Below, piece after piece: positions 1 to 64,000 of a stretch of DNA of 64,000 nucleotides. The stretch is from a virus. Each line of letters opens with the position of its first letter. Position 1 is the first letter of the stretch. The DNA is taken from IMG/VR virus record IMGVR_UViG_3300036826_000588, positions 1 to 64,000 of that record; one strand, given 5' to 3'. The notes under the pieces were generated by a model. That model had not been told where the DNA came from and made no database searches. It saw only the letters and a program-made list of their open reading frames with translations. The position numbers and the translations under genes are program-made.

Positions 1-50
1 CGGCCGTGCCCGTAGCTGAGCAGCTCCCGCTGTTCTCGGAGGCAGGGTGA
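1..50 (+). CDS. C-terminal fragment of an upstream gene
   Basis: An open frame enters from the window edge and ends at TGA 48-50, sharing bases with the GTG start of the next gene at 47. Only about 15 residues are visible, ending in an EQLPLF-like tail. The function cannot be judged. The GTGA overlap matches the coupling used through the rest of this gene cluster. Confidence 0.55.
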   Translation, partial: AVPVAEQLPLFSEAG

Positions 51-598
51 GGGACCGCAGGCTGCGCGCCCCCGGACTCAGGCGCACCACCCCACTCAAG
101 GTGAATCGCGAGGCTGCGAAGCGCAGACGCTTCCAGCAGGGCGACAGCGACGAGGAGCTGACGCGGGGCCAGGTTTACGCGCTGGTCTTCTTCCGGGCCC
201 AGGGCTGCTGCGAGCTGTGCGGCTGCCGCTGGCGGCGGATGACCGGTGGCGCCGACCTCCACCCGCACCACGTGTGGAAGCGCGGTCACATCGCCGCCGT
301 CCCAGCGCGCTACTGCGACACCGAGGACAGCATCATCGGCGTCTGCGGAGACTGGCCCGAGGCCGGTTACCGCGGCTGCCACAGCAAGGTCCACGAGCCC
401 AAGACCAAGGCGGACTACGCGCTTGTCGGGCAGGCCGAAGGCATGGCGCTGGAGCGCTTCGCGCGCCGGCACCAACTGGAACGGGAGCTGACCGGGCTCC
501 TGGAGTGGCGTCCGCTCGACATCATGCGCGAGCTGGCGCGGATCGTGCAGGCGCGGAAGAGAACAGCCAATGAGCTGGAGGAGGAACAGTCAGCATGA
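47..598 (+). CDS. HNH endonuclease
   Basis: A 183-residue protein read from GTG 47, preceded by GGAGG. The centre carries CELCG, then HPHHVW, then an aspartate/asparagine-region segment and CHSKVH, which is the order of a zinc-bound HNH (beta-beta-alpha-metal) nuclease. The N-terminus is strongly basic, suggesting DNA contact. It overlaps the next gene by ATGA. Likely a phage DNA nuclease (packaging, recombination or free-standing homing type); the exact role is not determined. Confidence 0.75.
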   Translation: MRDRRLRAPGLRRTTPLKVNREAAKRRRFQQGDSDEELTRGQVYALVFFRAQGCCELCGCRWRRMTGGADLHPHHVWKRGHIAAVPARYCDTEDSIIGVCGDWPEAGYRGCHSKVHEPKTKADYALVGQAEGMALERFARRHQLERELTGLLEWRPLDIMRELARIVQARKRTANELEEEQSA

Positions 599-909
599 TC
601 GAGCAGGACGAAGGAGTGGTGGCCATGCGCCAGATGAGCGCGATCATGGCCGTCCCGGAGGGCTTCGTGGCCGACATCTCCGCCCTGGGGCCGTGCACGT
701 CCAGCGGGGACTCGGAGCGGGATGCGGCGACCGGGTGGCACCTCTTCAGCGCGCTGAGCGAGGAGCCCCTCGACGTCATCAGCGAGCGTCGCGGCGGACT
801 GGAGCAGGCGGCGGTCGCCCTGCTGATGCGGAACGACCCGGACGTCTACGAAGTCAAGCTGTGGCGCGGCATGGACTGCGTGTGGGCCGCCGTGAGGGAC
901 GCGGCATGA
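595..909 (+). CDS. hypothetical protein
   Basis: A 104-residue protein starting at ATG 595 inside the previous stop. No family is recognised. It has mixed alpha/beta composition, no signal peptide and no membrane segment. Coupled on both sides by 4-bp overlaps, so it is almost certainly translated as part of the cluster. Confidence 0.6.
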   Translation: MIEQDEGVVAMRQMSAIMAVPEGFVADISALGPCTSSGDSERDAATGWHLFSALSEEPLDVISERRGGLEQAAVALLMRNDPDVYEVKLWRGMDCVWAAVRDAA

Positions 910-1220
910 CGGTGGCCGAGGCCGTGGCGGCGCCGATCGACACCAGGCCCGAAACGTACGGCTTCGAGCTGCCGGAGGTGATCTCGGGCGACGAGATCGA
1001 GCGCCGGAAGGCTCTCCGCCACGAGCCGTTCAACGAGGAGCGCTGCTACGCGGCGGAGACGGAGCCGGTCGAGGAAGGGACCGATCCGGAGGAAGTGCCG
1101 CAGCACCTCGTCACCGAGGTGGTGTGCACGCGCTGCAACAGCCAGCAGCCGACCCCAACGCGCGATGAGCCGCGATGCCGCCGGTGCGGCGTATGGCTCC
1201 TGGCGAACGAGGGGCTGTGA
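906..1220 (+). CDS. small zinc-ribbon protein
   Basis: A 104-residue acidic protein with a C-terminal CTRCN...CRRCG pair of CxxC knuckles (about residues 77-97), typical of a treble-clef or zinc-ribbon module that binds nucleic acid or protein. ATG 906 overlaps the previous TGA. Partner unknown. Confidence 0.6.
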   Translation: MTVAEAVAAPIDTRPETYGFELPEVISGDEIERRKALRHEPFNEERCYAAETEPVEEGTDPEEVPQHLVTEVVCTRCNSQQPTPTRDEPRCRRCGVWLLANEGL

Positions 1221-1702
1221 TGGAGCGCGGCGCCGTTCTCCGTACGGCCATCACAGCCTACCTGGGCACCGACCATGACACGACCGCGTACGTGGACCAG
1301 GCCGTGATGGGCAACGTCATCGAGCACGCGCTGGCGGCGTTCAAGAAGAAGCGGCGCCTGTTCTCCTTCCAGACCTCCTCGGACGGCAACCACAGCGTCA
1401 CCTGCCTCAACTGCGGGCAGACCATGACCTGGCGGGGCTGCCAGCCGGAGCGGGTTTTCCAGCTCGCCGAGGCGCACGAGTGCGGCGACGTCGAAACGGT
1501 GGCCGAGATGGAGGATCGTCTGGAGTTCGAGGACGAGCCCACGAGGGCGCTGTGCTTCCGTCCGGGCGCGGTCAGCGGTCTCGATCGGATGGCGTTCGTC
1601 TCGCCGACGGAGCGGGTCCGGCCCGTGGAGCTGGCGACTGCGATCTCCTGCGGCCCCGTCACCGGCACGCCCTGCGCTTGCCGGCCGGCGGCCGCTGGCT
1701 GA
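1220..1702 (+). CDS. hypothetical protein with CxxC motif
   Basis: A 160-residue protein starting at ATG 1220, overlapping the previous TGA by one base (a GTG at 1217 is also in frame). A single CLNCG knuckle near residue 53 and later Cys/His residues could form a metal site. No family recognised. Confidence 0.55.
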   Translation: MERGAVLRTAITAYLGTDHDTTAYVDQAVMGNVIEHALAAFKKKRRLFSFQTSSDGNHSVTCLNCGQTMTWRGCQPERVFQLAEAHECGDVETVAEMEDRLEFEDEPTRALCFRPGAVSGLDRMAFVSPTERVRPVELATAISCGPVTGTPCACRPAAAG

Positions 1703-1745
1703 GGAGGGGCTGGAGCTGAGCCAGCCGTTCCCGGATCTGCGCGCG

Positions 1746-2057
1746 GTGCGACGCCGCGCCGCCGAGCTGATCGAGCGCGAGGGGCACGTCCAGGTGGACG
1801 ACTGCCCGGGCCCGCACGGCGGCCGGAAGCGGTGCTCCACCAATGGTCCGCGGTGCGCGTCATGCGGCGTGCAGGATGCGCTGCGCGAGATGGGCTACGA
1901 GCCCAGCCTCATCACCGCGGACGCCGCGGAGGCAATCGCGCAGCAGCTCGCTCGGGAACTCGGGCGTGACTGGTTCCCCTACGGGGACACGCTGTACCAC
2001 TGGAGCGACTGGAACACGCAGGCCGATGTCGTCGACGGCCTGAGAGGAGACACATGA
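1746..2057 (+). CDS. hypothetical protein, possible CTG start upstream
   Basis: A 103-residue protein with CASCG and scattered Cys/His near its middle. GTG 1746 is the first conventional start, but it leaves a 43-nt gap in a cluster whose genes otherwise overlap. A strong GAGGAGG ribosome site at 1701-1707 sits 8 nt before an in-frame CTG at 1716, so initiation at CTG is plausible. Function unknown. Confidence 0.55.
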   Translation: MRRRAAELIEREGHVQVDDCPGPHGGRKRCSTNGPRCASCGVQDALREMGYEPSLITADAAEAIAQQLARELGRDWFPYGDTLYHWSDWNTQADVVDGLRGDT

Positions 2058-2614
2058 GCAGGTTCGTAGAAGGCGACGGTGAGGAGCAGTTCAACAACCA
2101 GTGGCTGCTGTTCGAGGCCAATGTTCGACGAGCACTGAAGGGGAAGCGCGGTCGGCGTGCACTGGGCATGATGCGGGAGGCACTGCTACACCTCCCCGAA
2201 CCACGGCTCATTGCCAACGCTCTGTGCACGATGAACCCGGAGAAGCGCCGCCCGGTGGCGGCCGAGAACGGCTCGGAGTTCGAGCGCGAGATGGCCAAGC
2301 TGGAGCAGGAGAGCTTCGATCGGCTCCTTGTTCAGGGACCAGGCGTCTGTGCCGTGGGCGCCTACGTGTGGTGGCAGAAGGTGAAGGGCGGCATGGATCC
2401 GCAAGCGGCGTTCGACTCCCTGGACACGCTGGCCGACTACGACGACAGCGTCGACCCCATGGAAGACACGATCGACTACGGCAAGGAGGCCGGTCTCGCC
2501 GGTCCGCTCGCATACGAACTGTTCTCCCGCAACGACGAGCACTACGATCACATGACGCCGGAACAGCGCCACGCGGCCTTCCTGAAGTGGATCGACCAGG
2601 AGCTGGCGGCGTGA
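2054..2614 (+). CDS. hypothetical protein
   Basis: A 186-residue, mostly helical, acidic protein that starts at ATG 2054 inside the previous stop. No membrane segments, signal peptide or metal motif. No family recognised. Confidence 0.6.
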   Translation: MSRFVEGDGEEQFNNQWLLFEANVRRALKGKRGRRALGMMREALLHLPEPRLIANALCTMNPEKRRPVAAENGSEFEREMAKLEQESFDRLLVQGPGVCAVGAYVWWQKVKGGMDPQAAFDSLDTLADYDDSVDPMEDTIDYGKEAGLAGPLAYELFSRNDEHYDHMTPEQRHAAFLKWIDQELAA

Positions 2615-2838
2615 CGGCGGTGGCGTGGCGCCTCACCCAAGGCACGGAGCTGTCGCAGAGGATCGACGAGTGCTGCCACCGCTGGCAGCGGCGGCCCGAT
2701 GGCACCGTGCGCTGTACGGTGCGCAAGGGCTGCAACGCAACGCTCTCCGGCGCGCTGGCCGCGGATCCGCCGCGGCGCGGCATGGACTGGAGCCAGGCCG
2801 TCCTGGTCGGTCCGATGGAGAACAAGGACAAGCGATGA
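2611..2838 (+). CDS. hypothetical protein, Cys-containing
   Basis: A 75-residue protein starting at GTG 2611 (GTGA overlap). It contains CC, C and C residues spaced over about 30 positions, which may bind metal. Function unknown. Confidence 0.5.
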   Translation: MTAVAWRLTQGTELSQRIDECCHRWQRRPDGTVRCTVRKGCNATLSGALAADPPRRGMDWSQAVLVGPMENKDKR

Positions 2839-3101
2839 GCCGGTTCGTCCCACACCCGATGGACACATGGGCCGCGGAGCACGGCGCGGCACTCCTCTAC
2901 CCAGACGGCCAGGAGGTGCGTGAGGGCGACGTCGTTGACTTCGGCGAGAGAAAGGACGGAGAGGTCTTCTACGGTACGGTGCTGCGCTGTTCGATCGCGA
3001 CTGCCGAGGCGGTCGTAGCCATCAGCGGATCGCGACGCTACCCCGTGAGCAAGTTGACACTGGCAGGACGGAAGGACGAGGAGGTCACACCCACGACATG
3101 A
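2835..3101 (+). CDS. hypothetical protein
   Basis: An 88-residue protein starting at ATG 2835 inside the previous stop. Its sequence suggests a small beta-barrel (alternating hydrophobic strands around VREGDVVDFGE and VFYGTVLR), reminiscent of short SH3-like folds, but no family is assigned. Confidence 0.55.
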   Translation: MSRFVPHPMDTWAAEHGAALLYPDGQEVREGDVVDFGERKDGEVFYGTVLRCSIATAEAVVAISGSRRYPVSKLTLAGRKDEEVTPTT

Positions 3102-3520
3102 ACCGCAAACCCAACTCGTGCCCGGCGTATCACCCGGAGTACGAGCGGCAGTGCGAGCGGCCCAACGATGGACACACCGATCACTACTTCACGACCTCCG
3201 TGGAGTGGACGTGCTGTTCGCTATGTCGCGGAGAGATGGCGCCGGTCTACGACCGGCCCGGCCACTACGCTGGTCGTGACGAGATCAAGCACGCGGTGTG
3301 GTGCTCGACGCTTCCAATGACACACGAGCGGGCGGTGGCGCTGACGCAGTGCCGATGCCCAGCAGGCCAAGCGGCGCGTGGAGAGACGTACGTTCACATG
3401 GAGTGCGCGCATCACGGCGCGCTCTTGTCGCTGCCTGGAGAGACGGGGGGCGAACTCGTGGAGGAGGCGGAGCGCTGGCTAGCGGACGAGCTCCGGCACA
3501 GTCTGGTGGTGCTCTCGTGA
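3098..3520 (+). CDS. Cys/His-rich hypothetical protein
   Basis: A 140-residue protein with about a dozen Cys and His residues, including CCSLCRG and CRCPAG, so probably zinc-binding. ATG 3098 overlaps the upstream stop. Function unknown. Confidence 0.6.
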   Translation: MNRKPNSCPAYHPEYERQCERPNDGHTDHYFTTSVEWTCCSLCRGEMAPVYDRPGHYAGRDEIKHAVWCSTLPMTHERAVALTQCRCPAGQAARGETYVHMECAHHGALLSLPGETGGELVEEAERWLADELRHSLVVLS

Positions 3521-3792
3521 AGGCGCCGGATCGCGTGCTGCTGGAGCGCATCAGCCGGAAGTGGCAGACCGCCGAGCTGGGGATCTCCTCAGCGGAGGTC
3601 GGTGACGTCATGCGGGAGCTGCCGGCGGTCATCGAGGCGCTCTACGCACTGGACCACGCCCCCGAGGACCGCGAGCTGGGCCAGCTCGTCCGGGAGCGCC
3701 GCCTGGTCGGCTGGGAGGTCCAGTTCGTCAGGGACAGCGTCGTGGATCCCCTGACGCCGTCGGAGGAGGGCGATGGCACCGCGCAAGCCTGA
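3517..3792 (+). CDS. hypothetical protein
   Basis: A 91-residue, largely helical acidic protein starting at GTG 3517 (GTGA overlap). Its last 20 nt overlap the next gene in another frame. No family recognised. Confidence 0.55.
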   Translation: MKAPDRVLLERISRKWQTAELGISSAEVGDVMRELPAVIEALYALDHAPEDRELGQLVRERRLVGWEVQFVRDSVVDPLTPSEEGDGTAQA

Positions 3793-4030
3793 AGGACCGG
3801 AGACGGTGTGGGCGACTGTCGACGACGGTTCGCGGTGGCCCACACCGTGCGACGGGATGGACGACCTGGAGCGGCGCCTGCGATACGGCGGCACGGACTC
3901 GGACGATCGCTGGAATGCGGCCTCGATCATCGCCGCCTACCGCGAGATAATCCAGGCGCCGCGGACCAAGCGCGAGATGGTGGTGCGCTCTCTCAGGCGG
4001 GCCGTAGTCGCGCTGAGGCCGGCGGCCTGA
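3773..4030 (+). CDS. hypothetical protein
   Basis: An 85-residue protein starting at ATG 3773 within the preceding gene. The C-terminal half is basic and helical. No family recognised. Its TGA shares one base with the next ATG. Confidence 0.55.
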   Translation: MAPRKPEGPETVWATVDDGSRWPTPCDGMDDLERRLRYGGTDSDDRWNAASIIAAYREIIQAPRTKREMVVRSLRRAVVALRPAA

Positions 4031-4359
4031 TGGCCGAGGAGCGCGCCTACCCCTTCCACTGCGGTAGCCAGTACGGCGACTGGGTCGCCAGAAACTGCAC
4101 CGGCTGCCGGCTGTTCGATGCCGAAGAGTTCAAGGGCCGCTGTGACATCGACGGCGCCCTGGGAGACGCTCTCGCGGACGACGGCTCGGTTTCGACGGAA
4201 ATCGGGCGCCGGATGGGGCTGCCTGGAAACGAGCTGGCCTACACGTGGGACTGTCCGGAGCGTCAGCCGGGCTGCTATCGGTGCCGGCCCGGCGAGTTCA
4301 GCCCGGAGGACGGTCCGTGCACGGCCTGCGCGAAGGTGGCGGCGGGAGTGCCGAGATGA
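4030..4359 (+). CDS. Cys-rich hypothetical protein
   Basis: A 109-residue protein with nine cysteines in CTGC, CD, CPE, CYRC and CTAC contexts, consistent with one or two zinc-binding modules. ATG 4030 overlaps the previous TGA. Function unknown. Confidence 0.6.
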   Translation: MAEERAYPFHCGSQYGDWVARNCTGCRLFDAEEFKGRCDIDGALGDALADDGSVSTEIGRRMGLPGNELAYTWDCPERQPGCYRCRPGEFSPEDGPCTACAKVAAGVPR

Positions 4360-4683
4360 TCCGCATCATCATCGAGCACGACCCACCTGCCGAGGACTAC
4401 GAGACGCACGCGACGTACGTCCTGCTGCACGGCGACCCGGAGAGCGGGCGGCCGCCCGGAAGTGCAGCTCGATCCAGGCCGAGTGCAACGACGCTACCCG
4501 CCGAGGGACCGATCCGCCTGGGGCGGCTGGGATGGTCAGGGGGAACCGCTCGACCCGGCGCACGACATCCCAGGAAAGACGTGGGCACCAAAGGAGTTCC
4601 TGACCTCGGAGGGCGAGCTTCTGGCGGCGATCCGGGAAGCGATCGAGCAGGACAATGCCCTGCACGAGGGCGGCCGCGCGTGA
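4356..4683 (+). CDS. hypothetical protein split by a frameshift
   Basis: The start (ATG 4356, overlapping the previous TGA) and the end (TGA 4681-4683, overlapping the next GTG) both fit the cluster, but they lie in different frames. Protein-like sequence runs in the first frame to about ESG, then continues in the +1 frame from about RPEVQLDPG. A one-base skip near 4445-4460, in GC-rich sequence, would join them into a protein of about 109 residues. It may be a true mutation, a sequencing error or a programmed shift. The second-frame part alone could start at GTG 4462. Function unknown. Confidence 0.5.
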
Positions 4684-5102
4684 CGCTCGGCGCCTGCGAG
4701 AACCCCGCGTGCCGAGTCGTCACGGACAATCTCTTCGACGTGCGCGACGTCCGTGACCCGCTCGGCACCGTCCGGCGGCTGTGCGGGGCCTGTACGGCCG
4801 AGCGGATGCGGCGCGACCGGGCCGTGGCGCTGGGGCCGTGCCCGCACTGCGGCGATGTCTACCGGGACTGCTTGTGCTGGTACGACCATGAGCCGACGGA
4901 GCTGTGCGGTACCTGCGGCCAGCGGGCCTGGTTCATGTACGACGGCTGGTGCTGCCGCAACTGCGATCCCAACGGACCCTGGTTGCCTGGCTTTGGGCCG
5001 GATGATGACGGTAGTCATCGCGATCCGCTGATGACCGCGCGGGTGCAGGCGCTGGCCGGCGCGGCGCTGGGCGTTCCGGCGGATGACGTGGTGCTGGCTT
5101 GA
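4680..5102 (+). CDS. multi-zinc-ribbon protein
   Basis: A 140-residue protein starting at GTG 4680 with a chain of CxxC knuckles (CENPAC, CGAC, CPHCG, CLC, CGTCG, CCRNC). This is the look of several zinc ribbons in tandem, usually nucleic-acid or protein adaptors. Function unknown. Confidence 0.6.
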   Translation: MTLGACENPACRVVTDNLFDVRDVRDPLGTVRRLCGACTAERMRRDRAVALGPCPHCGDVYRDCLCWYDHEPTELCGTCGQRAWFMYDGWCCRNCDPNGPWLPGFGPDDDGSHRDPLMTARVQALAGAALGVPADDVVLA

Positions 5103-5446
5103 GCCAGGACTTCGAGGTGCTCAAGCGCTTGGCGAAGGCCGTCGATGAGCTGGAGCCATCAGCGCTTGCCGGTGAGATCGACGCCGAGCGGTGGGTGCGG
5201 GCGCAGAACGACTTGGCCAGGGAGCTGTACCGACAGCGGATGGAGATCATCGCCGCCCTGGAGCTGCCTTCCGAGGTGGTTGCCCTGCGAGAGCTGGTCG
5301 CGGCCTTGTGGCTCGATCTCCGCCGTCACGCCGAGGCGCAGCTCACCACCGAACAGAAGGAACTTCTGTACGACACGGTGGAGCAGGAGGCGAAGCGGCG
5401 CGGCGACTTCGCCGGGCCTCTGGAGCGGTGGTGGCGCGCGCAGTGA
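5099..5446 (+). CDS. hypothetical helical protein
   Basis: A 115-residue, almost wholly helical protein starting at TTG 5099, which overlaps the previous TGA. Possible coiled coil across residues 30-95. No family recognised. Confidence 0.55.
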   Translation: MSQDFEVLKRLAKAVDELEPSALAGEIDAERWVRAQNDLARELYRQRMEIIAALELPSEVVALRELVAALWLDLRRHAEAQLTTEQKELLYDTVEQEAKRRGDFAGPLERWWRAQ

Positions 5447-5482
5447 CCAGGGCAACGCGCTCGCGCGTCGAGTGTCCAAGCC

Positions 5483-5686
5483 ATGTCCGACGCCGAACGT
5501 CCGTTCACCGTCCGTCGTCCCTATCGCTGCACCGCATGCGGCCGCCAGTGGTGTGTCTTCGCCCTGCTGGGTGCGGTCGTCCACCAGGACGAGTGCGTGT
5601 TCTGCGGCCTGCGCCGCGTCCGTGCCGGCGCCGTCAAGGTGCTGTTGCCCGATGGCAGCGAGGTGTTCTCCCTCTTGGTTGGCTGA
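5483..5686 (+). CDS. small zinc-ribbon protein
   Basis: A 67-residue protein with CTACG and CVFCG knuckles about 25 residues apart, a minimal four-cysteine zinc ribbon. ATG 5483 has only a weak ribosome site. Function unknown. Confidence 0.55.
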   Translation: MSDAERPFTVRRPYRCTACGRQWCVFALLGAVVHQDECVFCGLRRVRAGAVKVLLPDGSEVFSLLVG

Positions 5687-5689
5687 GTC

Positions 5690-6088
5690 ATGGCTGAGCT
5701 GAGCGTCGAGGCCAGTCGCAAGCTGCTGGCGCGCGCGAACGCGCGGAGCTGGCGTGCCCTGGAGGAAGCCGTGGAGGATCTCCTGAGCCTCCATGGCTGG
5801 CGTTGGATGCATATCCGGCCGGCGCTCCGGAAGGACGGGCGCTACCGGACGGCTACCACGGGCCACGAGGGCTACTTCGACTACACGGCTATGCGCGGCG
5901 GCCGGGTGCTGTTCCTGGAGGTCAAGGACGGCAGGGGCGAGCTGAGCGTGGAGGAGCGCTGCTGGTCGATCGAGGCCGAAGAGGCGCACCGACTCGCCCC
6001 CAGCGTTCAGTATCTGGTCGTGCGTCGGGCGGACGTCGAGTCAGGTCGGCTCGAAGAGGTGCTGCGGCGGCCGGCGGTGGCCGCATGA
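5690..6088 (+). CDS. VRR-NUC-like PD-(D/E)XK nuclease
   Basis: A 132-residue protein. Residues 60-90 contain GHEGYFDY followed by a beta strand and LFLEVKDG, matching the Asp...Glu-X-Lys core of PD-(D/E)XK enzymes in the small VRR-NUC layout common in phages. The length fits a stand-alone VRR-NUC protein. Probably a DNA nuclease used in replication or repair. It overlaps the following HNH gene by ATGA. Confidence 0.65.
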   Translation: MAELSVEASRKLLARANARSWRALEEAVEDLLSLHGWRWMHIRPALRKDGRYRTATTGHEGYFDYTAMRGGRVLFLEVKDGRGELSVEERCWSIEAEEAHRLAPSVQYLVVRRADVESGRLEEVLRRPAVAA

Positions 6089-6648
6089 GCACCGACCGGA
6101 TCGGTCCGAAGGCGCCGCGCGCGGCCTACGTCACGCTCGACGACGGCCTCACCTACCCCTGTTGCCGTGGCTGTAGCGCTCCGATCCGACGCAAGGACGG
6201 AGCGCCGGCTCGCGGCCGCACATGGTGCAGCACCAAGGACGAAGACGGGCTGAGCTGCGCGGACAAGTATCTGGCCGGACGCAGCTCGCGCGGCCTACGC
6301 CGCGTCACCTTCCAAGGCGACCACGGCCGCTGCGCAGAGTGCGGTCGCGAGTGCTGCGAGGCCGTGACGCGAGATCAGGCCATGGTCCGGGTGCTACGAG
6401 GGGTCGCGCGGTGGTACGTCCGTCGGGGCTATTGGCGCCATGGGACCCTCTTCTTTCGCGAGGTGTTCGCCTGGCAGGCCGATCACATTGTCTCCCTGGA
6501 GGAAGGCGGCAGCCGCGAGATGAGCAACGTGCAGACGCTCTGCGAGCCCTGCCACATCCGGAAGACGATCGAGCATGCGCGTCGCCGAGCGATGCGACGA
6601 AGACAGGAGCGCATCGCCGCGACCGGCCAGCTCGCCCTTGACTTGTAA
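6085..6648 (+). CDS. HNH endonuclease with zinc knuckles
   Basis: A 187-residue protein. The C-terminal third has WQADHIVSLEEGG...SNVQTLCEPCH, the classical HNH motif, preceded by CRGC and CAECG knuckles. Its last codons contain the -35 element of the next promoter. A second phage HNH nuclease, adjacent to the VRR-NUC-like gene. Confidence 0.8.
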   Translation: MSTDRIGPKAPRAAYVTLDDGLTYPCCRGCSAPIRRKDGAPARGRTWCSTKDEDGLSCADKYLAGRSSRGLRRVTFQGDHGRCAECGRECCEAVTRDQAMVRVLRGVARWYVRRGYWRHGTLFFREVFAWQADHIVSLEEGGSREMSNVQTLCEPCHIRKTIEHARRRAMRRRQERIAATGQLALDL

Positions 6649-6666
6649 CAGCAGTACCGTTACTAT
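6638..6666 (+). promoter_or_regulatory. leaderless promoter
   Basis: -35 TTGACT (6638-6643), 17-nt spacer, -10 TACTAT (6661-6666). The GTG start follows after exactly 6 nt, so the transcript should begin at or next to the start codon. Same geometry as the promoter array at 19-26 kb. Confidence 0.7.
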
Positions 6667-6672
6667 AGCGGC

Positions 6673-6867
6673 GTGAACGACGCCACCAACTCAACCACAA
6701 GCAATTCCACCTGGCTTGGTTTCATGCTGGCGCATGGACCGACGCTCGCGCAACAGGAACGTGCGTTGAGGGCGGTCGGTCTGGATCCGGATCCAGCGGC
6801 ATGGTCCGACGACGACCTGGAAGTCGCTGCACGCGTGCTCAGCGAGCAGGCTGGTCGCACTTCATGA
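6673..6867 (+). CDS. small protein from a leaderless transcript
   Basis: A 64-residue protein starting at GTG 6673 with AAC as codon 2, directly after a strong -10 element and without a ribosome site. Thr/Asn/Ser-rich at the N-terminus and acidic later. Function unknown. It overlaps the next ATG by ATGA, so it may also serve to couple translation of the membrane protein. Confidence 0.6.
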   Translation: MNDATNSTTSNSTWLGFMLAHGPTLAQQERALRAVGLDPDPAAWSDDDLEVAARVLSEQAGRTS

Positions 6868-7532
6868 TGGGGAAGCAGCACGTCCTGGTCGGTGCCGGGA
6901 TGGGTGCTGGTGTGGTCACGCTTGACCATGGGTACTGGGTGTTCGTGCGAGCGCTGGCGGCGGTGCGACCGTTTGAGGTGCTCAACGCGCCTCATGGGTT
7001 GGTGTCGGCGGTGCCGAACCTGGCGCCGTCCGAGCTGCTGACAGCCACTCTCCCGCTGTGGTTCTGCACGTTTCTGGGTGTGCCGCTGGCGTACGCAGTG
7101 GGGATCGTCTTCTCTGCTGGTCTGGCGCTACTGCCCGACATCGACAGTCACACCACCACGTTCGGCCAGTTCATGCCTGACTGGATCCGGTGGCTGTTCG
7201 ATATGGAGCACCGCGGCTGGACGCACTGGTGGGGCACGGGTCTGTTGTTCGCCGGCCTGGAGAGCCTGATAATGGGCGGTTCTCCAATGCACGACCTGTT
7301 CGTGCACCTGGCGCTCGGCGGCTACATGGTCGGGCACCTGTTGTGTGACCTCGTAACGACCGAGGGCCTGCCGCTCGATCCCCTCCACCGGCACGTGGTG
7401 CGGCTGCCGATCGGCTTCGATGCCGATAGCCCCGTGGCGCCCTGGGTGGCGTGGGGCATGGTCGTGCTGATCCTGCTGTGGAGCACCGGCCTCTGGCGCG
7501 CCGCGCTCGCGATGCATGGTCAGTCGTTGTGA
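6864..7532 (+). CDS. YdjM/DUF457-type membrane metal-dependent hydrolase
   Basis: A 222-residue membrane protein with about four hydrophobic segments. It has LLPDIDS, HRGWTHWWG and GYMVGHLLCDLVTTEGLPL, which match the conserved His/Asp sites of the YdjM (LexA-regulated, DUF457) inner-membrane hydrolase family. The family's substrate is not firmly known. Coupled to the leaderless small gene upstream. Confidence 0.75.
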   Translation: MMGKQHVLVGAGMGAGVVTLDHGYWVFVRALAAVRPFEVLNAPHGLVSAVPNLAPSELLTATLPLWFCTFLGVPLAYAVGIVFSAGLALLPDIDSHTTTFGQFMPDWIRWLFDMEHRGWTHWWGTGLLFAGLESLIMGGSPMHDLFVHLALGGYMVGHLLCDLVTTEGLPLDPLHRHVVRLPIGFDADSPVAPWVAWGMVVLILLWSTGLWRAALAMHGQSL

Positions 7533-7674
7533 CCCGAGAGAGGTGCATGGTCGTTCTCCAGTGGAGACGGCCGCGGGGACCTCTCGGCTACAGTCTCCCG
7601 GGCGGCGCGGCCGCTCGGCATGGAAAGGCGTGGAGTCCAGCCGCTCTCGGCTGGTAGGAGGTGAACGAAGAAGT

Positions 7675-8019
7675 ATGTGGGACGGAGTGAAGGTGGCGCT
7701 GGTCATCGCGGCCTGTGTCGTCGGAGTGGCGGTGCTGGCCGCTGGAGTCGACATCGGCTGGACGAAGGTGGTCGAGCCGGTTCTGATCAGCGGGCACGCG
7801 CAGAACCAGGCGCACAGCTACAACGCGGTGAGGGCGGCGAACCTCCAGTCGGAGAACGCCATCGCCCAGTACCAGGGCGACAGCGCCGCCGGGGACGTGG
7901 GCCATATGGAGACCGATCGCACGATGGCGTGCAACGCCGCGAACCAGATCAATCCCGGCGAGCGGTACGCCGATGTCCAGCAGTTCTACCTGGCTCACTG
8001 CGGGCCGGGTCAGCAGTAG
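7675..8019 (+). CDS. membrane-anchored small protein
   Basis: A 114-residue protein with one N-terminal transmembrane helix (about residues 8-25) followed by a polar domain with two cysteines. GGAGGTGA precedes ATG 7675 by about 10 nt. The 140-nt gap upstream contains the hairpin CCAGCCG/CGGCTGG just before the ribosome site. Function unknown; possibly acts with the lipoprotein downstream. Confidence 0.6.
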   Translation: MWDGVKVALVIAACVVGVAVLAAGVDIGWTKVVEPVLISGHAQNQAHSYNAVRAANLQSENAIAQYQGDSAAGDVGHMETDRTMACNAANQINPGERYADVQQFYLAHCGPGQQ

Positions 8020-8035
8020 CAGAGAGGAGGTGTCC

Positions 8036-8662
8036 ATGACCATTCCCGCCATCCACATCCCCCGCGGGTTCCTCCGCGGCTTCGCCGTCGTCGTCCTCGC
8101 CGTCGTGCTGGCCGCGTGCAGCGGCGATTCGACGACCGCGAATACCCACGAGCAGAGCGTCCAGTCGAACCAGCAGACCATCTACAGCCAGGGGGAGCCG
8201 GTTCCGATCTTCCCGTACAGCAACTACCGGCAGGCCATGCTCCAGATCGAGACGCAGCTCGCGACGGGCAGCCCGACGACCTGGACGACCTGGCAGAGCT
8301 ACAGCGGCGTGCCCGAGGGCGTGTGCAAGAGCTGGGGCTGGCCGCTCCCCGTGTCCACGCAGCTCAGCAACCCCGTCCAGTCCGAGTACAACACCCAGGG
8401 CAGCGACGGCATCGCTGGGGTGGCGCTCGGACAGCAGGAGCCGACTGGCATCTACTCGGGCCAGGGTCTGGGTACGTGGGTTCTCTGCATCGGCGCCGAC
8501 AACCAGCCGCACCCGGCCTACGTCGAGGCAGTGGTGAACACGTTCCCGTACCCGGTGGCGATCCAGGACGGTCGCTTCGTCCAGACTGGCGATGCCGCGG
8601 CGGAGACGGCCATCAAGCCGTGCAACCCGACCACGAAGACCTGTCCCAAGACGACGCCCTGA
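8036..8662 (+). CDS. predicted lipoprotein
   Basis: A 208-residue protein with a basic start, a hydrophobic stretch and the lipobox LAACSG near residue 25, so it should be secreted and lipid-anchored. GAGGAGG precedes the start. The mature part is Ser/Thr/Gln-rich with several tryptophans. Possible envelope or superinfection-exclusion role; function unknown. Confidence 0.7.
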   Translation: MTIPAIHIPRGFLRGFAVVVLAVVLAACSGDSTTANTHEQSVQSNQQTIYSQGEPVPIFPYSNYRQAMLQIETQLATGSPTTWTTWQSYSGVPEGVCKSWGWPLPVSTQLSNPVQSEYNTQGSDGIAGVALGQQEPTGIYSGQGLGTWVLCIGADNQPHPAYVEAVVNTFPYPVAIQDGRFVQTGDAAAETAIKPCNPTTKTCPKTTP

Positions 8663-8672
8663 TCGGTCTCTC

Positions 8673-8963
8673 GTGATCGTCTTCTGTCTCTTGGCAGGGC
8701 ACCCGCGCGGGGTGCCCTGCCCGCGTTGTGGAGTAGACGCCACCGATCCGTTCTGGTGGTGGACGCGGGTCACGGTGCAGCTCGGGCTGCTCACCCTGAT
8801 CTGCACCATCGTCACCATGGCCACGTTGCTCACGCCGCCCCGGGACGTGTGGTGGCCATGGTGGGTGAGCGGCCTCTCCGGCCTGGGCGCGGTGATCGGC
8901 GTCGTTCTGACAGCCTGGGCCAACCACCGCGCGCGATGGTGGCGACGTGGCAGGCGTGGTTGA
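8673..8963 (+). CDS. small two-helix membrane protein
   Basis: A 96-residue protein starting at GTG 8673 with CPRCG near the N-terminus, two transmembrane segments and a basic C-terminus. Its end overlaps the phosphoesterase gene by 17 nt. Function unknown. Confidence 0.55.
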   Translation: MIVFCLLAGHPRGVPCPRCGVDATDPFWWWTRVTVQLGLLTLICTIVTMATLLTPPRDVWWPWWVSGLSGLGAVIGVVLTAWANHRARWWRRGRRG

Positions 8964-9549
8964 GGAGGTCTTCTGGCTCCGGCGGACGGACTCCGGGCCC
9001 GCGGGGATCCTGCTCGGGCCGCCGCCGGAGCCGCTCCCCGACTGGGTCATCAGCGACACCCACTTCGGGCACAAGAAGATCGTCGAGCTGGCCGGCCGTC
9101 CGGCGGACCACGAGCAGCAGATGGTCGACTCGTGGAAGAGGCTCGTGGGCGACGGGGATACGGTCCTCCACCTCGGCGACGTGAGCTACCGGTCGAGGGA
9201 GTGGCTCGATCGGCTTGCCCGTCTCCCCGGCCGGGTGCAGCTCGTCCGAGGCAACCACGACCAGCCGCAGGACGTTCGGCGCTATCGACGCATCGGCTGG
9301 GAGATCCTGGAGCCGTTCCTGCTCACCTGGCGGGGGTGGCGGGTGCTGGTGACCCACGAGCCCCAGGAGCGCGCCCGTCTGCCGCGGCAGACGCTGAACC
9401 TGCACGGGCACCTCCACGAGCGCTTCCTGACCCCCAAGCACATCAACGTCTGCGTCGAGGTGCGCGGCTACCGACCAGTTCGGCTGGCCGAGCTGCTGGA
9501 CCGCCACCTGGCCGAGATTGGAGCGATTCGGCTACCTCAAGGGGCTTGA
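8947..9549 (+). CDS. calcineurin-like metallophosphoesterase
   Basis: A 200-residue protein with the full motif set: SDTHFGH, HLGDV, RGNHD, VTHEP and HGHLHE. It is a compact dinuclear-metal phosphoesterase of the size common in phages, and all metal ligands appear present. Substrate unknown (nucleotide, DNA or RNA ends possible). Start taken at GTG 8947. Confidence 0.85.
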   Translation: MAGVVEEVFWLRRTDSGPAGILLGPPPEPLPDWVISDTHFGHKKIVELAGRPADHEQQMVDSWKRLVGDGDTVLHLGDVSYRSREWLDRLARLPGRVQLVRGNHDQPQDVRRYRRIGWEILEPFLLTWRGWRVLVTHEPQERARLPRQTLNLHGHLHERFLTPKHINVCVEVRGYRPVRLAELLDRHLAEIGAIRLPQGA

Positions 9550-9703
9550 CAAACCCTCCGTTTGGTGCTCCTCCGGGTGCATCCGTACAACACCGGGCAG
9601 ACCGACCGAGGACCCTGCCGACGGTGAACCCCTACCTTCCTGAGCTGACCAACCCATTCCCGCGGGAATGGACCTCGCGCCCCCTCATTCCCGGGCGCGC
9701 CGG

Positions 9704-10069
9704 GTGAGCACGCGCACGGCCTCCAGGCCGCTGACGCCGCCGCCCACGATCTTCTGCGGTGCCTGTCGGACGCCCTTCGTGGCGGCAGGATCGCTGCCCG
9801 AGCACTGCCCGCGCTGCGGGTGGACGCTCAGCGCCGAGAGCGCCGAGCGGATGCACGTCTTCGCCTGCTCCAGCCCCGAATGCACGGGGCGTACCAGCTT
9901 CACCGCCGGGTGGATGGCGACGCTGGCAAGGGAGGGGTGGGTCTGGACGTGCTGGACGTGCGGGCGACAGCAGATGGCAAGGGTTCCTCTGGCCGAGTCG
10001 AAGTACCTGGGCTACATCCCCGAGGAGGAATCCCCTGATCGCCAAGCAGACCCGCCTCGACGACGCTGA
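9704..10069 (+). CDS. zinc-ribbon protein
   Basis: About 121 residues from GTG 9704 (an ATG at 9668 is also in frame). FCGACRTPF, CPRCGW, CSSPEC and CWTCG give two four-cysteine zinc sites. It overlaps the ParB-like gene and may be part of the modification operon. Function unknown. Confidence 0.55.
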   Translation: MSTRTASRPLTPPPTIFCGACRTPFVAAGSLPEHCPRCGWTLSAESAERMHVFACSSPECTGRTSFTAGWMATLAREGWVWTCWTCGRQQMARVPLAESKYLGYIPEEESPDRQADPPRRR

Positions 10070-10832
10070 CGACGCTCAGCTCAACCCGCACGAGGACGAC
10101 GAGCCGAATGCTCCGGCACTCGTCACGCTGGACGGCTCTGACGGCCGCCGGTGGCGCGGCTCCGAAGACCTCCTGCCGCTGCTCGTGCCGCTAGACTCGC
10201 TGACCCTCGACAAGGACAACCTCAAGAAGCACGACCAGTACAACATCGACACCGTCGCCGGCAGCCTGAAGGAGTACGGCCAGGTAGAGCCGCTCGTGGT
10301 CCGGCCGGACGGCACCCTCATCGGCGGCGAGGGTCGCATCCTCGCGATCCGCCAGGATCCGGAGCTCCGCTGGACGCACGTGGCGCGCGTGACGTTCCGC
10401 GGCGGCGAGAAGGCGGCACAGCGCCTTGGCATCCTCCTGAACCGTTCGGCCGAGCTTGGCGAGTGGGACAAGGAGAACCTGGCCGCCTTCTTCGAGCGCG
10501 CGGTCGCCGAGGAGGACGACCTCATGTCGCTGGGCTGGCGCCCGGACGACGTCGAAGACTTCATGGCCGGCCTGGGTCGCATCGCGGAGACGGAGGAGGA
10601 GGAGTTCCGCGGCGGCTACGCGGAGAGCCCGGAGGAGACCGCCGCGCGCAGCGCCGGGGCGCCGCCGCAGGCGGACCCGATCCGCCAGGCCATCCTGGTC
10701 TTCCCGGACGCCGACCAGTACACGACCTTCCAGCGCCACGTCGGCGTGCTGCGGAACACGTACGGCCTGGAGGGCGGCGGGATCACCCCCATCGTGTGCG
10801 AGGCCGTGCGGCGTGCAGCCGAGGGCGAGTAG
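10035..10832 (+). CDS. ParB/sulfiredoxin-like protein, apparent CTG start
   Basis: About 265 residues. After an acidic N-terminus, residues 45-110 carry the ParB-fold segment (VPLDSLTLDKDNLKKH, GQVEPLVVRPDGTLIGGEGR), the nucleotide-binding or nuclease module found in many phage ParB-like proteins. No ATG, GTG or TTG lies near the start, but GAGGAGG at 10022-10028 is 6 nt before an in-frame CTG at 10035. First gene of the coupled modification operon. ParB-like proteins are reported next to DNA-hypermodification enzymes, which fits here. Confidence 0.65.
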   Translation: MIAKQTRLDDADDAQLNPHEDDEPNAPALVTLDGSDGRRWRGSEDLLPLLVPLDSLTLDKDNLKKHDQYNIDTVAGSLKEYGQVEPLVVRPDGTLIGGEGRILAIRQDPELRWTHVARVTFRGGEKAAQRLGILLNRSAELGEWDKENLAAFFERAVAEEDDLMSLGWRPDDVEDFMAGLGRIAETEEEEFRGGYAESPEETAARSAGAPPQADPIRQAILVFPDADQYTTFQRHVGVLRNTYGLEGGGITPIVCEAVRRAAEGE

Positions 10833-11751
10833 GCCGGCGCTCACCCCGGAGGGCGAGCGCCGACTGCCGGCGGCGATCGCGTTCGCGCGCCTCCATCTGG
10901 AGAGCCAGGACATCGATCCGCTCTATCCGGTGCTGCGGGAGCTCCAGCGCGGGATGGAGCGGGACCAGGCGGTGTGGCACTCCTTGCTCTACGTCGCGTA
11001 CTACAACGTCGCCTCCAGCACGATCGCCTTCAGCACCTACTCGGAACCGGCGGCCGTCACGGGCCCGCTCGCCTCGCTTCCAACCGGGATCGAGCGTCGG
11101 GGCCTACGCGGCGGAGGCCCCCTGACGCAGCACACGGCGGCGTTGGAGGGCATGGCGTTCACGTACGGCGGCCTGCGCGAGTGGTTGACCAGGCGCTTCA
11201 CCGGCCAGCCGCGCACCGACTGGAACCTCGTGCAGGACACCTTCCAGGAGGCTTGGGGCAACGGCCGCTGGGCCGGCTACAAGACCGCGGAGGTGCTCAT
11301 GAAGGTCAATGGCTTCCCGCTGGAGGCAACCGACATGGGGAACGCCTTCAGCACGGGCCCGCGCCACGGCCTGGCGCTGTTCTACCCGCCGGTGGAAGGG
11401 AACACGGCACCGGCCATCCGCGAGCTGGACGCGCAGGGCTGGGATCTCCACGAGCGCATGGCTCAGGAGGGGGTCCACCTGGGCATCGAGCAACTCGAAA
11501 CGGTGCTCTGCGACTTCCACGCGATGGTCGAGGGCCGCTACTACGTCGGCTGGGACATCGACGGCCTCCAGGAGCAGTTGGACGCGGCCTGGCGGAAGGG
11601 GATCGACAGCCGGCCGTTGCTGGATCCGGTGTGGGCCGCCCGGAAGGCTGGTCTGCCCCACCGCTATCTCGGCGAGCTGAACGGCTGGAAGGGGGTCGAT
11701 CGGGCCCGTGGCCGCCAGTACCGCGACACCGGGCGGGTGCTGGGACGATGA
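10813..11751 (+). CDS. probable aGPT-Pplase-type transferase (DNA hypermodification)
   Basis: A 312-residue protein from GTG 10813, overlapping the ParB-like gene by 20 nt. The central block WGNGRWAGYK, AEVLMKVNG and STGPRHGL resembles what I recall of the alpha-glutamyl/putrescinyl-thymine pyrophosphorylase group, which replaces an activated hydroxymethyl group on a DNA pyrimidine with an amino compound. The assignment rests on remembered motifs and on its neighbours (kinase, FAD enzyme, TET/JBP enzyme). The aminated substrate cannot be predicted. Confidence 0.55.
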   Translation: MQPRASRPALTPEGERRLPAAIAFARLHLESQDIDPLYPVLRELQRGMERDQAVWHSLLYVAYYNVASSTIAFSTYSEPAAVTGPLASLPTGIERRGLRGGGPLTQHTAALEGMAFTYGGLREWLTRRFTGQPRTDWNLVQDTFQEAWGNGRWAGYKTAEVLMKVNGFPLEATDMGNAFSTGPRHGLALFYPPVEGNTAPAIRELDAQGWDLHERMAQEGVHLGIEQLETVLCDFHAMVEGRYYVGWDIDGLQEQLDAAWRKGIDSRPLLDPVWAARKAGLPHRYLGELNGWKGVDRARGRQYRDTGRVLGR

Positions 11752-12599
11752 GCGTCCACCTTCAGGGCTTCGGCTTTCTGGGCACCTACATCGGCTACCG
11801 GCTGGAGAAGGAGGGGATCCCCTTCACGTGGTCGGACACCGACGCCGCGGTAACGGCCTGGCGTGCCTGCACCGGAGCCATCTACCCAAGTGGCCACGCG
11901 CTCGACATGGAGTGCTATGACCGGTGGTCGGGCCGGCCGCCCAGCGACGTCTTCGAGGTCGCCGACTACTGGTACAGCACGAAAGGCGCGCCGCACGAGG
12001 GCCGGTGGCCGGCTCGGCGTGACATCGGAGCGCTCCGGTTGCACGCACTCCCCAGCTACCACGTCAACGCTCAGCGGTGGGTGGAGCAGGCGCGCCGCCG
12101 GTACGCCGAGCGGCGCACCGAGTGCCGGCCGGCCAGCTCGACACTGGTGATCGCGCACGGGTTCGGCCAGCGTCTGGATCACGTCGTGTGGGGCTGGACG
12201 CGCCGCGTACGGCTCCGCTTTGACCGCGCGGTGTTCGGGCCCAGTCCGGCCTTCTACTGCCGCGAGGGGCGCTTCACGATGGCCTACGCCTACCCGACGC
12301 CGGGCGAGCTGGGCGTGTGGTACGCCGGCTCCAGCCTGATCGTCCAGCGCACACCCAAGCAGTTGGAGATCACGCCGAAGTACGCACGCTGGGAGGCCAC
12401 CTTCAAGCGGCTGACCGCGGGCCTGGTGGAAATCGAGCCGATCGGTCCGTTCGTGCAGGGCTGGCGTCCGGCTGGGCGTCCGGAAGACGACGCGATGGTT
12501 GTCCGGACACCAGAGGGATGGGCCATCCGGCCGCTGTGGCACTCGGGTGTCCGGTGGGCGCCGGCCATCGCTGACGCCGTGGTGCAGGTGTTGCGATGA
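11748..12599 (+). CDS. FAD-dependent oxidoreductase (DNA-modification tailoring)
   Basis: A 283-residue protein. The N-terminus GFGFLGTYIGYRL followed by an acidic residue ending strand 2 (WSDTD) is a Rossmann dinucleotide site of the DAO/FAD type, and ACTGAIYPSG is a second flavin-fold loop. Such enzymes occur with aGPT-Pplases, where they are thought to oxidise the added amino-acid moiety. Overlaps both neighbours by 4 bp. Confidence 0.6.
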   Translation: MSVHLQGFGFLGTYIGYRLEKEGIPFTWSDTDAAVTAWRACTGAIYPSGHALDMECYDRWSGRPPSDVFEVADYWYSTKGAPHEGRWPARRDIGALRLHALPSYHVNAQRWVEQARRRYAERRTECRPASSTLVIAHGFGQRLDHVVWGWTRRVRLRFDRAVFGPSPAFYCREGRFTMAYAYPTPGELGVWYAGSSLIVQRTPKQLEITPKYARWEATFKRLTAGLVEIEPIGPFVQGWRPAGRPEDDAMVVRTPEGWAIRPLWHSGVRWAPAIADAVVQVLR

Positions 12600-13156
12600 C
12601 GCCCACGCTGTTCTACCTGTTCGGGCCGCCAGGCGCTGGCAAGACGACCCTGATGGAGACGCTATTGCGGGAGTGGCCGGCGATGGCACAGCACAGCGAA
12701 CCGTTCGCGTTCGTGTACCGGATCAAGGGCGGGGACTCGCTGATCGAGCTTGGAGAGCGCCGACCGCCGTTCAGCGGCACGGACACGCTCTCGATGTCGG
12801 TTGGGCCCGTGGCGTGCACGTGGATCGCTGAGCAGCCGCACCAGCGGATCGTCGGCGAAGGCGATCGTCTCGCATACGACGGCTTCTGGCTGGCGGCGCA
12901 GAACGCCGGCTACCGCCTGTGGCTGGTCCTCCTGGACACCTCCGACGTGGTTCTCGCGCTGCGCCGCGGTCGCCGAGCGGCGGCCGCCGGAGCGCAACGC
13001 CAGAACCCGCAGTGGCAGCGCGGCCGCGCGAGCAAGGCGCGCCGCCTGGCTGACACGTGGGGTGACGTGACTCGGCTCAACGCCAACCGCCCCGTGGCCG
13101 AACTGGCCGCGGAGCTGCTCTCTCACCCCTACGCCAAGGAGGTCTTCCCCGGGTGA
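12596..13156 (+). CDS. P-loop kinase (probable hydroxymethylpyrimidine DNA kinase)
   Basis: A 186-residue protein with Walker A FGPPGAGKTTL at residues 8-18, a FSGTDTLSM segment and an Arg-rich lid region. The size fits a small nucleotide-kinase-like P-loop enzyme. In phage hypermodification such kinases phosphorylate the hydroxymethyl group made by the dioxygenase so it can be displaced. The DNA substrate is inferred from the operon only. Confidence 0.6.
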   Translation: MTPTLFYLFGPPGAGKTTLMETLLREWPAMAQHSEPFAFVYRIKGGDSLIELGERRPPFSGTDTLSMSVGPVACTWIAEQPHQRIVGEGDRLAYDGFWLAAQNAGYRLWLVLLDTSDVVLALRRGRRAAAAGAQRQNPQWQRGRASKARRLADTWGDVTRLNANRPVAELAAELLSHPYAKEVFPG

Positions 13157-14025
13157 TCGACATTCGTGTCCGCACCCAGATTCCCCAGTCGGAACTCGAC
13201 TCCAAGATCGGCCGGATCCTGACCGAGGACGACTACAACATCCTGCTCACGCGAGCGACCACCGTCCGGAAGCCGGACGGTCAGCTCATGTGCGTCTACC
13301 TCCCCGGGATCATCCCGGAGGACGTGATGGCGCAGTCCTACGACACCCTCCACAGCTTCAAGAAGTTCCAGACGACCAACCGCGGCCTCGCCAGCGGAAC
13401 ACCGCGTGTGCGCCAGTACGCGGGCGGCCGCACCTACACGAAGCCGATCGCCAGCTCCATCGTGGGCGCCTTCGATGCGAAGCGCCCGTACCCGTACTGC
13501 CGCCTCACCGCCTGGACTGGCCAGGAGATGGAGCAGTACCGCGGCCTCTGGCCCCTCTTCGGCGTGATCGCCGACGCCTTCAAGAAGTACGTCCCTGACC
13601 GCTACGGCGTGCAGATGGCGATGGTCGAGAAGACGCAGCCGGAGTGGGTCATCAAGGGCACGCCGTTCACGACGGTGACGATCAACAACACCTACCCGAC
13701 TGGCGTGCACACAGATGCTGGCGACCTTCCACAGGGCTTCGGCAACCTGGCGGTGCTGCGGTACGGCGACTACAGCGGCGGCATCTTCACATTCCCACGT
13801 TACCGCGTGGGCGTTGACATGAAGCACGGCGATGTGCTGCTCATGGACGTTCACGAGTGGCATGGCAACACACAACTACAGCTCCATAGTGACGACGCGG
13901 AGCGCATCAGCATCGTCGCGTACTATCGCGCCGATGTCCACCGTTGTGGAACGTTCGCCGAGGAAGCCAAGAAGGCACAGGAGTATGAACACCAGAAGGC
14001 GGGGCGACAGGAGGCGCAACCGTGA
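13153..14025 (+). CDS. TET/JBP-family 2-oxoglutarate/Fe(II) dioxygenase
   Basis: A 290-residue protein. GVHTDAGD gives the HxD iron pair, GDVLLMDVHEWHGNT the distal histidine, and ERISIVAYYR the arginine that binds 2-oxoglutarate; LRYGDYSGG matches the family between them. These enzymes hydroxylate the 5-methyl group of thymine or 5-methylcytosine in DNA. No DNA methyltransferase is visible in the window, so thymine is the simpler substrate guess. Last gene of the coupled operon 10035-14025. Confidence 0.8.
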   Translation: MIDIRVRTQIPQSELDSKIGRILTEDDYNILLTRATTVRKPDGQLMCVYLPGIIPEDVMAQSYDTLHSFKKFQTTNRGLASGTPRVRQYAGGRTYTKPIASSIVGAFDAKRPYPYCRLTAWTGQEMEQYRGLWPLFGVIADAFKKYVPDRYGVQMAMVEKTQPEWVIKGTPFTTVTINNTYPTGVHTDAGDLPQGFGNLAVLRYGDYSGGIFTFPRYRVGVDMKHGDVLLMDVHEWHGNTQLQLHSDDAERISIVAYYRADVHRCGTFAEEAKKAQEYEHQKAGRQEAQP

Positions 14026-14027
14026 TG

Positions 14028-14576
14028 CTACCGCTGGCGGCGCGCGGCGTCCCTCTCCCGTTGACAAGCACTGCACTTCTGGTAAGTGCGGCCAAGCGGG
14101 TCGGTGTACCAGTACCTGTCGCTGACTTCGTGGCCGTGTGGACACGGCATCAGTTCAGTGGCGGCCTTCCGCGTGAAGCCCGTCGGACCATAGCGCGCTC
14201 GGCGCGTGGCCCAGCGGTCTGCGTACGTCTTCGGCGGTGGGTTGCTCGCGACGAGCGTCATGGCTCGGTCGAGCTGCGCGCGTTTCTCTCCGCAGAGAAA
14301 GGGCCGAAGCAGTGTCATCACAGCTTCGGCCGCTACCCCATCCAGCTTGAGCTGGAACCCAGGCTTTCGATTCCAGTTCTTCTTCTGGATGGGTCGCGGG
14401 TAGATGGTCCCTCCGAGTGCTGCCTGAAAGCGTTCGAGGGCCGGCAGGTAGGTGTTGTAGAGGCTGATCTGGAGGTAACGCCGACCAGTGCTCTGCCGGT
14501 TGGCATGGCAGGTGCCTTCGCCGTCCCAGAAGCCGGCACACCAGGCGATCTCCGTCAGGGGAATGGGCTCGCTCAC
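14028..14576 (-). CDS. LAGLIDADG homing endonuclease with zinc finger
   Basis: A 182-residue protein on the opposite strand. CAGFWDGEG near residue 13 is a single LAGLIDADG motif, implying a homodimer. The C-terminus adds CPHGH...CSACQ, a zinc finger seen in some phage homing enzymes. It ends 3 bp from the stop of the dioxygenase gene, with no intron or intein boundary visible, so it is a free-standing mobile gene placed behind the modification operon. Confidence 0.8.
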   Translation of the reverse strand: MSEPIPLTEIAWCAGFWDGEGTCHANRQSTGRRYLQISLYNTYLPALERFQAALGGTIYPRPIQKKNWNRKPGFQLKLDGVAAEAVMTLLRPFLCGEKRAQLDRAMTLVASNPPPKTYADRWATRRARYGPTGFTRKAATELMPCPHGHEVSDRYWYTDPLGRTYQKCSACQRERDAARRQR

Positions 14577-14626
14577 GAACGAATGTTCCCCTGCATGGCT
14601 GGTCGTTACACGCCGGAGGGCGACTG

Positions 14627-15226
14627 ATGTACGCGATGCTGGGCGACGTCCCGGCAGAGGTGCGCAACACCCTCTGGCCAGAGGACTCCATCGACCAGTC
14701 GTACGCTCGCTGGAGCTCGGGCTGGACGGTCGATATCGGCCAGCGCCGGCAGCCGGCCGGCATCTTCTCGGGCCAACCGATCATCGGCCGGCTCAGTGGT
14801 TGGGAGGTCCAGCCCTTCGTCTGGGACGGCTGGTGCCTCATCCACGTCGGCGTGATCCCGCTGCCCGAGCGGCTCTGGATCGGGCGCGTACCGAACCCCT
14901 CGTGGGCGCTCCTGAAGCGTCTCGCGTGGGTCGGTAGCCACCGGGCGCACGAGCGTGCTGTGCGCGAGACGGTGGCGCTGCTCGGAGAGGCAACGTCGGG
15001 GCCGCATTCCGCCCTGGCGGGAGATCCGCAGGGCCGCATCTACGCCATCCGAATCCACGGACTTGCGGCGCGCGCTGCGGTTATCCACAGGCTGGACGGT
15101 CCCGGATGGGCCGTCGTCAGCACGGGCCCGCTGGAAGGCGGCCAAGCAGTCGAGACAGGGGTGACTCCCCTGCGCGAGAGCGCGCTGGAGGAGCGCGAAG
15201 GAACCACAGCCGGAGAGACCGCATGA
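14627..15226 (+). CDS. hypothetical protein
   Basis: A 199-residue protein starting at ATG 14627 just past the homing endonuclease gene. Tryptophan-rich in the first half (WSSGW, GWEVQPFVWDGW), with no family recognised. It overlaps the ParB-like gene by ATGA, so it belongs to that transcription unit. Confidence 0.55.
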   Translation: MYAMLGDVPAEVRNTLWPEDSIDQSYARWSSGWTVDIGQRRQPAGIFSGQPIIGRLSGWEVQPFVWDGWCLIHVGVIPLPERLWIGRVPNPSWALLKRLAWVGSHRAHERAVRETVALLGEATSGPHSALAGDPQGRIYAIRIHGLAARAAVIHRLDGPGWAVVSTGPLEGGQAVETGVTPLRESALEEREGTTAGETA

Positions 15227-16335
15227 ACGCCACGGTGCAGACCCTGCCGCTCGACCAGATCGTCGTGGACCCCACGGTCCAGATCCGGAAGGTGACACGC
15301 GACGAAACGATCGCGCGCTACATGGAGTGCTTCGAGTACCTGCCGCCCGTCGTCGTGTACGACCTGGGCGACCACCTGCTCCTCGCGGACGGCTTTCACC
15401 GACACGGGGCGGCCAGCCGGCTGGTCGCCCGGGGGGAGCTGAATCCGCCGGTCATCAAGGCCGAGGTGCGCCAGGGCACGCGAGAGGATGCGCTGGAGTA
15501 CGCCGTGCTCGCGAACGCGGCAACCGGCGAGAAGCTCTCGATCGAGGAGCGCGACGCCGGGATCCGCCGGCTGCGCCAGCTCCACCCGCGCCACGCCGAG
15601 CGCGAGATCGCCCGCATGATGGGCGTCCACGAGTCGTGCGTGCACCGCCTGGTCGTCGTCGACCGCGTGCGCCAGGAGGTGCTGTGGAAGCCCGCCGGCC
15701 GCATCAGCGACACGCTGGTGTACGAGGTCGGGCTGGCCGAACGCCACCACTGGGCGAACCTGCTCAAGGCGGCGGACCGGCGGAACTGGACGCGCGACGA
15801 CCTCCGGCGGGTGCGCGACATCATCGGGGACGACGATGCCCCGGAGGAGTACCGCCACAAGCTGCTCGCCGGAGATGCCGACCCCGTGCCGGCGGGCGCG
15901 CCCTATCCGGTCGTGACCGTCATCCGCATGGACGACGAAGACGAGGATGTCGAGGGAGGGGAGCCCGAGGTGGACGGTGAGATCGCGGCCGCCGCGCCCC
16001 AGCGGGCCGGCTGGCGCGACCCGGTGGGCTCGGACGTTCCGGAGCGCTACAACCCGGTGCGGGCCCGACTCGTGCTGGAGTACAGCCAGCCGAACCCGGA
16101 GCCGCCGCGACACCGCGGCATTCGCGAGTACAAGCGCGAGGCGCTCGACATCCGCATCGTGCTCGACGGGACGGTGAACAACCGCGCCACGGACGGCCTT
16201 GGGGACCCGCGCGATCCGACGTGCGACCACGGGCTGGCCTACCTGCTGCGGGTCCTGAGCCAGAAGTGGTGGCGGGAGCTGTCCCCGAAGTGGCCTCAGC
16301 CGCCGGAGGCGCCGGCCCAGAGCGCGCTGCGGTGA
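15223..16335 (+). CDS. ParB-like protein with HTH
   Basis: A 370-residue protein. Residues 8-65 form a ParB nuclease-like domain (PLDQIVVDPTVQIR, LLLADGFHRHGA) and residues 100-140 a helix-turn-helix (EREIARMMGVHESCVHRLV). The rest is an acidic linker and a C-terminal domain of unknown type. Phage ParB-like proteins can act in partition, transcription or DNA modification. The second of three ParB-like proteins in this window. Confidence 0.75.
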   Translation: MNATVQTLPLDQIVVDPTVQIRKVTRDETIARYMECFEYLPPVVVYDLGDHLLLADGFHRHGAASRLVARGELNPPVIKAEVRQGTREDALEYAVLANAATGEKLSIEERDAGIRRLRQLHPRHAEREIARMMGVHESCVHRLVVVDRVRQEVLWKPAGRISDTLVYEVGLAERHHWANLLKAADRRNWTRDDLRRVRDIIGDDDAPEEYRHKLLAGDADPVPAGAPYPVVTVIRMDDEDEDVEGGEPEVDGEIAAAAPQRAGWRDPVGSDVPERYNPVRARLVLEYSQPNPEPPRHRGIREYKREALDIRIVLDGTVNNRATDGLGDPRDPTCDHGLAYLLRVLSQKWWRELSPKWPQPPEAPAQSALR

Positions 16336-16580
16336 TCGGCGATCCCAAGAACTTCGACGCCTGGTTCCGGAAGGCGATGAACCGTCCAGCCGCACCAGCG
16401 CGGCTGGACGTCAGCGCCTACTGCGGGCAGCATCCGGACGCCGCGATGCTCCCTCTGCCCGGCCAGGAGCCGCCGAGCAACCCGCTGCCCGCCAACTACC
16501 GCGTGCGGGTGGCGTGCCCAATCTGCGGGACGGAGATCGAACTGGGTCTCCAGACAAGCGAGGAGGAACCAACGTCGTGA
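16332..16580 (+). CDS. hypothetical protein with CxxC
   Basis: An 82-residue protein from GTG 16332 (GTGA overlap) with CG-QH and CPICG that could form one zinc site. Function unknown. Confidence 0.55.
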   Translation: MIGDPKNFDAWFRKAMNRPAAPARLDVSAYCGQHPDAAMLPLPGQEPPSNPLPANYRVRVACPICGTEIELGLQTSEEEPTS

Positions 16581-17056
16581 TCGTCGTGTGCGTCTACAGC
16601 GCCGCCCAGCCGAACGAGGTACAGATCGCGGTCGGAGACGGCGCCGGCACGCTCCAAGTGGTGACCGCGGAGCGTCTTCTGCGCGAGGAGGCGGAGCGTC
16701 TGCTCACCGGGGATGGCCAGCTCCCGGAAAGCCGCGGCCAGGAGGGCTCGTGGGGCCCGTTCGAGGACGTCGGGTCCGAGGACGTGCTCATCACGGTCAC
16801 GTGGCCGGAAGAGGGTCCCCAACTCGACTACAGCGCGAGCAAGGTGGCGACGGTGGACCAGCTCCTCGCGGCCGCCATGGCGCTCAACGAGTACGGGCGC
16901 TTCGGCGTGTGGGACAGCCGCTACAGCCAGAAGCTGGCGGTGATGCAGCAGCAGATGCAGATGGCCCAGGCAGCCGAGGCACGTGACCGGGCGGGCGCGG
17001 CGATCGTGCGCGCTGCCCACCTGCCGCCGAGCTTGCGCGAGATCGGCCAGGCGTAA
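16577..17056 (+). CDS. hypothetical protein
   Basis: A 159-residue protein from GTG 16577 with beta-rich N-terminal and helical, Gln-rich C-terminal parts (a possible short coiled coil). Last gene of the left plus-strand block, followed at once by a terminator. Function unknown. Confidence 0.55.
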   Translation: MIVVCVYSAAQPNEVQIAVGDGAGTLQVVTAERLLREEAERLLTGDGQLPESRGQEGSWGPFEDVGSEDVLITVTWPEEGPQLDYSASKVATVDQLLAAAMALNEYGRFGVWDSRYSQKLAVMQQQMQMAQAAEARDRAGAAIVRAAHLPPSLREIGQA

Positions 17057-17060
17057 CGGT

Positions 17061-17100
17061 GCGGCCGGTCCGGGGGTGTCTATGCTCCCGGACCGGCCGC
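17061..17100. terminator. strong bidirectional hairpin terminator
   Basis: A 14-bp perfect GC stem (17061-17074 with 17087-17100) and a 12-nt loop. It separates the plus-strand left arm from the minus-strand genes; the stop codon of the minus gene at 17080 lies in the loop, so it can serve both strands. Confidence 0.8.
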
Positions 17101-17481
17101 TGCCCTGACCGTCACGTACGCGGTGCCGACCACTCCAGCCGTCATGGCCAGGCCCGCGAGCACCCCGTGTCGCACGCGCGCATGCCCCCACACCAGGTTG
17201 GAGGGGTGGAGCCGACCTTCCAGAACCTCGGTCCAATCCCCGAGGATCGCCTCGGCTTCCTGGTCGAGAAGGAACCCGCGGCGGCGGAGGCGGTACCCGT
17301 GACCGTCAGGTCCGCGGTGGTAGACCATGTGGCACAGGACTGGCCGACAGCAGGACCAGGAGACGAACCAGCTCAAGAGCACCAGACTCGCCACCCACCA
17401 GAGCAGATCCTTGGTCGCGGCCAGCGCTCGGTCGGCCACAACGCCGACCCAACCCGGGACCCACGAATCATCTCTCCTCAC
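17080..17481 (-). CDS. membrane protein
   Basis: A 133-residue protein (GTG start) with two hydrophobic segments (about residues 26-50 and 110-128) and an LLDQEAEAILGDWTEVL segment between them. Function unknown; last gene of the minus-strand group 18414-17080. Confidence 0.55.
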   Translation of the reverse strand: MRRDDSWVPGWVGVVADRALAATKDLLWWVASLVLLSWFVSWSCCRPVLCHMVYHRGPDGHGYRLRRRGFLLDQEAEAILGDWTEVLEGRLHPSNLVWGHARVRHGVLAGLAMTAGVVGTAYVTVRAAAGPGA

Positions 17482-17509
17482 TTCCGGGAGACTACCATCG
17501 CGGAACGGG

Positions 17510-17734
17510 TCAGGGTCGGCCAGTCGAATGCCCCGAGGAGGACCCGCTGTTCTGCTCTGGCGCTCCCTGAACCGGAAGGCCCGCCTGCCGCAATTGCTGC
17601 TGCTTCAGGGCCGTCGCCTCATGGCGCTCGGCGATTGGCACCGTCATCGGGCGCCCCTTGTGCGACCTGTTCACGGGGAACCCGCTCCCACCTCGTCCGC
17701 CCATCAGCTCTCGATCCTCCTCCGGTGTCGCCAT
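17510..17734 (-). CDS. hypothetical protein
   Basis: A 74-residue Gly/Ser/Gln-rich polar protein that overlaps the end of the DUF4417 gene by 31 nt. No family recognised and likely partly disordered. Confidence 0.45.
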   Translation of the reverse strand: MATPEEDRELMGGRGGSGFPVNRSHKGRPMTVPIAERHEATALKQQQLRQAGLPVQGAPEQNSGSSSGHSTGRP

Positions 17735-18414
17735 CCGCGCAGCTCGTGCATGGTCGGGTACTCGCGCCGCGGCGGGAGATCCAGCCCGTCAGCCAGGTCC
17801 CCCAGCCCTCCGTAGATGATGAGCCGGGGTGGCTCCAATTCGCGGCATAGGGTGGCCAGTCCTTCGCGGAATAGGACCCGTGATTCGCTAGAAGAGATCC
17901 CTACGGCCGATGCCGCGAGGGGGACCCCGGAGGGGAGCCCTGAAAAGCAAATTTCAAAGGAATCTCTTTCTGACCACGTCACGGTCGGGATCACCTTGAT
18001 GCCCCGCCACTCCCAGTAGGCCGCAACCCACCTGGCACGGTACACCTGCCACTCCTGCATCACGCGCGGCATCCATGGGTACACGCTGAAGTCGGGACCC
18101 AGCGCGTGTCCGAACGGCGCGATGCGCTCGACAGCACGCTCAGGCGAGCTCCAGCAGCTCTCGAACCGGTAGTCGTCCAGGAAGAAGTGGACCGTGTCGC
18201 CGAGCTGGCGCTGACGCAGCATTGAGCGCGTGTAGTTGTAGGCGACCAGGCCGCTCGGCTCGAAGTCGCTGCCCTTCACGCTCGGGATGCCCAGCGGCGG
18301 GCTGCCCTTGAAGATGCAGCTCAGGTTGAGCATGTCGAAGTTCCCTGGCCGCCGGCTCCAGCGCCCGCTGCTCTTGGTGCTCGCGCCGTCGATCGCCTCG
18401 GCTGGCTCCTGCAT
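17704..18414 (-). CDS. DUF4417-domain protein
   Basis: About 236 residues from ATG 18414 (a TTG at 18423 is also possible). FDMLNLSCIFKG, TVHFFLDDYRFE, DFSVYPWMPRVMQEWQVYRARWVAAYW, read here in pieces, and GIKVIPTVTW match the DUF4417 family of phage and mobile-element proteins. Biochemical role unknown. A CTTGACC/GGTCAAG inverted repeat lies 28 bp upstream and may be its operator. Confidence 0.7.
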   Translation of the reverse strand: MQEPAEAIDGASTKSSGRWSRRPGNFDMLNLSCIFKGSPPLGIPSVKGSDFEPSGLVAYNYTRSMLRQRQLGDTVHFFLDDYRFESCWSSPERAVERIAPFGHALGPDFSVYPWMPRVMQEWQVYRARWVAAYWEWRGIKVIPTVTWSERDSFEICFSGLPSGVPLAASAVGISSSESRVLFREGLATLCRELEPPRLIIYGGLGDLADGLDLPPRREYPTMHELRGWRHRRRIES

Positions 18415-18441
18415 TTTGCGCAAGCGTGAGATGAAATTTCA

Positions 18442-18463
18442 CTTGACCGAAAATATGGTCAAG
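18442..18463. promoter_or_regulatory. inverted-repeat operator candidate
   Basis: CTTGACC (18442-18448) and GGTCAAG (18457-18463) flank an 8-nt AT-rich centre. The minus-strand reading places TTGACC as a possible -35 box for the DUF4417 gene. TTGACC recurs on the plus strand at about 18569 and 18614, suggesting a shared binding protein. Confidence 0.5.
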
Positions 18464-18846
18464 CGCCAAATTTGGTGCAGGCCGCCTAATCCCGACGGCC
18501 GCCGCGCCGCCGCCGCCGCCCGATCCCTTGGCGCCCAAGTGGTCAGTCAGGCTTGAAGGCAAGGGGGTTGACCGCCAGAACGCCAAAAGGTCAGGCGACC
18601 ACGTAGTTCGGGGGTTGACCACTTGGTGGGCGTGAGGTCACGCGGCCAAGCGGCCAGGACGCCAAGCAGCTTCAGCGGCGTGAGGGGAGGCGCCTTACTA
18701 CTCAGGCGGTAGCGCGGAACGCGGCGTTCCGTAGGCGCGCGTGGACGACCGGAACAAGCGGTTCCGGCCGGTGCCCGGGCGCGCCGAATCGGTGTCACAC
18801 CCATGGCGGTGTCACGGTTTCAGCCGGCCGAACGGCCGTGAGCAGC
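18464..18846. other. structured non-coding region
   Basis: No convincing gene. It contains CCAAGTGGTCA and, about 70 bp later, its complement TGACCACTTGG; the small hairpins GGAACG/CGTTCC and CCGGAAC/GTTCCGG; and a direct repeat GGTGTCAC. Together with the operator to the left it forms the switch region between the left arm and the promoter array. It could be regulatory or a replication origin; neither is proven. Confidence 0.45.
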
Positions 18847-18897
18847 TCAGCGTGGGCGTGCTCGTTGGCGGTTTGCCGTGGGGTCGGGGCGGTTCAC
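18847..18897 (-). CDS. 16-residue ORF behind an array-type promoter
   Basis: GTG 18897 with AAC as codon 2 follows a full array-type promoter, but the frame closes after 16 basic, Pro-rich residues. It is either a true micropeptide or the stub of a gene lost behind its promoter. Confidence 0.3.
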   Translation of the reverse strand: MNRPDPTANRQRARPR

Positions 18898-18903
18898 AGA
18901 CGA

Positions 18904-18933
18904 ATTGTAGCCGCACGCGCCGGGTGAAGTCAA
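18904..18933 (-). promoter_or_regulatory. leaderless promoter (array type)
   Basis: On the minus strand: TTGACT, 18-nt spacer, TACAAT, then 6 nt to GTG-AAC. Confidence 0.65.
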
Positions 18934-19071
18934 GCGGTTGCCGTCCGCTTTGACGCGGCGCGTTAGGATTTTCAGGGCAGGGCGGATGGTGGCGCGTCGG
19001 GCGACCGTGGCGCGGTCGACGCTGCGCACCCGCGTCAGCGGGCGGCGTCGGCGGAGCGGGCTGAGGCTGGC

Positions 19072-19242
19072 CTAGCCGGCCAGGATCAGCGCCTGCTCCT
19101 CCAGCTCCTCAGCGGTCGCGCGGTGCTCGCAGGTGGCTTCGTAGTGCTCGCAGAAGCAGATGCGGCAGTGGTCCGAGCCGAATTCCTCGATCAGCGCGCC
19201 GCAGTGGCAGCGGTCGGTGGCGGCGGTTCCGGGGCAGTTCAT
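19072..19242 (-). CDS. Cys/His-rich small protein, leaderless
   Basis: A 56-residue protein starting MNC at ATG 19242. CHCG, HCRICFCEHY and CEH give seven cysteines and several histidines, a likely double zinc site. The start is fixed by the promoter directly upstream. Function unknown. Confidence 0.65.
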   Translation of the reverse strand: MNCPGTAATDRCHCGALIEEFGSDHCRICFCEHYEATCEHRATAEELEEQALILAG

Positions 19243-19249
19243 ACGACGA

Positions 19250-19278
19250 ACTATAGCCGCTAGCGCGGATAAACGCAA
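19250..19278 (-). promoter_or_regulatory. leaderless promoter (array type)
   Basis: Minus strand: TTGCGT, 17-nt spacer, TATAGT, 7 nt to ATG-AAC. Faces away from the promoter at 19312, so the two form a divergent pair. Confidence 0.75.
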
Positions 19279-19311
19279 GCAAAAATAGGCCAAAATTAGC
19301 GGTAAAACCGC

Positions 19312-19340
19312 TTGCGTTTCACCGGCCGGTCGGCTACGAT
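19312..19340 (+). promoter_or_regulatory. leaderless promoter (array type)
   Basis: TTGCGT (19312-19317), 17-nt spacer, TACGAT (19335-19340), 6 nt to ATG-AAC. Confidence 0.8.
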
Positions 19341-19346
19341 TCGGGT

Positions 19347-19706
19347 ATGAACTGCTCCGCCGGAACCGCCCCCGCTCCCGCGTACGACCCGCCCGCGGTC
19401 GACCGCGCGGCCGTCGAGTTCTACCTGTGCCGGTTCGGCGCGATGGTCACGCTTGAGGAGACGCACCCGGCCGGCGACCCCCACGCGAACGAGGTCGTCA
19501 GCGCGCTGTGGTACGAGGCGGAGACGGGCGCGTACAACGACCCGGAAGCACCGGGCGCGCCGGGCGAACCGCCGGCCGCGTGGGTGGCCGACGAAGCGGC
19601 CAAGCGGGTGGCGTTCGTGCTGATGGCTCTGACGTTCGGATTCCACTTCGCCGCTGAGGCGGCGAAATCCGTGCTCGACCAGGCTGAGCCGGCTGAGCTG
19701 AGGTAG
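19347..19706 (+). CDS. hypothetical protein, leaderless
   Basis: A 119-residue Ala/Pro/Glu-rich protein starting MNC. The C-terminal half is helical and amphipathic. No family recognised. A monocistronic unit between its own promoter and a hairpin at 19713. Confidence 0.65.
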   Translation: MNCSAGTAPAPAYDPPAVDRAAVEFYLCRFGAMVTLEETHPAGDPHANEVVSALWYEAETGAYNDPEAPGAPGEPPAAWVADEAAKRVAFVLMALTFGFHFAAEAAKSVLDQAEPAELR

Positions 19707-19712
19707 CCGGGT

Positions 19713-19747
19713 GCCGGGCGTGCGCCAAAATAGGTGTTGCGCCCGGC
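19713..19747 (+). terminator. hairpin overlapping the next -35 box
   Basis: GCCGGGCG pairs with CGCCCGGC (19740-19747), with an AAAATA loop region. The -35 box of the next promoter (19737-19742) lies in the 3' arm. Confidence 0.6.
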
Positions 19748-19765
19748 GCGCCACGCGGCTATAAT
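19737..19765 (+). promoter_or_regulatory. leaderless promoter (array type)
   Basis: TTGCGC, 17-nt spacer, perfect TATAAT (19760-19765), 6 nt to ATG-AAC. Confidence 0.8.
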
Positions 19766-19771
19766 TCGAAT

Positions 19772-20221
19772 ATGAACTGTGACGCCACCGATAGCTGGAC
19801 GCTCGCGGACGGGACCCGCGTGGACGTGGACCGCTTCCGTGAGGCGTGCCCGATCAACGTCGGGCCGAACCGGTGCCCGGGCTGGGGCTGGGACGTGGAC
19901 CACGGACACAACGGGTCGATGGAGGTGGACGACCGCACAGGCCGGGTCACCGAGTACCACGCGTTCCTGGGTGACTACGAAAGCGTGAAGGTCGTGGCCG
20001 GCGCCCGGTGGTGCGCCGAGCTGGTGCCCGACGGCCGGACCGCGAACCGGGTGTGGCGGAACCGCGCGCTCATCAGCGCCGCGTTGGTCGGCCACCTCGG
20101 GGAGCGCGGCGCTTTCGAGCACGCGTACCGGCTGAGCGTCACGTTCGACGGCGCCCGGATGACGATCCGTGAGTACGACTTCGGCCGGTTCACCCTCACG
20201 GTCGACGCCGCGCTGAAGTAG
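19772..20221 (+). CDS. hypothetical protein, leaderless
   Basis: A 149-residue protein starting MNC, with beta-strand-rich composition and several tryptophans. No family recognised. Monocistronic, closed by the hairpin at 20231. Confidence 0.65.
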   Translation: MNCDATDSWTLADGTRVDVDRFREACPINVGPNRCPGWGWDVDHGHNGSMEVDDRTGRVTEYHAFLGDYESVKVVAGARWCAELVPDGRTANRVWRNRALISAALVGHLGERGAFEHAYRLSVTFDGARMTIREYDFGRFTLTVDAALK

Positions 20222-20230
20222 GCGCGAAAA

Positions 20231-20261
20231 GGCGTCCGGTAAGCTTGACTTACCGGACGCC
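20231..20261 (+). terminator. hairpin with the next -35 box in its loop and arm
   Basis: A 13-bp perfect stem GGCGTCCGGTAAG/CTTACCGGACGCC with loop CTTGA. The next -35 TTGACT (20245-20250) spans the loop and 3' arm, so terminator and promoter share bases. Confidence 0.8.
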
Positions 20262-20273
20262 AGCGGCTACGAT
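20245..20273 (+). promoter_or_regulatory. leaderless promoter (array type)
   Basis: TTGACT, 17-nt spacer, TACGAT (20268-20273), 6 nt to ATG-AAC. Confidence 0.8.
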
Positions 20274-20279
20274 TCGAAT

Positions 20280-20747
20280 ATGAACTGCACCGACACCGCC
20301 CCGGCCGCCGGCGTCCGCGTCGCCTCCGTGAAGGTCATGAAGATGGAGCCGGACCGCCCGTACGGCGCGACCAAGGAGCACGTCAAGGCGCGCCTGTACT
20401 TCAGCGGTACCCGCACCGGCGAGTACGAAGCGCTGGGCGCGCTGCTCGCCGCGCAGACCGGGCGGTCGCGTGCGGTTGCGCCACCCCTGGGGCCGAACGG
20501 GGAGCCCGCCCCCGCCGACGAGTGGGAAGCCTTCGAGTCGGCCGCCGTGCTCGACTACCGAGACCGCGTCGGCGCGTACCGGTCGCTGGTGGACGCCGCG
20601 CTGGCCGCCGCTGGCCTGCCGGCGCAGAAGGCGGTCTGGGGCGCCCGGGCGGGCTGCTCCTGCGGGTGCTCCCCCGCGTTCGTCCTCGGCCTCACCCGCG
20701 GCGTGAACGTGTTCGTGGGCTATGAGGTGGTGCCGGCCGGCGAGTAG
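20280..20747 (+). CDS. hypothetical protein, leaderless
   Basis: A 155-residue protein starting MNC. It has an alpha/beta N-terminal half, a helical middle and a CSCGC cluster near residue 123 followed by a hydrophobic strand. No family recognised. Confidence 0.65.
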   Translation: MNCTDTAPAAGVRVASVKVMKMEPDRPYGATKEHVKARLYFSGTRTGEYEALGALLAAQTGRSRAVAPPLGPNGEPAPADEWEAFESAAVLDYRDRVGAYRSLVDAALAAAGLPAQKAVWGARAGCSCGCSPAFVLGLTRGVNVFVGYEVVPAGE

Positions 20748-20766
20748 CGGGCCAGGCGTCGGGCGC

Positions 20767-20797
20767 AAGCGTCGGGCGGAGCGGCCGCCCGACGCTT
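20767..20797 (+). terminator. hairpin terminator
   Basis: A 13-bp perfect stem AAGCGTCGGGCGG/CCGCCCGACGCTT with loop AGCGG, 19 nt after the stop. Confidence 0.75.
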
Positions 20798-20850
20798 CGG
20801 CGTGTCCGGAAAACGGGGTGGTTGGTCGTCCAAAAAGTTCACCAAAGTTG

Positions 20851-20879
20851 TTGCGATTCCCGTCGCAAGCGGCTACGAT
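20851..20879 (+). promoter_or_regulatory. leaderless promoter (array type)
   Basis: TTGCGA, 17-nt spacer, TACGAT (20874-20879), 6 nt to ATG-AAC. Confidence 0.8.
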
Positions 20880-20885
20880 TCGAGC

Positions 20886-21752
20886 ATGAACAACGAAGCC
20901 ACCACGACCGACACGACCGCGACCACCACCCCGAGCAAGACGCGCGGCAAGCGCAACCGAAAGGCGACCGACCGGCCGGTGCCCGGCAAGGTCTACCAGC
21001 TCACCGGCGGCGAGGGTGTGGCGGCCATCAGCAACGGGAACACCTGGGCCGAGTCCGAGGTGGGGTCCGACCAGGCCGCAATCGTGGCGACCGCGGCGGA
21101 GCGCCTGGCGGCGGAGCGGGACGCGCGGGTCGCGGCCGCGCGCGCCGAGATCGAGGCGGAGGACGCCGCCAAGCTGGCCGCCAAGCCGGCCGCGTGCGGC
21201 ACGGACGGGCGCGTGCCCGACCTGCGGCTGATGAGCGATCGCGCGGCCACCCCGGCGCCCGAGACGGAGGAGCCCGAGTTCGCGACCGAGGACGCGGCGG
21301 ACCAGCCGGCCGCCCCCGCGGCGACCGCGAAGCCGAAGCGGGAGCGGAAGGCGCCCGGCAGGCCGGCGGCCAAGTCCGCGGCGCGGAAGCCCGCGGTGAA
21401 GGCGACGGCGGTCAAGGAGCCGCGCGGGCTGGCCCGGACGCGCCTTCAGGAGCAGCGCAAGGCGACTGCGAAGGCGAAGCCGGCTGCGGCGCCCGGCAAG
21501 ACCGCGAAGGCGGCGAAGCCGGCTGGCGTGCCGGCCTGGCAGGTGGACGCGGCCAAGACGGCGGCGAACCCGATCCAGGGTGGCGTGGTCCTCGCCCTGC
21601 TCAAGAAGGGCGCGCTGACGGACGACCTGATCGCGGCCAAGCTCGGCAAGAGCCACGCCTGGACGAACCGCACGACGCTGTCCCTGGCCCACGTCGGCCT
21701 CACCGTCCGCGAGCGCGACGGCCGGTCGATCGTGAACCGGCTGAAGAAGTAG
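20886..21752 (+). CDS. Ala/Lys-rich H1-like protein, leaderless
   Basis: A 288-residue protein. After a Thr-rich start, residues 60-220 are dominated by Ala, Lys, Pro and Arg in KPA/AKPA-like repeats, like histone-H1-type or nucleoid tails. The last 65 residues (ALLKKGALTDDLIAAKLGKSHAWTNRTTL) resemble a small winged helix. This suggests a DNA-coating or host-chromatin-acting phage protein. The start is fixed by the promoter; an ATG-free extension upstream was rejected. Confidence 0.65.
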   Translation: MNNEATTTDTTATTTPSKTRGKRNRKATDRPVPGKVYQLTGGEGVAAISNGNTWAESEVGSDQAAIVATAAERLAAERDARVAAARAEIEAEDAAKLAAKPAACGTDGRVPDLRLMSDRAATPAPETEEPEFATEDAADQPAAPAATAKPKRERKAPGRPAAKSAARKPAVKATAVKEPRGLARTRLQEQRKATAKAKPAAAPGKTAKAAKPAGVPAWQVDAAKTAANPIQGGVVLALLKKGALTDDLIAAKLGKSHAWTNRTTLSLAHVGLTVRERDGRSIVNRLKK

Positions 21753-21765
21753 CGGAACCGGCCCG

Positions 21766-21792
21766 GCGCCCGGGGCAAAGTGCCCCGGGCGC
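21766..21792 (+). terminator. hairpin abutting the next -35 box
   Basis: A 12-bp perfect stem GCGCCCGGGGCA/TGCCCCGGGCGC with loop AAG. The -35 box begins at the next base (21793). Confidence 0.8.
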
Positions 21793-21821
21793 TTGACTTT
21801 ATCCGCGCAAGCGCCTACGAT
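21793..21821 (+). promoter_or_regulatory. leaderless promoter (array type)
   Basis: TTGACT, 17-nt spacer, TACGAT (21816-21821), 6 nt to GTG-AAC. Confidence 0.8.
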
Positions 21822-21827
21822 TCAATC

Positions 21828-22037
21828 GTGAACTGCACCGTACCGACCGAAACCGCCGAGGACGTCCAGGCCCAGTTCGACGCCGGAATGGAGGTGGGCC
21901 TGAAGGCGCTGGACCGTGGTGCCTGGGGCACCCGCACCCGGCGCGATTTCGAGGCGGAGCGCCTTCGCTGCATGGCCGGTGACCCGTGGGGCGTCGGCTA
22001 CTGGAGCGGCGTGCTGCGCGCGTTCGACGCGCGGTAG
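21828..22037 (+). CDS. hypothetical protein, leaderless GTG start
   Basis: A 69-residue protein beginning (V/M)NC. Acidic N-terminal half and a DPWGVGYWSGVL segment near the C-terminus. Short, with no family recognised. The promoter geometry decides this start over an upstream ATG at 21780. Confidence 0.6.
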   Translation: MNCTVPTETAEDVQAQFDAGMEVGLKALDRGAWGTRTRRDFEAERLRCMAGDPWGVGYWSGVLRAFDAR

Positions 22038-22046
22038 CGGCCCCCC

Positions 22047-22081
22047 GTGGGCGTCCGGAGCAGCGCGCTCCGGGCGCCCAC
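22047..22081 (+). terminator. hairpin terminator with T tract
   Basis: A 14-bp stem GTGGGCGTCCGGAG/CTCCGGGCGCCCAC (one G-U pair) followed by CTTTTG. Confidence 0.8.
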
Positions 22082-22098
22082 CTTTTGTCGAGAAACGC

Positions 22099-22127
22099 TT
22101 GACATATCCGGCGCGTGAGGCTACGAT
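22099..22127 (+). promoter_or_regulatory. leaderless promoter (array type)
   Basis: Perfect TTGACA, 17-nt spacer, TACGAT (22122-22127), 6 nt to ATG-AAC. Confidence 0.85.
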
Positions 22128-22133
22128 TCGAGT

Positions 22134-22688
22134 ATGAACACTGCCACGACCGAAGCAACCGAACTGGCCTTCCACGTCACGATCGAGAACACCCGCTCGT
22201 TTGGTGACCCGTACCTGAAGGTGTACGCGCGCTTGGGTCGCGTCGAGGGAACCAGCGGGTTCCGGAACCTCAGCGAGTACGACGCCTGGAAGGACGCGAA
22301 CGCGCGGCTCGCCGAGCTGGAGATCGACTGCCAGCTCGACGCGACCGCCGGCCGCCGCGGTGACGCGCCGTACGGCTACGCGGTCCAGTTCGCCCCGGGC
22401 CGGGTGCGGGCGGAGCAGGCGAAGCACATGGCCGCGGCGTTCGTCCGGATCGAGCGTGGCCTGAAGCGCCTGGAGGAGCGGTTCGGCGCACCGAAGGACT
22501 TCGTGGACTACGTGGCCCGTGTCGCCGACGTCCTCGGCGTCAAGCGGTTCTGCGAGAGCGTCAGCCGGGACTCGCACTTCTACACCGAGACCGGAATGCG
22601 CTGGTACGCGGTGGACACGTTCCGGTACCGCGTGGAGGACGCCGCGGCCAAGTTCCGCGAGTCGGTGGGCTACGTTCGCCCCGAGTAG
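22134..22688 (+). CDS. hypothetical protein, leaderless
   Basis: A 184-residue alpha/beta protein. No signal peptide, membrane segment or known motif. The consensus -35 box makes this potentially one of the strongest promoters of the array. Function unknown. Confidence 0.65.
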   Translation: MNTATTEATELAFHVTIENTRSFGDPYLKVYARLGRVEGTSGFRNLSEYDAWKDANARLAELEIDCQLDATAGRRGDAPYGYAVQFAPGRVRAEQAKHMAAAFVRIERGLKRLEERFGAPKDFVDYVARVADVLGVKRFCESVSRDSHFYTETGMRWYAVDTFRYRVEDAAAKFRESVGYVRPE

Positions 22689-22736
22689 GTAGCGGCTGCC
22701 CGTACACCGTACTCGAAAAAAAGGTCAGCGTAGGTG

Positions 22737-22765
22737 TTGCGTTTGTCGTCCTATGCGGCTATGAT
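22737..22765 (+). promoter_or_regulatory. leaderless promoter (array type)
   Basis: TTGCGT, 17-nt spacer, TATGAT (22760-22765), 6 nt to ATG-AAC. No clear terminator precedes it. Confidence 0.8.
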
Positions 22766-22771
22766 TCGAGC

Positions 22772-23308
22772 ATGAACTACGCCACGGCCGCTCCCCGAAG
22801 GATGGTTGCCCGCTTCACCTCTCCGTGCGCCGCGGGATGCGGGCACGCGATCGAGCCCGGCCAGTGGATGCTGTACGCGAACCGCGTGAGCCGCCACGTC
22901 GAGTGCCCGAGCGGGGTGCCGGCGGCCGCCGCGGTCCAGCGCCCAGAGCCGCTGCGGATCGCGGTCGAGGACAAGGGTGTCTACATCCTCGACGGCTCGA
23001 TCGTCCAGGTGGTCGTCACCCGTGACGGCAAGCGCACCTACGCGCTCCGGTGGGTCGACAAGGGCGGCCAGCGTGTCACCGAAGCCGGCACGTTCGTCAA
23101 CGGCGAGTACGAGTACGAGCGCGGCCTGGTGGCCCAGGTGGCCGAGCGCGGCCGGAAGATGACGAAGGATGAGGCGAAGCGGTTCATCCTCCGCTACGGG
23201 GTGTGCTGCCGCTGCCACCGGACCCTCAAGGCGGCCAAGAGCGTGGAGCGCGCGCTGGAGGACGGCCTGGGCCCGGTCTGCCGCACCTACTTCGACCGCG
23301 CGGCCTGA
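22772..23308 (+). CDS. DUF6011-like protein, leaderless
   Basis: A 178-residue protein. The N-terminus has CAAGCGHAI, a zinc-knuckle-like segment. The C-terminus YGVCCRCHRTLKAAKS...GLGPVCR matches the short DUF6011 zinc motif found in many actinophage proteins. Probably nucleic-acid-binding; role unknown. Confidence 0.65.
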   Translation: MNYATAAPRRMVARFTSPCAAGCGHAIEPGQWMLYANRVSRHVECPSGVPAAAAVQRPEPLRIAVEDKGVYILDGSIVQVVVTRDGKRTYALRWVDKGGQRVTEAGTFVNGEYEYERGLVAQVAERGRKMTKDEAKRFILRYGVCCRCHRTLKAAKSVERALEDGLGPVCRTYFDRAA

Positions 23309-23321
23309 CCGGTCGACCGCC

Positions 23322-23356
23322 AACAACCCGGGTAAAAAAACTTCACCCGGGTTGTT
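23322..23356 (+). terminator. hairpin terminator sharing bases with the next -35 box
   Basis: A 12-bp stem AACAACCCGGGT/ACCCGGGTTGTT followed by GCTTTTT. The last two stem bases are the first two of the next -35 box. Confidence 0.85.
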
Positions 23357-23383
23357 GCTTTTTAGGGGGTACGCGGCTACAAT
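23355..23383 (+). promoter_or_regulatory. leaderless promoter (array type)
   Basis: TTGCTT, 17-nt spacer, TACAAT (23378-23383), 6 nt to ATG-AAC. Confidence 0.8.
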
Positions 23384-23389
23384 TCGAGT

Positions 23390-23878
23390 ATGAACTTTGC
23401 CACGACCGCCAAGCGCTTCGGTTCCGCCGGCATCGCCTTCGGACTGGCCGCCTTCACCGCCGTCACGGTGGCCGCCGGTGAGCCGGCGCAGTACGACCCC
23501 TCCGCCGACCCGGGCGCCCCGGCCGGTGCGCTGTGGACGAAGACGAACCCGACCGCGGACGACTGCGCGGTGCTGCGTGAGGCGGTCTCGAACAACCAGC
23601 TCGCCCCGGAGGCGGTGTTCGACCCGCAGGCGCCGTGCGAGGCGCTCGGGATCAACCGCGCGGCGGGCGCCTACTTCTGCGACTGCATGAGCGTGGACGA
23701 GACGCCCGGGCCGGACGAGATGGGTTCGTCGCTCGTCTCGGCCGAGCTGGACTACGCGAACGGGCAGGTGACCGCGGTCGTCGCGGTCGCCGGCCGGACC
23801 GCGTGGGTGGGTGTCTCGCGTCGCGGCTGGCTGCCGTACTTCACCGGCCGGCAGCACTTCGTCGGATCGGGCCGGTGA
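23390..23878 (+). CDS. putative secreted small protein, leaderless
   Basis: A 162-residue protein. Residues 8-30 (KRFGSAGIAFGLAAFTAV) look like a basic start plus hydrophobic signal segment, followed by an acidic domain with CA, CE and CDC cysteines that may form disulfides. No family recognised. GTGA overlap with the next ORF. Confidence 0.6.
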   Translation: MNFATTAKRFGSAGIAFGLAAFTAVTVAAGEPAQYDPSADPGAPAGALWTKTNPTADDCAVLREAVSNNQLAPEAVFDPQAPCEALGINRAAGAYFCDCMSVDETPGPDEMGSSLVSAELDYANGQVTAVVAVAGRTAWVGVSRRGWLPYFTGRQHFVGSGR

Positions 23879-24051
23879 ACCCGCGTCGGGTCGGCGGCCA
23901 GCACCAGTTCGCGCGCCGGGTGACCGGCGCGCGGGCGGCCGCCCGGCGGGTCATCGCGGCCCAGGCCGGGTTGGACCCAGAGGCGACCGAGCGGCAGTAC
24001 CGGCGGGAGCGCGCCGCGCGGCGCGAGGACCGCGAGAACCAGGACCGGTAG
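23875..24051 (+). CDS. small basic protein
   Basis: A 58-residue Arg/Ala-rich helical protein from GTG 23875, coupled to the gene before it. One of the few array genes without its own promoter. Function unknown. Confidence 0.5.
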   Translation: MNPRRVGGQHQFARRVTGARAAARRVIAAQAGLDPEATERQYRRERAARREDRENQDR

Positions 24052-24059
24052 CCGTCAAG

Positions 24060-24088
24060 CACCCGGGCGGGTGATACCCGCCCGGGTG
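24060..24088 (+). terminator. hairpin terminator
   Basis: A 12-bp perfect stem CACCCGGGCGGG/CCCGCCCGGGTG with loop TGATA. Confidence 0.8.
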
Positions 24089-24115
24089 CAACGCGTGAAA
24101 AAGACCGCGAAACGC

Positions 24116-24144
24116 TTGCGATTATCCGCGCAACCGGCTACGAT
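24116..24144 (+). promoter_or_regulatory. leaderless promoter (array type)
   Basis: TTGCGA, 17-nt spacer, TACGAT (24139-24144), 6 nt to ATG-AAC. Confidence 0.8.
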
Positions 24145-24150
24145 TCGAGT

Positions 24151-24468
24151 ATGAACTGCGACGCCTCTCCCGCTCCGAAGCGCCAGCGCCCGGGCGGCGA
24201 TCACCGCGGTAGCGCCGCCAGCCGGCGGGCCCGCAAGCACTGGATGCTGAACCAGGAGCGGTGGAACGGAGACGGCGTCGAGTGCGACTGCGCGCTGGGG
24301 ATCGTGTCGGAGTGCGCGGGCCGGGTGACCTTCCTCACCGTTGAGGCGGACCGGATCGTGCCTGGCGGTTCGTACGGCCGGCACAACGTCCAGCCCGCTT
24401 GCCGCGCGTGCAACGCCGCGCGGAGCGACAAGCCGATGAGCGTGTTCGCGGCCGCGGCGGCCGCATAG
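24151..24468 (+). CDS. HNH-like nuclease, leaderless
   Basis: A 105-residue protein starting MNC. EADRIVPGGSYGRHNVQPACRACN is read as D-R-I-V-P then N-V-Q then CxxCN, the common phage HNH ending, with CDC earlier for the first zinc ligands. The first His of the usual DH pair is Arg, so activity is uncertain. Confidence 0.6.
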   Translation: MNCDASPAPKRQRPGGDHRGSAASRRARKHWMLNQERWNGDGVECDCALGIVSECAGRVTFLTVEADRIVPGGSYGRHNVQPACRACNAARSDKPMSVFAAAAAA

Positions 24469-24479
24469 GAGTGGAGCCG

Positions 24480-24599
24480 ATGTGCGAGTACAAAACGGAC
24501 CTAATGTGCGGAGAGGAGTGCGAGTGCGAGCTCTGCCCGTGCGGCGAGTACACCGGAGACGGGCGAATGTGCGAGACGTGCGCGCTCGGGATCGGGTAG
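24480..24599 (+). CDS. 39-residue Cys-rich protein
   Basis: ATG 24480 behind GGAG. It contains nine cysteines in MCE, CGEECECELCPCG and CETCA contexts, enough for two zinc ions. Too short for family recognition. Confidence 0.5.
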   Translation: MCEYKTDLMCGEECECELCPCGEYTGDGRMCETCALGIG

Positions 24600-25087
24600 C
24601 GGAGGAGCTGGAGGAGCGCTACCGGGCGCTCCTCCAGCGCTGGCCGGCGGTGGAGGTGGCCGTCGACTGGTGGATTCGCAACTGGAACGCGCCTGTGGTC
24701 GTGGAGCCCACCTACACCCGGGCGGACGACGAGGCCGACGACCTACCGCTCCAGCCGTGGGTGCACGAGCTGGCAGTGCTGCCCCACCTCCAGGGAGGCG
24801 CCTTCGCGGTGGAGGACGGCATGCTGGTGGTGCGCCTGTCGGGGACGCGAGAGACCGCCGAAGGCGCTGAGGAGCGCTGGCGACGCCGTTTCGAGGTGAA
24901 GCTGATCGAGGCCGAGCTGGACTGGGAGCCGCCGTGGTTGGCCGCCCTCCGCCGTGGGCGCCCGGTCCAGGCGGTCCTGGTCGGCGACGACCGGGCGACG
25001 TGCGTGGCGGTCCAGCGGTTCCGGGCGCAGTTCGACGATGCCCAGTCACGCGCGCTGTGGCCGCGCGGCATGCCGGGCGACGATTGA
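24569..25087 (+). CDS. hypothetical protein
   Basis: About 172 residues if read from GTG 24569 (GTG 24578 also possible). Overlaps the Cys-rich ORF. Trp-rich, acidic alpha/beta protein with no family recognised. The start is uncertain because there is no ribosome site. Confidence 0.5.
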   Translation: MRDVRARDRVAEELEERYRALLQRWPAVEVAVDWWIRNWNAPVVVEPTYTRADDEADDLPLQPWVHELAVLPHLQGGAFAVEDGMLVVRLSGTRETAEGAEERWRRRFEVKLIEAELDWEPPWLAALRRGRPVQAVLVGDDRATCVAVQRFRAQFDDAQSRALWPRGMPGDD

Positions 25088-25099
25088 CGTTGTAGGCGC

Positions 25100-25128
25100 T
25101 TGCGTTATCCGGCGCGAGCGCCTACAAT
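25100..25128 (+). promoter_or_regulatory. leaderless promoter (array type)
   Basis: TTGCGT, 17-nt spacer, TACAAT (25123-25128), 6 nt to ATG-AAC. It follows the previous stop after only 13 nt, with no hairpin. Confidence 0.8.
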
Positions 25129-25134
25129 TCGAGT

Positions 25135-25308
25135 ATGAACTGCCGACACGAGACGGGGCCGCGGTGTAGCGTATGCGGCGAACGGACGGCCGAGGACGAC
25201 CTGGCCGAGATGTACGACCCGCGCACGGCGCCTGGTCCGGACGGAGTGCACCCGGCCGTGATCTGCCACCCCGACTGCGGGCTGGCGCGCGGGCTGGAGG
25301 TGGCGTAG
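25135..25308 (+). CDS. small zinc-knuckle protein, leaderless
   Basis: A 57-residue protein starting MNC with CRHE, CSVCGE and CHPDC, a compact treble-clef-like Cys/His set. The next gene begins at the base after its stop. Confidence 0.6.
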   Translation: MNCRHETGPRCSVCGERTAEDDLAEMYDPRTAPGPDGVHPAVICHPDCGLARGLEVA

Positions 25309-25527
25309 GTGGGCGCTGCCGAGCAGTTGGCCCGGGTGGTGGAGCAGGCGGTCTACGAGATCGCCTGCGGCCCGGCCGGCGAGGAGCTGGAGTGCGTCGA
25401 CGCGCCGCGCCGCGAAGGCCAGGACGCGAACGGGAACGACCGCTGGACGATGGCGTTCCACGTCGGTGGCGGCCGGGAAGTGCGGATCCGCCTGGAGGAG
25501 TCCGGACCGCCGTTCCGGGTGGAGTAG
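25309..25527 (+). CDS. hypothetical protein
   Basis: A 72-residue acidic alpha/beta protein read from a GTG directly after the TAG of the previous gene, so translation is likely coupled. Function unknown. Confidence 0.55.
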   Translation: MGAAEQLARVVEQAVYEIACGPAGEELECVDAPRREGQDANGNDRWTMAFHVGGGREVRIRLEESGPPFRVE

Positions 25528-25534
25528 GCCAGCA

Positions 25535-25562
25535 CGCCAGGGTGAGCAATCTCACCCTGGCG
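25535..25562 (+). terminator. hairpin abutting the next -35 box
   Basis: A 12-bp perfect stem CGCCAGGGTGAG/CTCACCCTGGCG with loop CAAT. The -35 TTGCGA begins 2 nt later. Confidence 0.85.
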
Positions 25563-25563
25563 C

Positions 25564-25592
25564 TTGCGATTGGCCGCGCATGCGGCTATACT
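25564..25592 (+). promoter_or_regulatory. leaderless promoter (array type)
   Basis: TTGCGA, 17-nt spacer, TATACT (25587-25592), 6 nt to ATG-AAC. Confidence 0.8.
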
Positions 25593-25598
25593 TCGACT

Positions 25599-26231
25599 AT
25601 GAACTGCTTGGACCTGACCTCCCAGACTCCCGCCGAGATCGACCGCCAGTGGGCCGACGCGGAGGCCACGCTGGCCCGGCCGCGCCAGGAGCTGGCCGAG
25701 ACCCGCAAGTCGATCCGCCGTTACGACCGGTTCGGCAAGGTGCCCGAGTACCTGACCAAGCGCGAGGCGCAGCAGGTGGAGCGGCTCCGCGAGGCCAGCA
25801 AGGTGCTGGACCCGTTCAAGGCCGAGTGGGAGCGGCGCGGCGGCTGGACGCGGTACGAGCTGTGCCTGGGCGGCCACGTGCACCGGCACTCGCCGCGGTG
25901 CAGCAGCCTCCACCCGACCAGCGCCACCGTCATCCTGGCCGAGCTGACGGACCTCACGGAGCGCCGGGTGGTGGAGCTGAAGGGCTTCGCCGCGTGCACG
26001 ATCTGCTTCCCCTGGGCGCCCACGGTTCCGGCCTTCCAGGCCGGCCAGAAGGCCAGCGAAGAGGCCGAGGCAGCCAAGCAGGCCGGCCGCTGCCCCGGAA
26101 GCGGCAAGTGGTTCCAGAACCCCACCCGCCGGCTGTACCTCCCCTGCCCGGACTGCGGGACGCTGATGAGGCCCACCCCCACCGGAGCGGTTCGGGCGCA
26201 CAACAAGCCGAAGGCGAAGGCGGCGAAGTAG
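25599..26231 (+). CDS. coiled-coil/zinc-ribbon protein, leaderless
   Basis: A 210-residue protein starting MNC. Residues 10-75 are a charged helical (likely coiled-coil) segment, the middle has CLGGHVHRH and CTICF, and the C-terminus has CPGSGK and CPDCG followed by a Lys-rich tail. Possible nucleic-acid-binding adaptor; function unknown. Confidence 0.65.
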   Translation: MNCLDLTSQTPAEIDRQWADAEATLARPRQELAETRKSIRRYDRFGKVPEYLTKREAQQVERLREASKVLDPFKAEWERRGGWTRYELCLGGHVHRHSPRCSSLHPTSATVILAELTDLTERRVVELKGFAACTICFPWAPTVPAFQAGQKASEEAEAAKQAGRCPGSGKWFQNPTRRLYLPCPDCGTLMRPTPTGAVRAHNKPKAKAAK

Positions 26232-26244
26232 CCGCCCCCGCCCG

Positions 26245-26276
26245 GCGCCCCGGTTGCCAAAAGGCGGCCGGGGCGC
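26245..26276 (+). terminator. hairpin abutting the next -35 box
   Basis: A 14-bp stem (GCGCCCCGG/CCGGGGCGC extended inward by GCC/GGC and two G-U pairs) with loop AAAA. The next -35 starts at 26277. Confidence 0.8.
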
Positions 26277-26305
26277 TTGCGTTTTCAGGGACCAGCGGCT
26301 ACAAT
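26277..26305 (+). promoter_or_regulatory. leaderless promoter (array type)
   Basis: TTGCGT, 17-nt spacer, TACAAT (26300-26305), 6 nt to ATG-AAC. Last plus-strand member of the array. Confidence 0.8.
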
Positions 26306-26311
26306 TCGAAT

Positions 26312-26578
26312 ATGAACGCTGCCGCTATGAAGCCGGTCCGGAAGCACAACTGCGAGGCTGAGACGAACCTCGTGCAGATCAGCGTCGAGTGGGCCGAGGA
26401 CGGGCGCCACGTGCTCATCACGACCTGGGGTTGCCGCAAGTGCCGGCGCACCTGGACGACCGAGTACGACCCGGAGAAGGTCGAGCAGGAGCGCCTGGAG
26501 CGGCTTCGCGCCGACGTGGCCAAGACCGCCGCGCAGATGGCCGAGGAGCGGCGCTTGGAGCTGGAGGGAGTGGTATGA
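26312..26578 (+). CDS. hypothetical protein, leaderless
   Basis: An 88-residue protein with HNC and CRKC, a possible zinc knuckle, followed by a long charged helix. ATGA overlap with the next gene, so this promoter serves at least three genes. Confidence 0.6.
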   Translation: MNAAAMKPVRKHNCEAETNLVQISVEWAEDGRHVLITTWGCRKCRRTWTTEYDPEKVEQERLERLRADVAKTAAQMAEERRLELEGVV

Positions 26579-26799
26579 AGACGTACGAGCGGACGTTCCC
26601 GGCCACCCAGGAGCGCGACTGTTGGGTGGCGGAGCAGCGGCAGGACGGTGGGCTGCTGGCCGGTTCTCGGGCGATGGAGGCGCCGGGCTGCTGCCGGCTT
26701 CGCGGCCGCCGGCAGGCCGGCATCTGCCTCGACACCGTGACCCTGTTCCTGGCGAACGCGGATCCGGTACCGGCGGGCTTCCGGGAAGTGGGCCAGTGA
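26575..26799 (+). CDS. hypothetical protein
   Basis: A 74-residue protein from ATG 26575, with CC and C residues and a hydrophobic strand at the C-terminus. Coupled on both sides. Function unknown. Confidence 0.5.
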   Translation: MKTYERTFPATQERDCWVAEQRQDGGLLAGSRAMEAPGCCRLRGRRQAGICLDTVTLFLANADPVPAGFREVGQ

Positions 26800-27152
26800 C
26801 CGCCTACGCGCCCGAGCTGACCGACTCCGGCTGGGAGGTGGAGCTGATCCCTTCGGACGGCTACCTCCACACCGGCATCCGCAACCTCGGCGCCGCGAAG
26901 CGCTACCTGCGTCGGAAGTTCAATCGCGGCATCCTGGAGCCGCTCCAGCGGCGTCTTGGGGCCCGTTTCTACGTCACGGCGCGGCAGGGTCCGAAATCGG
27001 CCTTCCTACTGGGTCCTTACGCCAGCCACATGATCGCGCTGATGAACGTTTCTCGCGCCGAGTCCCTTCTCCGCGAGCGCTACCCGCTGGAGCTGGTGGC
27101 CGTCGGCACGGCCAGCGCGCCAGAGAGCCGCAAGACCGTCTTCGGCCGGTAG
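26796..27152 (+). CDS. hypothetical protein
   Basis: A 118-residue basic alpha/beta protein from GTG 26796. No family recognised. End of the array transcription unit. Confidence 0.55.
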   Translation: MTAYAPELTDSGWEVELIPSDGYLHTGIRNLGAAKRYLRRKFNRGILEPLQRRLGARFYVTARQGPKSAFLLGPYASHMIALMNVSRAESLLRERYPLELVAVGTASAPESRKTVFGR

Positions 27153-27164
27153 CGGGCCGCCAGG

Positions 27165-27365
27165 GGTGGGCCAGAGCGGCCCATCCCTGGGAAGGGGGCC
27201 AGAGAAGGGGGCCGCCAGAAGGGGCCTTTCCAGAGGCCCACCCAGAGAGGGGGCCTTCTACAGGCGCCTCTACAGAGGGGCGCTCTACAGGTGGGGCCAG
27301 GGAGAGGCGCTCTCTACGGGCCCTGGAGGGCAGAGGCGGCCAGAGAGGGCGCCTGTAGGGTGAGG
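27165..27365 (+). repeat. degenerate CCAGAG/CTACAG purine-rich repeats
   Basis: About ten imperfect copies of a motif close to CCAGAGAGGGGCC or CTACAGAGGGGCGC, spaced 15-25 bp apart. No ORF uses the region convincingly. Spacing is too irregular for CRISPR. It may be a structural or recombination-prone stretch, or a binding array. Confidence 0.6.
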
Positions 27366-27750
27366 GCGAGCAGTACGTGCTGCACAGTCGACGCGCGCCG
27401 TGCTGCGCGCCTCTGCGGGCCGCGCGGGCACGCAAGCGACAGGCCGGCTGGGGCAAGCGCATTTTCAGGCGTTCCCCCCGAGCGGCCGCCCCGCATATAT
27501 ATGGCCAAATCGGCCGTACCCCTCCCCCCATATTTTTGTTCGTCCAATCTGGTCATCCAGGAGAGCCTCCCCGTAGCTCAAAATGCGGGTCCATTTCAGC
27601 CAAATGAGACCAGCAAAATTTGGCGGGAAATTTTCAGGCAAAACCCCTTCCTGGAACACCGTTGCTGCGGTGGAACGCGTGCCGAGCGGAGTATCGAAGG
27701 GCCAGAGAGGCCGGCCTGGACAGGTGCCGTGGAGGCGCGACAGAGCGATC
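27366..27750. other. non-coding stretch with an AT-rich island
   Basis: No gene seen. Around 27490-27640 the GC-rich background gives way to AT-rich sequence (CATATATATGG, CCATATTTTTG, AAAATTTGGCGG, GAAATTTTCAGG) with repeated CCAAAT. AAATTTGG also occurs near the 18.4-kb operator. Candidates are an origin, a promoter region for the downstream operon, or a packaging-related site. Confidence 0.4.
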
Positions 27751-28431
27751 ATGGCGCGGATCAAGCTGGTGATGCGCCCGAGCGTCCTGAACCAGCCGGT
27801 GCCGATCGTCGCGCAGATGGTGAACGCGTGGTTGGAGGAGCGCGGCCAGGCGCAGGTTGACGAGCGGACGATCCGGCGCGATATCGACCGCGCGTTGGAG
27901 CTCCACCAGGAGCGAATCGTCGGTGGGGCGGAGTGGTACCGCGCGCAGTTCCAGGCCCTCTACGCCGACGTGTGGATGTCGATCGACGCGACGCCGCGCG
28001 GCAAGGATCGGGCCCCGCTGTACGCCGATGCGATCCGGGTCCTGGAGGACATGGCGCGGATCGACGGCGTGTGGAACGCGGCGGCCGCGGGCGAGCTATC
28101 GGCACCGATGGTGGATGGCGACCTGGTGGACGCGCAGAGCCTGTACGAGCAGGGGCAGATCGGCGAGGAGGAGCTGCGCGCCTATCTTCTGGTCCTGCAC
28201 CGCGAGACGGGCGGCATCGGAGCGCCGCGGCCCGCGGGCGGCGACGGAGAGGTTATCGACGCCGAGGCCACCGAGGTGCCGGTGCACTCGCGGCCGCGAC
28301 CGAGCGCACTGCCGGCGGCGCGAAACGGGCACGGACCGAAGGCCAGTGCGATCCCCGGTGTGGGCCCGATGGGCGACGAGCTGCAACTCGACCTGGACGT
28401 GATCGAGTGGGCTCCGGACGACGACGAGTGA
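27751..28431 (+). CDS. HTH protein, possible terminase small subunit
   Basis: A 226-residue protein. The N-terminal 60 residues (AQMVNAWLEERG...ERTIRRDIDRALEL) suggest a winged or helix-turn-helix DNA-binding domain, the middle is helical, and the C-terminus is acidic and disordered. The position ahead of the terminase ATPase gene and this layout fit a small terminase subunit, but no family match can be claimed. Confidence 0.5.
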   Translation: MARIKLVMRPSVLNQPVPIVAQMVNAWLEERGQAQVDERTIRRDIDRALELHQERIVGGAEWYRAQFQALYADVWMSIDATPRGKDRAPLYADAIRVLEDMARIDGVWNAAAAGELSAPMVDGDLVDAQSLYEQGQIGEEELRAYLLVLHRETGGIGAPRPAGGDGEVIDAEATEVPVHSRPRPSALPAARNGHGPKASAIPGVGPMGDELQLDLDVIEWAPDDDE

Positions 28432-28450
28432 ACTGGATTGGAGAGAAGGC

Positions 28451-28675
28451 ATGGCGAACGTAGACCCCGGTGGGCCGGGAACGTTGATGCACGGCGACTT
28501 GGTAGCGACACGCTTCGGGCTGCTGTGGGTGGACAGGACCCTGGAGGCTCCTGACGGCCAGGTGGTGGGCTACGTCGGCCTGGAGCTGCCCGGCATCGTG
28601 CGCGAGATCCACGAGGTGCAGTTCGAGACGGCCGACGTGGCGTGCCTCTACCGGCCCACCTGGAGGCGCCAGTGA
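28451..28675 (+). CDS. hypothetical protein
   Basis: A 74-residue beta-rich protein starting at ATG 28451. No family recognised. It begins a run of coupled small genes that ends at 31213. Confidence 0.5.
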   Translation: MANVDPGGPGTLMHGDLVATRFGLLWVDRTLEAPDGQVVGYVGLELPGIVREIHEVQFETADVACLYRPTWRRQ

Positions 28676-28995
28676 TCGACCCGATCATGCAGCGCCGTTG
28701 CGAGGTCTTCATGGCGGCCGCCGGGCCGGCGTGCCCGAATCGGGCCACGCACGAGGCGCTCGGCACCGCGTACTGCTGCGACCACTTCAACCACGACTGG
28801 CCCGAACAGCGGCTCATCAACGGTCGCGAGTGCGAGTTCGAGCGGGTCGAGGTGCCGGTCATGGCGCCAGAGCCGCGGTGGCGCTGGCAACGGAAGCCCG
28901 AGGAGCCGGCCCGGGCGGGCCAGGCGGATAGCGAACGTATGTTCGTCTCGGCCCGTGAACAGCGCGACACAGCGCTCGGAGCTGAGCCGTCATGA
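28672..28995 (+). CDS. Cys/His-containing hypothetical protein
   Basis: A 107-residue protein from GTG 28672 (GTGA overlap) with CE, CPN and CCDHF, a probable single zinc site, and a disordered acidic C-terminus. Function unknown. Confidence 0.5.
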   Translation: MIDPIMQRRCEVFMAAAGPACPNRATHEALGTAYCCDHFNHDWPEQRLINGRECEFERVEVPVMAPEPRWRWQRKPEEPARAGQADSERMFVSAREQRDTALGAEPS

Positions 28996-29165
28996 CGCCG
29001 GAGCTGCAAGAGGTGTGTGACCGCTTCGAGCGACTGGGCTGGGCGTTCGTGTGGGCGCTCTCGGAGCACTGGCGGAGCGGCTCCAACTCGCTCTACCGCC
29101 TCCGCGACTTGGCGCGTGCGCAGGTGCTGGCGCCGCCGACCGAGGCCGAGGAGTCGGAGGGTTGA
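28992..29165 (+). CDS. hypothetical protein
   Basis: A 57-residue helical protein with four tryptophans, from ATG 28992 inside the previous stop. Function unknown. Confidence 0.45.
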   Translation: MTPELQEVCDRFERLGWAFVWALSEHWRSGSNSLYRLRDLARAQVLAPPTEAEESEG

Positions 29166-29326
29166 GCGGCTTCCTGCGTGGTGTCTGCGCCCGAGTGGCG
29201 CACGAGGTGCAGTACACGATCTGCATGGCTTTCGACCACAACCCGGCGTCTCCAGCGTCAGTGGTGTCGAAATGCAAGCGATGCGGCGAGCGAGTCGCTC
29301 GACAGCCCGGGGGCAGATGGTGGTGA
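29162..29326 (+). CDS. hypothetical protein with CxxC
   Basis: A 54-residue protein from TTG 29162, which overlaps the previous TGA. CKRCGE near the C-terminus. Function unknown. Confidence 0.4.
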   Translation: MSGFLRGVCARVAHEVQYTICMAFDHNPASPASVVSKCKRCGERVARQPGGRWW

Positions 29327-29964
29327 AGAACCTGGAGCAGTGGTGCGACCTCCACTGGACCGTGGTGCGTCAGTCGATCGAGACCGGCGTGGAACCCATC
29401 AACGGCCTGATGGCTTCCGCGAAGCTGATGCAGGAGTGGTTCGACCGGAAGGCGGTCGAGCTCGGCGACGAACTGCCTCGCCCGGGCATGCCCGGCGGCG
29501 CCGCCGCGATGAACGCCATGATCGCCGAGGACTCCCCGATCTGCTGCTACATCGGAGACGCGGCCATGGGTCGCATCTTCAGGGAGTCGGTGCTGCCGCC
29601 GGAGTACCGCCACCTGCCGGTCCGAGAGGGCCACGCCATGCACGTGCGCGACTCCAACGTCGAGAGCGCCGAAGAGGAGCGGTTCCGGCGCCTCTACGCC
29701 GCTCGATTCCGCATCACCGGTGAGGGTCCCGAATCGACCGTGCACGCACCGTGCCCGATGTGCGCATTCGACAGCTTCATGGTCTACCCGATCGCAGGCG
29801 TGGACCAGATGTTCAACCGCGACGTCACGTGCGCCGGGTGCCGCCGCACGCTGCGCCTGGCGACGGCCGATGACGGCGGGGAGCTCGTGGTGGAGCTGGT
29901 GCAGGTGGACGGACCGGCGCCGCCGCCTTGGATGCCGGCGCCGCCGCGCAGGGTCGGTCGGTGA
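29323..29964 (+). CDS. hypothetical zinc-binding protein
   Basis: A 213-residue protein from GTG 29323. N-terminal helical domain; C-terminal CPMC...CAGC (about 40 residues apart), a split zinc ribbon. No family recognised. Confidence 0.55.
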   Translation: MKNLEQWCDLHWTVVRQSIETGVEPINGLMASAKLMQEWFDRKAVELGDELPRPGMPGGAAAMNAMIAEDSPICCYIGDAAMGRIFRESVLPPEYRHLPVREGHAMHVRDSNVESAEEERFRRLYAARFRITGEGPESTVHAPCPMCAFDSFMVYPIAGVDQMFNRDVTCAGCRRTLRLATADDGGELVVELVQVDGPAPPPWMPAPPRRVGR

Positions 29965-30164
29965 CCGACGAGGCCGAGGCGCGAGCTGCGCGCGAGCTGC
30001 TCATGTCCACGCTGCCCTGGTGGTGGCTGCCTGGCCGCCGGCACCGCTTCATGATGCACGTTGACCGGTTCGCCATCGCGTACGCCCACTGGCGCGAGAC
30101 GGCGCGAGAAGAGGCGAGGCAGCCACCGCCCAACCCACCCATCGAGCACTGGTCGCATCTGTGA
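29961..30164 (+). CDS. hypothetical protein
   Basis: A 67-residue basic, Trp/His-rich helical protein (PWWWLPGRRHRFMMH). A similar PWWWRLRKVTFM segment occurs in the protein at 30842, so the two may be diverged duplicates. GTGA start. Confidence 0.5.
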   Translation: MTDEAEARAARELLMSTLPWWWLPGRRHRFMMHVDRFAIAYAHWRETAREEARQPPPNPPIEHWSHL

Positions 30165-30328
30165 CCGAGTTCGCTGTCTTGGTCGCGATGATCGAGCACC
30201 TGCACCTCACCGCGGAGGATGAGCGGCACGAGTGCATCGGTTGGCAGGAAGGCCAGGCGTGCTGCCTTGATCGCGTGAGAACGAGTCCGGAGTTCGCAGC
30301 CGCGAAGGCGGCGCTGGAGGCATCGTGA
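30161..30328 (+). CDS. hypothetical small protein
   Basis: A 55-residue protein from GTG 30161, overlapping both neighbours by 4 bp. HxxxxxDERHEC and CC residues may bind metal. Function unknown. Confidence 0.45.
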   Translation: MTEFAVLVAMIEHLHLTAEDERHECIGWQEGQACCLDRVRTSPEFAAAKAALEAS

Positions 30329-30588
30329 TCGAGCGAGCCATCATCCACGTGGCCGGGCCAGCGCAGCCCGGGTACCAGGAGTGCCGGCGCTGTGGCTACA
30401 TCTTCCACGACTACCGCGACGGCAACGTGGCCAAGCTGGCCGACGACCCCCACGACCCGATGGAGTCCTGCTGGCCGGAAGGTGAGGAGGTGCTCGTCAT
30501 TGGACATCCGCTCGGCGGCCGCTACATGGCGCGGGTGAGCGGTCTCCGACCGGACCGCGAAACGAGTGACGAGGTGCCCTGTGGCTGA
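30325..30588 (+). CDS. hypothetical protein with CxxC
   Basis: An 87-residue protein from GTG 30325 with CRRCGY, HDP and a final C. Possibly a zinc ribbon. Function unknown. Confidence 0.5.
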   Translation: MIERAIIHVAGPAQPGYQECRRCGYIFHDYRDGNVAKLADDPHDPMESCWPEGEEVLVIGHPLGGRYMARVSGLRPDRETSDEVPCG

Positions 30589-30841
30589 ATCTGAGATGCG
30601 CACCCTGCGGTACGAGCAGCTCGTTCTGCTCGACAACCAGAACCGGCTGTGGTTCGAGGTGGCGGAGTACGAGGCCGGCGTGCGGTATGCGCGGCGCTGC
30701 GTCTTCGACGAGCTGGAGGCCGAGGGCGTGCTGGACCTGAAGCTGTTCCTCGGCCTGGCCGAAGAGAAGGTGGCCGCGCTCCAGGTGCTGGTGGAGGAGG
30801 CCGCCGCGCAGCGGCGCGCAGCGACTGCCGTGGAGGCGTAA
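30581..30841 (+). CDS. hypothetical helical protein
   Basis: An 86-residue protein from GTG 30581 behind a GAGGTG ribosome site; it overlaps the preceding end by 8 nt. Charged, helical C-terminal half. Function unknown. Confidence 0.5.
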   Translation: MAESEMRTLRYEQLVLLDNQNRLWFEVAEYEAGVRYARRCVFDELEAEGVLDLKLFLGLAEEKVAALQVLVEEAAAQRRAATAVEA

Positions 30842-31213
30842 GTGGTCGAAGAGAAGGTGGTCGAGGAGAAGGCCGGCTGGAGCGCGACGCTGAACGACCC
30901 GGTTGGTGTGGCCCTCCGGGCGCGAGAGGAAGTCTGGGCCCGGATGCCGTGGTGGTGGCGGCTGCGCAAGGTGACGTTCATGCAGGCGGTCGAGGTGTAC
31001 GTGCAGAAGGTGCTGCGCGCCTACGCCCATGGCGCGATCGAGGGCTGGCCGCCGGGCCCGGACGGCCAGCCGACCATGGACACCGGACTGCTGCCGCGCT
31101 ACCGAAGGCGCGTCATCCAGCCACGCCTGCGGGTGCCCGACCGACCAGCCGAGGTGGCTCCGCCGCGGCGGCCTGCGCCCGGGACGCCGCCCAGGGCTCC
31201 CGGGCAGCCGTAG
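30842..31213 (+). CDS. hypothetical protein
   Basis: A 123-residue protein starting with GTG directly after the previous stop. PWWWRLRKVTFMQAVEVYV echoes the 29961 protein, and the C-terminus is a Pro/Arg-rich tail. Function unknown. Confidence 0.5.
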   Translation: MVEEKVVEEKAGWSATLNDPVGVALRAREEVWARMPWWWRLRKVTFMQAVEVYVQKVLRAYAHGAIEGWPPGPDGQPTMDTGLLPRYRRRVIQPRLRVPDRPAEVAPPRRPAPGTPPRAPGQP

Positions 31214-31234
31214 TAGGATGACGATGCTTCGTGC

Positions 31235-31330
31235 GGGAACGGTGACAAGAGCCCCCGGGCTCTGCCGGCTGGAAGAGGGCAACCGAACGCACGCATCCGC
31301 AAGGGTGGATCTGGCCGGGTAGCCGTTCCC
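31235..31330 (+). ncRNA. candidate structured RNA upstream of terminase
   Basis: GGGAACGG (31235-31242) pairs perfectly with CCGTTCCC (31323-31330). Inside are AGAGCC/GGCTCT, CCGGC/GCCGG and ATCC/GGAT helices, a multibranch fold. It lies in a 337-nt gene-free gap before the terminase ATPase gene. It could be a cis-regulatory leader, a packaging (pac/cos) structure or a small RNA. No known class is recognised. Confidence 0.45.
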
Positions 31331-31550
31331 CTCCTCGCGCCTCTGGGGGAGGGCCCGGCCGGGCAGTAGTTCGGGGCGCCGCTCCGCGGGCGCTGCGTCG
31401 CGCTCACCTCACCAGCTTCGCCTGCGTCCGTTCCTACTGCCAGGGCCAGGGCCTGAGCGTCTCTCCCTGGACGCATCTTCGCTATACCTTTCCAGACGTC
31501 ACAAGCTCCCTGAATGACGCCGGCCGGGGCAAATTCGCTTCGTCTCGAAG

Positions 31551-32399
31551 GTGGGAGGCGTGGGTCAGGCTGCCCAGTTCGCGACACATCGACCGGAATA
31601 CTGGGCGGACAAGGCTGCGCGGGCCTCTCGATCGTTCTACGAGTTCTTTGTTTTCGTGAGGGGCTACCTTCCGGCGGACCACCACATGGTCATCATCGAG
31701 CGGTTGCTGTACGGCGGCCGCCTGGAGTTGATCCTCGGCTGGCCCGACGCCGCGAAGTCGACAATCGGGATCGCGTGGCTGGAATGGATGCTGGGACGCG
31801 ACCCGAACCTGCGGGTCCTGGTCGCGTCCGAAGTGGCGACCGGCGTAGCGACCACGATCGTATCGGACGTCGCCGGCACGATCGAGACGAACGAGCGCTA
31901 CATCATGGCGTTCGGCGAGCTGAAGGACCCGACCGGCCGCCAGCCGTGGTCCACACGCGAAATCTTCATCCGTCCGCTCGTCACCGCCGCCACCGCGCGC
32001 GGCATGAAGATGCCCGTCACGCCGAAGGCGCCGTTCCCGTGGCTGCCTCCGCGGGGACGCGACAGCCGGCGCACCGGCCGCCACGCCACCGTGAAGGCGG
32101 TGAGCCCGCAGACCGGCTACGCGGGCGCGCGCTGCGAGATCATCATCTGCGACGACCTCGTGTCCGACCGCGTGAGCCGGTCGCAGAAGCTGACGGATCA
32201 GGTGTTCGCCAGTACGCATCAGAAGCTCCTCGGCCGTATGACCCCCCACCCCTTGAACAAAATGGTCATCTTCGGCCAGCACTACGGGCCTCGCGACTTC
32301 TACACCCTCCTGCGGCGCGTAGGCGTCGTGGTCTACGACAACAACCCGGACATGGAGGGGTTGCACGCCCTGGAGCGTGACAACCGGGAGGCGGCCTGA
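31551..32399 (+). CDS. terL: terminase large subunit, ATPase half
   Basis: A 282-residue protein. GWPDAAKST is an atypical Walker A (Lys and Ser/Thr kept), CEIIICDDLVSD is Walker B with the acidic pair, and VIFGQHYGPRDF fits the coupling region. The protein ends at RDNREAA, where a whole TerL would continue into its nuclease domain. That domain is encoded separately at 36683. GTG 31551 or 31560 may be the start. Powers DNA packaging into the prohead. Confidence 0.8.
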   Translation: MGGVGQAAQFATHRPEYWADKAARASRSFYEFFVFVRGYLPADHHMVIIERLLYGGRLELILGWPDAAKSTIGIAWLEWMLGRDPNLRVLVASEVATGVATTIVSDVAGTIETNERYIMAFGELKDPTGRQPWSTREIFIRPLVTAATARGMKMPVTPKAPFPWLPPRGRDSRRTGRHATVKAVSPQTGYAGARCEIIICDDLVSDRVSRSQKLTDQVFASTHQKLLGRMTPHPLNKMVIFGQHYGPRDFYTLLRRVGVVVYDNNPDMEGLHALERDNREAA

Positions 32400-32651
32400 G
32401 TGGATATCTCACCGACCGAACTTCCACCCGGGAGCGTCATCTGGAGGTGGAACATGCGGTACCCCGGCGTGGTGGAATGGGGCTACCCCGGAACGGCATT
32501 GCACAGCTTCCAGTGCGCGGCCTGCTACCAGGCATGCGCGACGGCAGCGGCGCCGGTGGTACCCATGTCCATGCCTCCGCGAACGGAGCCGCCGCCGGGT
32601 GCATGCTGCTCTACGTGCGGCGGCCTGATCCGCTCGCGGGGCTCCGGGTGA
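32400..32651 (+). CDS. small zinc-ribbon protein
   Basis: An 83-residue protein from a GTG immediately after the terminase stop. CAACYQAC and CCSTCGG give a four-to-six cysteine zinc site. First gene of the segment that interrupts the terminase. Confidence 0.5.
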   Translation: MDISPTELPPGSVIWRWNMRYPGVVEWGYPGTALHSFQCAACYQACATAAAPVVPMSMPPRTEPPPGACCSTCGGLIRSRGSG

Positions 32652-32754
32652 CGCCACCTCTCGCTACCGGTCGGACACGTCCCAGCCACCTGTGTCCCCG
32701 TCCTTACCGCTGGGCCGACCCTTCGCCGCGAAGAGGATATCGCGAGTTCGAATC

Positions 32755-32985
32755 GTGCTGTTGACGGAAGCGCAGGCGGTTGGGCGCCAGGGATTCCACG
32801 GTTGCGGCATCGGGGCAGGCCCCAACTGCTGCGCGTTCCTGGTGGTCGGCGCAGACGGATTGGAGTGTGCTCGGCTGAGCGAAGTGGACGCGGAGATCCG
32901 CGGACGGGTGCTCGCCGGCTTGTTCACCGCGCGCCGAATGCCCGATCGGCCCTTTCCGGCCTGTCAGGCAGAGGGGTGGGACTGA
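32755..32985 (+). CDS. hypothetical protein
   Basis: A 76-residue protein, GTG 32755 chosen (TTG 32761 is an alternative). Contains GCGIGAGPNCC and two later cysteines. Function unknown. The 100 nt before it hold no gene. Confidence 0.4.
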   Translation: MLLTEAQAVGRQGFHGCGIGAGPNCCAFLVVGADGLECARLSEVDAEIRGRVLAGLFTARRMPDRPFPACQAEGWD

Positions 32986-33002
32986 TCTAGAAGGAGGCTG
33001 TC

Positions 33003-33302
33003 GTGATCGAGGGTTGGCGAGTTCAGCGCATCGAGTTCATGCACTGGCAGCGCGAGCACGGATGGACCGTGCGCGACGTCCTTTGCCGGCTGGGACTCCA
33101 CTGGCCGCGGCGCTGGGAGCGCTCCGCCGAGGGTGACAGGGCTGGTATCGAGGAGCTCCTGTGCGAGGCGTGTCGCTACCGACTCGACATCCGGCCGGCG
33201 GCGCTGGCGCTTCCGGAGCGCCAGTGGACTTCGCTGGCTGCCATTTCAGAGCTGAATCGGAGGGAAGAAGAGGCGCGTGAACCATCGAATCAGGCGAGCT
33301 GA
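33003..33302 (+). CDS. hypothetical protein
   Basis: A 99-residue protein from GTG 33003 behind AGGAGG. Trp/Arg-rich with CEAC, and ends in an acidic tail. Function unknown. Confidence 0.55.
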   Translation: MIEGWRVQRIEFMHWQREHGWTVRDVLCRLGLHWPRRWERSAEGDRAGIEELLCEACRYRLDIRPAALALPERQWTSLAAISELNRREEEAREPSNQAS

Positions 33303-33690
33303 GCGCTACGTCGCCCAGTCTGCCGCTGAGGAGCCGGAGAGGCCGGTTCCGCCGACCGTGCGCGCCTTCTTCGCGACGCCGAACATGCTGCCGCCGGCCG
33401 GGGTGTACGGCGCCGAAGACCTGGAGGGCCGGCCAGGCGTGCTGTGCTCCAGCGTCCAGGTGGAGACCATGCGCACCGTGTACGACGTGTCGTGCCCGGG
33501 GTGCGGTCGCGCGTTCGCGCTCGATCCCGACACGCAGCCGATCACCGGCAACCCGGGAGAGGGATACGCGACCGAGCTGTCGTGCGCCGTCGAGATCCGC
33601 TTCCGCGCGTGTTGTGGCTGGCACGGCCGGCTGGAGCGCGGGGTGTGGATCCCGTTCGGCCGGCAGGGGCAAGACACCCCCGCTGGTTAA
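33277..33690 (+). CDS. zinc-binding hypothetical protein
   Basis: A 137-residue protein from GTG 33277 with CPGCGR and C...CC that form a probable zinc ribbon in the second half. Overlaps the gene before by 26 nt. Function unknown. Confidence 0.55.
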   Translation: MNHRIRRAERYVAQSAAEEPERPVPPTVRAFFATPNMLPPAGVYGAEDLEGRPGVLCSSVQVETMRTVYDVSCPGCGRAFALDPDTQPITGNPGEGYATELSCAVEIRFRACCGWHGRLERGVWIPFGRQGQDTPAG

Positions 33691-33741
33691 CGTCGTGGAC
33701 GGTGTGAGAGTGGCCCGTACGCCCCGAAGCGGGGCTCCCCG

Positions 33742-34245
33742 ATGAGCATGGTCCCCCTGGCCGGCCTCGTGGCCGACATGGCCGAGGAGAGTGTCCCCAG
33801 GGTGCCCGTAGCGTCGCTCGATCGTCCCCTGGCCGCGACCATGGACGATGGGCGCCACGTGTGGATCACGGCCATCCTGGAGCGCACCGCCGTCTACACC
33901 GACCAGTTGCAACTTCCCCTCGACAATGCCGTACGTCAGCTCGCTGGGTTCCGTCGCTTCGTGGTCGAGTCCTCGGGGCTCAAGACCACGGAGCGGCGGG
34001 ACCAGCAGCAGCAGCGTCGAGCCGCCTACAACGGCCGCGAGGCCAGCAAGAAGGGCACCAAGAGTCAGCGACTCCAGCGTGCCGCGGACGCCGCGGCGCG
34101 CGAGATGGAGCGGCTCCAGCGCATGATCGACAGCGATCCCAAGAACGCCAACATCGGCGCCGAGCTGGCCCAGCTCAAACAGCAGATGGCCGAGCTGACG
34201 GCCATCGCGGCGGCGCCGGTCCGCAGGACAGCCGGCGCCGCGTAG
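33742..34245 (+). CDS. coiled-coil protein
   Basis: A 167-residue protein. The first 80 residues are globular; residues 85-155 are a long charged, Gln-rich helix (QRLQRAADAAAREMERL, AELAQLKQQMAEL), likely a coiled coil. Its place near the terminase and portal makes a structural or packaging-accessory role possible, but unproven. Confidence 0.6.
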   Translation: MSMVPLAGLVADMAEESVPRVPVASLDRPLAATMDDGRHVWITAILERTAVYTDQLQLPLDNAVRQLAGFRRFVVESSGLKTTERRDQQQQRRAAYNGREASKKGTKSQRLQRAADAAAREMERLQRMIDSDPKNANIGAELAQLKQQMAELTAIAAAPVRRTAGAA

Positions 34246-34262
34246 GGGCCCGGAGTGGGCTC

Positions 34263-34448
34263 CTACAACGGCTCCATCGTGTCGCCGAAGCACGGGAACA
34301 GCGACACCTGCTCCCCGTCGTCCAGCCGGATCTCCCAGCACTCCTCGATCCCCAGCCACGCCAGCTCGAACACGCCCTCGCCCTTCAGCTCGGAGACGAG
34401 CTTGGCCGGCCCGGGATGACGGTGGAAGCGAACGCGCTGGCCGTACAC
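34263..34448 (-). CDS. hypothetical protein
   Basis: A 61-residue protein from GTG 34448 (the frame stays open to 34532). Beta-rich with ELAWLGIEECWEIRLDDG. Last gene of the minus-strand run 36620-34263. Function unknown. Confidence 0.5.
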   Translation of the reverse strand: MYGQRVRFHRHPGPAKLVSELKGEGVFELAWLGIEECWEIRLDDGEQVSLFPCFGDTMEPL

Positions 34449-34479
34449 GGCCGGGATCGGGGGTACTGTCCCTTGACGC

Positions 34480-34698
34480 TCACTCGGAGTGGTCGTGATC
34501 GGCGGCCGCGTCGTCAGCGTGCAGCGCGGCATGCTCGCGCAACAGCCGGTCCACGGGCACCTGCTCGAATTGGGTGACGCCGTGGCTCAGGCGAAGGTGC
34601 GTGCGGAGCGCTTCGCGGAACCGCTCACGGTAGGGGGTGTCGACCACGTTGAGCGGCAAGGGTAGCCGGCCCTCCGAATCGCCGGGTCTCAGTCGCAC
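34480..34698 (-). CDS. hypothetical protein
   Basis: A 72-residue protein from GTG 34698 with AGGAGG just upstream. Ends in a His/Asp/Ala-rich tail that might bind metal. Overlaps the gene before it by 10 nt. Confidence 0.5.
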   Translation of the reverse strand: MRLRPGDSEGRLPLPLNVVDTPYRERFREALRTHLRLSHGVTQFEQVPVDRLLREHAALHADDAAADHDHSE

Positions 34699-34838
34699 CC
34701 CTCCTCCTGGTGCTCCAGGAGGCAATCCGGGTGGAAGGGGCAGCCACAACTCTCGCAGTCGTTCGACTCAGCCGGGTCGATCAGGTGCGAGCAGTGCTCG
34801 CAGATGGCCCACTGGTCCTCGTTCTCGTCGTCAGGCAT
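34689..34838 (-). CDS. RING/treble-clef-like small zinc protein
   Basis: A 49-residue protein from ATG 34838. CEHCSHL, CESCGC and HPDCLLEH are spaced like a short zinc-finger pair. Overlaps the neighbouring gene by 8 nt. Role unknown. Confidence 0.6.
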   Translation of the reverse strand: MPDDENEDQWAICEHCSHLIDPAESNDCESCGCPFHPDCLLEHQEEGCD

Positions 34839-35307
34839 GGCGCTCCTCGGCCTTGATGGCGGCCTCCTCGGCGCAGTAGCATTCCCACACGGGTGCGACC
34901 AGCGGGCCGCCGTGCTGATCGACGAGCGGTTCGCCCGCATTGGCGTTCACCATGATCCGCTCGTCCCAGCCGCAAAGCGCGCACAGGAAGAACGGTCCGA
35001 AGCCTGGCCCCTCGAACCAGACCGCGGTGGTCCCGCCGCAACGCGGACACTGGCCGCCATCGACGCAGGAGCACGGGTCGGAGCTGGGTGGTTCGTGGTA
35101 GCTGCCGCCGTAGAGGATGACGCCGCTGGATCCGCACTTCTGGCAGTACCGTGGCCACTTCGCCACCCACGCTTCCAGCGCGGCCCTGTCCGCGATGCAT
35201 CGTGGGTCGTGCTCCACCTCGCTCGCGACCTTGTCGATCGCCGCCTGCTGATCCAGCAGGAACGCGAGGACGCCGCGCTCAGGATCATTCACGTCAACGA
35301 ACTCCAT
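34831..35307 (-). CDS. multi-zinc-ribbon protein
   Basis: A 158-residue protein. N-terminal helical domain of about 50 residues, then CQKCGS, CSC, CPRCGG and CALCGW knuckles. Two zinc ribbons likely. Function unknown. Confidence 0.6.
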   Translation of the reverse strand: MEFVDVNDPERGVLAFLLDQQAAIDKVASEVEHDPRCIADRAALEAWVAKWPRYCQKCGSSGVILYGGSYHEPPSSDPCSCVDGGQCPRCGGTTAVWFEGPGFGPFFLCALCGWDERIMVNANAGEPLVDQHGGPLVAPVWECYCAEEAAIKAEERHA

Positions 35308-35641
35308 CGGCGACCTCCTTCCGTTCAGCCAGGAACCGCACGAGCAGCTCCTTCATGACCCCCAGTCGGATGCTGCCGCAGGAAGCGTAGCCCGGGCGCC
35401 GGCACTCAGGCCGACAGGCGCCGTCAGCGTCCACGAGATGCCAGCGATCCTGGAACACTGTCTTCGACCACGGGTACGTGATGTGCTCGCCACTCCTCAA
35501 CGTGCGGTGGCCCGTGAACTGCTTCTCGTACCAGCCGCCTCGCTTCGCAAGCAGCACGTCCTCTGGTCCACCGCGCAGCCTCCAGGAGGCTGGCAGCGAA
35601 CCGCGCGTGAATCTTGGCTGATCGATTGCGGTGGCGTTCAT
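35294..35641 (-). CDS. hypothetical protein, leaderless
   Basis: A 115-residue protein starting MN at ATG 35641, 6 nt after a TACAAT -10 element. Trp-rich with CRPEC and C residues at the C-terminal half. Function unknown. Confidence 0.6.
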   Translation of the reverse strand: MNATAIDQPRFTRGSLPASWRLRGGPEDVLLAKRGGWYEKQFTGHRTLRSGEHITYPWSKTVFQDRWHLVDADGACRPECRRPGYASCGSIRLGVMKELLVRFLAERKEVADGVR

Positions 35642-35976
35642 GACTCCATTGTAGCCGCTGGCGCCGCCTTGCGAGCGGCTCTCTCGGCCTTGAGCCGATT
35701 CAGATCCTCGACCGCCCAGCCCCGGCCGACGTAGATCCGGCACTTGCGCAGCGTGGTCAGCGTCACGATCGGCAGCCTGTAGGAGAAGTCGCGCACGCTG
35801 GCGCGGTGGTAGACGCCCCAAGGTGTCCCCGGCTCCTCGAAGCGCTCGAAGTACCACTCACCGTCCAGCGTCTCGGCGCCCCACGTCTCCACGCGCCCGG
35901 AATGGAAGGTCGGAAAGCGGCGGGTCACACGGATCGGGACGAGGTTGGGATCCGGCGCCCGTCGGGAGGCGGCCAT
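35638..35976 (-). CDS. hypothetical protein
   Basis: A 112-residue basic protein, beta-rich in its first 80 residues, that ends inside the start of the next minus gene. Function unknown. Confidence 0.55.
   Translation of the reverse strand: MAASRRAPDPNLVPIRVTRRFPTFHSGRVETWGAETLDGEWYFERFEEPGTPWGVYHRASVRDFSYRLPIVTLTTLRKCRIYVGRGWAVEDLNRLKAERAARKAAPAATMES
35648..35653 (-). promoter_or_regulatory. -10 element of a leaderless start
   Basis: TACAAT on the minus strand, 6 nt before ATG-AAC at 35641. No good -35 box is seen at 16-18 nt, so this is a weaker member of the promoter family. Confidence 0.5.
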
Positions 35977-36186
35977 CTACGCCACCTCCCGAGCGAACTC
36001 CGGGGCCGGTGCAGCGTCCGGGTCGTCCACGCATTCCAGGCAGACCGTCAACGGCATCTCGGGATCCACGTCCCAAGCGGCCAGTTCGATCGGCAGCTCG
36101 CGCAGGCAGCAGACGCAGGTGAACTTGCCAGGCTCAGCGGTCGGAACCGCGGCTGCGCAAGAATCGAGGGAAATCGGGCAGTTCAT
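35977..36186 (-). CDS. small zinc-binding protein, leaderless
   Basis: A 69-residue protein starting MNC at 36186, with CVCC and CLEC knuckles. Start fixed by the promoter. Function unknown. Confidence 0.6.
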   Translation of the reverse strand: MNCPISLDSCAAAVPTAEPGKFTCVCCLRELPIELAAWDVDPEMPLTVCLECVDDPDAAPAPEFAREVA

Positions 36187-36192
36187 ACCCGA

Positions 36193-36222
36193 ATCGTAGA
36201 CGCACGAACCCTACAAAGGCAA
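36193..36222 (-). promoter_or_regulatory. leaderless promoter (array type)
   Basis: Minus strand: TTGCCT, 18-nt spacer, TACGAT (36193-36198), 6 nt to ATG-AAC. Confidence 0.75.
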
Positions 36223-36447
36223 CATCGATTGTGTCAGCTTTGGCTCGTGCGCAGTGCAGGTGCCGCCCTGGGCGTGCGCCCACCGCTCGACGTTTGAGAT
36301 CGGCTGTCCGACGAACTTACGCATGATCGGAGCGGCCTCGACGACCATGCCCCCAAGCACGATCACCCCGCAGTTGACGTACCCGTGCCGGCCGCGCGCG
36401 GGGAGCTCGACCGTGTAGATCGTCTCTCCGCGCAGCGGCAACGTCAC
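36211..36447 (-). CDS. hypothetical protein
   Basis: A 78-residue protein from GTG 36447, which overlaps the TGA of the gene before it (GTGA). Beta-rich first half, then a polar C-terminus. Function unknown. Confidence 0.55.
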   Translation of the reverse strand: MTLPLRGETIYTVELPARGRHGYVNCGVIVLGGMVVEAAPIMRKFVGQPISNVERWAHAQGGTCTAHEPKLTQSMLPL

Positions 36448-36620
36448 CAGCCCCGGGTGGCGCGGCGTGCTGCCCGTCGCACCTCGTAGCCGGCCAGGTA
36501 GCCTGGCCCGCGACTGACGGCCCGGGCGAAGAAGAACAGGTGCACCAGCTCCCACAGCAGGCTGCGGCGGCGGCGCACCTGACGACGAGGGGTTCGGCGT
36601 CTCGTGGTGGCTCTGTTCAT
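36444..36620 (-). CDS. 58-residue basic protein, leaderless
   Basis: Starts MN at ATG 36620, 6 nt after TACGAT. The first 20 residues are Arg-rich, followed by a hydrophobic LLWELVHLFFFARAV helix, then an Arg-rich end. A membrane- or nucleic-acid-binding micropeptide; function unknown. It couples to the next gene by GTGA. Confidence 0.5.
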   Translation of the reverse strand: MNRATTRRRTPRRQVRRRRSLLWELVHLFFFARAVSRGPGYLAGYEVRRAARRATRGW

Positions 36621-36626
36621 ACGAGA

Positions 36627-36655
36627 ATCGTAGGCGCGCGGCGCCCTTTGGGCAA
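36627..36655 (-). promoter_or_regulatory. leaderless promoter (array type)
   Basis: Minus strand: TTGCCC, 17-nt spacer, TACGAT (36627-36632), 6 nt to ATG-AAC. Drives the minus-strand genes inside the terminase interruption. Confidence 0.75.
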
Positions 36656-36682
36656 CGTCGTGTTCGACGCTCCCATGGAGGG

Positions 36683-37654
36683 GTGACGGATTTCACCCCG
36701 GCCCGGCGCACCCGGACGCCAACCGACCAGGAGAAGCAGGGCCGGCCGTGGAACGTCACCATCCTGCGCGCCATCAGACCGGACGGAACGCTCACCTGGC
36801 CTGACCACAACCAGATCACCGACTACCAGGAGATTTGGGAGTCCGGTGGCAGCGCGTACTTCAACACGGTTTGGATGCAGGACCCTTCCGGCCTGGCCGG
36901 CGAGGTGTTCCGACCCGAGTGGTACTTGTACTACCAGCACCCGAAGTACAGTGAAGACCGCCCCAGTGCCACGCGCCCTGGCCAGCTCGTGACAGTTACT
37001 GCCACCGACCTCTTGGCCGAGGGCGAGATCCACGCGATCATTCCCGACTTGCGCGAGATGTTCTCGCTCATGGCGTGCGACCTGGCGATCAAGCAGTCGG
37101 ACACCGCCGACTGGTATGCCCACGTGAACGCCTACGCCTCGCGCCAGGGAGAGCTGTTCATCGAGGACGTGTACCGCGGCCGCCACAACGAGACCGAGAT
37201 GGTGGAGCAGATCCTGCTGGCAGCGGGGAAGTACAAGGCGAAGGCGATTGGCATCGAGAGCGTGGCCTTCCAGAGCCTGGTGTTCAGGATGGTGGCTCGC
37301 CGAAGCCAACGTCACTTCGTGGAGCTCGACCCCGCGAACCGCGACAAGGTGTTGCGTGCGCGGCCGCTCGCGGCAAGGTACCAGATGGGCAAGGTCTTCC
37401 ACCTGTACGGCGCGCGTTGGCGGAAGGCGTTCGAGTACGAGCTTCAGGAGTTCCCAGGCGGGAAGTGGGATGACCAGACGGACGCGGCCGCCTACGTCCA
37501 TGAGCTGGCCGTCCGGTTCCACCCGGACACCTGGCGCGAGGTGATGGCCATGCAGTCCGAGATGCGCCGCCGCCGGCACCTGGACGACGTCGTGGTCAGC
37601 GGCTCCAAGCTCGCCAATGTCACCATCCCCCGCGGGCCCGGGCTGAGCGGGTAG
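36683..37654 (+). CDS. terL: terminase large subunit, nuclease half
   Basis: A 323-residue protein. The beginning (WPDHNQITDYQEIWESGG, FNTVWMQDP) is the usual linker after a TerL ATPase domain. MACDLAIKQSDTAD, GIESVAFQ and WDDQTDAAAYVHEL give the acidic residues of the RNase H-like nuclease. It has no ATPase motifs; those are at 31551-32399. GTG 36683 chosen. Cuts concatemeric DNA during packaging. Confidence 0.8.
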   Translation: MTDFTPARRTRTPTDQEKQGRPWNVTILRAIRPDGTLTWPDHNQITDYQEIWESGGSAYFNTVWMQDPSGLAGEVFRPEWYLYYQHPKYSEDRPSATRPGQLVTVTATDLLAEGEIHAIIPDLREMFSLMACDLAIKQSDTADWYAHVNAYASRQGELFIEDVYRGRHNETEMVEQILLAAGKYKAKAIGIESVAFQSLVFRMVARRSQRHFVELDPANRDKVLRARPLAARYQMGKVFHLYGARWRKAFEYELQEFPGGKWDDQTDAAAYVHELAVRFHPDTWREVMAMQSEMRRRRHLDDVVVSGSKLANVTIPRGPGLSG

Positions 37655-37700
37655 CCGCTTCCGGACGCGCCCGGACGGGCAACTTCCGGGCACCTCCAAG

Positions 37701-37874
37701 GTGAGCTGGATGCTGACCTATCCCGAGCTGCTCCAGACCTTGAGCACGGTCTCTGGCTTCCTCGGGGCGGGCTGCGCCGTGTATGCGACCTTCCTGGCCC
37801 ATCGCGTCCACGGGACCGTGCAAGAGCTGCACGAGACGATCAAGGACCAGCGCCCCTCGGAGGGAACCGCCTGA
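37701..37874 (+). CDS. small membrane protein
   Basis: A 57-residue protein from GTG 37701 (ATG 37710 is an alternative) with one transmembrane helix and a polar C-terminus. It lies between terminase and portal, with its stop sharing a base with the portal ATG. Could be a holin-like or assembly-associated membrane peptide. Confidence 0.5.
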   Translation: MSWMLTYPELLQTLSTVSGFLGAGCAVYATFLAHRVHGTVQELHETIKDQRPSEGTA

Positions 37875-39697
37875 TGGCGCCCAAGAAGAAGTCTCTCGAC
37901 GCAACGATGGCTGCGAAGCCGAACTTCCAGGAACTGGGCGTCTCGGGCACCAAGCTGTTCGCTGGCCTCATCAGCGAAGAGACGGTGCCCCAGCTTCAGG
38001 GGTTCCAGGCATACAAGAGCTACCAGGGCATGAGGCTCGATGCCACCGGTAGCGCGCTCCTCAAGGCGATCGAGCTTCCCATCCGTGCTTCGCGCTGGTT
38101 CGTGAACCCTGCGAGCGACGACCCGAACGACATCAACATCGCCGACTTCGTGCACGACGTTTGCTGGACCTTTGGCTCCCAGTCGATGGACGACATCATG
38201 CGACTCGCCTTTGGGTGTCTCGCGTTCGGCTTCTCGACTCTGGAGATCATCTGGTCGGTCATTGACGAAGGGCCTTGGAAGGGCAAGGTCGGCTGGGATC
38301 GTTTGGCCTGGAGAAGTCAGGCCACCAAGTGGCGCTGGGAGATGGACTACGTCAACGGCAAGCGCCAGCTCGTCGGACTGGTGCAGTTGGCTCCGCCGTA
38401 CTACCAGCAAGTACAGATTCCTCGCAACAAGCTGATGCTTTGGGTGAACGATCTGGAAGGCGACAACTACGACGGTATCTCGTGCCTTCGCAGCGCCTGG
38501 AAGGATTACTACATCCGAGATCAGCTCTACCGAATCAGAGCGATCGGTCTGGAGCGCGGGTACATGGGTATTCCGGTCGCCACTGTGCCCGACGAGTTCA
38601 GTGACGAGTACGCCGGCATCGCGCGCCAGATCGTGGAGACGGTCCGGGCGGACGAGCAGGTGGGAGTGGTTCACCCGGCCAGCATGGACTTCCGTATCGA
38701 ACGCTGGGAGCTGAACGGCCCGGCGATGAACGAGGCCATTCACTACCACAACCGCCAGATGCTGGTCTGCCAGCTCGCGCAGTTCCTGGAACTGGGGTCC
38801 AAGAACGTCGGTTCGTTTGCGCTGTCAAGCGATCAGTCAGACCTCTTTCAGATGGCGATCAATGCCAAGGCGAACTACTTCGCCGAAGTGATGAACCTCC
38901 ACCCTGGCATCCCGCAGTTGATCGGCTTCAACTTCCCCAACGTCACAGCGCAGAACCTGCCGCGCTTGCAGCATGGCGACATTGGGCAGCGGTCGCTGGA
39001 CCGGCTGGGTCGCACGCTCATGGCTCTCGGCCAGTGGGGATTCCTGACGCCTGACAATGCGACGGAGGACCGGCTGCGCCAGATGCTGGACCTTCCCGAG
39101 CGCGAAGAGGCAATCACGAACCGCGCGCTGTACGACCTGATGCAGGAGATCGCACCCTCGGACGTTCAGCACGGACGCCTGCACACCATCGATCGGGTCG
39201 AGAGTCCGCTGGAGGTGGCCGCCGACACCGCGAAGACGAAGCGTATGCAGGCGCTGAAGGCGCCAGCGCCCTCAGCCGCCAGCGCGCCGAAGGGAAGCGG
39301 CTCGCCGGAACAGCGCAACGCCAGCACCCAGGACATGTCGGAGTACCACGCGAAGTTCGCCGAGAACCGAGCCCGGCTTGCCGAGCTCGTCGTACGCCGG
39401 CCGTGGACACGGCCGCAGGGTCGCCCGACGGAGAACCAGCGGATGGCGATGCGCGCGACGGAGGCGATGGTCGAAGCACTCGACGAGTTCAAGAGCGCCG
39501 GTCAGCAACGCCCGGTACGGCCGAGCGTGTGGCACGCGATGCACCGGCGGCCGTACGAGGTCCGCTCGCACGGCGACGCGGTCCGCCTGGAGCCCGGGCG
39601 GCCGCGCACCGTGTTCACGCGGCAGATGGGCCTGGCGCGCAACCACCGCGAGCCGCTTCGAGCGATCCTGCGGCCGCGCGCGACGGCGCCGGCATGA
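37874..39697 (+). CDS. portal protein (Mu gp29/DUF935 type)
   Basis: A 607-residue protein. The first 430 residues follow the DUF935 portal pattern: SYQGMRLDATGSALLKAIELPI, read as the early helices, then FGFSTLEIIW, KLMLWVND, YDGISCLRSAW and HNRQMLVCQLAQFLELG. The C-terminal 150 residues are a basic, Pro-rich extension. It forms the dodecameric DNA gate of the head, next to the terminase as expected. Confidence 0.8.
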   Translation: MAPKKKSLDATMAAKPNFQELGVSGTKLFAGLISEETVPQLQGFQAYKSYQGMRLDATGSALLKAIELPIRASRWFVNPASDDPNDINIADFVHDVCWTFGSQSMDDIMRLAFGCLAFGFSTLEIIWSVIDEGPWKGKVGWDRLAWRSQATKWRWEMDYVNGKRQLVGLVQLAPPYYQQVQIPRNKLMLWVNDLEGDNYDGISCLRSAWKDYYIRDQLYRIRAIGLERGYMGIPVATVPDEFSDEYAGIARQIVETVRADEQVGVVHPASMDFRIERWELNGPAMNEAIHYHNRQMLVCQLAQFLELGSKNVGSFALSSDQSDLFQMAINAKANYFAEVMNLHPGIPQLIGFNFPNVTAQNLPRLQHGDIGQRSLDRLGRTLMALGQWGFLTPDNATEDRLRQMLDLPEREEAITNRALYDLMQEIAPSDVQHGRLHTIDRVESPLEVAADTAKTKRMQALKAPAPSAASAPKGSGSPEQRNASTQDMSEYHAKFAENRARLAELVVRRPWTRPQGRPTENQRMAMRATEAMVEALDEFKSAGQQRPVRPSVWHAMHRRPYEVRSHGDAVRLEPGRPRTVFTRQMGLARNHREPLRAILRPRATAPA

Positions 39698-39810
39698 CGA
39701 GGGAGTTCCAGCACGTGGCGCCTGCGGAGCCGGCGCCGGAGCGCGAGGTGCTCTACACGTGGGATGCGCTGATCGAGCACTCCGTGCTGGAGGCCGAGGT
39801 CATCGGATGA
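39694..39810 (+). CDS. 38-residue acidic peptide
   Basis: ATG 39694 overlaps the portal TGA. Acidic and Pro-rich. Recognised as a gene only by its 4-bp overlaps on both sides. Confidence 0.4.
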   Translation: MTREFQHVAPAEPAPEREVLYTWDALIEHSVLEAEVIG

Positions 39811-39890
39811 GGGACGGTCGCTACCCCCCTACGACTGTGTTCGGCTGCCATCCCTCACGGCGAGGAACCGCCCCTCGTGAGGCAGAGTAG
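39807..39890 (+). CDS. 27-residue ORF
   Basis: ATG 39807 overlaps the previous stop; ends 3 nt before the next ATG. Arg/Pro-rich. May serve mainly to keep ribosomes moving onto the head-protein gene. Confidence 0.3.
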   Translation: MRDGRYPPTTVFGCHPSRRGTAPREAE

Positions 39891-39893
39891 CCG

Positions 39894-41879
39894 ATGGACG
39901 CCGCCGTCATCAACCCGGCAGCGCGAGCGATCTGGCGTCGCGAGGACTGGCAGCGCATGGCCGCACTCCACCTTGTGCACCATGGCGGCCACGCAGTACG
40001 CGCCGCGGCGCGCATCCTGCGCCTGCCCAAGAGCACCATCCACGACTGGGTCCGCCAGGGACCGGCCAGCATCCGGGACGAGCGGCTGAGGGCCATCGCC
40101 CAGCGGATCATCGATCGCAATCCCCTGACCGCCTCCGAGGAGAGCTTCGTCGCCGAGGTGCTCGCACGCGCCGAGCATGGGGAGCAGCAGCCCAACCTCC
40201 TCAGCGAGGCCGAGAGCGCCGGCTGCGGCTGCTGCGACGGCTGCCACGACGCCTGCTCGGGTGAGTGCTGCGACGGCTGCCAGCAGGCGCAACCCACCGG
40301 CGTCATGGTGGCGTTCTTCCTGCCGGCGGATGTCGCCCAGCAACTCGCCATGGACCGCGAGGCCGACCCCACCGCCATGCCGCCGGAGGAGCTGCACGTC
40401 ACGCTCGCGTTCCTCGGCCAGGCGGCCGAGCTGGCCGACCCGGGCCGGCTGTGCCGGGTGGTGGCGGGCTTCGCCGCTGTCGCGCCGCCGGTGATGTGCG
40501 CGATCTCCGGCGCCGGCCGCTTCGCGGTGGGGGACCGGGTCGTCTACGCGTCGGTAGACGCGCCCCAGTTGCCGGCGTGGCGCCAGCGCCTGGTCGAGCA
40601 CCTGGCCCTGGGCGGCTACCCACCATCGACGCGGCATGGCTTCACGCCGCACGTGACGTTGTGCAATCCGGACGGGCCCGTGACGCTCGACGTCCGGCCG
40701 ATCGAGTTCGCCGCGACCACACTGACGGTCGCCATCGCGGGCGCGCGGTACGACTTCCCGCTGGAGGGCGAGAGCGCAACGTTCGCTGAACCGAAGCCTG
40801 ACACGCCGCCGGCCCGTCCGGATCCGGACTCCGCGGCGGCCGGGCAGGATCTCCTCGATGGCCTGGAGCAGGCGCTGAAGGCAGCGAAGCGCGTTGCGCA
40901 GAACCACAAGCCGGTGGAGGGGCCAGGCGAGCCAGGCGACGCCGAGGAGCACACGCGCGCAGAGACCGCAGACGACGAGCTGGACGAGATCCAGGAGCAT
41001 CCGCCGACGCAGATCATGGACCGCCTCGCGCTGGAGGCGTGGCACCGCTACATCACCGCGCTGGCGAACGACTCCCCCCACAGCCGTGCCATCTACGTCG
41101 CGCGGAAGATCGACCCGGACTTCTTCGTGACGGACGAGCAGGGCCGGAAGCTCATCCACGCGTTGGGGAAGGGCGACGAACCGGTGATCTTCGGCTGGGC
41201 GCCAGGGAACGTGAAGCCGCCGCCGCACGTCACTTCGGTCTTCGACCAGTTCGAGGGATCCGCGCAGCAGGAGCGCGAGCTGGCCAGCTACCTCTTCGAC
41301 CTGGCCAAGGAGTCCTACCTGGAGGGCGTGAACGCCCAGCTCCTCGTGCTGGGGTTGTCGCTGGAGGCGGCCGTCACGGACCCGACCGTGCTGAGCGAGC
41401 TGGGCCAGGCGACGGCCTCGATCGCCCAGGGGATCATCAACAGCTACAACCGCGCGTTGGCGGCCGAGGTCTACTCCGCCTGGATCGAGCAGCGCAGCAC
41501 GCTGGGCCGCCAGTCATCGCTCCGAACGCTCTGGGAAGACGTCAATCGCTGGGCCGAGGCGCGCGCGCACGAGCGGGCGGGGATGATCTCCGCCACCGAG
41601 TACGGCCGCTGGTTCAACCGCGGCGTCCTCGACTTCCTCTCGCACAACGAGGAGCTGCTGGGCAGCGATGCGACCGTGTACGTCACGCCTGACGAGTGCC
41701 TGTGCTCGCTCTGCGCGACCGTCGTCGCCGGCAGCCCCTACACGCTGGCGGAAGCACAGCAGCTTGGCCTGCCGCTCCATCCGAACTGCGTGCACTTCGC
41801 CGAGCTCTCGATGTCACCGGTAGCCGACCTCGCGGTGGACGTCCTCTGGACGGCTCAGCTCGCCGACGTCGCAGCGTGA
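39894..41879 (+). CDS. HTH/2H-phosphoesterase/MuF head-protein fusion
   Basis: A 661-residue protein with three parts. Residues 25-85: helix-turn-helix-like (AARILRLPKSTIHDWVRQG). Residues 105-125: a dense cysteine cluster. Residues 135-300: a 2H phosphoesterase with both motifs (HVTLAFLG and HGFTPHVTL). Residues 480-650: a MuF/SPP1-gp7 minor head domain ending CSLCATVVAG...GLPLHPNCVH. MuF proteins sit at the portal vertex and can be injected. A 2H enzyme carried there could act on RNA ends or cyclic nucleotides in the new host. Confidence 0.75.
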   Translation: MDAAVINPAARAIWRREDWQRMAALHLVHHGGHAVRAAARILRLPKSTIHDWVRQGPASIRDERLRAIAQRIIDRNPLTASEESFVAEVLARAEHGEQQPNLLSEAESAGCGCCDGCHDACSGECCDGCQQAQPTGVMVAFFLPADVAQQLAMDREADPTAMPPEELHVTLAFLGQAAELADPGRLCRVVAGFAAVAPPVMCAISGAGRFAVGDRVVYASVDAPQLPAWRQRLVEHLALGGYPPSTRHGFTPHVTLCNPDGPVTLDVRPIEFAATTLTVAIAGARYDFPLEGESATFAEPKPDTPPARPDPDSAAAGQDLLDGLEQALKAAKRVAQNHKPVEGPGEPGDAEEHTRAETADDELDEIQEHPPTQIMDRLALEAWHRYITALANDSPHSRAIYVARKIDPDFFVTDEQGRKLIHALGKGDEPVIFGWAPGNVKPPPHVTSVFDQFEGSAQQERELASYLFDLAKESYLEGVNAQLLVLGLSLEAAVTDPTVLSELGQATASIAQGIINSYNRALAAEVYSAWIEQRSTLGRQSSLRTLWEDVNRWAEARAHERAGMISATEYGRWFNRGVLDFLSHNEELLGSDATVYVTPDECLCSLCATVVAGSPYTLAEAQQLGLPLHPNCVHFAELSMSPVADLAVDVLWTAQLADVAA

Positions 41880-42047
41880 CTTGACCGAACCCCTGGTAGT
41901 TCGTTACGGTGGTCTCGCGGGGTTCGAGGCTCCGGGGGGGCTCGGGCAAAACCGGAGGGGACACCCTGGCTGATGAGCGGCTCAGCTTTGGAGTACCCAG
42001 GCCGTGACGCTGAGGGGTTAGCCGCGCCACAACCCCCAGCCCCGCTT

Positions 42048-42695
42048 TTACAAACCCCACCAGCGCACGTGGTCGCGGATCCAGAGGTAGGCGTGGCGCT
42101 TGCTTTCCCAGGCGCCGCGGATGTACTCCCACCCCACCACGCCAAGCACGGCGAAGACCAGGAAGGCGACGATCGTGCCGGCCAAGCTGGCTTCCTGCCG
42201 AGGGAAGAGATGGATGAGCTGGGGCCCCTCGGAGGCTGGAGTCGACCCCGAAGCAGCCGGCCCCTCGTTCGCGGCGCCCGAGCCCATCGTGGAGACGTTC
42301 TGCATCGTCAGCGATGGCGTCGAAGATGGTGACGGAGAAGGCGAGGGCGCGGCGACGGCCGCCGCAGATGGAGGCGTCGGGAGCGCCAAGGGAGACGGAG
42401 TCGACTTGTGGCCAGACCCCGGCGTCGCCACCCCCAGGAGTTGAGTGCAATAGGCGAGCAGGGCTCTCTTGCGCTGCCCCTTCTCCGTGTTGGGGTCGCC
42501 AAGGAGTGCAGGATTGGCGGCGATCTCGGCGAGGAAGATCCGACACCACGCCCTTCCTGGCAGCGGCTGTGGCGTGGGGCTGGCCGACGGAGCGGCGGCG
42601 GAGGCCGGCGATGGCGTTGGAGTAGGACCAGGAGTAGCGGCGATGAGCAACGGGGCCGCCACGAACAGCACGAGAACCATGAACGCGTGCACCAT
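42048..42695 (-). CDS. secreted/membrane-anchored Pro-rich protein
   Basis: A 215-residue protein. N-terminal signal segment (AFMVLVLFVAAPLLIAA), long Pro/Ser/Thr/Ala-rich linkers around a small domain with two cysteines, then a C-terminal transmembrane helix and a basic tail. This is the layout of a cell-wall-spanning protein. Part of the envelope cassette 42-47 kb. Confidence 0.65.
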   Translation of the reverse strand: MVHAFMVLVLFVAAPLLIAATPGPTPTPSPASAAAPSASPTPQPLPGRAWCRIFLAEIAANPALLGDPNTEKGQRKRALLAYCTQLLGVATPGSGHKSTPSPLALPTPPSAAAVAAPSPSPSPSSTPSLTMQNVSTMGSGAANEGPAASGSTPASEGPQLIHLFPRQEASLAGTIVAFLVFAVLGVVGWEYIRGAWESKRHAYLWIRDHVRWWGL

Positions 42696-42911
42696 TTTGG
42701 GGGGATCCTTCGGGATGGCAGGGTTGGCGCCGGCACGGGGGGTGCCGGGGTGGCCGGAGGGTACCGGCGTACTTCCAACGAGTGGAAGGGGGAAAGTACC
42801 TGCCTTTGTACCTGAATCGGGTCAGACGAAGGAGGGGTTGGCCAGGAGCCCGAGAGAGGGGAAGGTCGGGGTAGACCGGGGGTTGGGCTCCTGGCCCAGG
42901 AGGAAGGACTG

Positions 42912-43526
42912 TCAGTTGGGGACCGGGTCTGCCTTGACCACCTGCCGGTGCGTGTACTGCGTCCCGTCCCACTTGCCGGTGCAGGTGATCAGGTACAGCT
43001 CCGCGGGCCCGCTCGTGCTGAACAGCTCGGGCAGGTTGGTGCCGGCCACGACGGACTTCGAGCTTGCAACCCGGTAGGAGAAGGTCAGGCCGTCCACGGT
43101 CATGACCTTGACGGTGGCGCCCACGACGAGGCTGGAGAGCTTCCAGAAGACCGCCGGAGCGTCCTTGCCGTTCACCGGCCAGTCGAGGTGGCCGTCGAAC
43201 GTGACGGCGCCGCTCGGATTACCCGGGGAGGCCCCGAGTGCGTACCAGCCTACGTTGACTGGTTTGGACGGCACGGCCATTTCGAGCGCCGCGGCGGCGC
43301 CCTTCGGGCGTGGGGACGCGAGCACTACACCGAGCGCCTCCACGTCTGCGTTGACCCCGATTGAGTCGATCACCAGCCGCTGTGGCTGATGATCGACCGC
43401 GGGGGTGAGAGTTGCAGTTGGAGCGGCAGTCGGCGCGATCGGAGCGACCTTGGGCGTCCCAGCGGCCGCTTGTCCGCCACAGGCACCCAGGGCCAGGGCG
43501 GTCAGCAGCGCGACGACTCGCTTCAC
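42912..43526 (-). CDS. sortase (class E/F type)
   Basis: A 204-residue protein. N-terminal signal or lipobox-like start (LALGACGG), then LVIDSIGVNADVEALGV, WYALGASPGNPSGAVTFDGHLDW (catalytic His, read in two halves), ELYLITCTG (catalytic Cys) and YTHRQVV (Arg). These match the His-Cys-Arg sortase fold of actinobacterial class E/F enzymes. It anchors LPxTG-type proteins, and an LPDTG protein is encoded next to it. A sortase in a phage genome is unusual. Confidence 0.8.
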   Translation of the reverse strand: MKRVVALLTALALGACGGQAAAGTPKVAPIAPTAAPTATLTPAVDHQPQRLVIDSIGVNADVEALGVVLASPRPKGAAAALEMAVPSKPVNVGWYALGASPGNPSGAVTFDGHLDWPVNGKDAPAVFWKLSSLVVGATVKVMTVDGLTFSYRVASSKSVVAGTNLPELFSTSGPAELYLITCTGKWDGTQYTHRQVVKADPVPN

Positions 43527-43530
43527 GGCT

Positions 43531-44343
43531 CTACGCCTGGCGGCCCGTGTCGGGCAGCCCGACCGAGGTGCTGGTCAGGACTGGGGTCGGAGTGGGCTCC
43601 GGAGTAGGCGTGCCGCTCGGCGTGGCCGTCGGCGTCGGGGTAGCCGCCACCTTGGGGGTCTCGGTCGCGCAGGCGTGCGCGAGCTTGATGGGCTTGCTGA
43701 GGTACTCGGTGAGCTTCAGGTGGGCCGGCACCGCAGGGACCCCAGGAATGGCAGGATGGCCCTGCGGGCCAGGGACCGCCGGCACGGCGGGGACCGCCGG
43801 CACTTCCGGCACGAAGTCCAGCCTGGGCAGTACGACCGTGGCGTCGGCGCAGTTCTCGTGCGCCGTGGTGCCGTTCACGATCTCGTTGACGAGCAGCTTC
43901 TCGCTCTCCCCGGCCTTCAGTGTTCCGACGCTCCAGGCGCCGGTGCCGAGGCTGAAGGTGCCCTTCGTGGGGAAGGCGCCGCTGAAGAGGAGGTCCGCAC
44001 CCAGGGAGGGCAGGACGTCGGCGACGGTGACGTTGGGCACGTCAAGCACCTTGCTCGGGTTGGAGACGGTGACCGTCCACTGGATCGTGTCCCCCACGGC
44101 GGGAGTGGCGTTGGAGACGGTCTTCTTGAGGTCGAGCACCTTGCACGCCGCCAACTGGTCTCCCAGCTTGGCGAGCTGCGCGGCCTCCAGGTCCGCGGGC
44201 GAGATGGCCGCTACGGTCTGGGCGTCGACGACCCGACACAGCGTCGGGAGATCGTTCGTCGCCGTTGCGGCTGCCGGCGTGGCCCCCATGGCGAGGACCA
44301 GCGAAGCAGCGGCCGCGGAGGCGCTGAGAAGTCGTCGAATCAC
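43531..44343 (-). CDS. DUF11-domain surface protein with LPDTG end
   Basis: 270 residues from GTG 44343, 11 nt after AGGAGG. Signal peptide ending near PAAATA, a DUF11-like beta domain (KTVSNATPAVGDTIQWTVTVS, read in parts; VTVADVLPS), a collagen-like VPAVPAVPAVPGPQG stretch, a Thr/Pro-rich stalk and LPDTG four residues before the end. The hydrophobic helix that normally follows a sorting motif is missing. Probable sortase substrate or a phage-encoded surface decoration. Confidence 0.7.
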   Translation of the reverse strand: MIRRLLSASAAAASLVLAMGATPAAATATNDLPTLCRVVDAQTVAAISPADLEAAQLAKLGDQLAACKVLDLKKTVSNATPAVGDTIQWTVTVSNPSKVLDVPNVTVADVLPSLGADLLFSGAFPTKGTFSLGTGAWSVGTLKAGESEKLLVNEIVNGTTAHENCADATVVLPRLDFVPEVPAVPAVPAVPGPQGHPAIPGVPAVPAHLKLTEYLSKPIKLAHACATETPKVAATPTPTATPSGTPTPEPTPTPVLTSTSVGLPDTGRQA

Positions 44344-45116
44344 GGAGATGGGAACCTCCTGACGTAGTGCCGCAGCTCGGCGGCCGCCGGCCGAGCGAAC
44401 GACGTTGGCGAGAGGGTGGCGGCACATGGTCTACCCCACAGGAAAGCCCTGCTGTCGTCACAACGCGGCCGAAGCCGAAAGGGGTACGTCCTGGACGACA
44501 AATCTTCACTCCGGCTTCGCAGGGAAGGCTTGGAAGGAAGGCGGCCGGCCGGCTCGGCTGGGAGAGACCGACCACCTTCCGGAGGGAGGGAGGGCATGTG
44601 TATACGGCCAGGTACCGGAAGGCACCTGACGATTGTCAGTTTCCCAACTCCCGGGAGACTGCGGATGCCTCCCGGGAACCGGGCAACCATGTTCAGGCGG
44701 AAGGTGCTGTTGAGCTTCCAAACCTTCCAGACGCTCCTTCTCGGGGATCTGGTCGGTGTTCCGAGAGAAAGATTTGCCCGACCAGGGTCCCATCTGGTAT
44801 GGTCGCCGCCGCCTGGCCTGTTTGGGAGTGGGAGCGGACGAGCGAAAGGATGGAGAAGCAACGACTGGCGCCGCGGGGGAAACGCCGCAGGAGGTTGCAC
44901 CACTGGCGGACCGGGGCGGACCGGAGGGGGACTCCTCTCGGGCCCGCTGATGTATGGCTACTGACTGTCACGCGCGCGCGAAACGTGTGTGCGATAGCAC
45001 ATCACCTTTGGAAAAGCAGCCCTCGACATTCCTTGACTCGTTCAGTTAATCTCCCGTTTGCAACTTTTACGCAACAGAGCAAGGGGCCCTCGGGAGGGCT
45101 GACGGGAGGTGGCCGT
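44344..45116. other. long divergent intergenic region
   Basis: 773 nt between the divergent LPDTG and sigma-factor genes. A plus-strand promoter candidate has TTGCCC (44774-44779), 18 nt, TATGGT (44798-44803), the same -10 as the tRNA promoters. CCCGGGAG/CTCCCGGG-type small repeats occur near 44650-44685. A 45-residue open frame starts with CTG 9 nt after TATGGT. Likely a regulatory region, perhaps targeted by the sigma factor itself. Confidence 0.45.
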
Positions 45117-45665
45117 GTGGTGAACGGCGAGGATTCGGCGTACGTTCAACGAACTCAGTTTGATGCCCTCTACACGTCCAACAGGACGCGGGTTTACCGG
45201 ACGGTCCGCGGCATCGTGCTGGATCCGACGGCCGCAGAGGATCTGACTCAGGAGACCTTCGAGCGGACGTTCCGCTGGATGCTGTCTCACGAGTCGACCG
45301 ATGTCAACGCCCTCCTTCATCGGGTCGCGGTCAACACCTCGATCTCCCACCTTCGTCGCCAGCGCCTCACCCGCCTGCTACCCTTCAAGCTGGGCCCGAT
45401 CGGCAATGCTTCTTCTGGACTTGAGCAGGTTGAAGCGCGTGACTTGGCAACGCAGGCGCTGGCAGCTCTCACGCCCAAGCTGAGGGTTGTCGTGATCCTT
45501 CACTTCTATAGCGACATGACTCGGGATGAGATCGCCGCCACCCTGGGCATTCCGCCGAACACCGTGGCGTCGCGGATGGCCGCAGCGGTCAAGACGATGC
45601 GCCGGGTGATGGGTGGTGGCGCGGGCCCTACATGCCAGAAGGGGGCGGAAGGCAATGCGGGTTAG
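45117..45665 (+). CDS. ECF-type RNA polymerase sigma factor
   Basis: 182 residues from GTG 45117 behind GGGAGGTGG. Region 2: FDALYTSNRTRVYRTVRGIV...AEDLTQETFERTFR. Region 4: LTPKLRVVVILHFYSDMTRDEIAATLG...VASRMAAAVKTMRR. This is the two-domain ECF layout with no sigma-3 domain. It may redirect host polymerase to phage or envelope genes. It overlaps the membrane protein downstream, the usual place of an anti-sigma factor. Confidence 0.85.
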   Translation: MVNGEDSAYVQRTQFDALYTSNRTRVYRTVRGIVLDPTAAEDLTQETFERTFRWMLSHESTDVNALLHRVAVNTSISHLRRQRLTRLLPFKLGPIGNASSGLEQVEARDLATQALAALTPKLRVVVILHFYSDMTRDEIAATLGIPPNTVASRMAAAVKTMRRVMGGGAGPTCQKGAEGNAG

Positions 45666-46410
45666 TAGTCGTGCCGATACGGAGCTCGGTCAAGAGTTCC
45701 CCGAAGCGGAGATCCTCCGGCGGCGGATTGCGAGCTGGCAGCCGACAGAGCGGCTGCCGCTCTACTGGTTGCGTGTACTACCGGATCCTCCATCGCGGAG
45801 AAGCCGGAGGCTGCGTACGGTGCTGGTCGTCGCGGTTGTGGCTGGCGCGCTCGTGCTGACCCTCTCGACCGTCGGCAGCTCCAACAGGATGAACCTGTGG
45901 AGTTCGATGCAAAACGCCGCCAACGAGGCGATGAAGCAGCTCGTACCGCCGAGCCCGGTCTCCTCGCCGCTGCCGTCCGACCGGCCGGTCGGGAGCGTGC
46001 AGTCGCCGCCGAGCCAGGCCGCCGCTCCAGCTCCGACGGCGGAGGCGGTCGCGGCGAATCCGCCGGCCCCGGCGGCGAGCGCGAGTGCCCCGAGCAGCCA
46101 CGGTGGCGGCGGCACGGCTGCGCCCGGCCCCGTCAACGTCACGGTCACCTCCGTCCCTGCTGGCACGAAGGACCAGGGCGTTTCGGTCGGCGCGCCGCCG
46201 CAGGGCGTCATGACCGGCTCGGTCAGCGAGGGGCCCATCTACGCGGGCGGAACGATCTACCAGAACGGTGTGACCGGCTGCCTGGGTGTGATCGACCAGA
46301 CCACCGAGACGATCGTCTGCGGCACGGTGGCGCTGCCGGTCGACGTTCCGCTGCCCACCCTGCCGGCGCCGAAGGTGCCCGACGCAACGAAGGTGACGTC
46401 TGCTCCGTGA
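45655..46410 (+). CDS. membrane protein, candidate anti-sigma factor
   Basis: A 251-residue protein. Residues 1-52 are cytoplasmic and basic, residues 55-75 a single transmembrane helix, and the rest an extracellular Ala/Pro/Ser-rich stalk plus a small beta domain with two cysteines (TGCLGVIDQTTETIVCG). No zinc anti-sigma motif is seen; the role is inferred from its overlap with the sigma gene and its topology. Confidence 0.55.
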   Translation: MRVSSRADTELGQEFPEAEILRRRIASWQPTERLPLYWLRVLPDPPSRRSRRLRTVLVVAVVAGALVLTLSTVGSSNRMNLWSSMQNAANEAMKQLVPPSPVSSPLPSDRPVGSVQSPPSQAAAPAPTAEAVAANPPAPAASASAPSSHGGGGTAAPGPVNVTVTSVPAGTKDQGVSVGAPPQGVMTGSVSEGPIYAGGTIYQNGVTGCLGVIDQTTETIVCGTVALPVDVPLPTLPAPKVPDATKVTSAP

Positions 46411-46541
46411 AGCGGCTCCTGCGGATGGGGGGAGGCTTCGGCCTGGGATTCGTCATGGGGCTCCCGGCCGGCGCCATCATCGGCTTCGCCGTCTTCCTGG
46501 GCCTGATGTGCGCCCCCTACTCGGGCTGTCGCGCATGGTGA
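46407..46541 (+). CDS. 44-residue membrane peptide
   Basis: GTG 46407 (GTGA overlap). A Gly-rich hydrophobic helix (FGLGFVMGLPAGAIIGFAVF) and a short Cys-containing end. Function unknown. Confidence 0.5.
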   Translation: MKRLLRMGGGFGLGFVMGLPAGAIIGFAVFLGLMCAPYSGCRAW

Positions 46542-47074
46542 CGCGCGCGCCCGCGGGCCTGCGCTGGCTCGCCACCGCTCTCGCTCTGGCCGCCTGCGCG
46601 GCACTCGTCGGTTGCTCTGGCGTGGCTACTACCGCGAAGCGCGGTAGCGAGGTCGCCACGGCCACGCCGACTCCGGCGCCCAAGCCGCCGACCACCGAAC
46701 AGATTCAGGCGGCGTTCAAGACGGCTGGCCTGCCCATCGATGGCTACACCGTGTTCACGGTGGAGAACGACGACAACCACCTCCTCGGCCGTCCGAACCA
46801 GTACGTGGCCAAGATGTCCTGGCACGACTCCCGTCTTCGGGCGCCGCTGCACCCGGGCGACCTCACGGTCGAGGACGGCGGTTCCATCGAAATCTTCGCG
46901 GCCGCCGCCGACCGAGCGCCGCGAGAGAAGTACGTCCATGCCACCACCAGCGCCGTAAGCGCCTTCGCCGAGTACGAATACGACGTCGGCGAGTTCGCGT
47001 TCCTGCGCTTGACCCACTTTCTGACCCCCGACCAGGCTGCGGCGTACAAGGCAGCTCTCGCCGGGACCGCATAG
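46535..47074 (+). CDS. predicted lipoprotein
   Basis: A 179-residue protein (ATG 46535; GTG 46538 is also possible). Signal segment with lipobox LVGCSG near residue 27, a Thr/Pro linker, then an alpha/beta domain. Last gene of the envelope cassette. Possible surface-exclusion or cell-wall role; no family recognised. Confidence 0.65.
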   Translation: MVTRAPAGLRWLATALALAACAALVGCSGVATTAKRGSEVATATPTPAPKPPTTEQIQAAFKTAGLPIDGYTVFTVENDDNHLLGRPNQYVAKMSWHDSRLRAPLHPGDLTVEDGGSIEIFAAAADRAPREKYVHATTSAVSAFAEYEYDVGEFAFLRLTHFLTPDQAAAYKAALAGTA

Positions 47075-47127
47075 GCACCTGCCCGGGTCGCTTCGCGCGC
47101 GCGAGGCGGTAGCGTTGAAATTGGGTG

Positions 47128-47156
47128 TTGACCTCCGCTCCACCGTGGTGTATGGT
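47128..47156 (+). promoter_or_regulatory. promoter of tRNA block 1
   Basis: TTGACC (47128-47133), 17-nt spacer, TATGGT (47151-47156). GTG of the leader ORF follows after 9 nt. Identical design to the promoter at 58089. Confidence 0.8.
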
Positions 47157-47165
47157 CAAAGCGTC

Positions 47166-47291
47166 GTGAGGACACAACCCTTCTTCGTCAACCAGCAGCC
47201 GTGCATCGCCCGTGTGGGCGATCCCATGGCACCCTGGCATGCCGTCGAAGGCCAGGCCCTCGGGACGAAGGAGGTAGGAGCGGGTAGGTAG
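47166..47291 (+). CDS. leader peptide 1 of the tRNA array
   Basis: 41 residues from GTG 47166 to TAG 47289. It contains 18 of the 20 amino acids: every one of the 17 served by the downstream block-1 tRNAs, plus one Leu, but no Ser or Tyr. Sixteen of the 17 occur by codon 28; Lys first appears at codon 35. Codons 29-32 overlap the first copy of GCCAGGCCCT, the antiterminator strand. No ribosome site; the transcript start should lie 2-4 nt before the GTG. I infer a ribosome-sensing leader, not a functional protein. Confidence 0.65.
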   Translation: MRTQPFFVNQQPCIARVGDPMAPWHAVEGQALGTKEVGAGR

Positions 47292-47348
47292 AGCTCCGAA
47301 GCTCCGGAACCCGCTCCCGAAGGGCCTGGCAGGACGCCAGGCCCTTCG
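47251..47348 (+). promoter_or_regulatory. attenuator: antiterminator/terminator switch
   Basis: Segment 1 GCCAGGCCCT (47251-47260) and segment 3 (47336-47345, identical) both pair perfectly with segment 2 AGGGCCTGGC (47321-47330). 2:3 is a 13-bp terminator hairpin (47318-47348, loop AGGAC). 1:2 would enclose the hairpin GGAGCGGGT/ACCCGCTCC (47277-47317), which itself contains GAGCT/AGCTC. Segment 1 lies inside the leader ORF. The T tract is weak, as is common in GC-rich hosts. Confidence 0.7.
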
Positions 47349-47432
47349 TCGTTGTAGGGGCGCGGAGTCGCCCCGATCGTCCGGCTGAACTTTGTCATCC
47401 GAATAGAGCGAAGAACACCAACGGTGGCGGCT

Positions 47433-47505
47433 GCTCGTGGGGCCCGCTGGCGTGGGCGCCTGCCTGTCGAGCAGGAACAGGACGGTTCGATTCCGTTCAC
47501 GAGCG
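47433..47505 (+). tRNA. tRNA-Asp(GTC)
   Basis: Full cloverleaf: acceptor GCTCGTG/CACGAGC, anticodon loop CTGTCGA, T-loop TTCGATT. CCA not encoded. First tRNA after the attenuator. Confidence 0.9.
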
Positions 47506-47554
47506 CCGCCACCTCTTTTCAGCCATGCCGCATCGGGCTGTACCGTTCTCGGCA

Positions 47555-47779
47555 ATGGCTGACCAGAGTGAGCAGCAGACAGGAACGTTGGCCGCGCGCG
47601 TCGACGTGATGCTCGTGAGCACCGAGAAGGATGGGCCGCAAGGGTTGCGGACCTTCGTTTCGGTTCGGAGGACAGACTTCCTCCTGGAGATCGCGGAGGC
47701 GCTCCACACTGCGGCGGAGGCGATGGAAGACCACGCAACAGCGGGCTCTCCATCGCCTCCGCGACAGACGAACGACTGA
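47555..47779 (+). CDS. hypothetical protein
   Basis: A 74-residue acidic alpha/beta protein between tRNAs. ATG 47555 chosen. No family recognised. Confidence 0.5.
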   Translation: MADQSEQQTGTLAARVDVMLVSTEKDGPQGLRTFVSVRRTDFLLEIAEALHTAAEAMEDHATAGSPSPPRQTND

Positions 47780-47792
47780 CGGACGGTTCGGT

Positions 47793-47866
47793 TGGGGGGT
47801 GGCCAAGTTGGTAAGGCGCCGGGCCCTGAACTCGGAGACGCGGAGGTTCAAGTCCTCCTCCCCCAG
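47793..47866 (+). tRNA. tRNA-Gln(CTG)
   Basis: Acceptor TGGGGGG/TCCCCCA, D-arm of Gln type, T-loop TTCAAGT. Anticodon loop CCCTGAA, so position 33 is C instead of the near-universal T. CCA not encoded. Confidence 0.8.
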
Positions 47867-47883
47867 CCGAGCCGATCCGACAC

Positions 47884-47969
47884 TCCAGGGATGCTGTGAC
47901 GGTATTGGCGGCCGGGCTTTGAACTCGGTGGGGCGAGAGCCCTCGGGGGTTCGACTCCCTCCCCTGGAA
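47884..47969 (+). tRNA. tRNA with TTG anticodon (Gln?) and long variable arm
   Basis: 86 nt; acceptor TCCAGGG/CCCTGGA, anticodon loop CTTTGAA, T-loop TTCGACT, CCA encoded. The 16-nt variable region forms a GGGGC/GCCCT hairpin, as in Leu/Ser/Tyr tRNAs, which conflicts with a Gln anticodon. Confidence 0.75.
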
Positions 47970-48052
47970 CCAGCAGCTACCATGGATCCATGACGAAGCC
48001 ACTGCTATGACGGCCCCGGACTGGCCGAGGCCGATCCACAGGAGGCTTTGCC

Positions 48053-48319
48053 GTGTACCGCATGACCCTCTTCCTCCCGCCTTGGGCCGTCAGCACCGAT
48101 GACCAGGCGATGGAAGTCTGCGATCAGATCGCCACGCTGTGCGACCAGCTCCTGGGCCGCCCCAGCTCGGGCGAGTCGAAGCTCACGTACGTCCTGACCA
48201 GCGAGGTCGACGAAGACGAAGATGACGACGACGCCCAGGACCGGTGGATGCAGGAGAACCTGTTCCACCCGCGCGTGCGCGGCGTCATCATCCCGCGTCC
48301 GGTCGGCGAACTTCAGTAG
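48053..48319 (+). CDS. hypothetical acidic protein
   Basis: An 88-residue protein from GTG 48053 behind AGGAGG, with a poly-acidic stretch (DEDEDDDD). It ends 2 nt before the next tRNA. Function unknown. Confidence 0.55.
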   Translation: MYRMTLFLPPWAVSTDDQAMEVCDQIATLCDQLLGRPSSGESKLTYVLTSEVDEDEDDDDAQDRWMQENLFHPRVRGVIIPRPVGELQ

Positions 48320-48320
48320 T

Positions 48321-48393
48321 GCGGGCGTAGCTCAGTTGGCAGAGCGCGGGCTTGCCAAGTCCGAGGCCGCGGGTTCGAGGCCCGCCGCTCGCT
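48321..48393 (+). tRNA. tRNA-Gly(GCC)
   Basis: Acceptor GCGGGCG/CGCTCGC, loop TTGCCAA, T-loop TTCGAGG, CCA encoded. Confidence 0.9.
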
Positions 48394-48401
48394 CCACCCG
48401 A

Positions 48402-48476
48402 GGGCTCGTAGCCGAGTCTGGTCAGGCACCGGTCTGCAAAACCGGTACGACGCCAGTTCAAATCTGGCCGAGCCCT
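48402..48476 (+). tRNA. tRNA-Cys(GCA)
   Basis: Acceptor GGGCTCG/CGAGCCC, loop CTGCAAA, T-loop TTCAAAT. CCA not encoded. Confidence 0.9.
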
Positions 48477-48493
48477 CCGGTGGAACCCTCTCG

Positions 48494-48805
48494 TCAGAGC
48501 GGCTGGATGACCAGGCGCGACGGTTTGCCGCTGGCCTCCAGGGCCGCGTTGACGAACGAGATCGCGTCGATGATGGCCATCGTGATGTCTTCCGGATCGT
48601 AGCCATGGAGGACGCTGGCGCTTCCAGCGCTGCTCTCGATGTCCTTGGCGCTCACGATGACGACGGCGCGCACGTCGGCGGCCTCCGGGCCGAGCTCCAC
48701 GAGCACCTGTCTCATGTGATCGGCGATGCGGCTCAGTCGGTTCGGCGGTTCGAACGCCTTCCAGGCGCCGGGCGTCAGGCCGTCAGGCACGATGAACTCG
48801 GTCAT
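48494..48805 (-). CDS. hypothetical protein
   Basis: A 103-residue alpha/beta protein from ATG 48805, 6 nt after a GATACT -10-like element on the minus strand. No family recognised. Transcribed against the tRNA array. Confidence 0.55.
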   Translation of the reverse strand: MTEFIVPDGLTPGAWKAFEPPNRLSRIADHMRQVLVELGPEAADVRAVVIVSAKDIESSAGSASVLHGYDPEDITMAIIDAISFVNAALEASGKPSRLVIQPL

Positions 48806-48823
48806 GTGACCAGTATCGACCAC

Positions 48824-48897
48824 GCCGAGGTAGCTCAGATGGTAAGAGCGCTCGCCTGAAAAGCGAGAGGCCGCTGGCCCGAACCCAGCTCTCGGCG
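48824..48897 (+). tRNA. tRNA-Phe(GAA)
   Basis: Acceptor GCCGAGG/TCTCGGC, loop CTGAAAA, CCA encoded. T-loop CCCGAAC has C54 C55 instead of T54 T55. Confidence 0.85.
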
Positions 48898-49123
48898 CCA
48901 CCTTCCCCGGTGGATCGGGTTTGCAGCTCCGCTGACGACGGATGGGACGATCGTCTGCCGGCGGCAACGTCGGCACCCGCGAACGCGGCATAGCCGATCG
49001 CCCTGGTCAGGCGTCGAGCTCGCCCGATCCCCGGGGAAGGTGGTAGGATTGCAGCGTACGCCCCCGGTCCGCCTCTCACGGAAGCCGCCGGGGGCATGGC
49101 TTCTCCCTCCAGCGCTTCGCCGT

Positions 49124-49196
49124 GCCCGGGTAGCTCAGATGGGAGAGCGCCTGTGTCACATACAGGAGGCCACTGGTTCGAGGCCAGTCCTGGGCA
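49124..49196 (+). tRNA. tRNA-Val(CAC)
   Basis: Acceptor GCCCGGG/CCTGGGC, loop GTCACAT, T-loop TTCGAGG, CCA encoded. Confidence 0.9.
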
Positions 49197-49302
49197 CCAA
49201 TCCCTTCCGCATCTTCGCTGGGAGGAGCCGGACAGTAGTCGCTGACGAGCGGTGAAGGTGCCGACGAGCCGCCAGCTCGCTCCCTCCAGCGGCGATGCGT
49301 AC

Positions 49303-49374
49303 GCCCGAGTAGCTCAACGGTAGAGCGCCAGCATGACACGCTGGAGGCAGGAGGGTCGGCACCTCCCTTGGGCA
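49303..49374 (+). tRNA. tRNA-Val(GAC)
   Basis: Acceptor GCCCGAG/CTTGGGC, loop ATGACAC, CCA encoded. T-loop GTCGGCA departs from TTCGANT. Confidence 0.85.
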
Positions 49375-49381
49375 CCAACAC

Positions 49382-49464
49382 TGGCAGGTGGCCGAGAGGT
49401 AAGGCGCCCGGCTGTTAACCGGAGACCACCGAGAGGTGCGCGGGTTCAAGTCCTGCCCTGCCAG
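49382..49464 (+). tRNA. tRNA with GTT anticodon (Asn?) and long variable arm
   Basis: 83 nt; acceptor TGGCAGG/CCTGCCA, loop CTGTTAA, T-loop TTCAAGT, CCA encoded. The D-arm (GGCCGAGAGGTAAGGC) and a CCACC/GGTG variable hairpin are of Leu/Ser type, although the anticodon is Asn. Confidence 0.75.
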
Positions 49465-49495
49465 CCAATCCCTACAACCACGTTGAGCTGCTGAT

Positions 49496-49568
49496 CGGGC
49501 GGTGGCGCAGTAGGCAGCGCGCTTGGCTGGGGGCCAAGAGGTCGTCGGTTCGAGACCGACTCGCCCGA
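49496..49568 (+). tRNA. tRNA-Pro(GGG)
   Basis: Acceptor CGGGCGG/TCGCCCG, loop CTGGGGG, T-loop TTCGAGA, CCA encoded. First of three Pro isoacceptors in a row. Confidence 0.9.
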
Positions 49569-49637
49569 CCAGCAGCTCAACATCGGGGTCGAGCGGCGCC
49601 CTGACGGGGGTCGCTCGGCGCCGGCCCTTCACAACAT

Positions 49638-49712
49638 CGCGCGGCAGAGCAGTCAGGAGTGCTCGCTTGCCCCGGACGCAAGAGATCGGTGGTTCGAGTC
49701 CACCTCGCGCGA
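49638..49712 (+). tRNA. tRNA-Pro(CGG)
   Basis: Acceptor CGCGCGG/TCGCGCG, T-loop TTCGAGT, CCA encoded. Anticodon loop CCCGGAC has C33. Confidence 0.85.
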
Positions 49713-49764
49713 CCAGCAACTTTCCTCCGCAGACCCTGGACGATCGGCGGTCCGTTTGAGTACC

Positions 49765-49914
49765 ATGCTCGCTGGCATGCGAATGGCAGCGTGGGCGTGG
49801 GTGGGTTGTGGCATTGGTGCGTTCTTGGCGGGTGTGGGCGTGGGCATGGTGCTCGGGTACTACGGCTTCATCCACGGCTGGTTCTGGATGCCACTCCCGC
49901 CGCCTGTGATGTAG
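49765..49914 (+). CDS. 49-residue membrane peptide
   Basis: ATG 49765 to TAG 49914. One Gly-rich transmembrane helix with an aromatic C-terminus (YYGFIHGWFWMP). No ribosome site. Followed by a strong terminator hairpin. Confidence 0.5.
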   Translation: MLAGMRMAAWAWVGCGIGAFLAGVGVGMVLGYYGFIHGWFWMPLPPPVM

Positions 49915-49929
49915 GAATACACCCTCTCT

Positions 49930-49959
49930 GAGGCCGCCTGTGCGTGCGCAGGCGGCCTC
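49930..49959 (+). terminator. hairpin terminator
   Basis: An 11-bp perfect stem GAGGCCGCCTG/CAGGCGGCCTC with an 8-nt loop after the membrane peptide gene. It implies that the array is more than one transcript, or is read through. Confidence 0.7.
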
Positions 49960-49973
49960 GCTGAGCCTGAGCA

Positions 49974-50087
49974 TTGAGTAAGCTGAGGTCGCTGGTCGAG
50001 TTCGTCATCGCGCTGTTGGTCATGTGCGCGATCGTCGTTCTGGTTGTCCTGGTGGCTTCCTACTTCGGCGGCTTCCCAGCGTCGTAG
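49974..50087 (+). CDS. 37-residue membrane peptide
   Basis: TTG 49974 to TAG 50087. One long Val/Leu/Ile-rich helix. The start codon is uncertain. Function unknown. Confidence 0.4.
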   Translation: MSKLRSLVEFVIALLVMCAIVVLVVLVASYFGGFPAS

Positions 50088-50100
50088 CCTCCGGTCCTGT

Positions 50101-50173
50101 CGGGCGGTAGCGTAGCGGTCAACGCGCGCGGTTTGGAACCGCGAGGTCCGGTGTTCGACTCACCGTCGCCCGA
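50101..50173 (+). tRNA. tRNA-Pro(TGG)
   Basis: Acceptor CGGGCGG/TCGCCCG, loop TTTGGAA, T-loop TTCGACT. CCA not encoded. Confidence 0.9.
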
Positions 50174-50215
50174 CAGGCTCGCGGGGCAACCGAACAGGCC
50201 CGGTACTCCGGAGCC

Positions 50216-50377
50216 ATGATCTCCAGATTCCTCTTCGGGCTCGCGGCGCTGGCCTTCCTGCTGGCGCTCGCTCACGTCACCCTCGGCACGCTCGATCTGC
50301 TGCCGCTGGGGCTGTTCCTTCTCGCGCTGGGGCTGCTGGCCGCAGACGTGCCGTGGCCGACCTGGCGCCGGCCGTGA
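50216..50377 (+). CDS. 53-residue two-helix membrane peptide
   Basis: ATG 50216 to TGA 50377. Two Leu/Ala-rich helices and a Trp-rich basic end. It ends 4 nt before tRNA-Trp. Function unknown. Confidence 0.5.
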   Translation: MISRFLFGLAALAFLLALAHVTLGTLDLLPLGLFLLALGLLAADVPWPTWRRP

Positions 50378-50381
50378 ACGC

Positions 50382-50454
50382 AGGGGTGTAGCTCAGCCGG
50401 CAGAGCGCTCGTCTCCAAAACGAGTGGTCGAGGGTTCGATTCCTTCCGCCCCTG
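50382..50454 (+). tRNA. tRNA-Trp(CCA)
   Basis: Acceptor AGGGGTG/CGCCCCT, loop CTCCAAA, T-loop TTCGATT, CCA tail encoded. Confidence 0.9.
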
Positions 50455-50480
50455 CCAACTTCCGTCGATCGCTCGATGAT

Positions 50481-50553
50481 GGGGACGTAGCTCACCAGGG
50501 AGAGCACCTGTTTCGCAATCAGGAGGCAGAGGGTTCGAGTCCCTCCGTCTCCA
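50481..50553 (+). tRNA. tRNA-Ala(CGC)
   Basis: Acceptor GGGGACG/CGTCTCC, loop TTCGCAA, T-loop TTCGAGT, CCA encoded. One mismatch in the anticodon stem next to the loop. Confidence 0.9.
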
Positions 50554-50598
50554 CCATCGGGTTATCCGTCGCTCACGCTCATTGTCGCCATGCTTCAT

Positions 50599-50671
50599 GG
50601 CCCGTTCGCCAAGTGGTCAAGGCGCGGGACTTTCAATCCCGTATACGCGGGTTCGAGCCCCGCACGGGCTA
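50599..50671 (+). tRNA. tRNA-Glu(TTC)
   Basis: Acceptor GGCCCGT/ACGGGCT, loop CTTTCAA, T-loop TTCGAGC, CCA encoded. Confidence 0.9.
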
Positions 50672-50766
50672 CCATTCGATTCGCGAACTCGACGGGAGGG
50701 GCGGCCCACGAGGCCGTCCACCCCTCGACAGGGCAACTACGCCATCGATGGAACCTTGCCGACGGA

Positions 50767-50991
50767 ATGAGGTACCGCGGCACAATCACCCTCACGCTGC
50801 CGGTCGTGGCCGACCTGGCACCCGAGGTGAGCTTGAACCTCGTGGTCGGGCCGGTGCGCACGCGGCACCTCCAGCAAACCGCTTTGCAAGGAGAGCCGCG
50901 CGATGGCGACGACAGTTCAGCTCACCGACGTCCAGGAAGTCCGGCTGTCGATCAGCCCGAAGGACAGCCAGGGGAACCTGGCGTCGGTTGA
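50767..50991 (+). CDS. possible small beta-rich protein
   Basis: The first 45 residues from ATG 50767 look like beta strands (GTITLTLPVVADL, VSLNLVVGP). The frame then overlaps the Ig-like gene by 89 nt with less protein-like sequence. The true end may differ. Confidence 0.35.
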   Translation: MRYRGTITLTLPVVADLAPEVSLNLVVGPVRTRHLQQTALQGEPRDGDDSSAHRRPGSPAVDQPEGQPGEPGVG

Positions 50992-51241
50992 CGGTGTCCC
51001 GACCTGGGAGTCGAGCGACGAGTCGGTCCTGACCGTCGCGGCCGTCTCCGACGACGGCCTGATGGCGGATGCCGTGACGGTCGGCCCGCTGGGAACCGCG
51101 ACCGTGACGGTCACCGCCGACGCGGACCTGGGCGACGGCGTCACCACGCTGAGCGACACGGTGGACATCACCGTCGTGGCGAGCCAGGCGTCCGCCCTGA
51201 ACGTGGCGGTGGGCACGCCGACCGAGCGCCCGGCGGCGTAG
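50903..51241 (+). CDS. Ig-like (Big2-type) small structural protein
   Basis: A 112-residue protein behind AAGGAGA. WESSDESVLTVAAVSDDGL, read in halves, then GTATVTVTAD and VDITVVAS are the repeating strands of a bacterial Ig-like (Big2) domain. Such domains decorate phage virions and help surface adhesion. It sits alone within the tRNA array and is followed by a terminator. Confidence 0.7.
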   Translation: MATTVQLTDVQEVRLSISPKDSQGNLASVDGVPTWESSDESVLTVAAVSDDGLMADAVTVGPLGTATVTVTADADLGDGVTTLSDTVDITVVASQASALNVAVGTPTERPAA

Positions 51242-51303
51242 CGTCCATTCGGACCTGAAGACGGCAGTACCGGGCGTCCGGCCCGGGAAGGTGAAGTGCC
51301 GTC

Positions 51304-51332
51304 CGACGGCGGGGCACGGTGCCCCGCCGTCG
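51304..51332 (+). terminator. hairpin terminator
   Basis: A 12-bp stem CGACGGCGGGGC/GCCCCGCCGTCG with loop ACGGT, followed by CTTACTT. Confidence 0.75.
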
Positions 51333-51341
51333 CTTACTTGC

Positions 51342-51409
51342 TGCGGAGCCAGGCGGCCGCGGGGCCTCATAAGCCCTGCCGGGCTCGGTTCGACTTCCGG
51401 CCTCCGCAA
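51342..51409 (+). tRNA. degenerate tRNA-Met(CAT)-like element
   Basis: Acceptor TGCGGAG/CTCCGCA, discriminator A, CCA encoded, anticodon stem GGGGC/GCCCT with loop CTCATAA. The D-arm is shortened by about 7 nt and the T-arm is irregular (TTCGACT present, weak stem). A reduced or decaying tRNA, or a tRNA mimic. Confidence 0.55.
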
Positions 51410-51432
51410 CCACTTCGACTCCAACCAAGCGT

Positions 51433-51508
51433 GCCGCGTTGGGCCAGTCTGGTTCAAGCCACCACTCCCTCAAAGTGGAGATCGCGGGTTCAAATCCCGC
51501 CCGCGGCA
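51433..51508 (+). tRNA. tRNA-Glu(CTC)
   Basis: Acceptor GCCGCGT/CCGCGGC (last pair mismatched), T-loop TTCAAAT, CCA encoded. Anticodon loop CCCTCAA has C33. Confidence 0.8.
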
Positions 51509-51683
51509 CCAACCTCAACATCGAACGAGCGATCCACGCGGTTACCCTTCAACACGAGAAGACCAGCACTCGCTCCGGGAAACCACTTCCCTGTCGGCCA
51601 GTCTTCTCCGCTGGCGGCCGGCAGGACACGGATCGCTCAGCCAGCAGAGTACGCGAGGAGGTGGACGACGTGCCCGGGTAGTT

Positions 51684-51872
51684 ATGTCGAAACGACCGAA
51701 CTACCTTGGAACCTTCCTCTCCGACATGAAGGAAGCACGTCGCTACTCGTGCGACTGGCGCAGCGCACCAGACAAGGCCGCCGCGCACCGCAAGTTCCGA
51801 CGCCTGGCACGCCAGCTCCTACTCCATCGCCAGGAGCCGCCAACGCGACTGGGCATGGGCTGGTACTGGTGA
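51684..51872 (+). CDS. 62-residue basic protein
   Basis: ATG 51684. Arg/Lys/Ala-rich helical protein ending GMGWYW. Probably nucleic-acid-binding; function unknown. Confidence 0.45.
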   Translation: MSKRPNYLGTFLSDMKEARRYSCDWRSAPDKAAAHRKFRRLARQLLLHRQEPPTRLGMGWYW

Positions 51873-51875
51873 GGG

Positions 51876-51998
51876 TCAGCGGCGGAAGAGGACCCAGGCG
51901 AGGGCCGCCGCCAGGAAGATCACCAGCGCCGCCAGTACGCCGATGGTGACGTACAGGCCGTTGAGGTAGCGGCCAATGCCGCGCCCGAGGTCTTGCAC
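51876..51998 (-). CDS. 40-residue membrane peptide
   Basis: GTG 51998, which follows TACGCT by 6 nt (leaderless-like, no clear -35). One Leu/Ala/Val-rich transmembrane helix near the C-terminus and a basic tail. Confidence 0.45.
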   Translation of the reverse strand: MQDLGRGIGRYLNGLYVTIGVLAALVIFLAAALAWVLFRR

Positions 51999-52026
51999 GA
52001 GGGGAGCGTAATCGAACGTCAGCCGG

Positions 52027-52100
52027 GGTGGCCGTGGCCGAGAGGAGAGGCGCCACGCTGTGACCGTGGTATACGCGGGATCGTCGACCCGCCGGTCACC
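52027..52100 (+). tRNA. tRNA-His(GTG)
   Basis: Includes G-1 (52027). Acceptor GTGGCCG/CGGTCAC, discriminator C, loop CTGTGAC, CCA encoded. The T-loop ATCGTCGA is 8 nt long and non-standard. Confidence 0.85.
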
Positions 52101-52110
52101 CCAGCGACGT

Positions 52111-52470
52111 TCAGGACTCACCGTCGTCCCCGTCGCCGTCCTCGTCATCGTAGACGGGCCGGTGTGGGTCGCGCAGGCGGAAGAGGATCTCCTGGGCCCT
52201 GAACAACGTGTCCATCATCGGCACGATGCGCTGCCTGACCTTCAGGCTCTCGTACTCCTCGCGAGACGGGACGCTGTCCAGGAGCTGGTTCGCGCGCTCG
52301 CGCAGCGTGCCCGGCATGCGATCCACGCCCTGGAGGTTCAGGTCTTCGAGCTGGAAGAGTAGGTCGTCGATCCCGTGGATAACGCGGTCGAGCTGGTCCT
52401 TGCGCCACTTGCGGCGGATCTCCTCCACGTGGAGACGTTCGATGTCGCGGTTGGCTTCCTGGATCATCAT
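52111..52470 (-). CDS. helical hypothetical protein
   Basis: A 119-residue, strongly charged helical protein with an acidic C-terminus. Likely coiled coil. No family recognised. Confidence 0.6.
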   Translation of the reverse strand: MMIQEANRDIERLHVEEIRRKWRKDQLDRVIHGIDDLLFQLEDLNLQGVDRMPGTLRERANQLLDSVPSREEYESLKVRQRIVPMMDTLFRAQEILFRLRDPHRPVYDDEDGDGDDGES

Positions 52471-52512
52471 GGCCTACCGGAGATAGACGCTGCGGCATGT
52501 TGCCGCGGTCGG

Positions 52513-52719
52513 TCAGTCGTCGGTCGGCCTGAACGTCCAGATGTGCCCTTTGGTGCACCTCGCGATCCACTGGAGGGGGTCGTCGGTGATGTAGTCGCTG
52601 TCCAAGTTCACTTGGCCCGCGGCCACGCAATCCGGACAGAACGCCTTCGCGGCAGGGATGTCGCGACCGGCGATGGTGACGCTGGTGATCTCGCGGGTCT
52701 CCCCGCGGTTCGCAGCCAT
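52513..52719 (-). CDS. small zinc-binding protein, leaderless-like
   Basis: A 68-residue protein starting MAANRGE at ATG 52719, 7 nt after TATGAT (an ATG at 52731 overlaps that element). CPDC and C...H residues suggest one zinc site. Function unknown. Confidence 0.55.
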   Translation of the reverse strand: MAANRGETREITSVTIAGRDIPAAKAFCPDCVAAGQVNLDSDYITDDPLQWIARCTKGHIWTFRPTDD

Positions 52720-52742
52720 TCGGAAGATCATACTCTCGACGT

Positions 52743-52816
52743 GCGCGGGTAGCTCAGCCTGGCAGAGCAGCGAGCTGATATCTCGAAGATCGGAGGTTCA
52801 AGTCCTCCCCTGCGCA
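52743..52816 (+). tRNA. tRNA-Ile(GAT)
   Basis: Acceptor GCGCGGG/CCTGCGC, loop CTGATAT, T-loop TTCAAGT, CCA encoded. Outer anticodon-stem pair mismatched. Confidence 0.9.
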
Positions 52817-52847
52817 CCAACTTGAAGTACCATCCCCGCTCTCACTT

Positions 52848-52921
52848 CCGGCGGTAGCTCAGGAGAGTAGAGCGGTTCCTTTATAAGGTTCAGGTCGCGG
52901 GTTCGAGGCCCGTCCGCCGGC
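52848..52921 (+). tRNA. tRNA-Ile(TAT)
   Basis: Acceptor CCGGCGG/CCGCCGG, loop TTTATAA, T-loop TTCGAGG. CCA not encoded. The anticodon stem has two T-T mismatches, so folding is weak. Would read the rare AUA codon. Confidence 0.7.
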
Positions 52922-53131
52922 TGAGAGCTGGGGGGTGGGTGGCCATGTAGCTCGCCCGCAGGGGACCATCCATCCGTGGGTTGGGAGGCCAGGCGGATCA
53001 TCTCAGCCGGTCCACCGACGCGGCCACCACCCCGCAGCCGCAGCGAAGTGTGGCAAACTGCGCCGTCCTTTGGTATAGGGCACGTGATCCGCCTTTGGGA
53101 CATACGCCCGCCGCTTGGAATTCCCGATCGT

Positions 53132-53204
53132 GCGCCCGTAGCTCACCGGATAGAGCGCCTCCCTGCGAAGGAGGAGGCAGCAGGTTCGATTCCTGCCTGG
53201 CGCA
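53132..53204 (+). tRNA. tRNA-Arg(GCG)
   Basis: Acceptor GCGCCCG/CTGGCGC (one mismatch), loop CTGCGAA, T-loop TTCGATT, CCA encoded. Confidence 0.88.
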
Positions 53205-53267
53205 CCATCTCTCTTCACATAATTGGTGGTCGTGCGTCGTACCGCTTCGCTACCTTCCCGGCCCGGT

Positions 53268-53378
53268 ATGGCACAGTTCCTTGCAGGGCTCGCGATTGGT
53301 TTGATCGTCGGCGCGTGCGGCGGCGTGTTCGTCATGGCTGCTCTCGTCAGCAGCGCTCGTTCGGACCGGCCTGGATAG
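53268..53378 (+). CDS. 36-residue membrane peptide
   Basis: ATG 53268. One Gly/Ala/Val-rich helix (FLAGLAIGLIVGACGGVFVM) and a short polar end. Function unknown. Confidence 0.45.
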   Translation: MAQFLAGLAIGLIVGACGGVFVMAALVSSARSDRPG

Positions 53379-53391
53379 GTCGGCCCCTCAC

Positions 53392-53464
53392 GCCCTTGTA
53401 GCTCAGTGGTAGAGCAGCCGCCTTGTAAGCGGAAGGTCGGGGGTTCGATTCCGCCCCAGGGGCT
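53392..53464 (+). tRNA. tRNA-Thr(TGT)
   Basis: Acceptor GCCCTTG/CAGGGGC, loop CTTGTAA, T-loop TTCGATT with an imperfect T-stem, CCA encoded. Confidence 0.82.
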
Positions 53465-53521
53465 CCATCTGCAAGTTTTGGCCGTCTCACCTCCCCTATA
53501 TAGGTAGGAGGTGATTCCAGG

Positions 53522-53671
53522 ATGGCCCACCCGAAGTGCTGCGTTTGCGATCGACCGGCGGATCGGATCGACGAGGAGTATGGCGAGGCGTTCTGCCGCC
53601 GGTGCTGGGACAGCTACCCGCCAGAAGAACAAGGCCCATACCGCCTCATCGATCCTGACGAGGGCCTGTAG
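53522..53671 (+). CDS. 49-residue zinc-ribbon protein ending inside a tRNA
   Basis: ATG 53522 behind GGAGG. KCCVCD and CRRCW give a four-cysteine site. Its TAG stop (53669-53671) is formed by the conserved T8-A9-G10 of the next tRNA, so gene and tRNA overlap by 10 nt. Confidence 0.6.
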   Translation: MAHPKCCVCDRPADRIDEEYGEAFCRRCWDSYPPEEQGPYRLIDPDEGL

Positions 53672-53735
53672 CTCAGCGGATCAGAGCGCCACGGTTCGAA
53701 CGTGATGGTCGCGGGTTCGAGTCCTGCCAGGCCCT
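53662..53735 (+). tRNA. tRNA-Arg(TCG)
   Basis: Acceptor GGGCCTG/CAGGCCC, loop GTTCGAA, T-loop TTCGAGT, CCA encoded. Confidence 0.9.
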
Positions 53736-53801
53736 CCACTCATACCCTCACAAGCCTTGTCACTGGCGCGTTTCTGACAATGTGGCTTATAGTGGCCCTT
53801 C

Positions 53802-54188
53802 ATGGCAACGAGAACACGGCGGAGAACGGCGGGCGCCGGTGAGAGCATCGCGGCTCAGATCCAGCAACTCGTGAAGGAGCGCGACGACCTCAAGGTCGAG
53901 AACGCGAACCTCAAGGCTCACTTGGAGGCGATCAGCTCAGCGCTGAGGCACGTGGGCGCCCAGGCAACGGGTGGTCGCGGGCGCGGGCGCAGCTCCGGGC
54001 TGGCAGCGGCTGCCCCGGTCTCCGAGAAGCGCAAGCGCCGGCCGATCACCGACCCGGAGGTGCTCGCGCGGCGTCATGCAGCACTCGCGAAGGCGCGGGC
54101 CGCGCGTGCAGAGCGCCTGGCGGCAGCTCGCGCAGCCGCACAGGGAGAGACGGCGGCGCCGGCCGAGCCCGCGGTGGTCGAGGCGTAG
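53802..54188 (+). CDS. basic coiled-coil protein
   Basis: A 128-residue protein: a basic start, a coiled coil (QIQQLVKERDDLKVENANL, about residues 20-45), then an Arg/Ala-rich C-terminal half. TATAGT lies 8 nt before ATG 53802. Possibly DNA- or RNA-binding. Confidence 0.6.
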   Translation: MATRTRRRTAGAGESIAAQIQQLVKERDDLKVENANLKAHLEAISSALRHVGAQATGGRGRGRSSGLAAAAPVSEKRKRRPITDPEVLARRHAALAKARAARAERLAAARAAAQGETAAPAEPAVVEA

Positions 54189-54215
54189 AGCGCAACGCGT
54201 GCAGGACAGGTTGAC

Positions 54216-54288
54216 GCCCCCGTAGCTCAGAGGACAGAGCAGGGAGCTTCTACCTCCAAGGCCGGGCGTTCGAGTCGTCCCGGGGGCA
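54216..54288 (+). tRNA. tRNA-Arg(TCT)
   Basis: Acceptor GCCCCCG/CGGGGGC, loop CTTCTAC, T-loop TTCGAGT, CCA encoded. Confidence 0.9.
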
Positions 54289-54312
54289 CCACCTGACTGC
54301 TACACTCCCTTC

Positions 54313-54519
54313 GTGAGCGGGGGACCCGGAAAGCTGCTCTCCAAGCCGCCGAAGACAGGCTGGGGGTCGTGGCTGCTGACGGCGGCGATCATCGCCGGGG
54401 CGATCGTGGCCGAAAGCCTCTTCCGTCCCCAGACAAACTCGATCATCCGCGTATGGACAGACATCGCGGGCCGACCCAGCGTTGAAGTCACCGAAAGCGA
54501 GCGTGACCATCGTGTCTGA
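54313..54519 (+). CDS. small membrane protein, leaderless-like
   Basis: A 68-residue protein from GTG 54313, exactly 6 nt after TACACT (54301-54306). One transmembrane helix (GSWLLTAAIIAGAIVAESLF). Its end overlaps the next membrane gene. Confidence 0.55.
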   Translation: MSGGPGKLLSKPPKTGWGSWLLTAAIIAGAIVAESLFRPQTNSIIRVWTDIAGRPSVEVTESERDHRV

Positions 54520-54769
54520 GCCCGCCGCAGTCCCCGCAGCAGTGCCGACCGTTCAGGTTCAGGTGGGGCTGCACTTCAAGCTGGTCTTCATCGTCCTGAC
54601 GCTGATGGTCGCGTTCCTCTTTCTGGCCGCCGGCTTCCTGGCCCTGTTTGGGAACCGCTGGGGTGGAGATCCGGGGGCCATTTCGTCCGTCACCAGCGCG
54701 CTGATGGAGGCGGAGAAGTACCTCGTTGGCGGACTCGTCGGCATGGTGGGCGGGAAGGCCGTCCACTAA
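54512..54769 (+). CDS. small membrane protein (holin-like layout)
   Basis: About 85 residues (GTG 54512; GTG 54503 is also possible). One long transmembrane helix (LVFIVLTLMVAFLFLAAGFL, approximately) and a second Gly-rich hydrophobic segment near the C-terminus. Together with its neighbour it could form a holin pair; no lysin is seen nearby. Confidence 0.5.
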   Translation: MSEPAAVPAAVPTVQVQVGLHFKLVFIVLTLMVAFLFLAAGFLALFGNRWGGDPGAISSVTSALMEAEKYLVGGLVGMVGGKAVH

Positions 54770-54810
54770 GCCCCCAGGCGGCGTGCGGCCCGAATACAAT
54801 GGGCCGCGGC

Positions 54811-55527
54811 ATGAGCAACGACCTCCCTCAACTGTCTCCTGATGGCAAGTGGCGCTGGGATGGCCAGCGGTGGGTTCCCAACGAGAGCGCTCCGCCAGGC
54901 GGGGCGACGAACAGCATGACGCCGCCCGTTGCGCCGGCCAGACGCAGTCGCCGCTGGCCCTGGTTCGTCGCCGTGGCTGCGGTGCTGTTCGTCGGAGTCT
55001 GCACCACCGCGGTCGCGAACTCGGGTGGCAGCGGACGCAAGGCTGCTGGCGTGTCGGCCACCCAGGCGCCGGCAGCGCCGACCCAGGCGCCCACGGCAAG
55101 GACTGCCCAGCCCGCTGCTCCGGCTCGCGACGGGTCCTGCTCGCCGCAGCCCTGCGCCAACGACAACTACGGCTGGATCGTCAACGTCAGCAGCTTCAAG
55201 TACGACGCGCCCAGCGGCAACGAGTTCGAGAAGCCCGAGGTCGGCAACGTGTACGTCACCCTCGCGGTGACCTTCACCAACAAGCTCGGCAGTGAGCAGC
55301 ACGCGAACCCGCTCAACTTCGTCCTGCTGGACGGGGCCGGGGTCAAGCATACGGTCACGTTCACCGACGCCTGCCCCATCTGGGACGCCGTCAATCTCAC
55401 GCCTGGCGCGTCGTTCGGACCGAAGTGCCTGGCGTTCGAGGCGACCGCGGGCAAGCCGGGCGGCCTGACGCTGGTCTGGACGCCGTCACTGCTCGGCGGC
55501 GGCGACTACGACATCAAGCTGAGCTAG
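54811..55527 (+). CDS. membrane protein with DUF4352-like domain
   Basis: About 238 residues from ATG 54811 (54799 is also in frame). KWRWDGQRWVPN is a DUF2510-like short motif, then a transmembrane helix, a Thr/Pro/Ala linker and an Ig-like DUF4352 domain (VGNVYVTLAVTFTNKLGSE, read with WTPSLLGG at the end). This is a typical actinobacterial surface-protein layout. Confidence 0.65.
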   Translation: MSNDLPQLSPDGKWRWDGQRWVPNESAPPGGATNSMTPPVAPARRSRRWPWFVAVAAVLFVGVCTTAVANSGGSGRKAAGVSATQAPAAPTQAPTARTAQPAAPARDGSCSPQPCANDNYGWIVNVSSFKYDAPSGNEFEKPEVGNVYVTLAVTFTNKLGSEQHANPLNFVLLDGAGVKHTVTFTDACPIWDAVNLTPGASFGPKCLAFEATAGKPGGLTLVWTPSLLGGGDYDIKLS

Positions 55528-55566
55528 CGCGCGACCCGAGGCGCGAGTACATCGATCCGTGAACGT

Positions 55567-55638
55567 GCGTCCGTAACTCAGCGGCAGAGTGGCGGCCTCT
55601 TAAGCCGAGCTGCGTGGGTTCGAGTCCCACCGGACGCA
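55567..55638 (+). tRNA. tRNA-Lys(CTT)
   Basis: Acceptor GCGTCCG/CGGACGC, loop CTCTTAA, T-loop TTCGAGT, CCA encoded. Confidence 0.9.
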
Positions 55639-55735
55639 CCATCTTCAACTCGAATCCGACACCCCAGGCGGCGGCCCTGGTAGGCTCGCGGCGACGGGCG
55701 GTGGATGGCCTCCGATCTCCCTGGAGGTCTGCAAG

Positions 55736-55927
55736 ATGCAGAACATCATCGTCGGTCGCTATGAACCCACCGAGGGCCTGCTGCGCCCTGACGGCACCGT
55801 CGAGCGCGTGTGGGACGGGTGGATCGAGCCGGCGGACCGATCATGGATCGCCTTCGTTCGGACGGCGGACCACCTGCCGGAGGTCTACCTGAACCGCGAC
55901 CCGGAGACGGGAGCTGTCATCGAGTAG
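55736..55927 (+). CDS. hypothetical protein
   Basis: A 63-residue beta-rich protein behind GGAGGT. No family recognised. Located between the two Lys tRNAs. Confidence 0.5.
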   Translation: MQNIIVGRYEPTEGLLRPDGTVERVWDGWIEPADRSWIAFVRTADHLPEVYLNRDPETGAVIE

Positions 55928-55940
55928 GTCCCCCGGGCGT

Positions 55941-56012
55941 GCCGGTGTGGCATAGGTGGCTGTGCAGTTGCCTTTTAAGCTCCAGACGCGGGTTCGACTC
56001 CTGCCGCCGGCA
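55941..56012 (+). tRNA. tRNA-Lys(TTT)
   Basis: Acceptor GCCGGTG/CGCCGGC, loop CTTTTAA, T-loop TTCGACT, CCA encoded. Two mismatches in the anticodon stem. Confidence 0.82.
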
Positions 56013-56226
56013 CCACCGCTTGCATCACGCAGGCCATCTCCTCCATGGACATGGACGCCTGTTGGAGCGCTTTGAGGAACGGCCGCAAGTCCACCATCAG
56101 CCGGGCTGAATGGTCATGGCCGGCCATTCGGAGCCAGGCCGCCCGATCGAGGCCGTGGAGCTCCGCAAGCCGTTGCTGTTCCTGCTGTTCGTGACGCGCG
56201 CGATCGGCGGCGGCGGCGGTGGCCAT
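55975..56226 (-). CDS. helical hypothetical protein
   Basis: About 83 residues from ATG 56226 (GTG 56244 possible). Gln/Ala/Met-rich helices. The last 12 codons are antisense to tRNA-Lys(TTT), so the end may not be functional. Confidence 0.4.
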   Translation of the reverse strand: MATAAAADRARHEQQEQQRLAELHGLDRAAWLRMAGHDHSARLMVDLRPFLKALQQASMSMEEMACVMQAVVPAAGVEPASGA

Positions 56227-56248
56227 CTTGCTCTGGAACGTCACGTAC

Positions 56249-56323
56249 GCCTCCGTAGCTCAGCGGACAGAGCGCCGGCATCCGAAGCCGGGTCCGTCGC
56301 AGGTTCGATTCCTGCCGGAGGTA
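56249..56323 (+). tRNA. tRNA-Arg(CCG)
   Basis: Acceptor GCCTCCG/CGGAGGT, loop ATCCGAA, T-loop TTCGATT, CCA encoded. Confidence 0.9.
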
Positions 56324-56336
56324 CCATCCCGCCCAC

Positions 56337-56705
56337 CTACTGGCTGGGCGCGCTCTCCCGCTTCAGCTTCAGGTACGCCTCTCGCCACTGGTCGACGAGG
56401 CTGCCCGCCCTCGCCGCCTGGACGCGAGCGATCGCTGCGTTGTGCCAGGCGACGACGGTCCAGTGGACCACTGCCCACCCGATGATCGAGAGCGCGAACC
56501 AGAACATGGCCAAGCCGAAGACGAACCAGTCATGCTTGACGGCGGCCGCAACGGCACCACTGCCGTTGATGCTGGCAGCCAGGAAGAGGATCCAGCTCAA
56601 GATCGTCTGCGCCCGCCGGGCACGGGCCCACAGGTCAGCAAAGTCCGACTGCGAAGCTCGGACTTGGTCGGCATCGTCAGAGGAGAGGGGGAGGGAGTCA
56701 GCCAT
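56337..56705 (-). CDS. two-helix membrane protein
   Basis: A 122-residue protein from ATG 56705. Cytoplasmic helical start, two transmembrane helices (about residues 32-52 and 62-85) and a charged helical end. Function unknown. Confidence 0.6.
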   Translation of the reverse strand: MADSLPLSSDDADQVRASQSDFADLWARARRAQTILSWILFLAASINGSGAVAAAVKHDWFVFGLAMFWFALSIIGWAVVHWTVVAWHNAAIARVQAARAGSLVDQWREAYLKLKRESAPSQ

Positions 56706-56762
56706 GGCTCCGCGGCACAATACAGGGTGGGGACCCGATCGCGCTACCTTTCAGATCATCGT

Positions 56763-56835
56763 GGCCCCGTAGCTCAGGGGATAGAGCGGCAGCGTCCTAA
56801 GCTGCGCGCCGGGGGTTCAAGTCCTCCCGGGGCCA
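56763..56835 (+). tRNA. tRNA-Arg(CCT)
   Basis: Acceptor GGCCCCG/CGGGGCC, loop GTCCTAA, T-loop TTCAAGT, CCA encoded. Fifth Arg isoacceptor. Confidence 0.9.
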
Positions 56836-56863
56836 CCATCTTCTCTTCGGTACTATCCCCGAC

Positions 56864-57106
56864 ATGACGGCCGAACTGGAAACCGAGCTGGAGCCGGACC
56901 TGGAGCCGGCGGTGTGCCTGACAGAACACATCGCCCACCTGATCCGGCGCACGGAGCGCAAGGCCGTGTGCGGGGCCTCGCCAGTCCTGCGTCTCTCCTC
57001 GATGGAGGATTGGCAGACCGCCTGGCGCGAACAGGCGAACACCTGGGACATCTGCCCTGGCTGCGCGGCCGGAGCAGTCGACGAGCTGAACGCGGGCGTG
57101 GTGTAG
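56864..57106 (+). CDS. hypothetical protein ending inside a tRNA
   Basis: An 80-residue acidic protein; ATG lies 7 nt after TACTAT (leaderless-like). CP-GC and C residues near the end. Its TAG stop lies in the D-arm of the next tRNA, a 15-nt overlap. Function unknown. Confidence 0.55.
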   Translation: MTAELETELEPDLEPAVCLTEHIAHLIRRTERKAVCGASPVLRLSSMEDWQTAWREQANTWDICPGCAAGAVDELNAGVV

Positions 57107-57164
57107 ACGGCAAGCACGGCGGTCTTCCAAATCGTCGGCACGGGTTCGAAGCCCGTCGCCCGCT
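57092..57164 (+). tRNA. tRNA-Gly(TCC)
   Basis: Acceptor GCGGGCG/CGCCCGC, loop CTTCCAA, T-loop TTCGAAG, CCA encoded. Last tRNA of block 1. Confidence 0.9.
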
Positions 57165-57236
57165 CCAACCTCTTCGCCTATTCGGATCCGAGACGCCCGA
57201 CAGGCGCGTGATACCCTTCGAGACCTCCTGGATGGA

Positions 57237-57268
57237 GGCGCCGGGGTGTCATGCAGCGCCCCGGCGCC
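57237..57268. terminator. bidirectional terminator between tRNA-Gly and globin gene
   Basis: A 10-bp stem GGCGCCGGGG/CCCCGGCGCC with a 12-nt loop, placed between convergent units. It closes tRNA block 1. Confidence 0.75.
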
Positions 57269-57282
57269 GCGGTTTCCCCAGG

Positions 57283-58011
57283 TCAGGACGCCGCGGCGAG
57301 CACGTCCTCCTTGGAGTAGCCCATCAGCTCGGCGGCCGTGAGCAGGAGGTTCTTCCACTCCAGCTCCAGCTCCAGCTCCTGTTCGCCCCAGCCACCGGCT
57401 GCGCGCTTGAGGGTCTCGATCAGCACCTTCGCCACCGGCAGGAACATCGCCGGCTGGACGCCGTAGCGGCGGTGCCGTTCCCCGAGTGCGCAGAGGTGCG
57501 TCTTCAGGTACTCCGGGTCCTCCAGGTGGAGCATCAGCTCGGCCATCTTCTCGCCGAACATCCGGACCTGGCCGTCCATGTTCCGCGGGAAGATGCGGCG
57601 CAACTCCGGGCACTCCTGGAACAGCGACTCGTAGAAGTGCTGGACCAGCCGGCCGTCGCGGTTGACCGCTTCCTCGAACGACGTCCGCAGCAGTTGTACG
57701 TTCACGTCCCCTCCCGGTGAGCGGGGGTACGCCGTCCAGGGCTGCGGGCCACGCTCCACGCGCGCGACGCCAAGGGCTTCCCGGAGCTGCCAGTGCGCAC
57801 TCCCAGCGCTGGCAGCCTCACCGGCGAAGACGAACTCCGCGCCCTGGTCATGCAGCGCCTGCATGACCTCGACGGCCTCGGCGCGCCCGCCCTGGCAAAC
57901 GGTGGCCCACCAGCGAGGACCGATCCTCATGCAGACGTACGTCAAGCGCTGCCAGGCGGGTAAGAGGTCAAGCTCCTGACGCCTTTCGCCCAGCCGTTGA
58001 AGCCAGCGCAC
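57283..58011 (-). CDS. globin-domain protein
   Basis: A 242-residue protein (GTG 58011; GAGAGGGGG upstream). Residues 105-242 match a bacterial single-domain or flavohaem-type globin: FYESLFQECPELRRIFP, then QVRMFGEKMAELM, LGERHRRYGV with the likely proximal His, FLPVAKVLIETL and a final helix ending MGYSKEDV. The first 100 residues are an unrecognised domain. No reductase domain. Possible roles are O2/NO binding or redox sensing. Globins are rare in phage genomes. Confidence 0.7.
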   Translation of the reverse strand: MRWLQRLGERRQELDLLPAWQRLTYVCMRIGPRWWATVCQGGRAEAVEVMQALHDQGAEFVFAGEAASAGSAHWQLREALGVARVERGPQPWTAYPRSPGGDVNVQLLRTSFEEAVNRDGRLVQHFYESLFQECPELRRIFPRNMDGQVRMFGEKMAELMLHLEDPEYLKTHLCALGERHRRYGVQPAMFLPVAKVLIETLKRAAGGWGEQELELELEWKNLLLTAAELMGYSKEDVLAAAS

Positions 58012-58088
58012 GCCGACTACCCCCTCTCGCTCACGATCGGGGGATTGAAGCGCAGTCGAGACCGCTGTGTCAAGTTTCCGACACTGGC

Positions 58089-58117
58089 TTGACGAATGGG
58101 CAGAAGTGCGCTATGGT
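58089..58117 (+). promoter_or_regulatory. promoter of tRNA block 2
   Basis: TTGACG (58089-58094), 17-nt spacer, TATGGT (58112-58117), then 9 nt to the leader GTG. The same design as the block 1 promoter; diverges from the globin gene. Confidence 0.8.
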
Positions 58118-58126
58118 GACGATACC

Positions 58127-58174
58127 GTGTTCAGGTTGTATCTCTACTTGCTACTTAGTCGGTCATCCCTGTAG
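58127..58174 (+). CDS. leader peptide 2 (Leu/Tyr/Ser-rich)
   Basis: GTG 58127 to TAG 58174, 15 residues: after V-F-R it reads L-Y-L-Y-L-L-L-S-R-S-S-L. Eleven of the 14 residues after the start are Leu, Tyr or Ser, using TTG, CTC, CTA, CTT, CTG, TAT, TAC, AGT, TCA and TCC. The six tRNAs downstream are Ser, Leu, Leu, Tyr, Leu(CAA) and Ser. This is the composition of an attenuator leader peptide. Confidence 0.75.
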   Translation: MFRLYLYLLLSRSSL

Positions 58175-58206
58175 CCCGCAAGGGCCTCTCGGGGATGCCG
58201 CTGTAG
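58151..58206 (+). promoter_or_regulatory. leader 2 hairpin
   Basis: CTAC (58151-58154) can pair with GTAG (58203-58206), CATCCC (58164-58169) with GGGATG (58192-58197), and inside them GCCC-GCAA-GGGC forms a tetraloop hairpin (58174-58185). The 5' arms lie in the Leu/Ser codons of leader 2, so ribosome position should decide whether it folds. It ends 2 nt before tRNA-Ser. Confidence 0.55.
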
Positions 58207-58207
58207 T

Positions 58208-58293
58208 GGGTGGTGAACATCGGACCGGCTCGGTGCTCCGTCTCGAAAACGGATGAGGCTGCAAGGCCAGGGGTTCAACTCCTCCGCCACCCG
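58208..58293 (+). tRNA. tRNA-Ser(CGA)
   Basis: Class II, 86 nt; acceptor GGGTGGT/GCCACCC, loop CTCGAAA, T-loop TTCAACT, CCA encoded. Confidence 0.9.
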
Positions 58294-58337
58294 CCAACTG
58301 ACTTCGCTTGCGTTCGTCGTGTTCATTCACAAGACGT

Positions 58338-58421
58338 CGGCGGGTGGCGGAATCTGGCAGACGCACCGGGTTCAGACCCCGGGCCGGAAGGCACCTGCGG
58401 GTTCGACTCCCGCCCCGCCGA
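58338..58421 (+). tRNA. tRNA-Leu(CAG)
   Basis: Class II, 84 nt; acceptor CGGCGGG/CCCGCCG, loop TTCAGAC, T-loop TTCGACT, CCA encoded. Confidence 0.9.
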
Positions 58422-58435
58422 CCAATACCTCTCTC

Positions 58436-58518
58436 GTCGGAGTGGCGGAACGGTAGACGCGCCGGGTCGAGAGCCCGGTGGGCACCAGCCCGTGGAGGTT
58501 CAACTCCTCTCTCCGACA
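58436..58518 (+). tRNA. tRNA-Leu(GAG)
   Basis: Class II, 83 nt; acceptor GTCGGAG/CTCCGAC, T-loop TTCAACT, CCA encoded. Anticodon loop TCGAGAG has C33. Confidence 0.85.
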
Positions 58519-58522
58519 CCAT

Positions 58523-58604
58523 GCGTGGGCTCGACTATGTGGCGAAGACAACGGGCTGTAAACCCGCCGTGAAAGCTGTGGTGGTTCGACTCCGCCCCCA
58601 CGCA
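58523..58604 (+). tRNA. tRNA-Tyr(GTA)
   Basis: Class II, 82 nt; acceptor GCGTGGG/CCCACGC, loop CTGTAAA, T-loop TTCGACT, CCA encoded. Confidence 0.9.
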
Positions 58605-58649
58605 CCAACACCCATCGCAACCGCGGCAATTTGCCGTAGAATCGGTGGC

Positions 58650-58901
58650 ATGACGAGAGCGATTCCCGAAGATGGCGAGGCCGAAGAGGCAGAGCAGGTG
58701 AAACACACGCTCCAGTTGCCGCTGAAGCTCTGGGAGGCATTCGGGCGGCGTGCGCGCCGGAGCGGCATTTCCAAAGCGGAAGCGCTGCGCAGAGCGGTAT
58801 GGGTCTTCAACTTCCTGGCCGACAGAATCGATGACGGCTCCGAGATCATCATTCGTGACAAGGATGGCAAGGAGCAGCGCCTGGTCATCTCGCCCTACTG
58901 A
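58650..58901 (+). CDS. ribbon-helix-helix DNA-binding protein
   Basis: An 83-residue protein. VKHTLQLPLKLWEAFGRRARRSGISKAEALRRAV is the strand-helix-helix of a MetJ/Arc-type repressor (about residues 18-55), read here by its pattern. ATG lies 7 nt after TAGAAT, next to the inverted repeat CGGCAA/TTGCCG (58622-58634), a possible self-regulatory operator. Candidate regulator of the tRNA region. Confidence 0.7.
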   Translation: MTRAIPEDGEAEEAEQVKHTLQLPLKLWEAFGRRARRSGISKAEALRRAVWVFNFLADRIDDGSEIIIRDKDGKEQRLVISPY

Positions 58902-58906
58902 TCGAC

Positions 58907-58981
58907 GCCGTCTTACCCCACGCTGGCAGAGGGCGCCGGCTCAAACCCGGTTCAGGGCGGGTTCGACTCCCGCAGACGGCA
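58907..58981 (+). tRNA. tRNA with CAA anticodon (Leu?) but short variable loop
   Basis: 75 nt; acceptor GCCGTCT/AGACGGC, loop CTCAAAC, T-loop TTCGACT, CCA encoded. The variable loop is only 5 nt, unlike the other Leu tRNAs here, so its charging identity is uncertain. Confidence 0.75.
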
Positions 58982-58986
58982 CCAAC

Positions 58987-59079
58987 GGAGCGGTGGCCGA
59001 GTGGCAAGGCAACGGTCTGCTACACCGTCGAGGGGGCCCGTAGAGGGTTCCTGCGCGAGTTCGATCCTCGCCCGCTCCG
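58987..59079 (+). tRNA. tRNA-Ser(GCT)
   Basis: Class II, 93 nt; acceptor GGAGCGG/CCGCTCC, loop CTGCTAC, a long variable arm of about 25 nt, T-loop TTCGATC. CCA not encoded. Last canonical tRNA of the array. Confidence 0.88.
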
Positions 59080-59148
59080 CTCTCCCCCTGAGCGTCCGAT
59101 GCCGGACAGTAGAACGCTCTGGAGAAGGGCACGCTGGCAGGACACCGC

Positions 59149-59397
59149 ATGTGGACAGCCATCAGCACCGCACCCGATACGGTCTCAGGCGCTGCCGCCC
59201 TGCTCGGCGGAGTGCTCGGGATGGTTGCCTGGAGCCTGGAGCTCCCGTTGGAGCCGGTCGCAGCGGTCGCCGGCCTCGTGACGCATGTCGTGGCCTGCCG
59301 GCTGGGTCATGCTGGCCCGGCCGGCCAAGCTCTCCATGCCGCCTGTGAAGCATGGCATGCTGGATGGCACGCGGTGGCCAGGCTGGCCATCGCGTGA
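59149..59397 (+). CDS. hydrophobic small protein
   Basis: An 82-residue Ala/His/Leu-rich protein with one or two membrane helices and a His-rich C-terminal helix (HAACEAWHAGWHAVARL). A hairpin GGTCGAGCCC/GGGCTCGAACC follows at about 59416-59450. Function unknown. Confidence 0.5.
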   Translation: MWTAISTAPDTVSGAAALLGGVLGMVAWSLELPLEPVAAVAGLVTHVVACRLGHAGPAGQALHAACEAWHAGWHAVARLAIA

Positions 59398-59570
59398 CGG
59401 TCTCCCTCAAAAAGGTCGAGCCCAAGCGCGGACGCCAGGGCTCGAACCAGGGGGGGAGGGATGTCGGATAGAGGGGGGACGGCTGGTCGGCCACCGGCGC
59501 CGGGCATGGACCGGGCCCGCAACCAACCTGCCGGCGTCAAGTGTAGTGCGTCGGGCTATCTTGACGCCAC

Positions 59571-60059
59571 ATGAGCAAGGCTGCGCTTCGGCGTCTGTAC
59601 GACGAGCTTCCGACCATCGAGTGCCAGGGCCTGTGCCAGGACTCCTGCGGGCCGATCGGGATGTCTGATGAGGAGTACACGCTGATCTGCCGTCACCTCG
59701 GTCGGCCGATCCCCGACGCCGGGAAGGCTGACCAGGGCGTGCGTATCTGGCCGCCGCTGCCGGACCTGACGTGCCCGCTCCTGGGCGCGAACGGGCGGTG
59801 CACCGTCTATGCTCTGCGGCCGCTGATCTGCCGCCTCTGGGGCGTCGTGGAGTCCATGCCGTGCCCGCACGGCTGCCAGCCCACGCCGCGGTACCTGACC
59901 AACCGGGAGGGGTTCGTGCTGCTCCAGCGCGCCGACGGGATGACCGCGGCGGAGGCCGAGGCGTTCATCGGCTACGGCGAGCACCGCGGGTTCCTGGGGG
60001 CTGTCGAGGAGCTCTATGGGCTGGCGCGGACGCCCATCATCCGGCCCCGCTCTGGATGA
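59571..60059 (+). CDS. YkgJ-type Cys-cluster (zinc/iron-chelating) protein
   Basis: A 162-residue protein. ECQGLCQDSCG near the N-terminus and CPLLGANGRCTVYALRPLICRLWG in the middle (read by its C...C...C spacing) match the YkgJ/UPF0153 family, whose cysteines bind zinc or an Fe-S cluster. Function in phages unknown. TATCTT lies 8 nt before the ATG. Its end overlaps a convergent minus gene by 23 nt. Confidence 0.7.
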   Translation: MSKAALRRLYDELPTIECQGLCQDSCGPIGMSDEEYTLICRHLGRPIPDAGKADQGVRIWPPLPDLTCPLLGANGRCTVYALRPLICRLWGVVESMPCPHGCQPTPRYLTNREGFVLLQRADGMTAAEAEAFIGYGEHRGFLGAVEELYGLARTPIIRPRSG

Positions 60060-60405
60060 GCTGCATCTGCCCCTTCAGTTCGCGCAGGCGGGCCCGGCGG
60101 CCGGCCGCCGTCAGGCGGTGGCGGATCCCCGAGCGCTCCAGGTAGCGGGCTTCGAGGTTGGGGCGGTACTCGGCGACCGCCTCCACCCAACCGGGCAGGG
60201 GATCGCCCCTACCCTCCTTGGCGCAGGCGAAGCACCAGGCCAGCGGCGGCTGCCCCTGAACACGGCGCTTCGCATTCAGGCTTCGGAGCAGGACTTCCCC
60301 GCCCATCGCGCCCGGCTCGGGCGCGACCGTCATGTGCTCGAACGTGGAGAAGGGATTGACCCGGGTGTCGTGGACCGGACAGGTGTACTGGGCGACGTGG
60401 CTCAT
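60037..60405 (-). CDS. hypothetical protein
   Basis: A 122-residue protein from ATG 60405, which overlaps the stop of the DUF6551-like gene (ATGA). CPVH and CFACAK may bind metal; the C-terminus is a basic helix (RRARLRELKGQMQLI). Function unknown. Confidence 0.6.
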   Translation of the reverse strand: MSHVAQYTCPVHDTRVNPFSTFEHMTVAPEPGAMGGEVLLRSLNAKRRVQGQPPLAWCFACAKEGRGDPLPGWVEAVAEYRPNLEARYLERSGIRHRLTAAGRRARLRELKGQMQLIQSGAG

Positions 60406-61403
60406 ACCGTGCGGCGGGGGCGGTACTCGGGGGACCGGCTGATGGTCTGGGCGGCCCGCGGCCGCTTCGGCTGCTCGAAGCGCGGCAGGACGTCGGCCGG
60501 CGGCAGGCCGGTGCAGTAGTCCTCGCGCAACAGCGCGGCGACCTTGCCCCACGCGGCGCGCGCGGTGTAGGTGTTGACGCTGACGACGCCGGCCATGGCA
60601 GCCGTCACCAGCTCGTCCGGGTCCTGCTCGTGGAGGAAGGCGGCCAGGTCTTCTCGGTCGAACCCGTGCTCGCGGTAGACGTGGACGAAGGCGCCGATGC
60701 CCAGCAGGACGTTGACCTTGTGGGCGGCAGTGCGCCGCTCGCGCGCCTCCAACTGCGCGTCCGTGTACGTGGCCTTCCCGGTCGGCGCCGGCCACGCCCG
60801 GTTGATGAGCCAGAGTGTCTCGTCGAGGACGTCCTCGCCCCACGCGAGCAGGTGTTCGAGCACCTGGACGCACGAGATCACCTCCGCCGAGGAGTGGGTG
60901 GCTACCTTCAGGTGGTGCCGGCTCAGGATGTTGCGGATGGCGAGCGCCGCCGGGTCGCGCGAGATCAGCGACGCCTGGTAGCGATGGACGACGTGGACGG
61001 CGAGCCGACCACGGCCGTTGAGCTCCTTGAAGAGGTACGCCTCCTCGGCGACGCTGAGACCCTGGTGACCGAAGACCCAGATGCCGGGCACGACGCTGCC
61101 CTCCAGCTCGCCCGTCTCCACCAGCTCGTTGTGCAGCAGGGCAGCGGCCTGCCGCGTCGCGCCGTCGAACAGCCAGTACTTGCCGTCGCGGCGGAGGCTG
61201 CCGAACAACCCCTGACCGAGGATCTGGTTCCAGTTCCGCGCCATCGGCTCGATCCGACTCCGGCGTTGCCGGTCCTCCGGCTGGTAGGCACGGTCGACCT
61301 GGAACTCCTTGGGATGCACCCACTCCGGTTTCCCGGACTGCATAAGCATCGCCTGGAGATCGTTTGGACTCTCGGTGGTGATGGGGGCGGCCGCTAAAGC
61401 CAT
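60402..61403 (-). CDS. DUF6551/ParB-like protein
   Basis: 333 residues from ATG 61403 behind GGAGGGA. WVHPKEFQVDRAYQPEDR, ARNWNQILGQGLFGSLRRDGKYWLFDGATR (read in pieces) and the helical remainder match DUF6551, a ParB-fold family of actinophages. Possibly nucleic-acid processing or partition. Third ParB-like protein here; divergent from the Ro60 gene. Confidence 0.7.
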   Translation of the reverse strand: MALAAAPITTESPNDLQAMLMQSGKPEWVHPKEFQVDRAYQPEDRQRRSRIEPMARNWNQILGQGLFGSLRRDGKYWLFDGATRQAAALLHNELVETGELEGSVVPGIWVFGHQGLSVAEEAYLFKELNGRGRLAVHVVHRYQASLISRDPAALAIRNILSRHHLKVATHSSAEVISCVQVLEHLLAWGEDVLDETLWLINRAWPAPTGKATYTDAQLEARERRTAAHKVNVLLGIGAFVHVYREHGFDREDLAAFLHEQDPDELVTAAMAGVVSVNTYTARAAWGKVAALLREDYCTGLPPADVLPRFEQPKRPRAAQTISRSPEYRPRRTV

Positions 61404-61529
61404 GCGAGGTCCCTCCTCGGACGTGGATGTGGTGGCTGACGCACGGCCGGGCACGGGCCGGGCCGGACGGTTTTCGGCGCGTATGCTAACTCGGCGCTCG
61501 CGTTTTGGTGCCCTGGTGTCGTAATATTC

Positions 61530-61710
61530 CCGCCCGGACGGGCCGAACGGGGGGCCGTTAACGCTGATTGGTACAGCACCTCCCTCACAAGGAGTTCCAC
61601 TCGGTTCGAATCCGGGGAACAGCCCGGCGCAAGCCGGGAAAACCGGTCGCCCAAAACCGTATGTCCGTCCGCCAACCCTCCGTCGACCAGGGGTTGGCGT
61701 CTTCGCGCAT
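61530..61710 (+). ncRNA. tRNA-like RNA, candidate Y RNA of the Ro60 system
   Basis: Between the divergent DUF6551-like and Ro60 genes. D-arm GCTG-ATTGGTA-CAGC, anticodon-like arm CTCC-CTCACAA-GGAG and T-arm CTCGG-TTCGAAT-CCGGG form a tRNA-like core (61554-61624), but the acceptor stem has two mismatches and no CCA. Next come CCCGGC-GCAA-GCCGGG and a 9-bp CGCCAACCC hairpin. GCCGAACGG before and CTTCGC after the core could form the Ro-binding helix. Bacterial Y RNAs (YrlA type) carry tRNA-like modules beside Ro genes. Confidence 0.55.
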
Positions 61711-61739
61711 GGTGGGCATTTCGTGGGAGAAGGAAGTAG

Positions 61740-63524
61740 ATGCAGCGGTACACCGGCATGTTGTCGCGCACCCCTCAGCAGGCCCCGATTCCGGGCGTGC
61801 CTGGAATGGTGCCGAACCGTGCCGGTGGCTGGGGCTTCGAGGTCAGCGACCGCGTCCTGGCCGAGCGTTTCATCCTCCTCGGGACGGTCCACGGCTCGTA
61901 CTACGCAGAGCCCGAGCAGCTCACAGGCCGGGCAATCGACGCGATCGACCGGCTGCTGGAGAGCGGCGACGGCGAGTGGCTGGTGCAGAAGATCGTCGAG
62001 ATCAGCACCCTTGGCCGCGCGCCCAAGCAGGACCCTGGCATCCTCGCCCTCGCCCTGGCGCTGAAGACCGCCCCTGACCGGCGTACGCGCCGCCTGGCGG
62101 CCGACGCGGCTCCGCGCGTGTGTCGGACCGTCTCCACCGCTTCGGACCTGGCTGACGCTCTCAAGGGCCTCGGGCCGGCGCCGGCGGCCGAAGGCCACAA
62201 TCGCGAGAAGCCGGCCATCCGGTCGCGTGCCCAGCGACGCGCCATCGCAGGCTGCTTCGAGGCGTGGGCCCGCGATCCAGCACGGCTGGCCTACCAGCTC
62301 ATCAAGTACGGGCGGGCCGCCGACAACCGGCGCCGGGGGCCGGACGGTTCCCAGGGAGCCATCTGGCGCGCTGTCGACCTGGCGCGGCTGTCGCACTTCC
62401 GTGCCTCCAATCCAGAGGTCGACGCGCTGATGTCGTGGCTGCACGGCCGGAAGGTGGCCAACCTGCCCGCGCAAGTGCGGGCCTACGAAGAGGTGCAGCG
62501 CGTGGCGGCCGTGCCGGGGCAGCTCAGCGAGCACTTTGCTGGCGAGAAGTTCGCCACGGAAGCGCGCGCCAAGGCTACAGAGCGCATCGCCGAGCTCGTG
62601 CGCGAGCACCGGCTGCCCTGGGAGTGCGTCCCAAGCGAGTTCGTGAACCTGCCGAGCGTCCAGCGGGCCCTCTTCGAGGACATGCCCCTGCACACGATGA
62701 TCCGTCAGCTCGGCCGGCTGACGGCGGGCGGTCTCTTCGACGCGCCTTCGAGCGTCCAGATGGCCGTCGACCGGCTCCGCGACGTCGAGCGGATCCGGAA
62801 GGCGCGCGTGCACCCGATGGCCGCCTACCTGGCCGCCATGATCTACGGCAGCGGCCACGGACTGAAGGGCAAGGGCTCATGGCGGCCGGTCCCGGAGATC
62901 AAGGACGCCCTCATGGCGGCCTTCCTGGGTTCCTTCCGCAGTCTGAATGCCAGCGGCAGGCAGATCGTCGTCGGCGTCGACTGCTCCGGCTCGATGGTGC
63001 AGCACGACGTGCTCGGCATCCCGGGCTTCTCGGCACAGGAGGCCGCCTTCATCATGGCGTGGGCCACGGCACGCGTCGAACCGCGGGCCCGCGTGGTGGC
63101 CTTCGGCGAGCAGGCCGAGGAGATCGAGCTGCGCGACGTGCAAACGCTGGACGAGCTGCGGCGCCGGGCGCGCATGGTACGGATACGCCACAACAGGGGT
63201 ACTGACTGCTCGCTGCCGATCCTCTACGCCCTGGAGCGCCCAAACTGGGGCGAAGTGGATGCGTTCGTGATCTACACGGACGAGGAGACCTGGTACAGCC
63301 CGACGATCCACCCGATCGAGGCGTTGTGGCAGTACCGGGCCCGCTGGGAGCGGCGGACGCGGCTCGTCTCCGCCGCGCTCGTGGCCAACCACTACAGCCT
63401 CGTGAACACGGCGCCGGACCGCGGCGAGTCCGTTCAGGACGATGCCGGCGTGCTCGCGGTGACGGGCTTCGACTCGGCCGCGCCAGCGATCATCGCCGAC
63501 TTCGTGCGCTCAGGGGACGGATAG
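61740..63524 (+). CDS. Ro60-like TROVE/vWA RNA-binding protein
   Basis: 594 residues from ATG 61740 behind GAAGGAAG. The N-terminal 330 residues are the helical-repeat TROVE ring (FILLGTVHGSYY, LALALALKTAP, IKYGR, HMIRQLGRLTAGG-type repeats). The C-terminal 170 residues are a vWA domain with an intact MIDAS site: VGVDCSGSM, GTDCSLP and YTDEETW. Bacterial Ro proteins bind Y RNAs and misfolded RNAs and help exonucleases in RNA turnover. Its place beside a tRNA array suggests RNA quality control. Confidence 0.85.
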   Translation: MQRYTGMLSRTPQQAPIPGVPGMVPNRAGGWGFEVSDRVLAERFILLGTVHGSYYAEPEQLTGRAIDAIDRLLESGDGEWLVQKIVEISTLGRAPKQDPGILALALALKTAPDRRTRRLAADAAPRVCRTVSTASDLADALKGLGPAPAAEGHNREKPAIRSRAQRRAIAGCFEAWARDPARLAYQLIKYGRAADNRRRGPDGSQGAIWRAVDLARLSHFRASNPEVDALMSWLHGRKVANLPAQVRAYEEVQRVAAVPGQLSEHFAGEKFATEARAKATERIAELVREHRLPWECVPSEFVNLPSVQRALFEDMPLHTMIRQLGRLTAGGLFDAPSSVQMAVDRLRDVERIRKARVHPMAAYLAAMIYGSGHGLKGKGSWRPVPEIKDALMAAFLGSFRSLNASGRQIVVGVDCSGSMVQHDVLGIPGFSAQEAAFIMAWATARVEPRARVVAFGEQAEEIELRDVQTLDELRRRARMVRIRHNRGTDCSLPILYALERPNWGEVDAFVIYTDEETWYSPTIHPIEALWQYRARWERRTRLVSAALVANHYSLVNTAPDRGESVQDDAGVLAVTGFDSAAPAIIADFVRSGDG

Positions 63525-63532
63525 GCGCTCGG

Positions 63533-63697
63533 ATGGGAGCCAGGCTGGAGCTTGCGCTGGCCGCGATCGGCACGGTCACGGTCCTGCTCGTCGTCATCGT
63601 AGGAGGCGTCCTCACGTTCTGCGTGCTCCGCGACCGCCTGGCGTACGGCCAATGGTGGTGGGATGAAGCCGTTGACGGGCTGGAGAGCGGCCAGTAG
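63533..63697 (+). CDS. 54-residue membrane peptide
   Basis: ATG 63533, 6 nt after the Ro60 stop. One Val/Leu-rich transmembrane helix, then a Trp-rich acidic end. Function unknown. Confidence 0.55.
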   Translation: MGARLELALAAIGTVTVLLVVIVGGVLTFCVLRDRLAYGQWWWDEAVDGLESGQ

Positions 63698-63699
63698 GG

Positions 63700-64000
63700 A
63701 TGAGCCTGCGAGACCCTCTCACGCCTACCGGCGAGCCTAAGCTGCTGCTGTCCATCCAGACGCGCAGCATCGAGACTGCGCGCCGCTTCTGGTCGGAAGC
63801 GGACGAGCGCGACGTCGGCGACCTGAAGCTGTACTGGAACTGGCGCAGCAAGAAGGAGGTCGCCGCCGCCAAGGCAGCGTTCGAGGCGGCGCACGCCGCT
63901 GGCATCCGCTTCTTCAGGCTTCTCAAGGGAGACGACCTGGAGGGAGAGCTGATCGAGAACTGGGACCAGGCCCTCGGCGCACCGGTGCGTCCCGGCCAGC
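63700..64000 (+). CDS. hypothetical protein, cut by the window end
   Basis: ATG 63700; 100 residues visible and still open at 64000. Helical, charged (KKEVAAAKAAFEAAHAAG), no family recognised. Follows the membrane peptide by 2 nt. Confidence 0.55.
   Translation, partial: MSLRDPLTPTGEPKLLLSIQTRSIETARRFWSEADERDVGDLKLYWNWRSKKEVAAAKAAFEAAHAAGIRFFRLLKGDDLEGELIENWDQALGAPVRPGQ

Follow-up and report, generated by a model that had tools for sequence, protein, structure and literature searches.

The question raised by this locus is what a bacterial virus gains from five tightly packed genes that look like the successive steps of a DNA modification pathway. An earlier note on the window, which is a 64-kb stretch out of an 89.8-kb virus record, had read the genes as a hypermodification operon acting by oxidation, phosphorylation, amino transfer, and FAD-dependent tailoring, and had left open which pyrimidine is modified. 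All five ORFs are open (Table 1) and neighbors overlap by 20, 4, 4, and 4 nt along the cassette, as had been claimed; each of the five protein calls is backed by profiles or predicted folds, and the reading of the operon as a whole is supported by the families and by the conservation of the cassette. Families, folds, cassette conservation, and the interchange of TET with the thymidylate synthase (TS) family were computed, and we infer which base is the substrate, which amino acid is loaded, what is finally made, what ParB does, and that the DNA is protected. The cassette would very probably turn some thymines into bulky, amino-bearing bases that protect against bacterial restriction. More specifically, it probably acts on phage DNA that has already been replicated and builds there a hypermodified thymidine derived from an amino acid, ending at 5-aminomethyl-dU.

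Table 1. Coordinates, strand, and supporting evidence of the cassette genes and associated features of the window
Feature	Position	Strand	Evidence
Cassette, order ParB-ADDT-FAD-kinase-TET	10035-14025	+	five open ORFs
ParB-like protein, 265 aa	10035..10832	+	phrog_620 3.9e-24; AF2 fold; ParB in 29/32 ADDT loci
ADDT, amino acid:DNA transferase, 312 aa, GTG start	10813..11751	+	PF18724 1.5e-18; solved-structure profile matches
DAAO-fold flavoenzyme, FAD1 family, predicted N-alpha-aminoacyl-thymidine oxidase/lyase, 283 aa	11748..12599	+	AF2, Foldseek, hhalign
P-loop kinase PF18751, predicted 5-hmdU DNA kinase, 186 aa	12596..13156	+	PF18751 3.9e-26; 29/32 loci
TET/JBP 2OG-Fe(II) dioxygenase, TETw subfamily, predicted thymine hydroxylase, 290 aa	13153..14025	+	PF12851 1.3e-22
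Codons H186-T-D188, first part of the TET Fe(II) triad	13708..13716	+	22-sequence alignment
Codon H237 (HEWHGN), distal Fe(II) ligand of TET	13861..13863	+	invariant
Codon R251 (ERISIV), predicted 2-oxoglutarate-binding Arg of TET	13903..13905	+	invariant
Second ParB-like protein	15223..16335	+	phrog_1033 4e-18; 1.2 kb downstream of cassette

The transferase and the kinase were the calls to be checked by profile search, and neither 10813 nor 12596 falls in an unrelated family. The first is an ADDT and the second belongs to PF18751 (Ploopntkinase3), both with Pfam matches over the curated cut-offs. The name aGPT-Pplase, by which the transferase had been called, is an old one now divided in Pfam between ADDT (PF18724) and HMUDK_hel (PF18723); since the Stenotrophomonas phage Sonora has both ADDT and HMUDK_hel, the old label spans two families, and the protein from 10813 falls in ADDT (formerly aGPT-Pplase2). 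Its profile (A2) matches the solved structures 25qc (1.1e-14) and 8z2m, the glycinyltransferase of Pseudomonas phage PaMx11 (E 7e-9), so the aGPT-Pplase-like call stands in its modern form.

The kinase call stands with a refinement: the protein is a P-loop kinase with an intact Walker A motif, GPPGAGKTT, of family PF18751 and not of the M6-type HMUDK family PF18748. Neither PF18748 nor PF18723 was matched in the 89.8-kb record, a weak absence because control genomes gave no match either; Sonora, the positive control, has both. From its context, the PF18751 protein is predicted to phosphorylate 5-hmdU in DNA. The kinase also matches phrog_800, labelled "terminase small subunit" (1.2e-13); PF18751 fits better, and the terminase lies elsewhere.

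For the oxygenase, the motifs pointed out earlier are confirmed. Its Tet_JBP match also exceeds the curated cut-off, H186xD188 (HTDAGD), H237 (HEWHGN), and R251 are invariant in 22 aligned TET sequences, and the corresponding profile (A7) matches TET2 at 4.8e-9 and Naegleria Tet as well. The window TET is 47-51% identical to most proteins of the TETw subfamily and 19-26% identical to TETa proteins.

For the ParB-like protein, the ParB_N Pfam score is under its cut-off; PHROG ParB models match (Table 1), and the AF2 model, in which residues 1-43 are mostly of low confidence, resembles the N-domains of ParB/Noc/KorB CTPases in Foldseek (top match 7bnk, E 6.5e-7), which together bear out the ParB-like call. 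The start at 10035 is a CTG with an AGGAGG Shine-Dalgarno sequence at 10023-10028, and a GTG at 10185 is an alternative start; the GC content by codon position (0.82/0.42/0.86) indicates that 10035-10184 is coding in the ParB frame.

The five families also keep together across other viruses. In IMG/VR, 77 ADDT-bearing loci collapsed to 43 non-redundant ones, 32 of which have at least 3 kb on each side. Among these full-flank loci, ParB and the PF18751 kinase each accompany ADDT in 29/32, TET in 28/32, and a FAD enzyme (FAD1 or FAD2) in 27/32, and all five families are found together in 26; because the loci were retrieved with cassette ADDTs, these statistics are valid for that ADDT subfamily. 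Two main layouts recur, with TETa before ADDT (17/19) or TETw after ADDT, at the end (18/22). The five families are also the first genes of Gordonia phage CaiB, Rhodococcus phage Tonitrus, and Mycobacterium phage Phelemich. Kozie has four of the five, and LilMcDreamy has the cassette families minus a recognized FAD enzyme, with no FAD1 or FAD2 type found beside its ADDT. The cassette is thus not unique but common to dozens of other phages.

On the preferred reading, the steps would run as follows. At selected thymines, the TET/JBP enzyme would hydroxylate the 5-methyl group to give 5-hmdU, and the PF18751 kinase would add a phosphate to the hydroxymethyl group. ADDT would then swap this phosphate for an amino acid, most likely glycine, attached through its alpha-amino group. 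The product would be N-alpha-glycyl-T, whose glycyl part the DAAO-fold flavoenzyme would oxidize, freeing glyoxylate and leaving 5-aminomethyl-dU. The ParB-like protein would bring the enzymes, chiefly TET, to DNA sites, and the modified T would shield the phage DNA from restriction enzymes reading T-containing sites. No report of the biochemistry of TET-started thymidine hypermodification was found in the literature searched.

The last chemical step falls to the flavoenzyme. Neither Pfam nor PHROG gives a match for this FAD protein, a single-sequence search found no relatives among viral contigs, and the PDB holds no credible sequence match. Modelled from an alignment with 11 viral relatives (FAD1), it adopts a D-amino-acid oxidase fold with a pLDDT of 90.6, so that the FAD-enzyme call is established by structure prediction. 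In Foldseek this model also matches the PaMx11 N-alpha-GlyT lyase, 8z2o (TM 0.64), and general D-amino-acid oxidases outscore it. There is no direct sequence match between FAD1 and this lyase (gp47), and the sequence link runs solely via the second family, FAD2, which is a remote homologue of FAD1 (hhalign E 6.5e-5) and matches 8z2o by sequence at 8.6e-11. FAD1 and FAD2 swap at the same cassette position and never co-occur; Phelemich, for example, carries FAD2 without FAD1, and CaiB and Tonitrus carry FAD1.

These data leave some room for a different side chain, with ADDT loading another amino acid and the flavoenzyme yielding, for example, an oxidized or cyclized product instead of 5-aminomethyl-dU. 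The divergence of FAD1 from the known lyase and its better scores with D-amino-acid oxidase folds may possibly point to another amino acid or another oxidation, and two FAD families alternate. Some cassettes (L011, L015, L060, and L068) have no FAD enzyme, which indicates that products differ between phages. Against this, it is FAD2, the family exchanging in place with FAD1, that matches the glycyl-T lyase by sequence. Moreover, a GWRP motif with R240 is invariant in the FAD1 alignment. In DAAO and glycine oxidase (ThiO), a GxRP-type arginine motif binds the carboxylate, and the resemblance means that an amino-acid substrate fits. We therefore regard a different side chain as a possibility to be taken seriously, though a minority one, next to the route through glycyl-T to 5-aminomethyl-dU.

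The base itself was the point that the earlier note had left open, and here co-occurrence is informative. The test was run over the whole records of 53 cassette-bearing viruses. TET is present in 52 of the 53, and the thymidylate synthase/dUMP-hydroxymethylase family in 0/52; the single TET-less record carries this synthase/hydroxymethylase. The same family is present in five of six TET-less ADDT records (G031, G049, G051, Sonora, and Epa5), the sixth (G050) being a 24-kb fragment without a synthase; it should be noted that such records are few and that G031, G050, and G051 share one ADDT lineage. In G046, TET is found elsewhere in the record and there is no synthase. TET and the hydroxymethylase family thus behave as alternative sources of 5-hmdU. 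The TS family (PF00303) and C5-methyltransferases (PF00145) are both absent from the 89.8-kb record of the window, which is perhaps an incomplete contig, and controls gave matches for both. C5-methyltransferases, on which a TET that oxidizes 5mC would depend, exceed the cut-off in 6/53 cassette records and in 0/5 cultured complete phages.

This interchange and the scarcity of C5-methyltransferases argue that TET oxidizes thymine, not 5-methylcytosine, and the solved relatives of ADDT and of the lyase, which act on thymidine derivatives, further favor thymine. Sequence evidence therefore favors thymine over 5mC as the TET substrate. The characterized phage TETs reportedly act on 5mC in clusters linked to C5-methyltransferases (Burke et al. 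2021), and a cytosine version of the pathway can be drawn, in which TET oxidizes 5mC made by a host or phage methyltransferase to 5hmC, which then receives its decoration from the kinase, transferase, and flavoenzyme; the six records with a methyltransferase would suit it. This version is improbable, because the methyltransferase is missing from the window record and from the five cultured phages, TET is replaced by makers of 5-hmdU precursors, and the solved relatives of both ADDT and the FAD enzyme use thymidine derivatives. Host-made 5mC could still feed TET.

That the ParB-like protein and the kinase instead serve packaging or partition, leaving a modification set of only TET, ADDT, and FAD, is very unlikely: the cassette precedes the terminase in the actinophages and adjoins it in CaiB, Phelemich, and Kozie, and phrog_800 matches the kinase, yet in the window the terminase is about 17 kb away and both genes remain with ADDT, the kinase is a PF18751 member with an intact Walker A motif, and the chemistry requires a kinase step.

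The ParB-like protein is the least understood part of the thymidine cassette. In HTVC112P, ParB is paired with TET and no ADDT match was found, which makes recruitment of TET to DNA a natural guess, and the modification sites may be chosen by ParB. The second ParB-like protein is possibly linked to the cassette; in L013, L015, and L016 ParB likewise comes after TETw. In its fullest form, our proposal is that a distinct TET-last cassette lineage, absent from the phage records searched, converts in-DNA thymine into 5-aminomethyl-dU or a similar base, solely at sites picked by a ParB-family, CTP-dependent sliding clamp, and that TET and dUMP hydroxymethylase can stand in for each other as entries to one amino-acid pathway. 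Such a cassette would be a site-directed, replication-independent counterpart of the wholesale T replacement of the M6 type. This combined claim we put forward only tentatively, as less likely than not.

If the thymidine reading is true, phage TETs would be able to act on thymine besides 5-methylcytosine, and the amino-acid decoration of T would have two interchangeable starts, one in the nucleotide pool (dUMP hydroxymethylase) and one in finished DNA (TET). The TET route would spare the dTTP pool and could permit partial, site-selective modification, unlike replacement of the M6 type. Site-specific modification of this kind would be relevant to restriction escape and to the supply of DNA-labelling enzymes, and the cultured relatives CaiB, Tonitrus, and Phelemich make thymine oxidation by a phage TET directly testable.

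One of the closest known systems is that of Tonitrus, CaiB, and Phelemich, in which a single tight cluster holds all five families; the Tonitrus paper (PMC11955845) describes it as a five-gene system for thymidine hypermodification. The cassette of the window is an intact, real member of this kind of system already described in actinobacteriophages, a precedent on which the earlier note was silent. It differs in gene order (ParB-ADDT-FAD-kinase-TET versus ParB-TET-ADDT followed by kinase and FAD in either order) and in its TET subfamily, TETw; neither turned up among the phage records that were searched.

In M6, ViI, and phi W-14, a similar logic of 5-hmdU DNA kinase and transferase operates, and 5-hmdU is thought to enter as a dNTP, replacing T at replication (PMC6449724). 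The window cassette shares the kinase-transferase logic, whereas its 5-hmdU is predicted to arise in DNA at chosen thymines. With the N-alpha-GlyT/5-NmdU pathway of PaMx11 (gp46, 8z2m; gp47, 8z2o), it has in common homologues of ADDT and of the DAAO-fold flavoenzyme. The Mesyanzhinovviridae relatives Sonora and Epa5 have a TS-family enzyme and no TET, whereas the window uses TET and PF18751. Sonora has the order ADDT, DAO flavoenzyme, HMUDK_HMUD1, HMUDK_hel, Nmad5, TS, and its kinase is of the HMUDK_HMUD1/HMUDK_hel type; the window kinase belongs to neither HMUDK family. The DAO flavoenzyme of Sonora is annotated as a membrane protein.

Finally, in the base J pathway of kinetoplastids (JBP1/2), a TET/JBP enzyme hydroxylates thymine in DNA and the product is then decorated with glucose. 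The predicted window pathway is alike in that TET/JBP hydroxylation of thymine would take place in DNA with decoration afterwards, and differs in that the decoration would be a phosphate and then an amino acid instead of glucose.

The large terminase of the window appears to be in two pieces, its ATPase-like and nuclease-like halves forming separate ORFs that match successive parts of one family profile. Between the two lie other genes, partly on the minus strand, that span about 4.3 kb. The three-part ORF of 661 aa listed below stands just 3' of the portal gene.

A promoter-like block, TTGCG/TTGAC followed after about 17 nt by TAYRAT-TCGAxT, was found in at least 12 copies, at window positions 19273-26321 and also at about 35977-36250 on the minus strand. 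ATGAAC starts lie immediately 3' of these blocks, and some 7 nt separate the −10-like hexamer from the ATG; this probably marks a set of small phage genes whose transcripts are leaderless.

Besides the ParB-like gene of the cassette, the window carries two others, both assigned to the same family, indicating a phage with at least three ParB-family proteins. Directly past the TET gene, the opposite strand carries a LAGLIDADG-like homing endonuclease ORF. The Ro60 gene comes next after the tRNA array, and in locus L003 an SSB-like ORF adjoins the beta clamp gene.

Features of the window and of other loci (L003; L022, Pelagibacter phage HTVC112P; L092, Stenotrophomonas phage Sonora)
Feature	Position	Strand	Match or annotation
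Homing endonuclease ORF	14028-14576	minus	LAGLIDADG-like
ParB-like gene	15223-16335		phrog_1033
Large terminase, ATPase-like half	31560-32399		phrog_38 positions 266-459
Large terminase, nuclease-like half	36683-37654		phrog_38 positions 464-718
661-aa ORF	39894-41879		HTH + 2'-5' RNA ligase/LigT phosphoesterase-like domain + portal-like C-terminal region
34 predicted tRNA genes (array)	47433-61625		
ParB-like gene	60402-61403	minus	phrog_1033
Ro60 protein gene	61740-63524		TROVE + vWA
DNA polymerase III beta clamp, virus-encoded	L003:6243-7439	minus	
Relative of the window's TET subfamily (TETw)	L022:5366-6900		annotated 'DnaJ/SNF2 DNA repair protein'
DAO-type flavoenzyme	L092:6864-7688		PF01266, 3.5e-7

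In HTVC112P, the TETw relative is adjoined by a ParB-like gene, and a search of this phage for an ADDT match found none; the ParB-TET pair seems to occur there on its own and is wrongly annotated. In Sonora, the flavoenzyme gene is flanked by those for ADDT and the kinase and carries the label 'putative membrane protein'.
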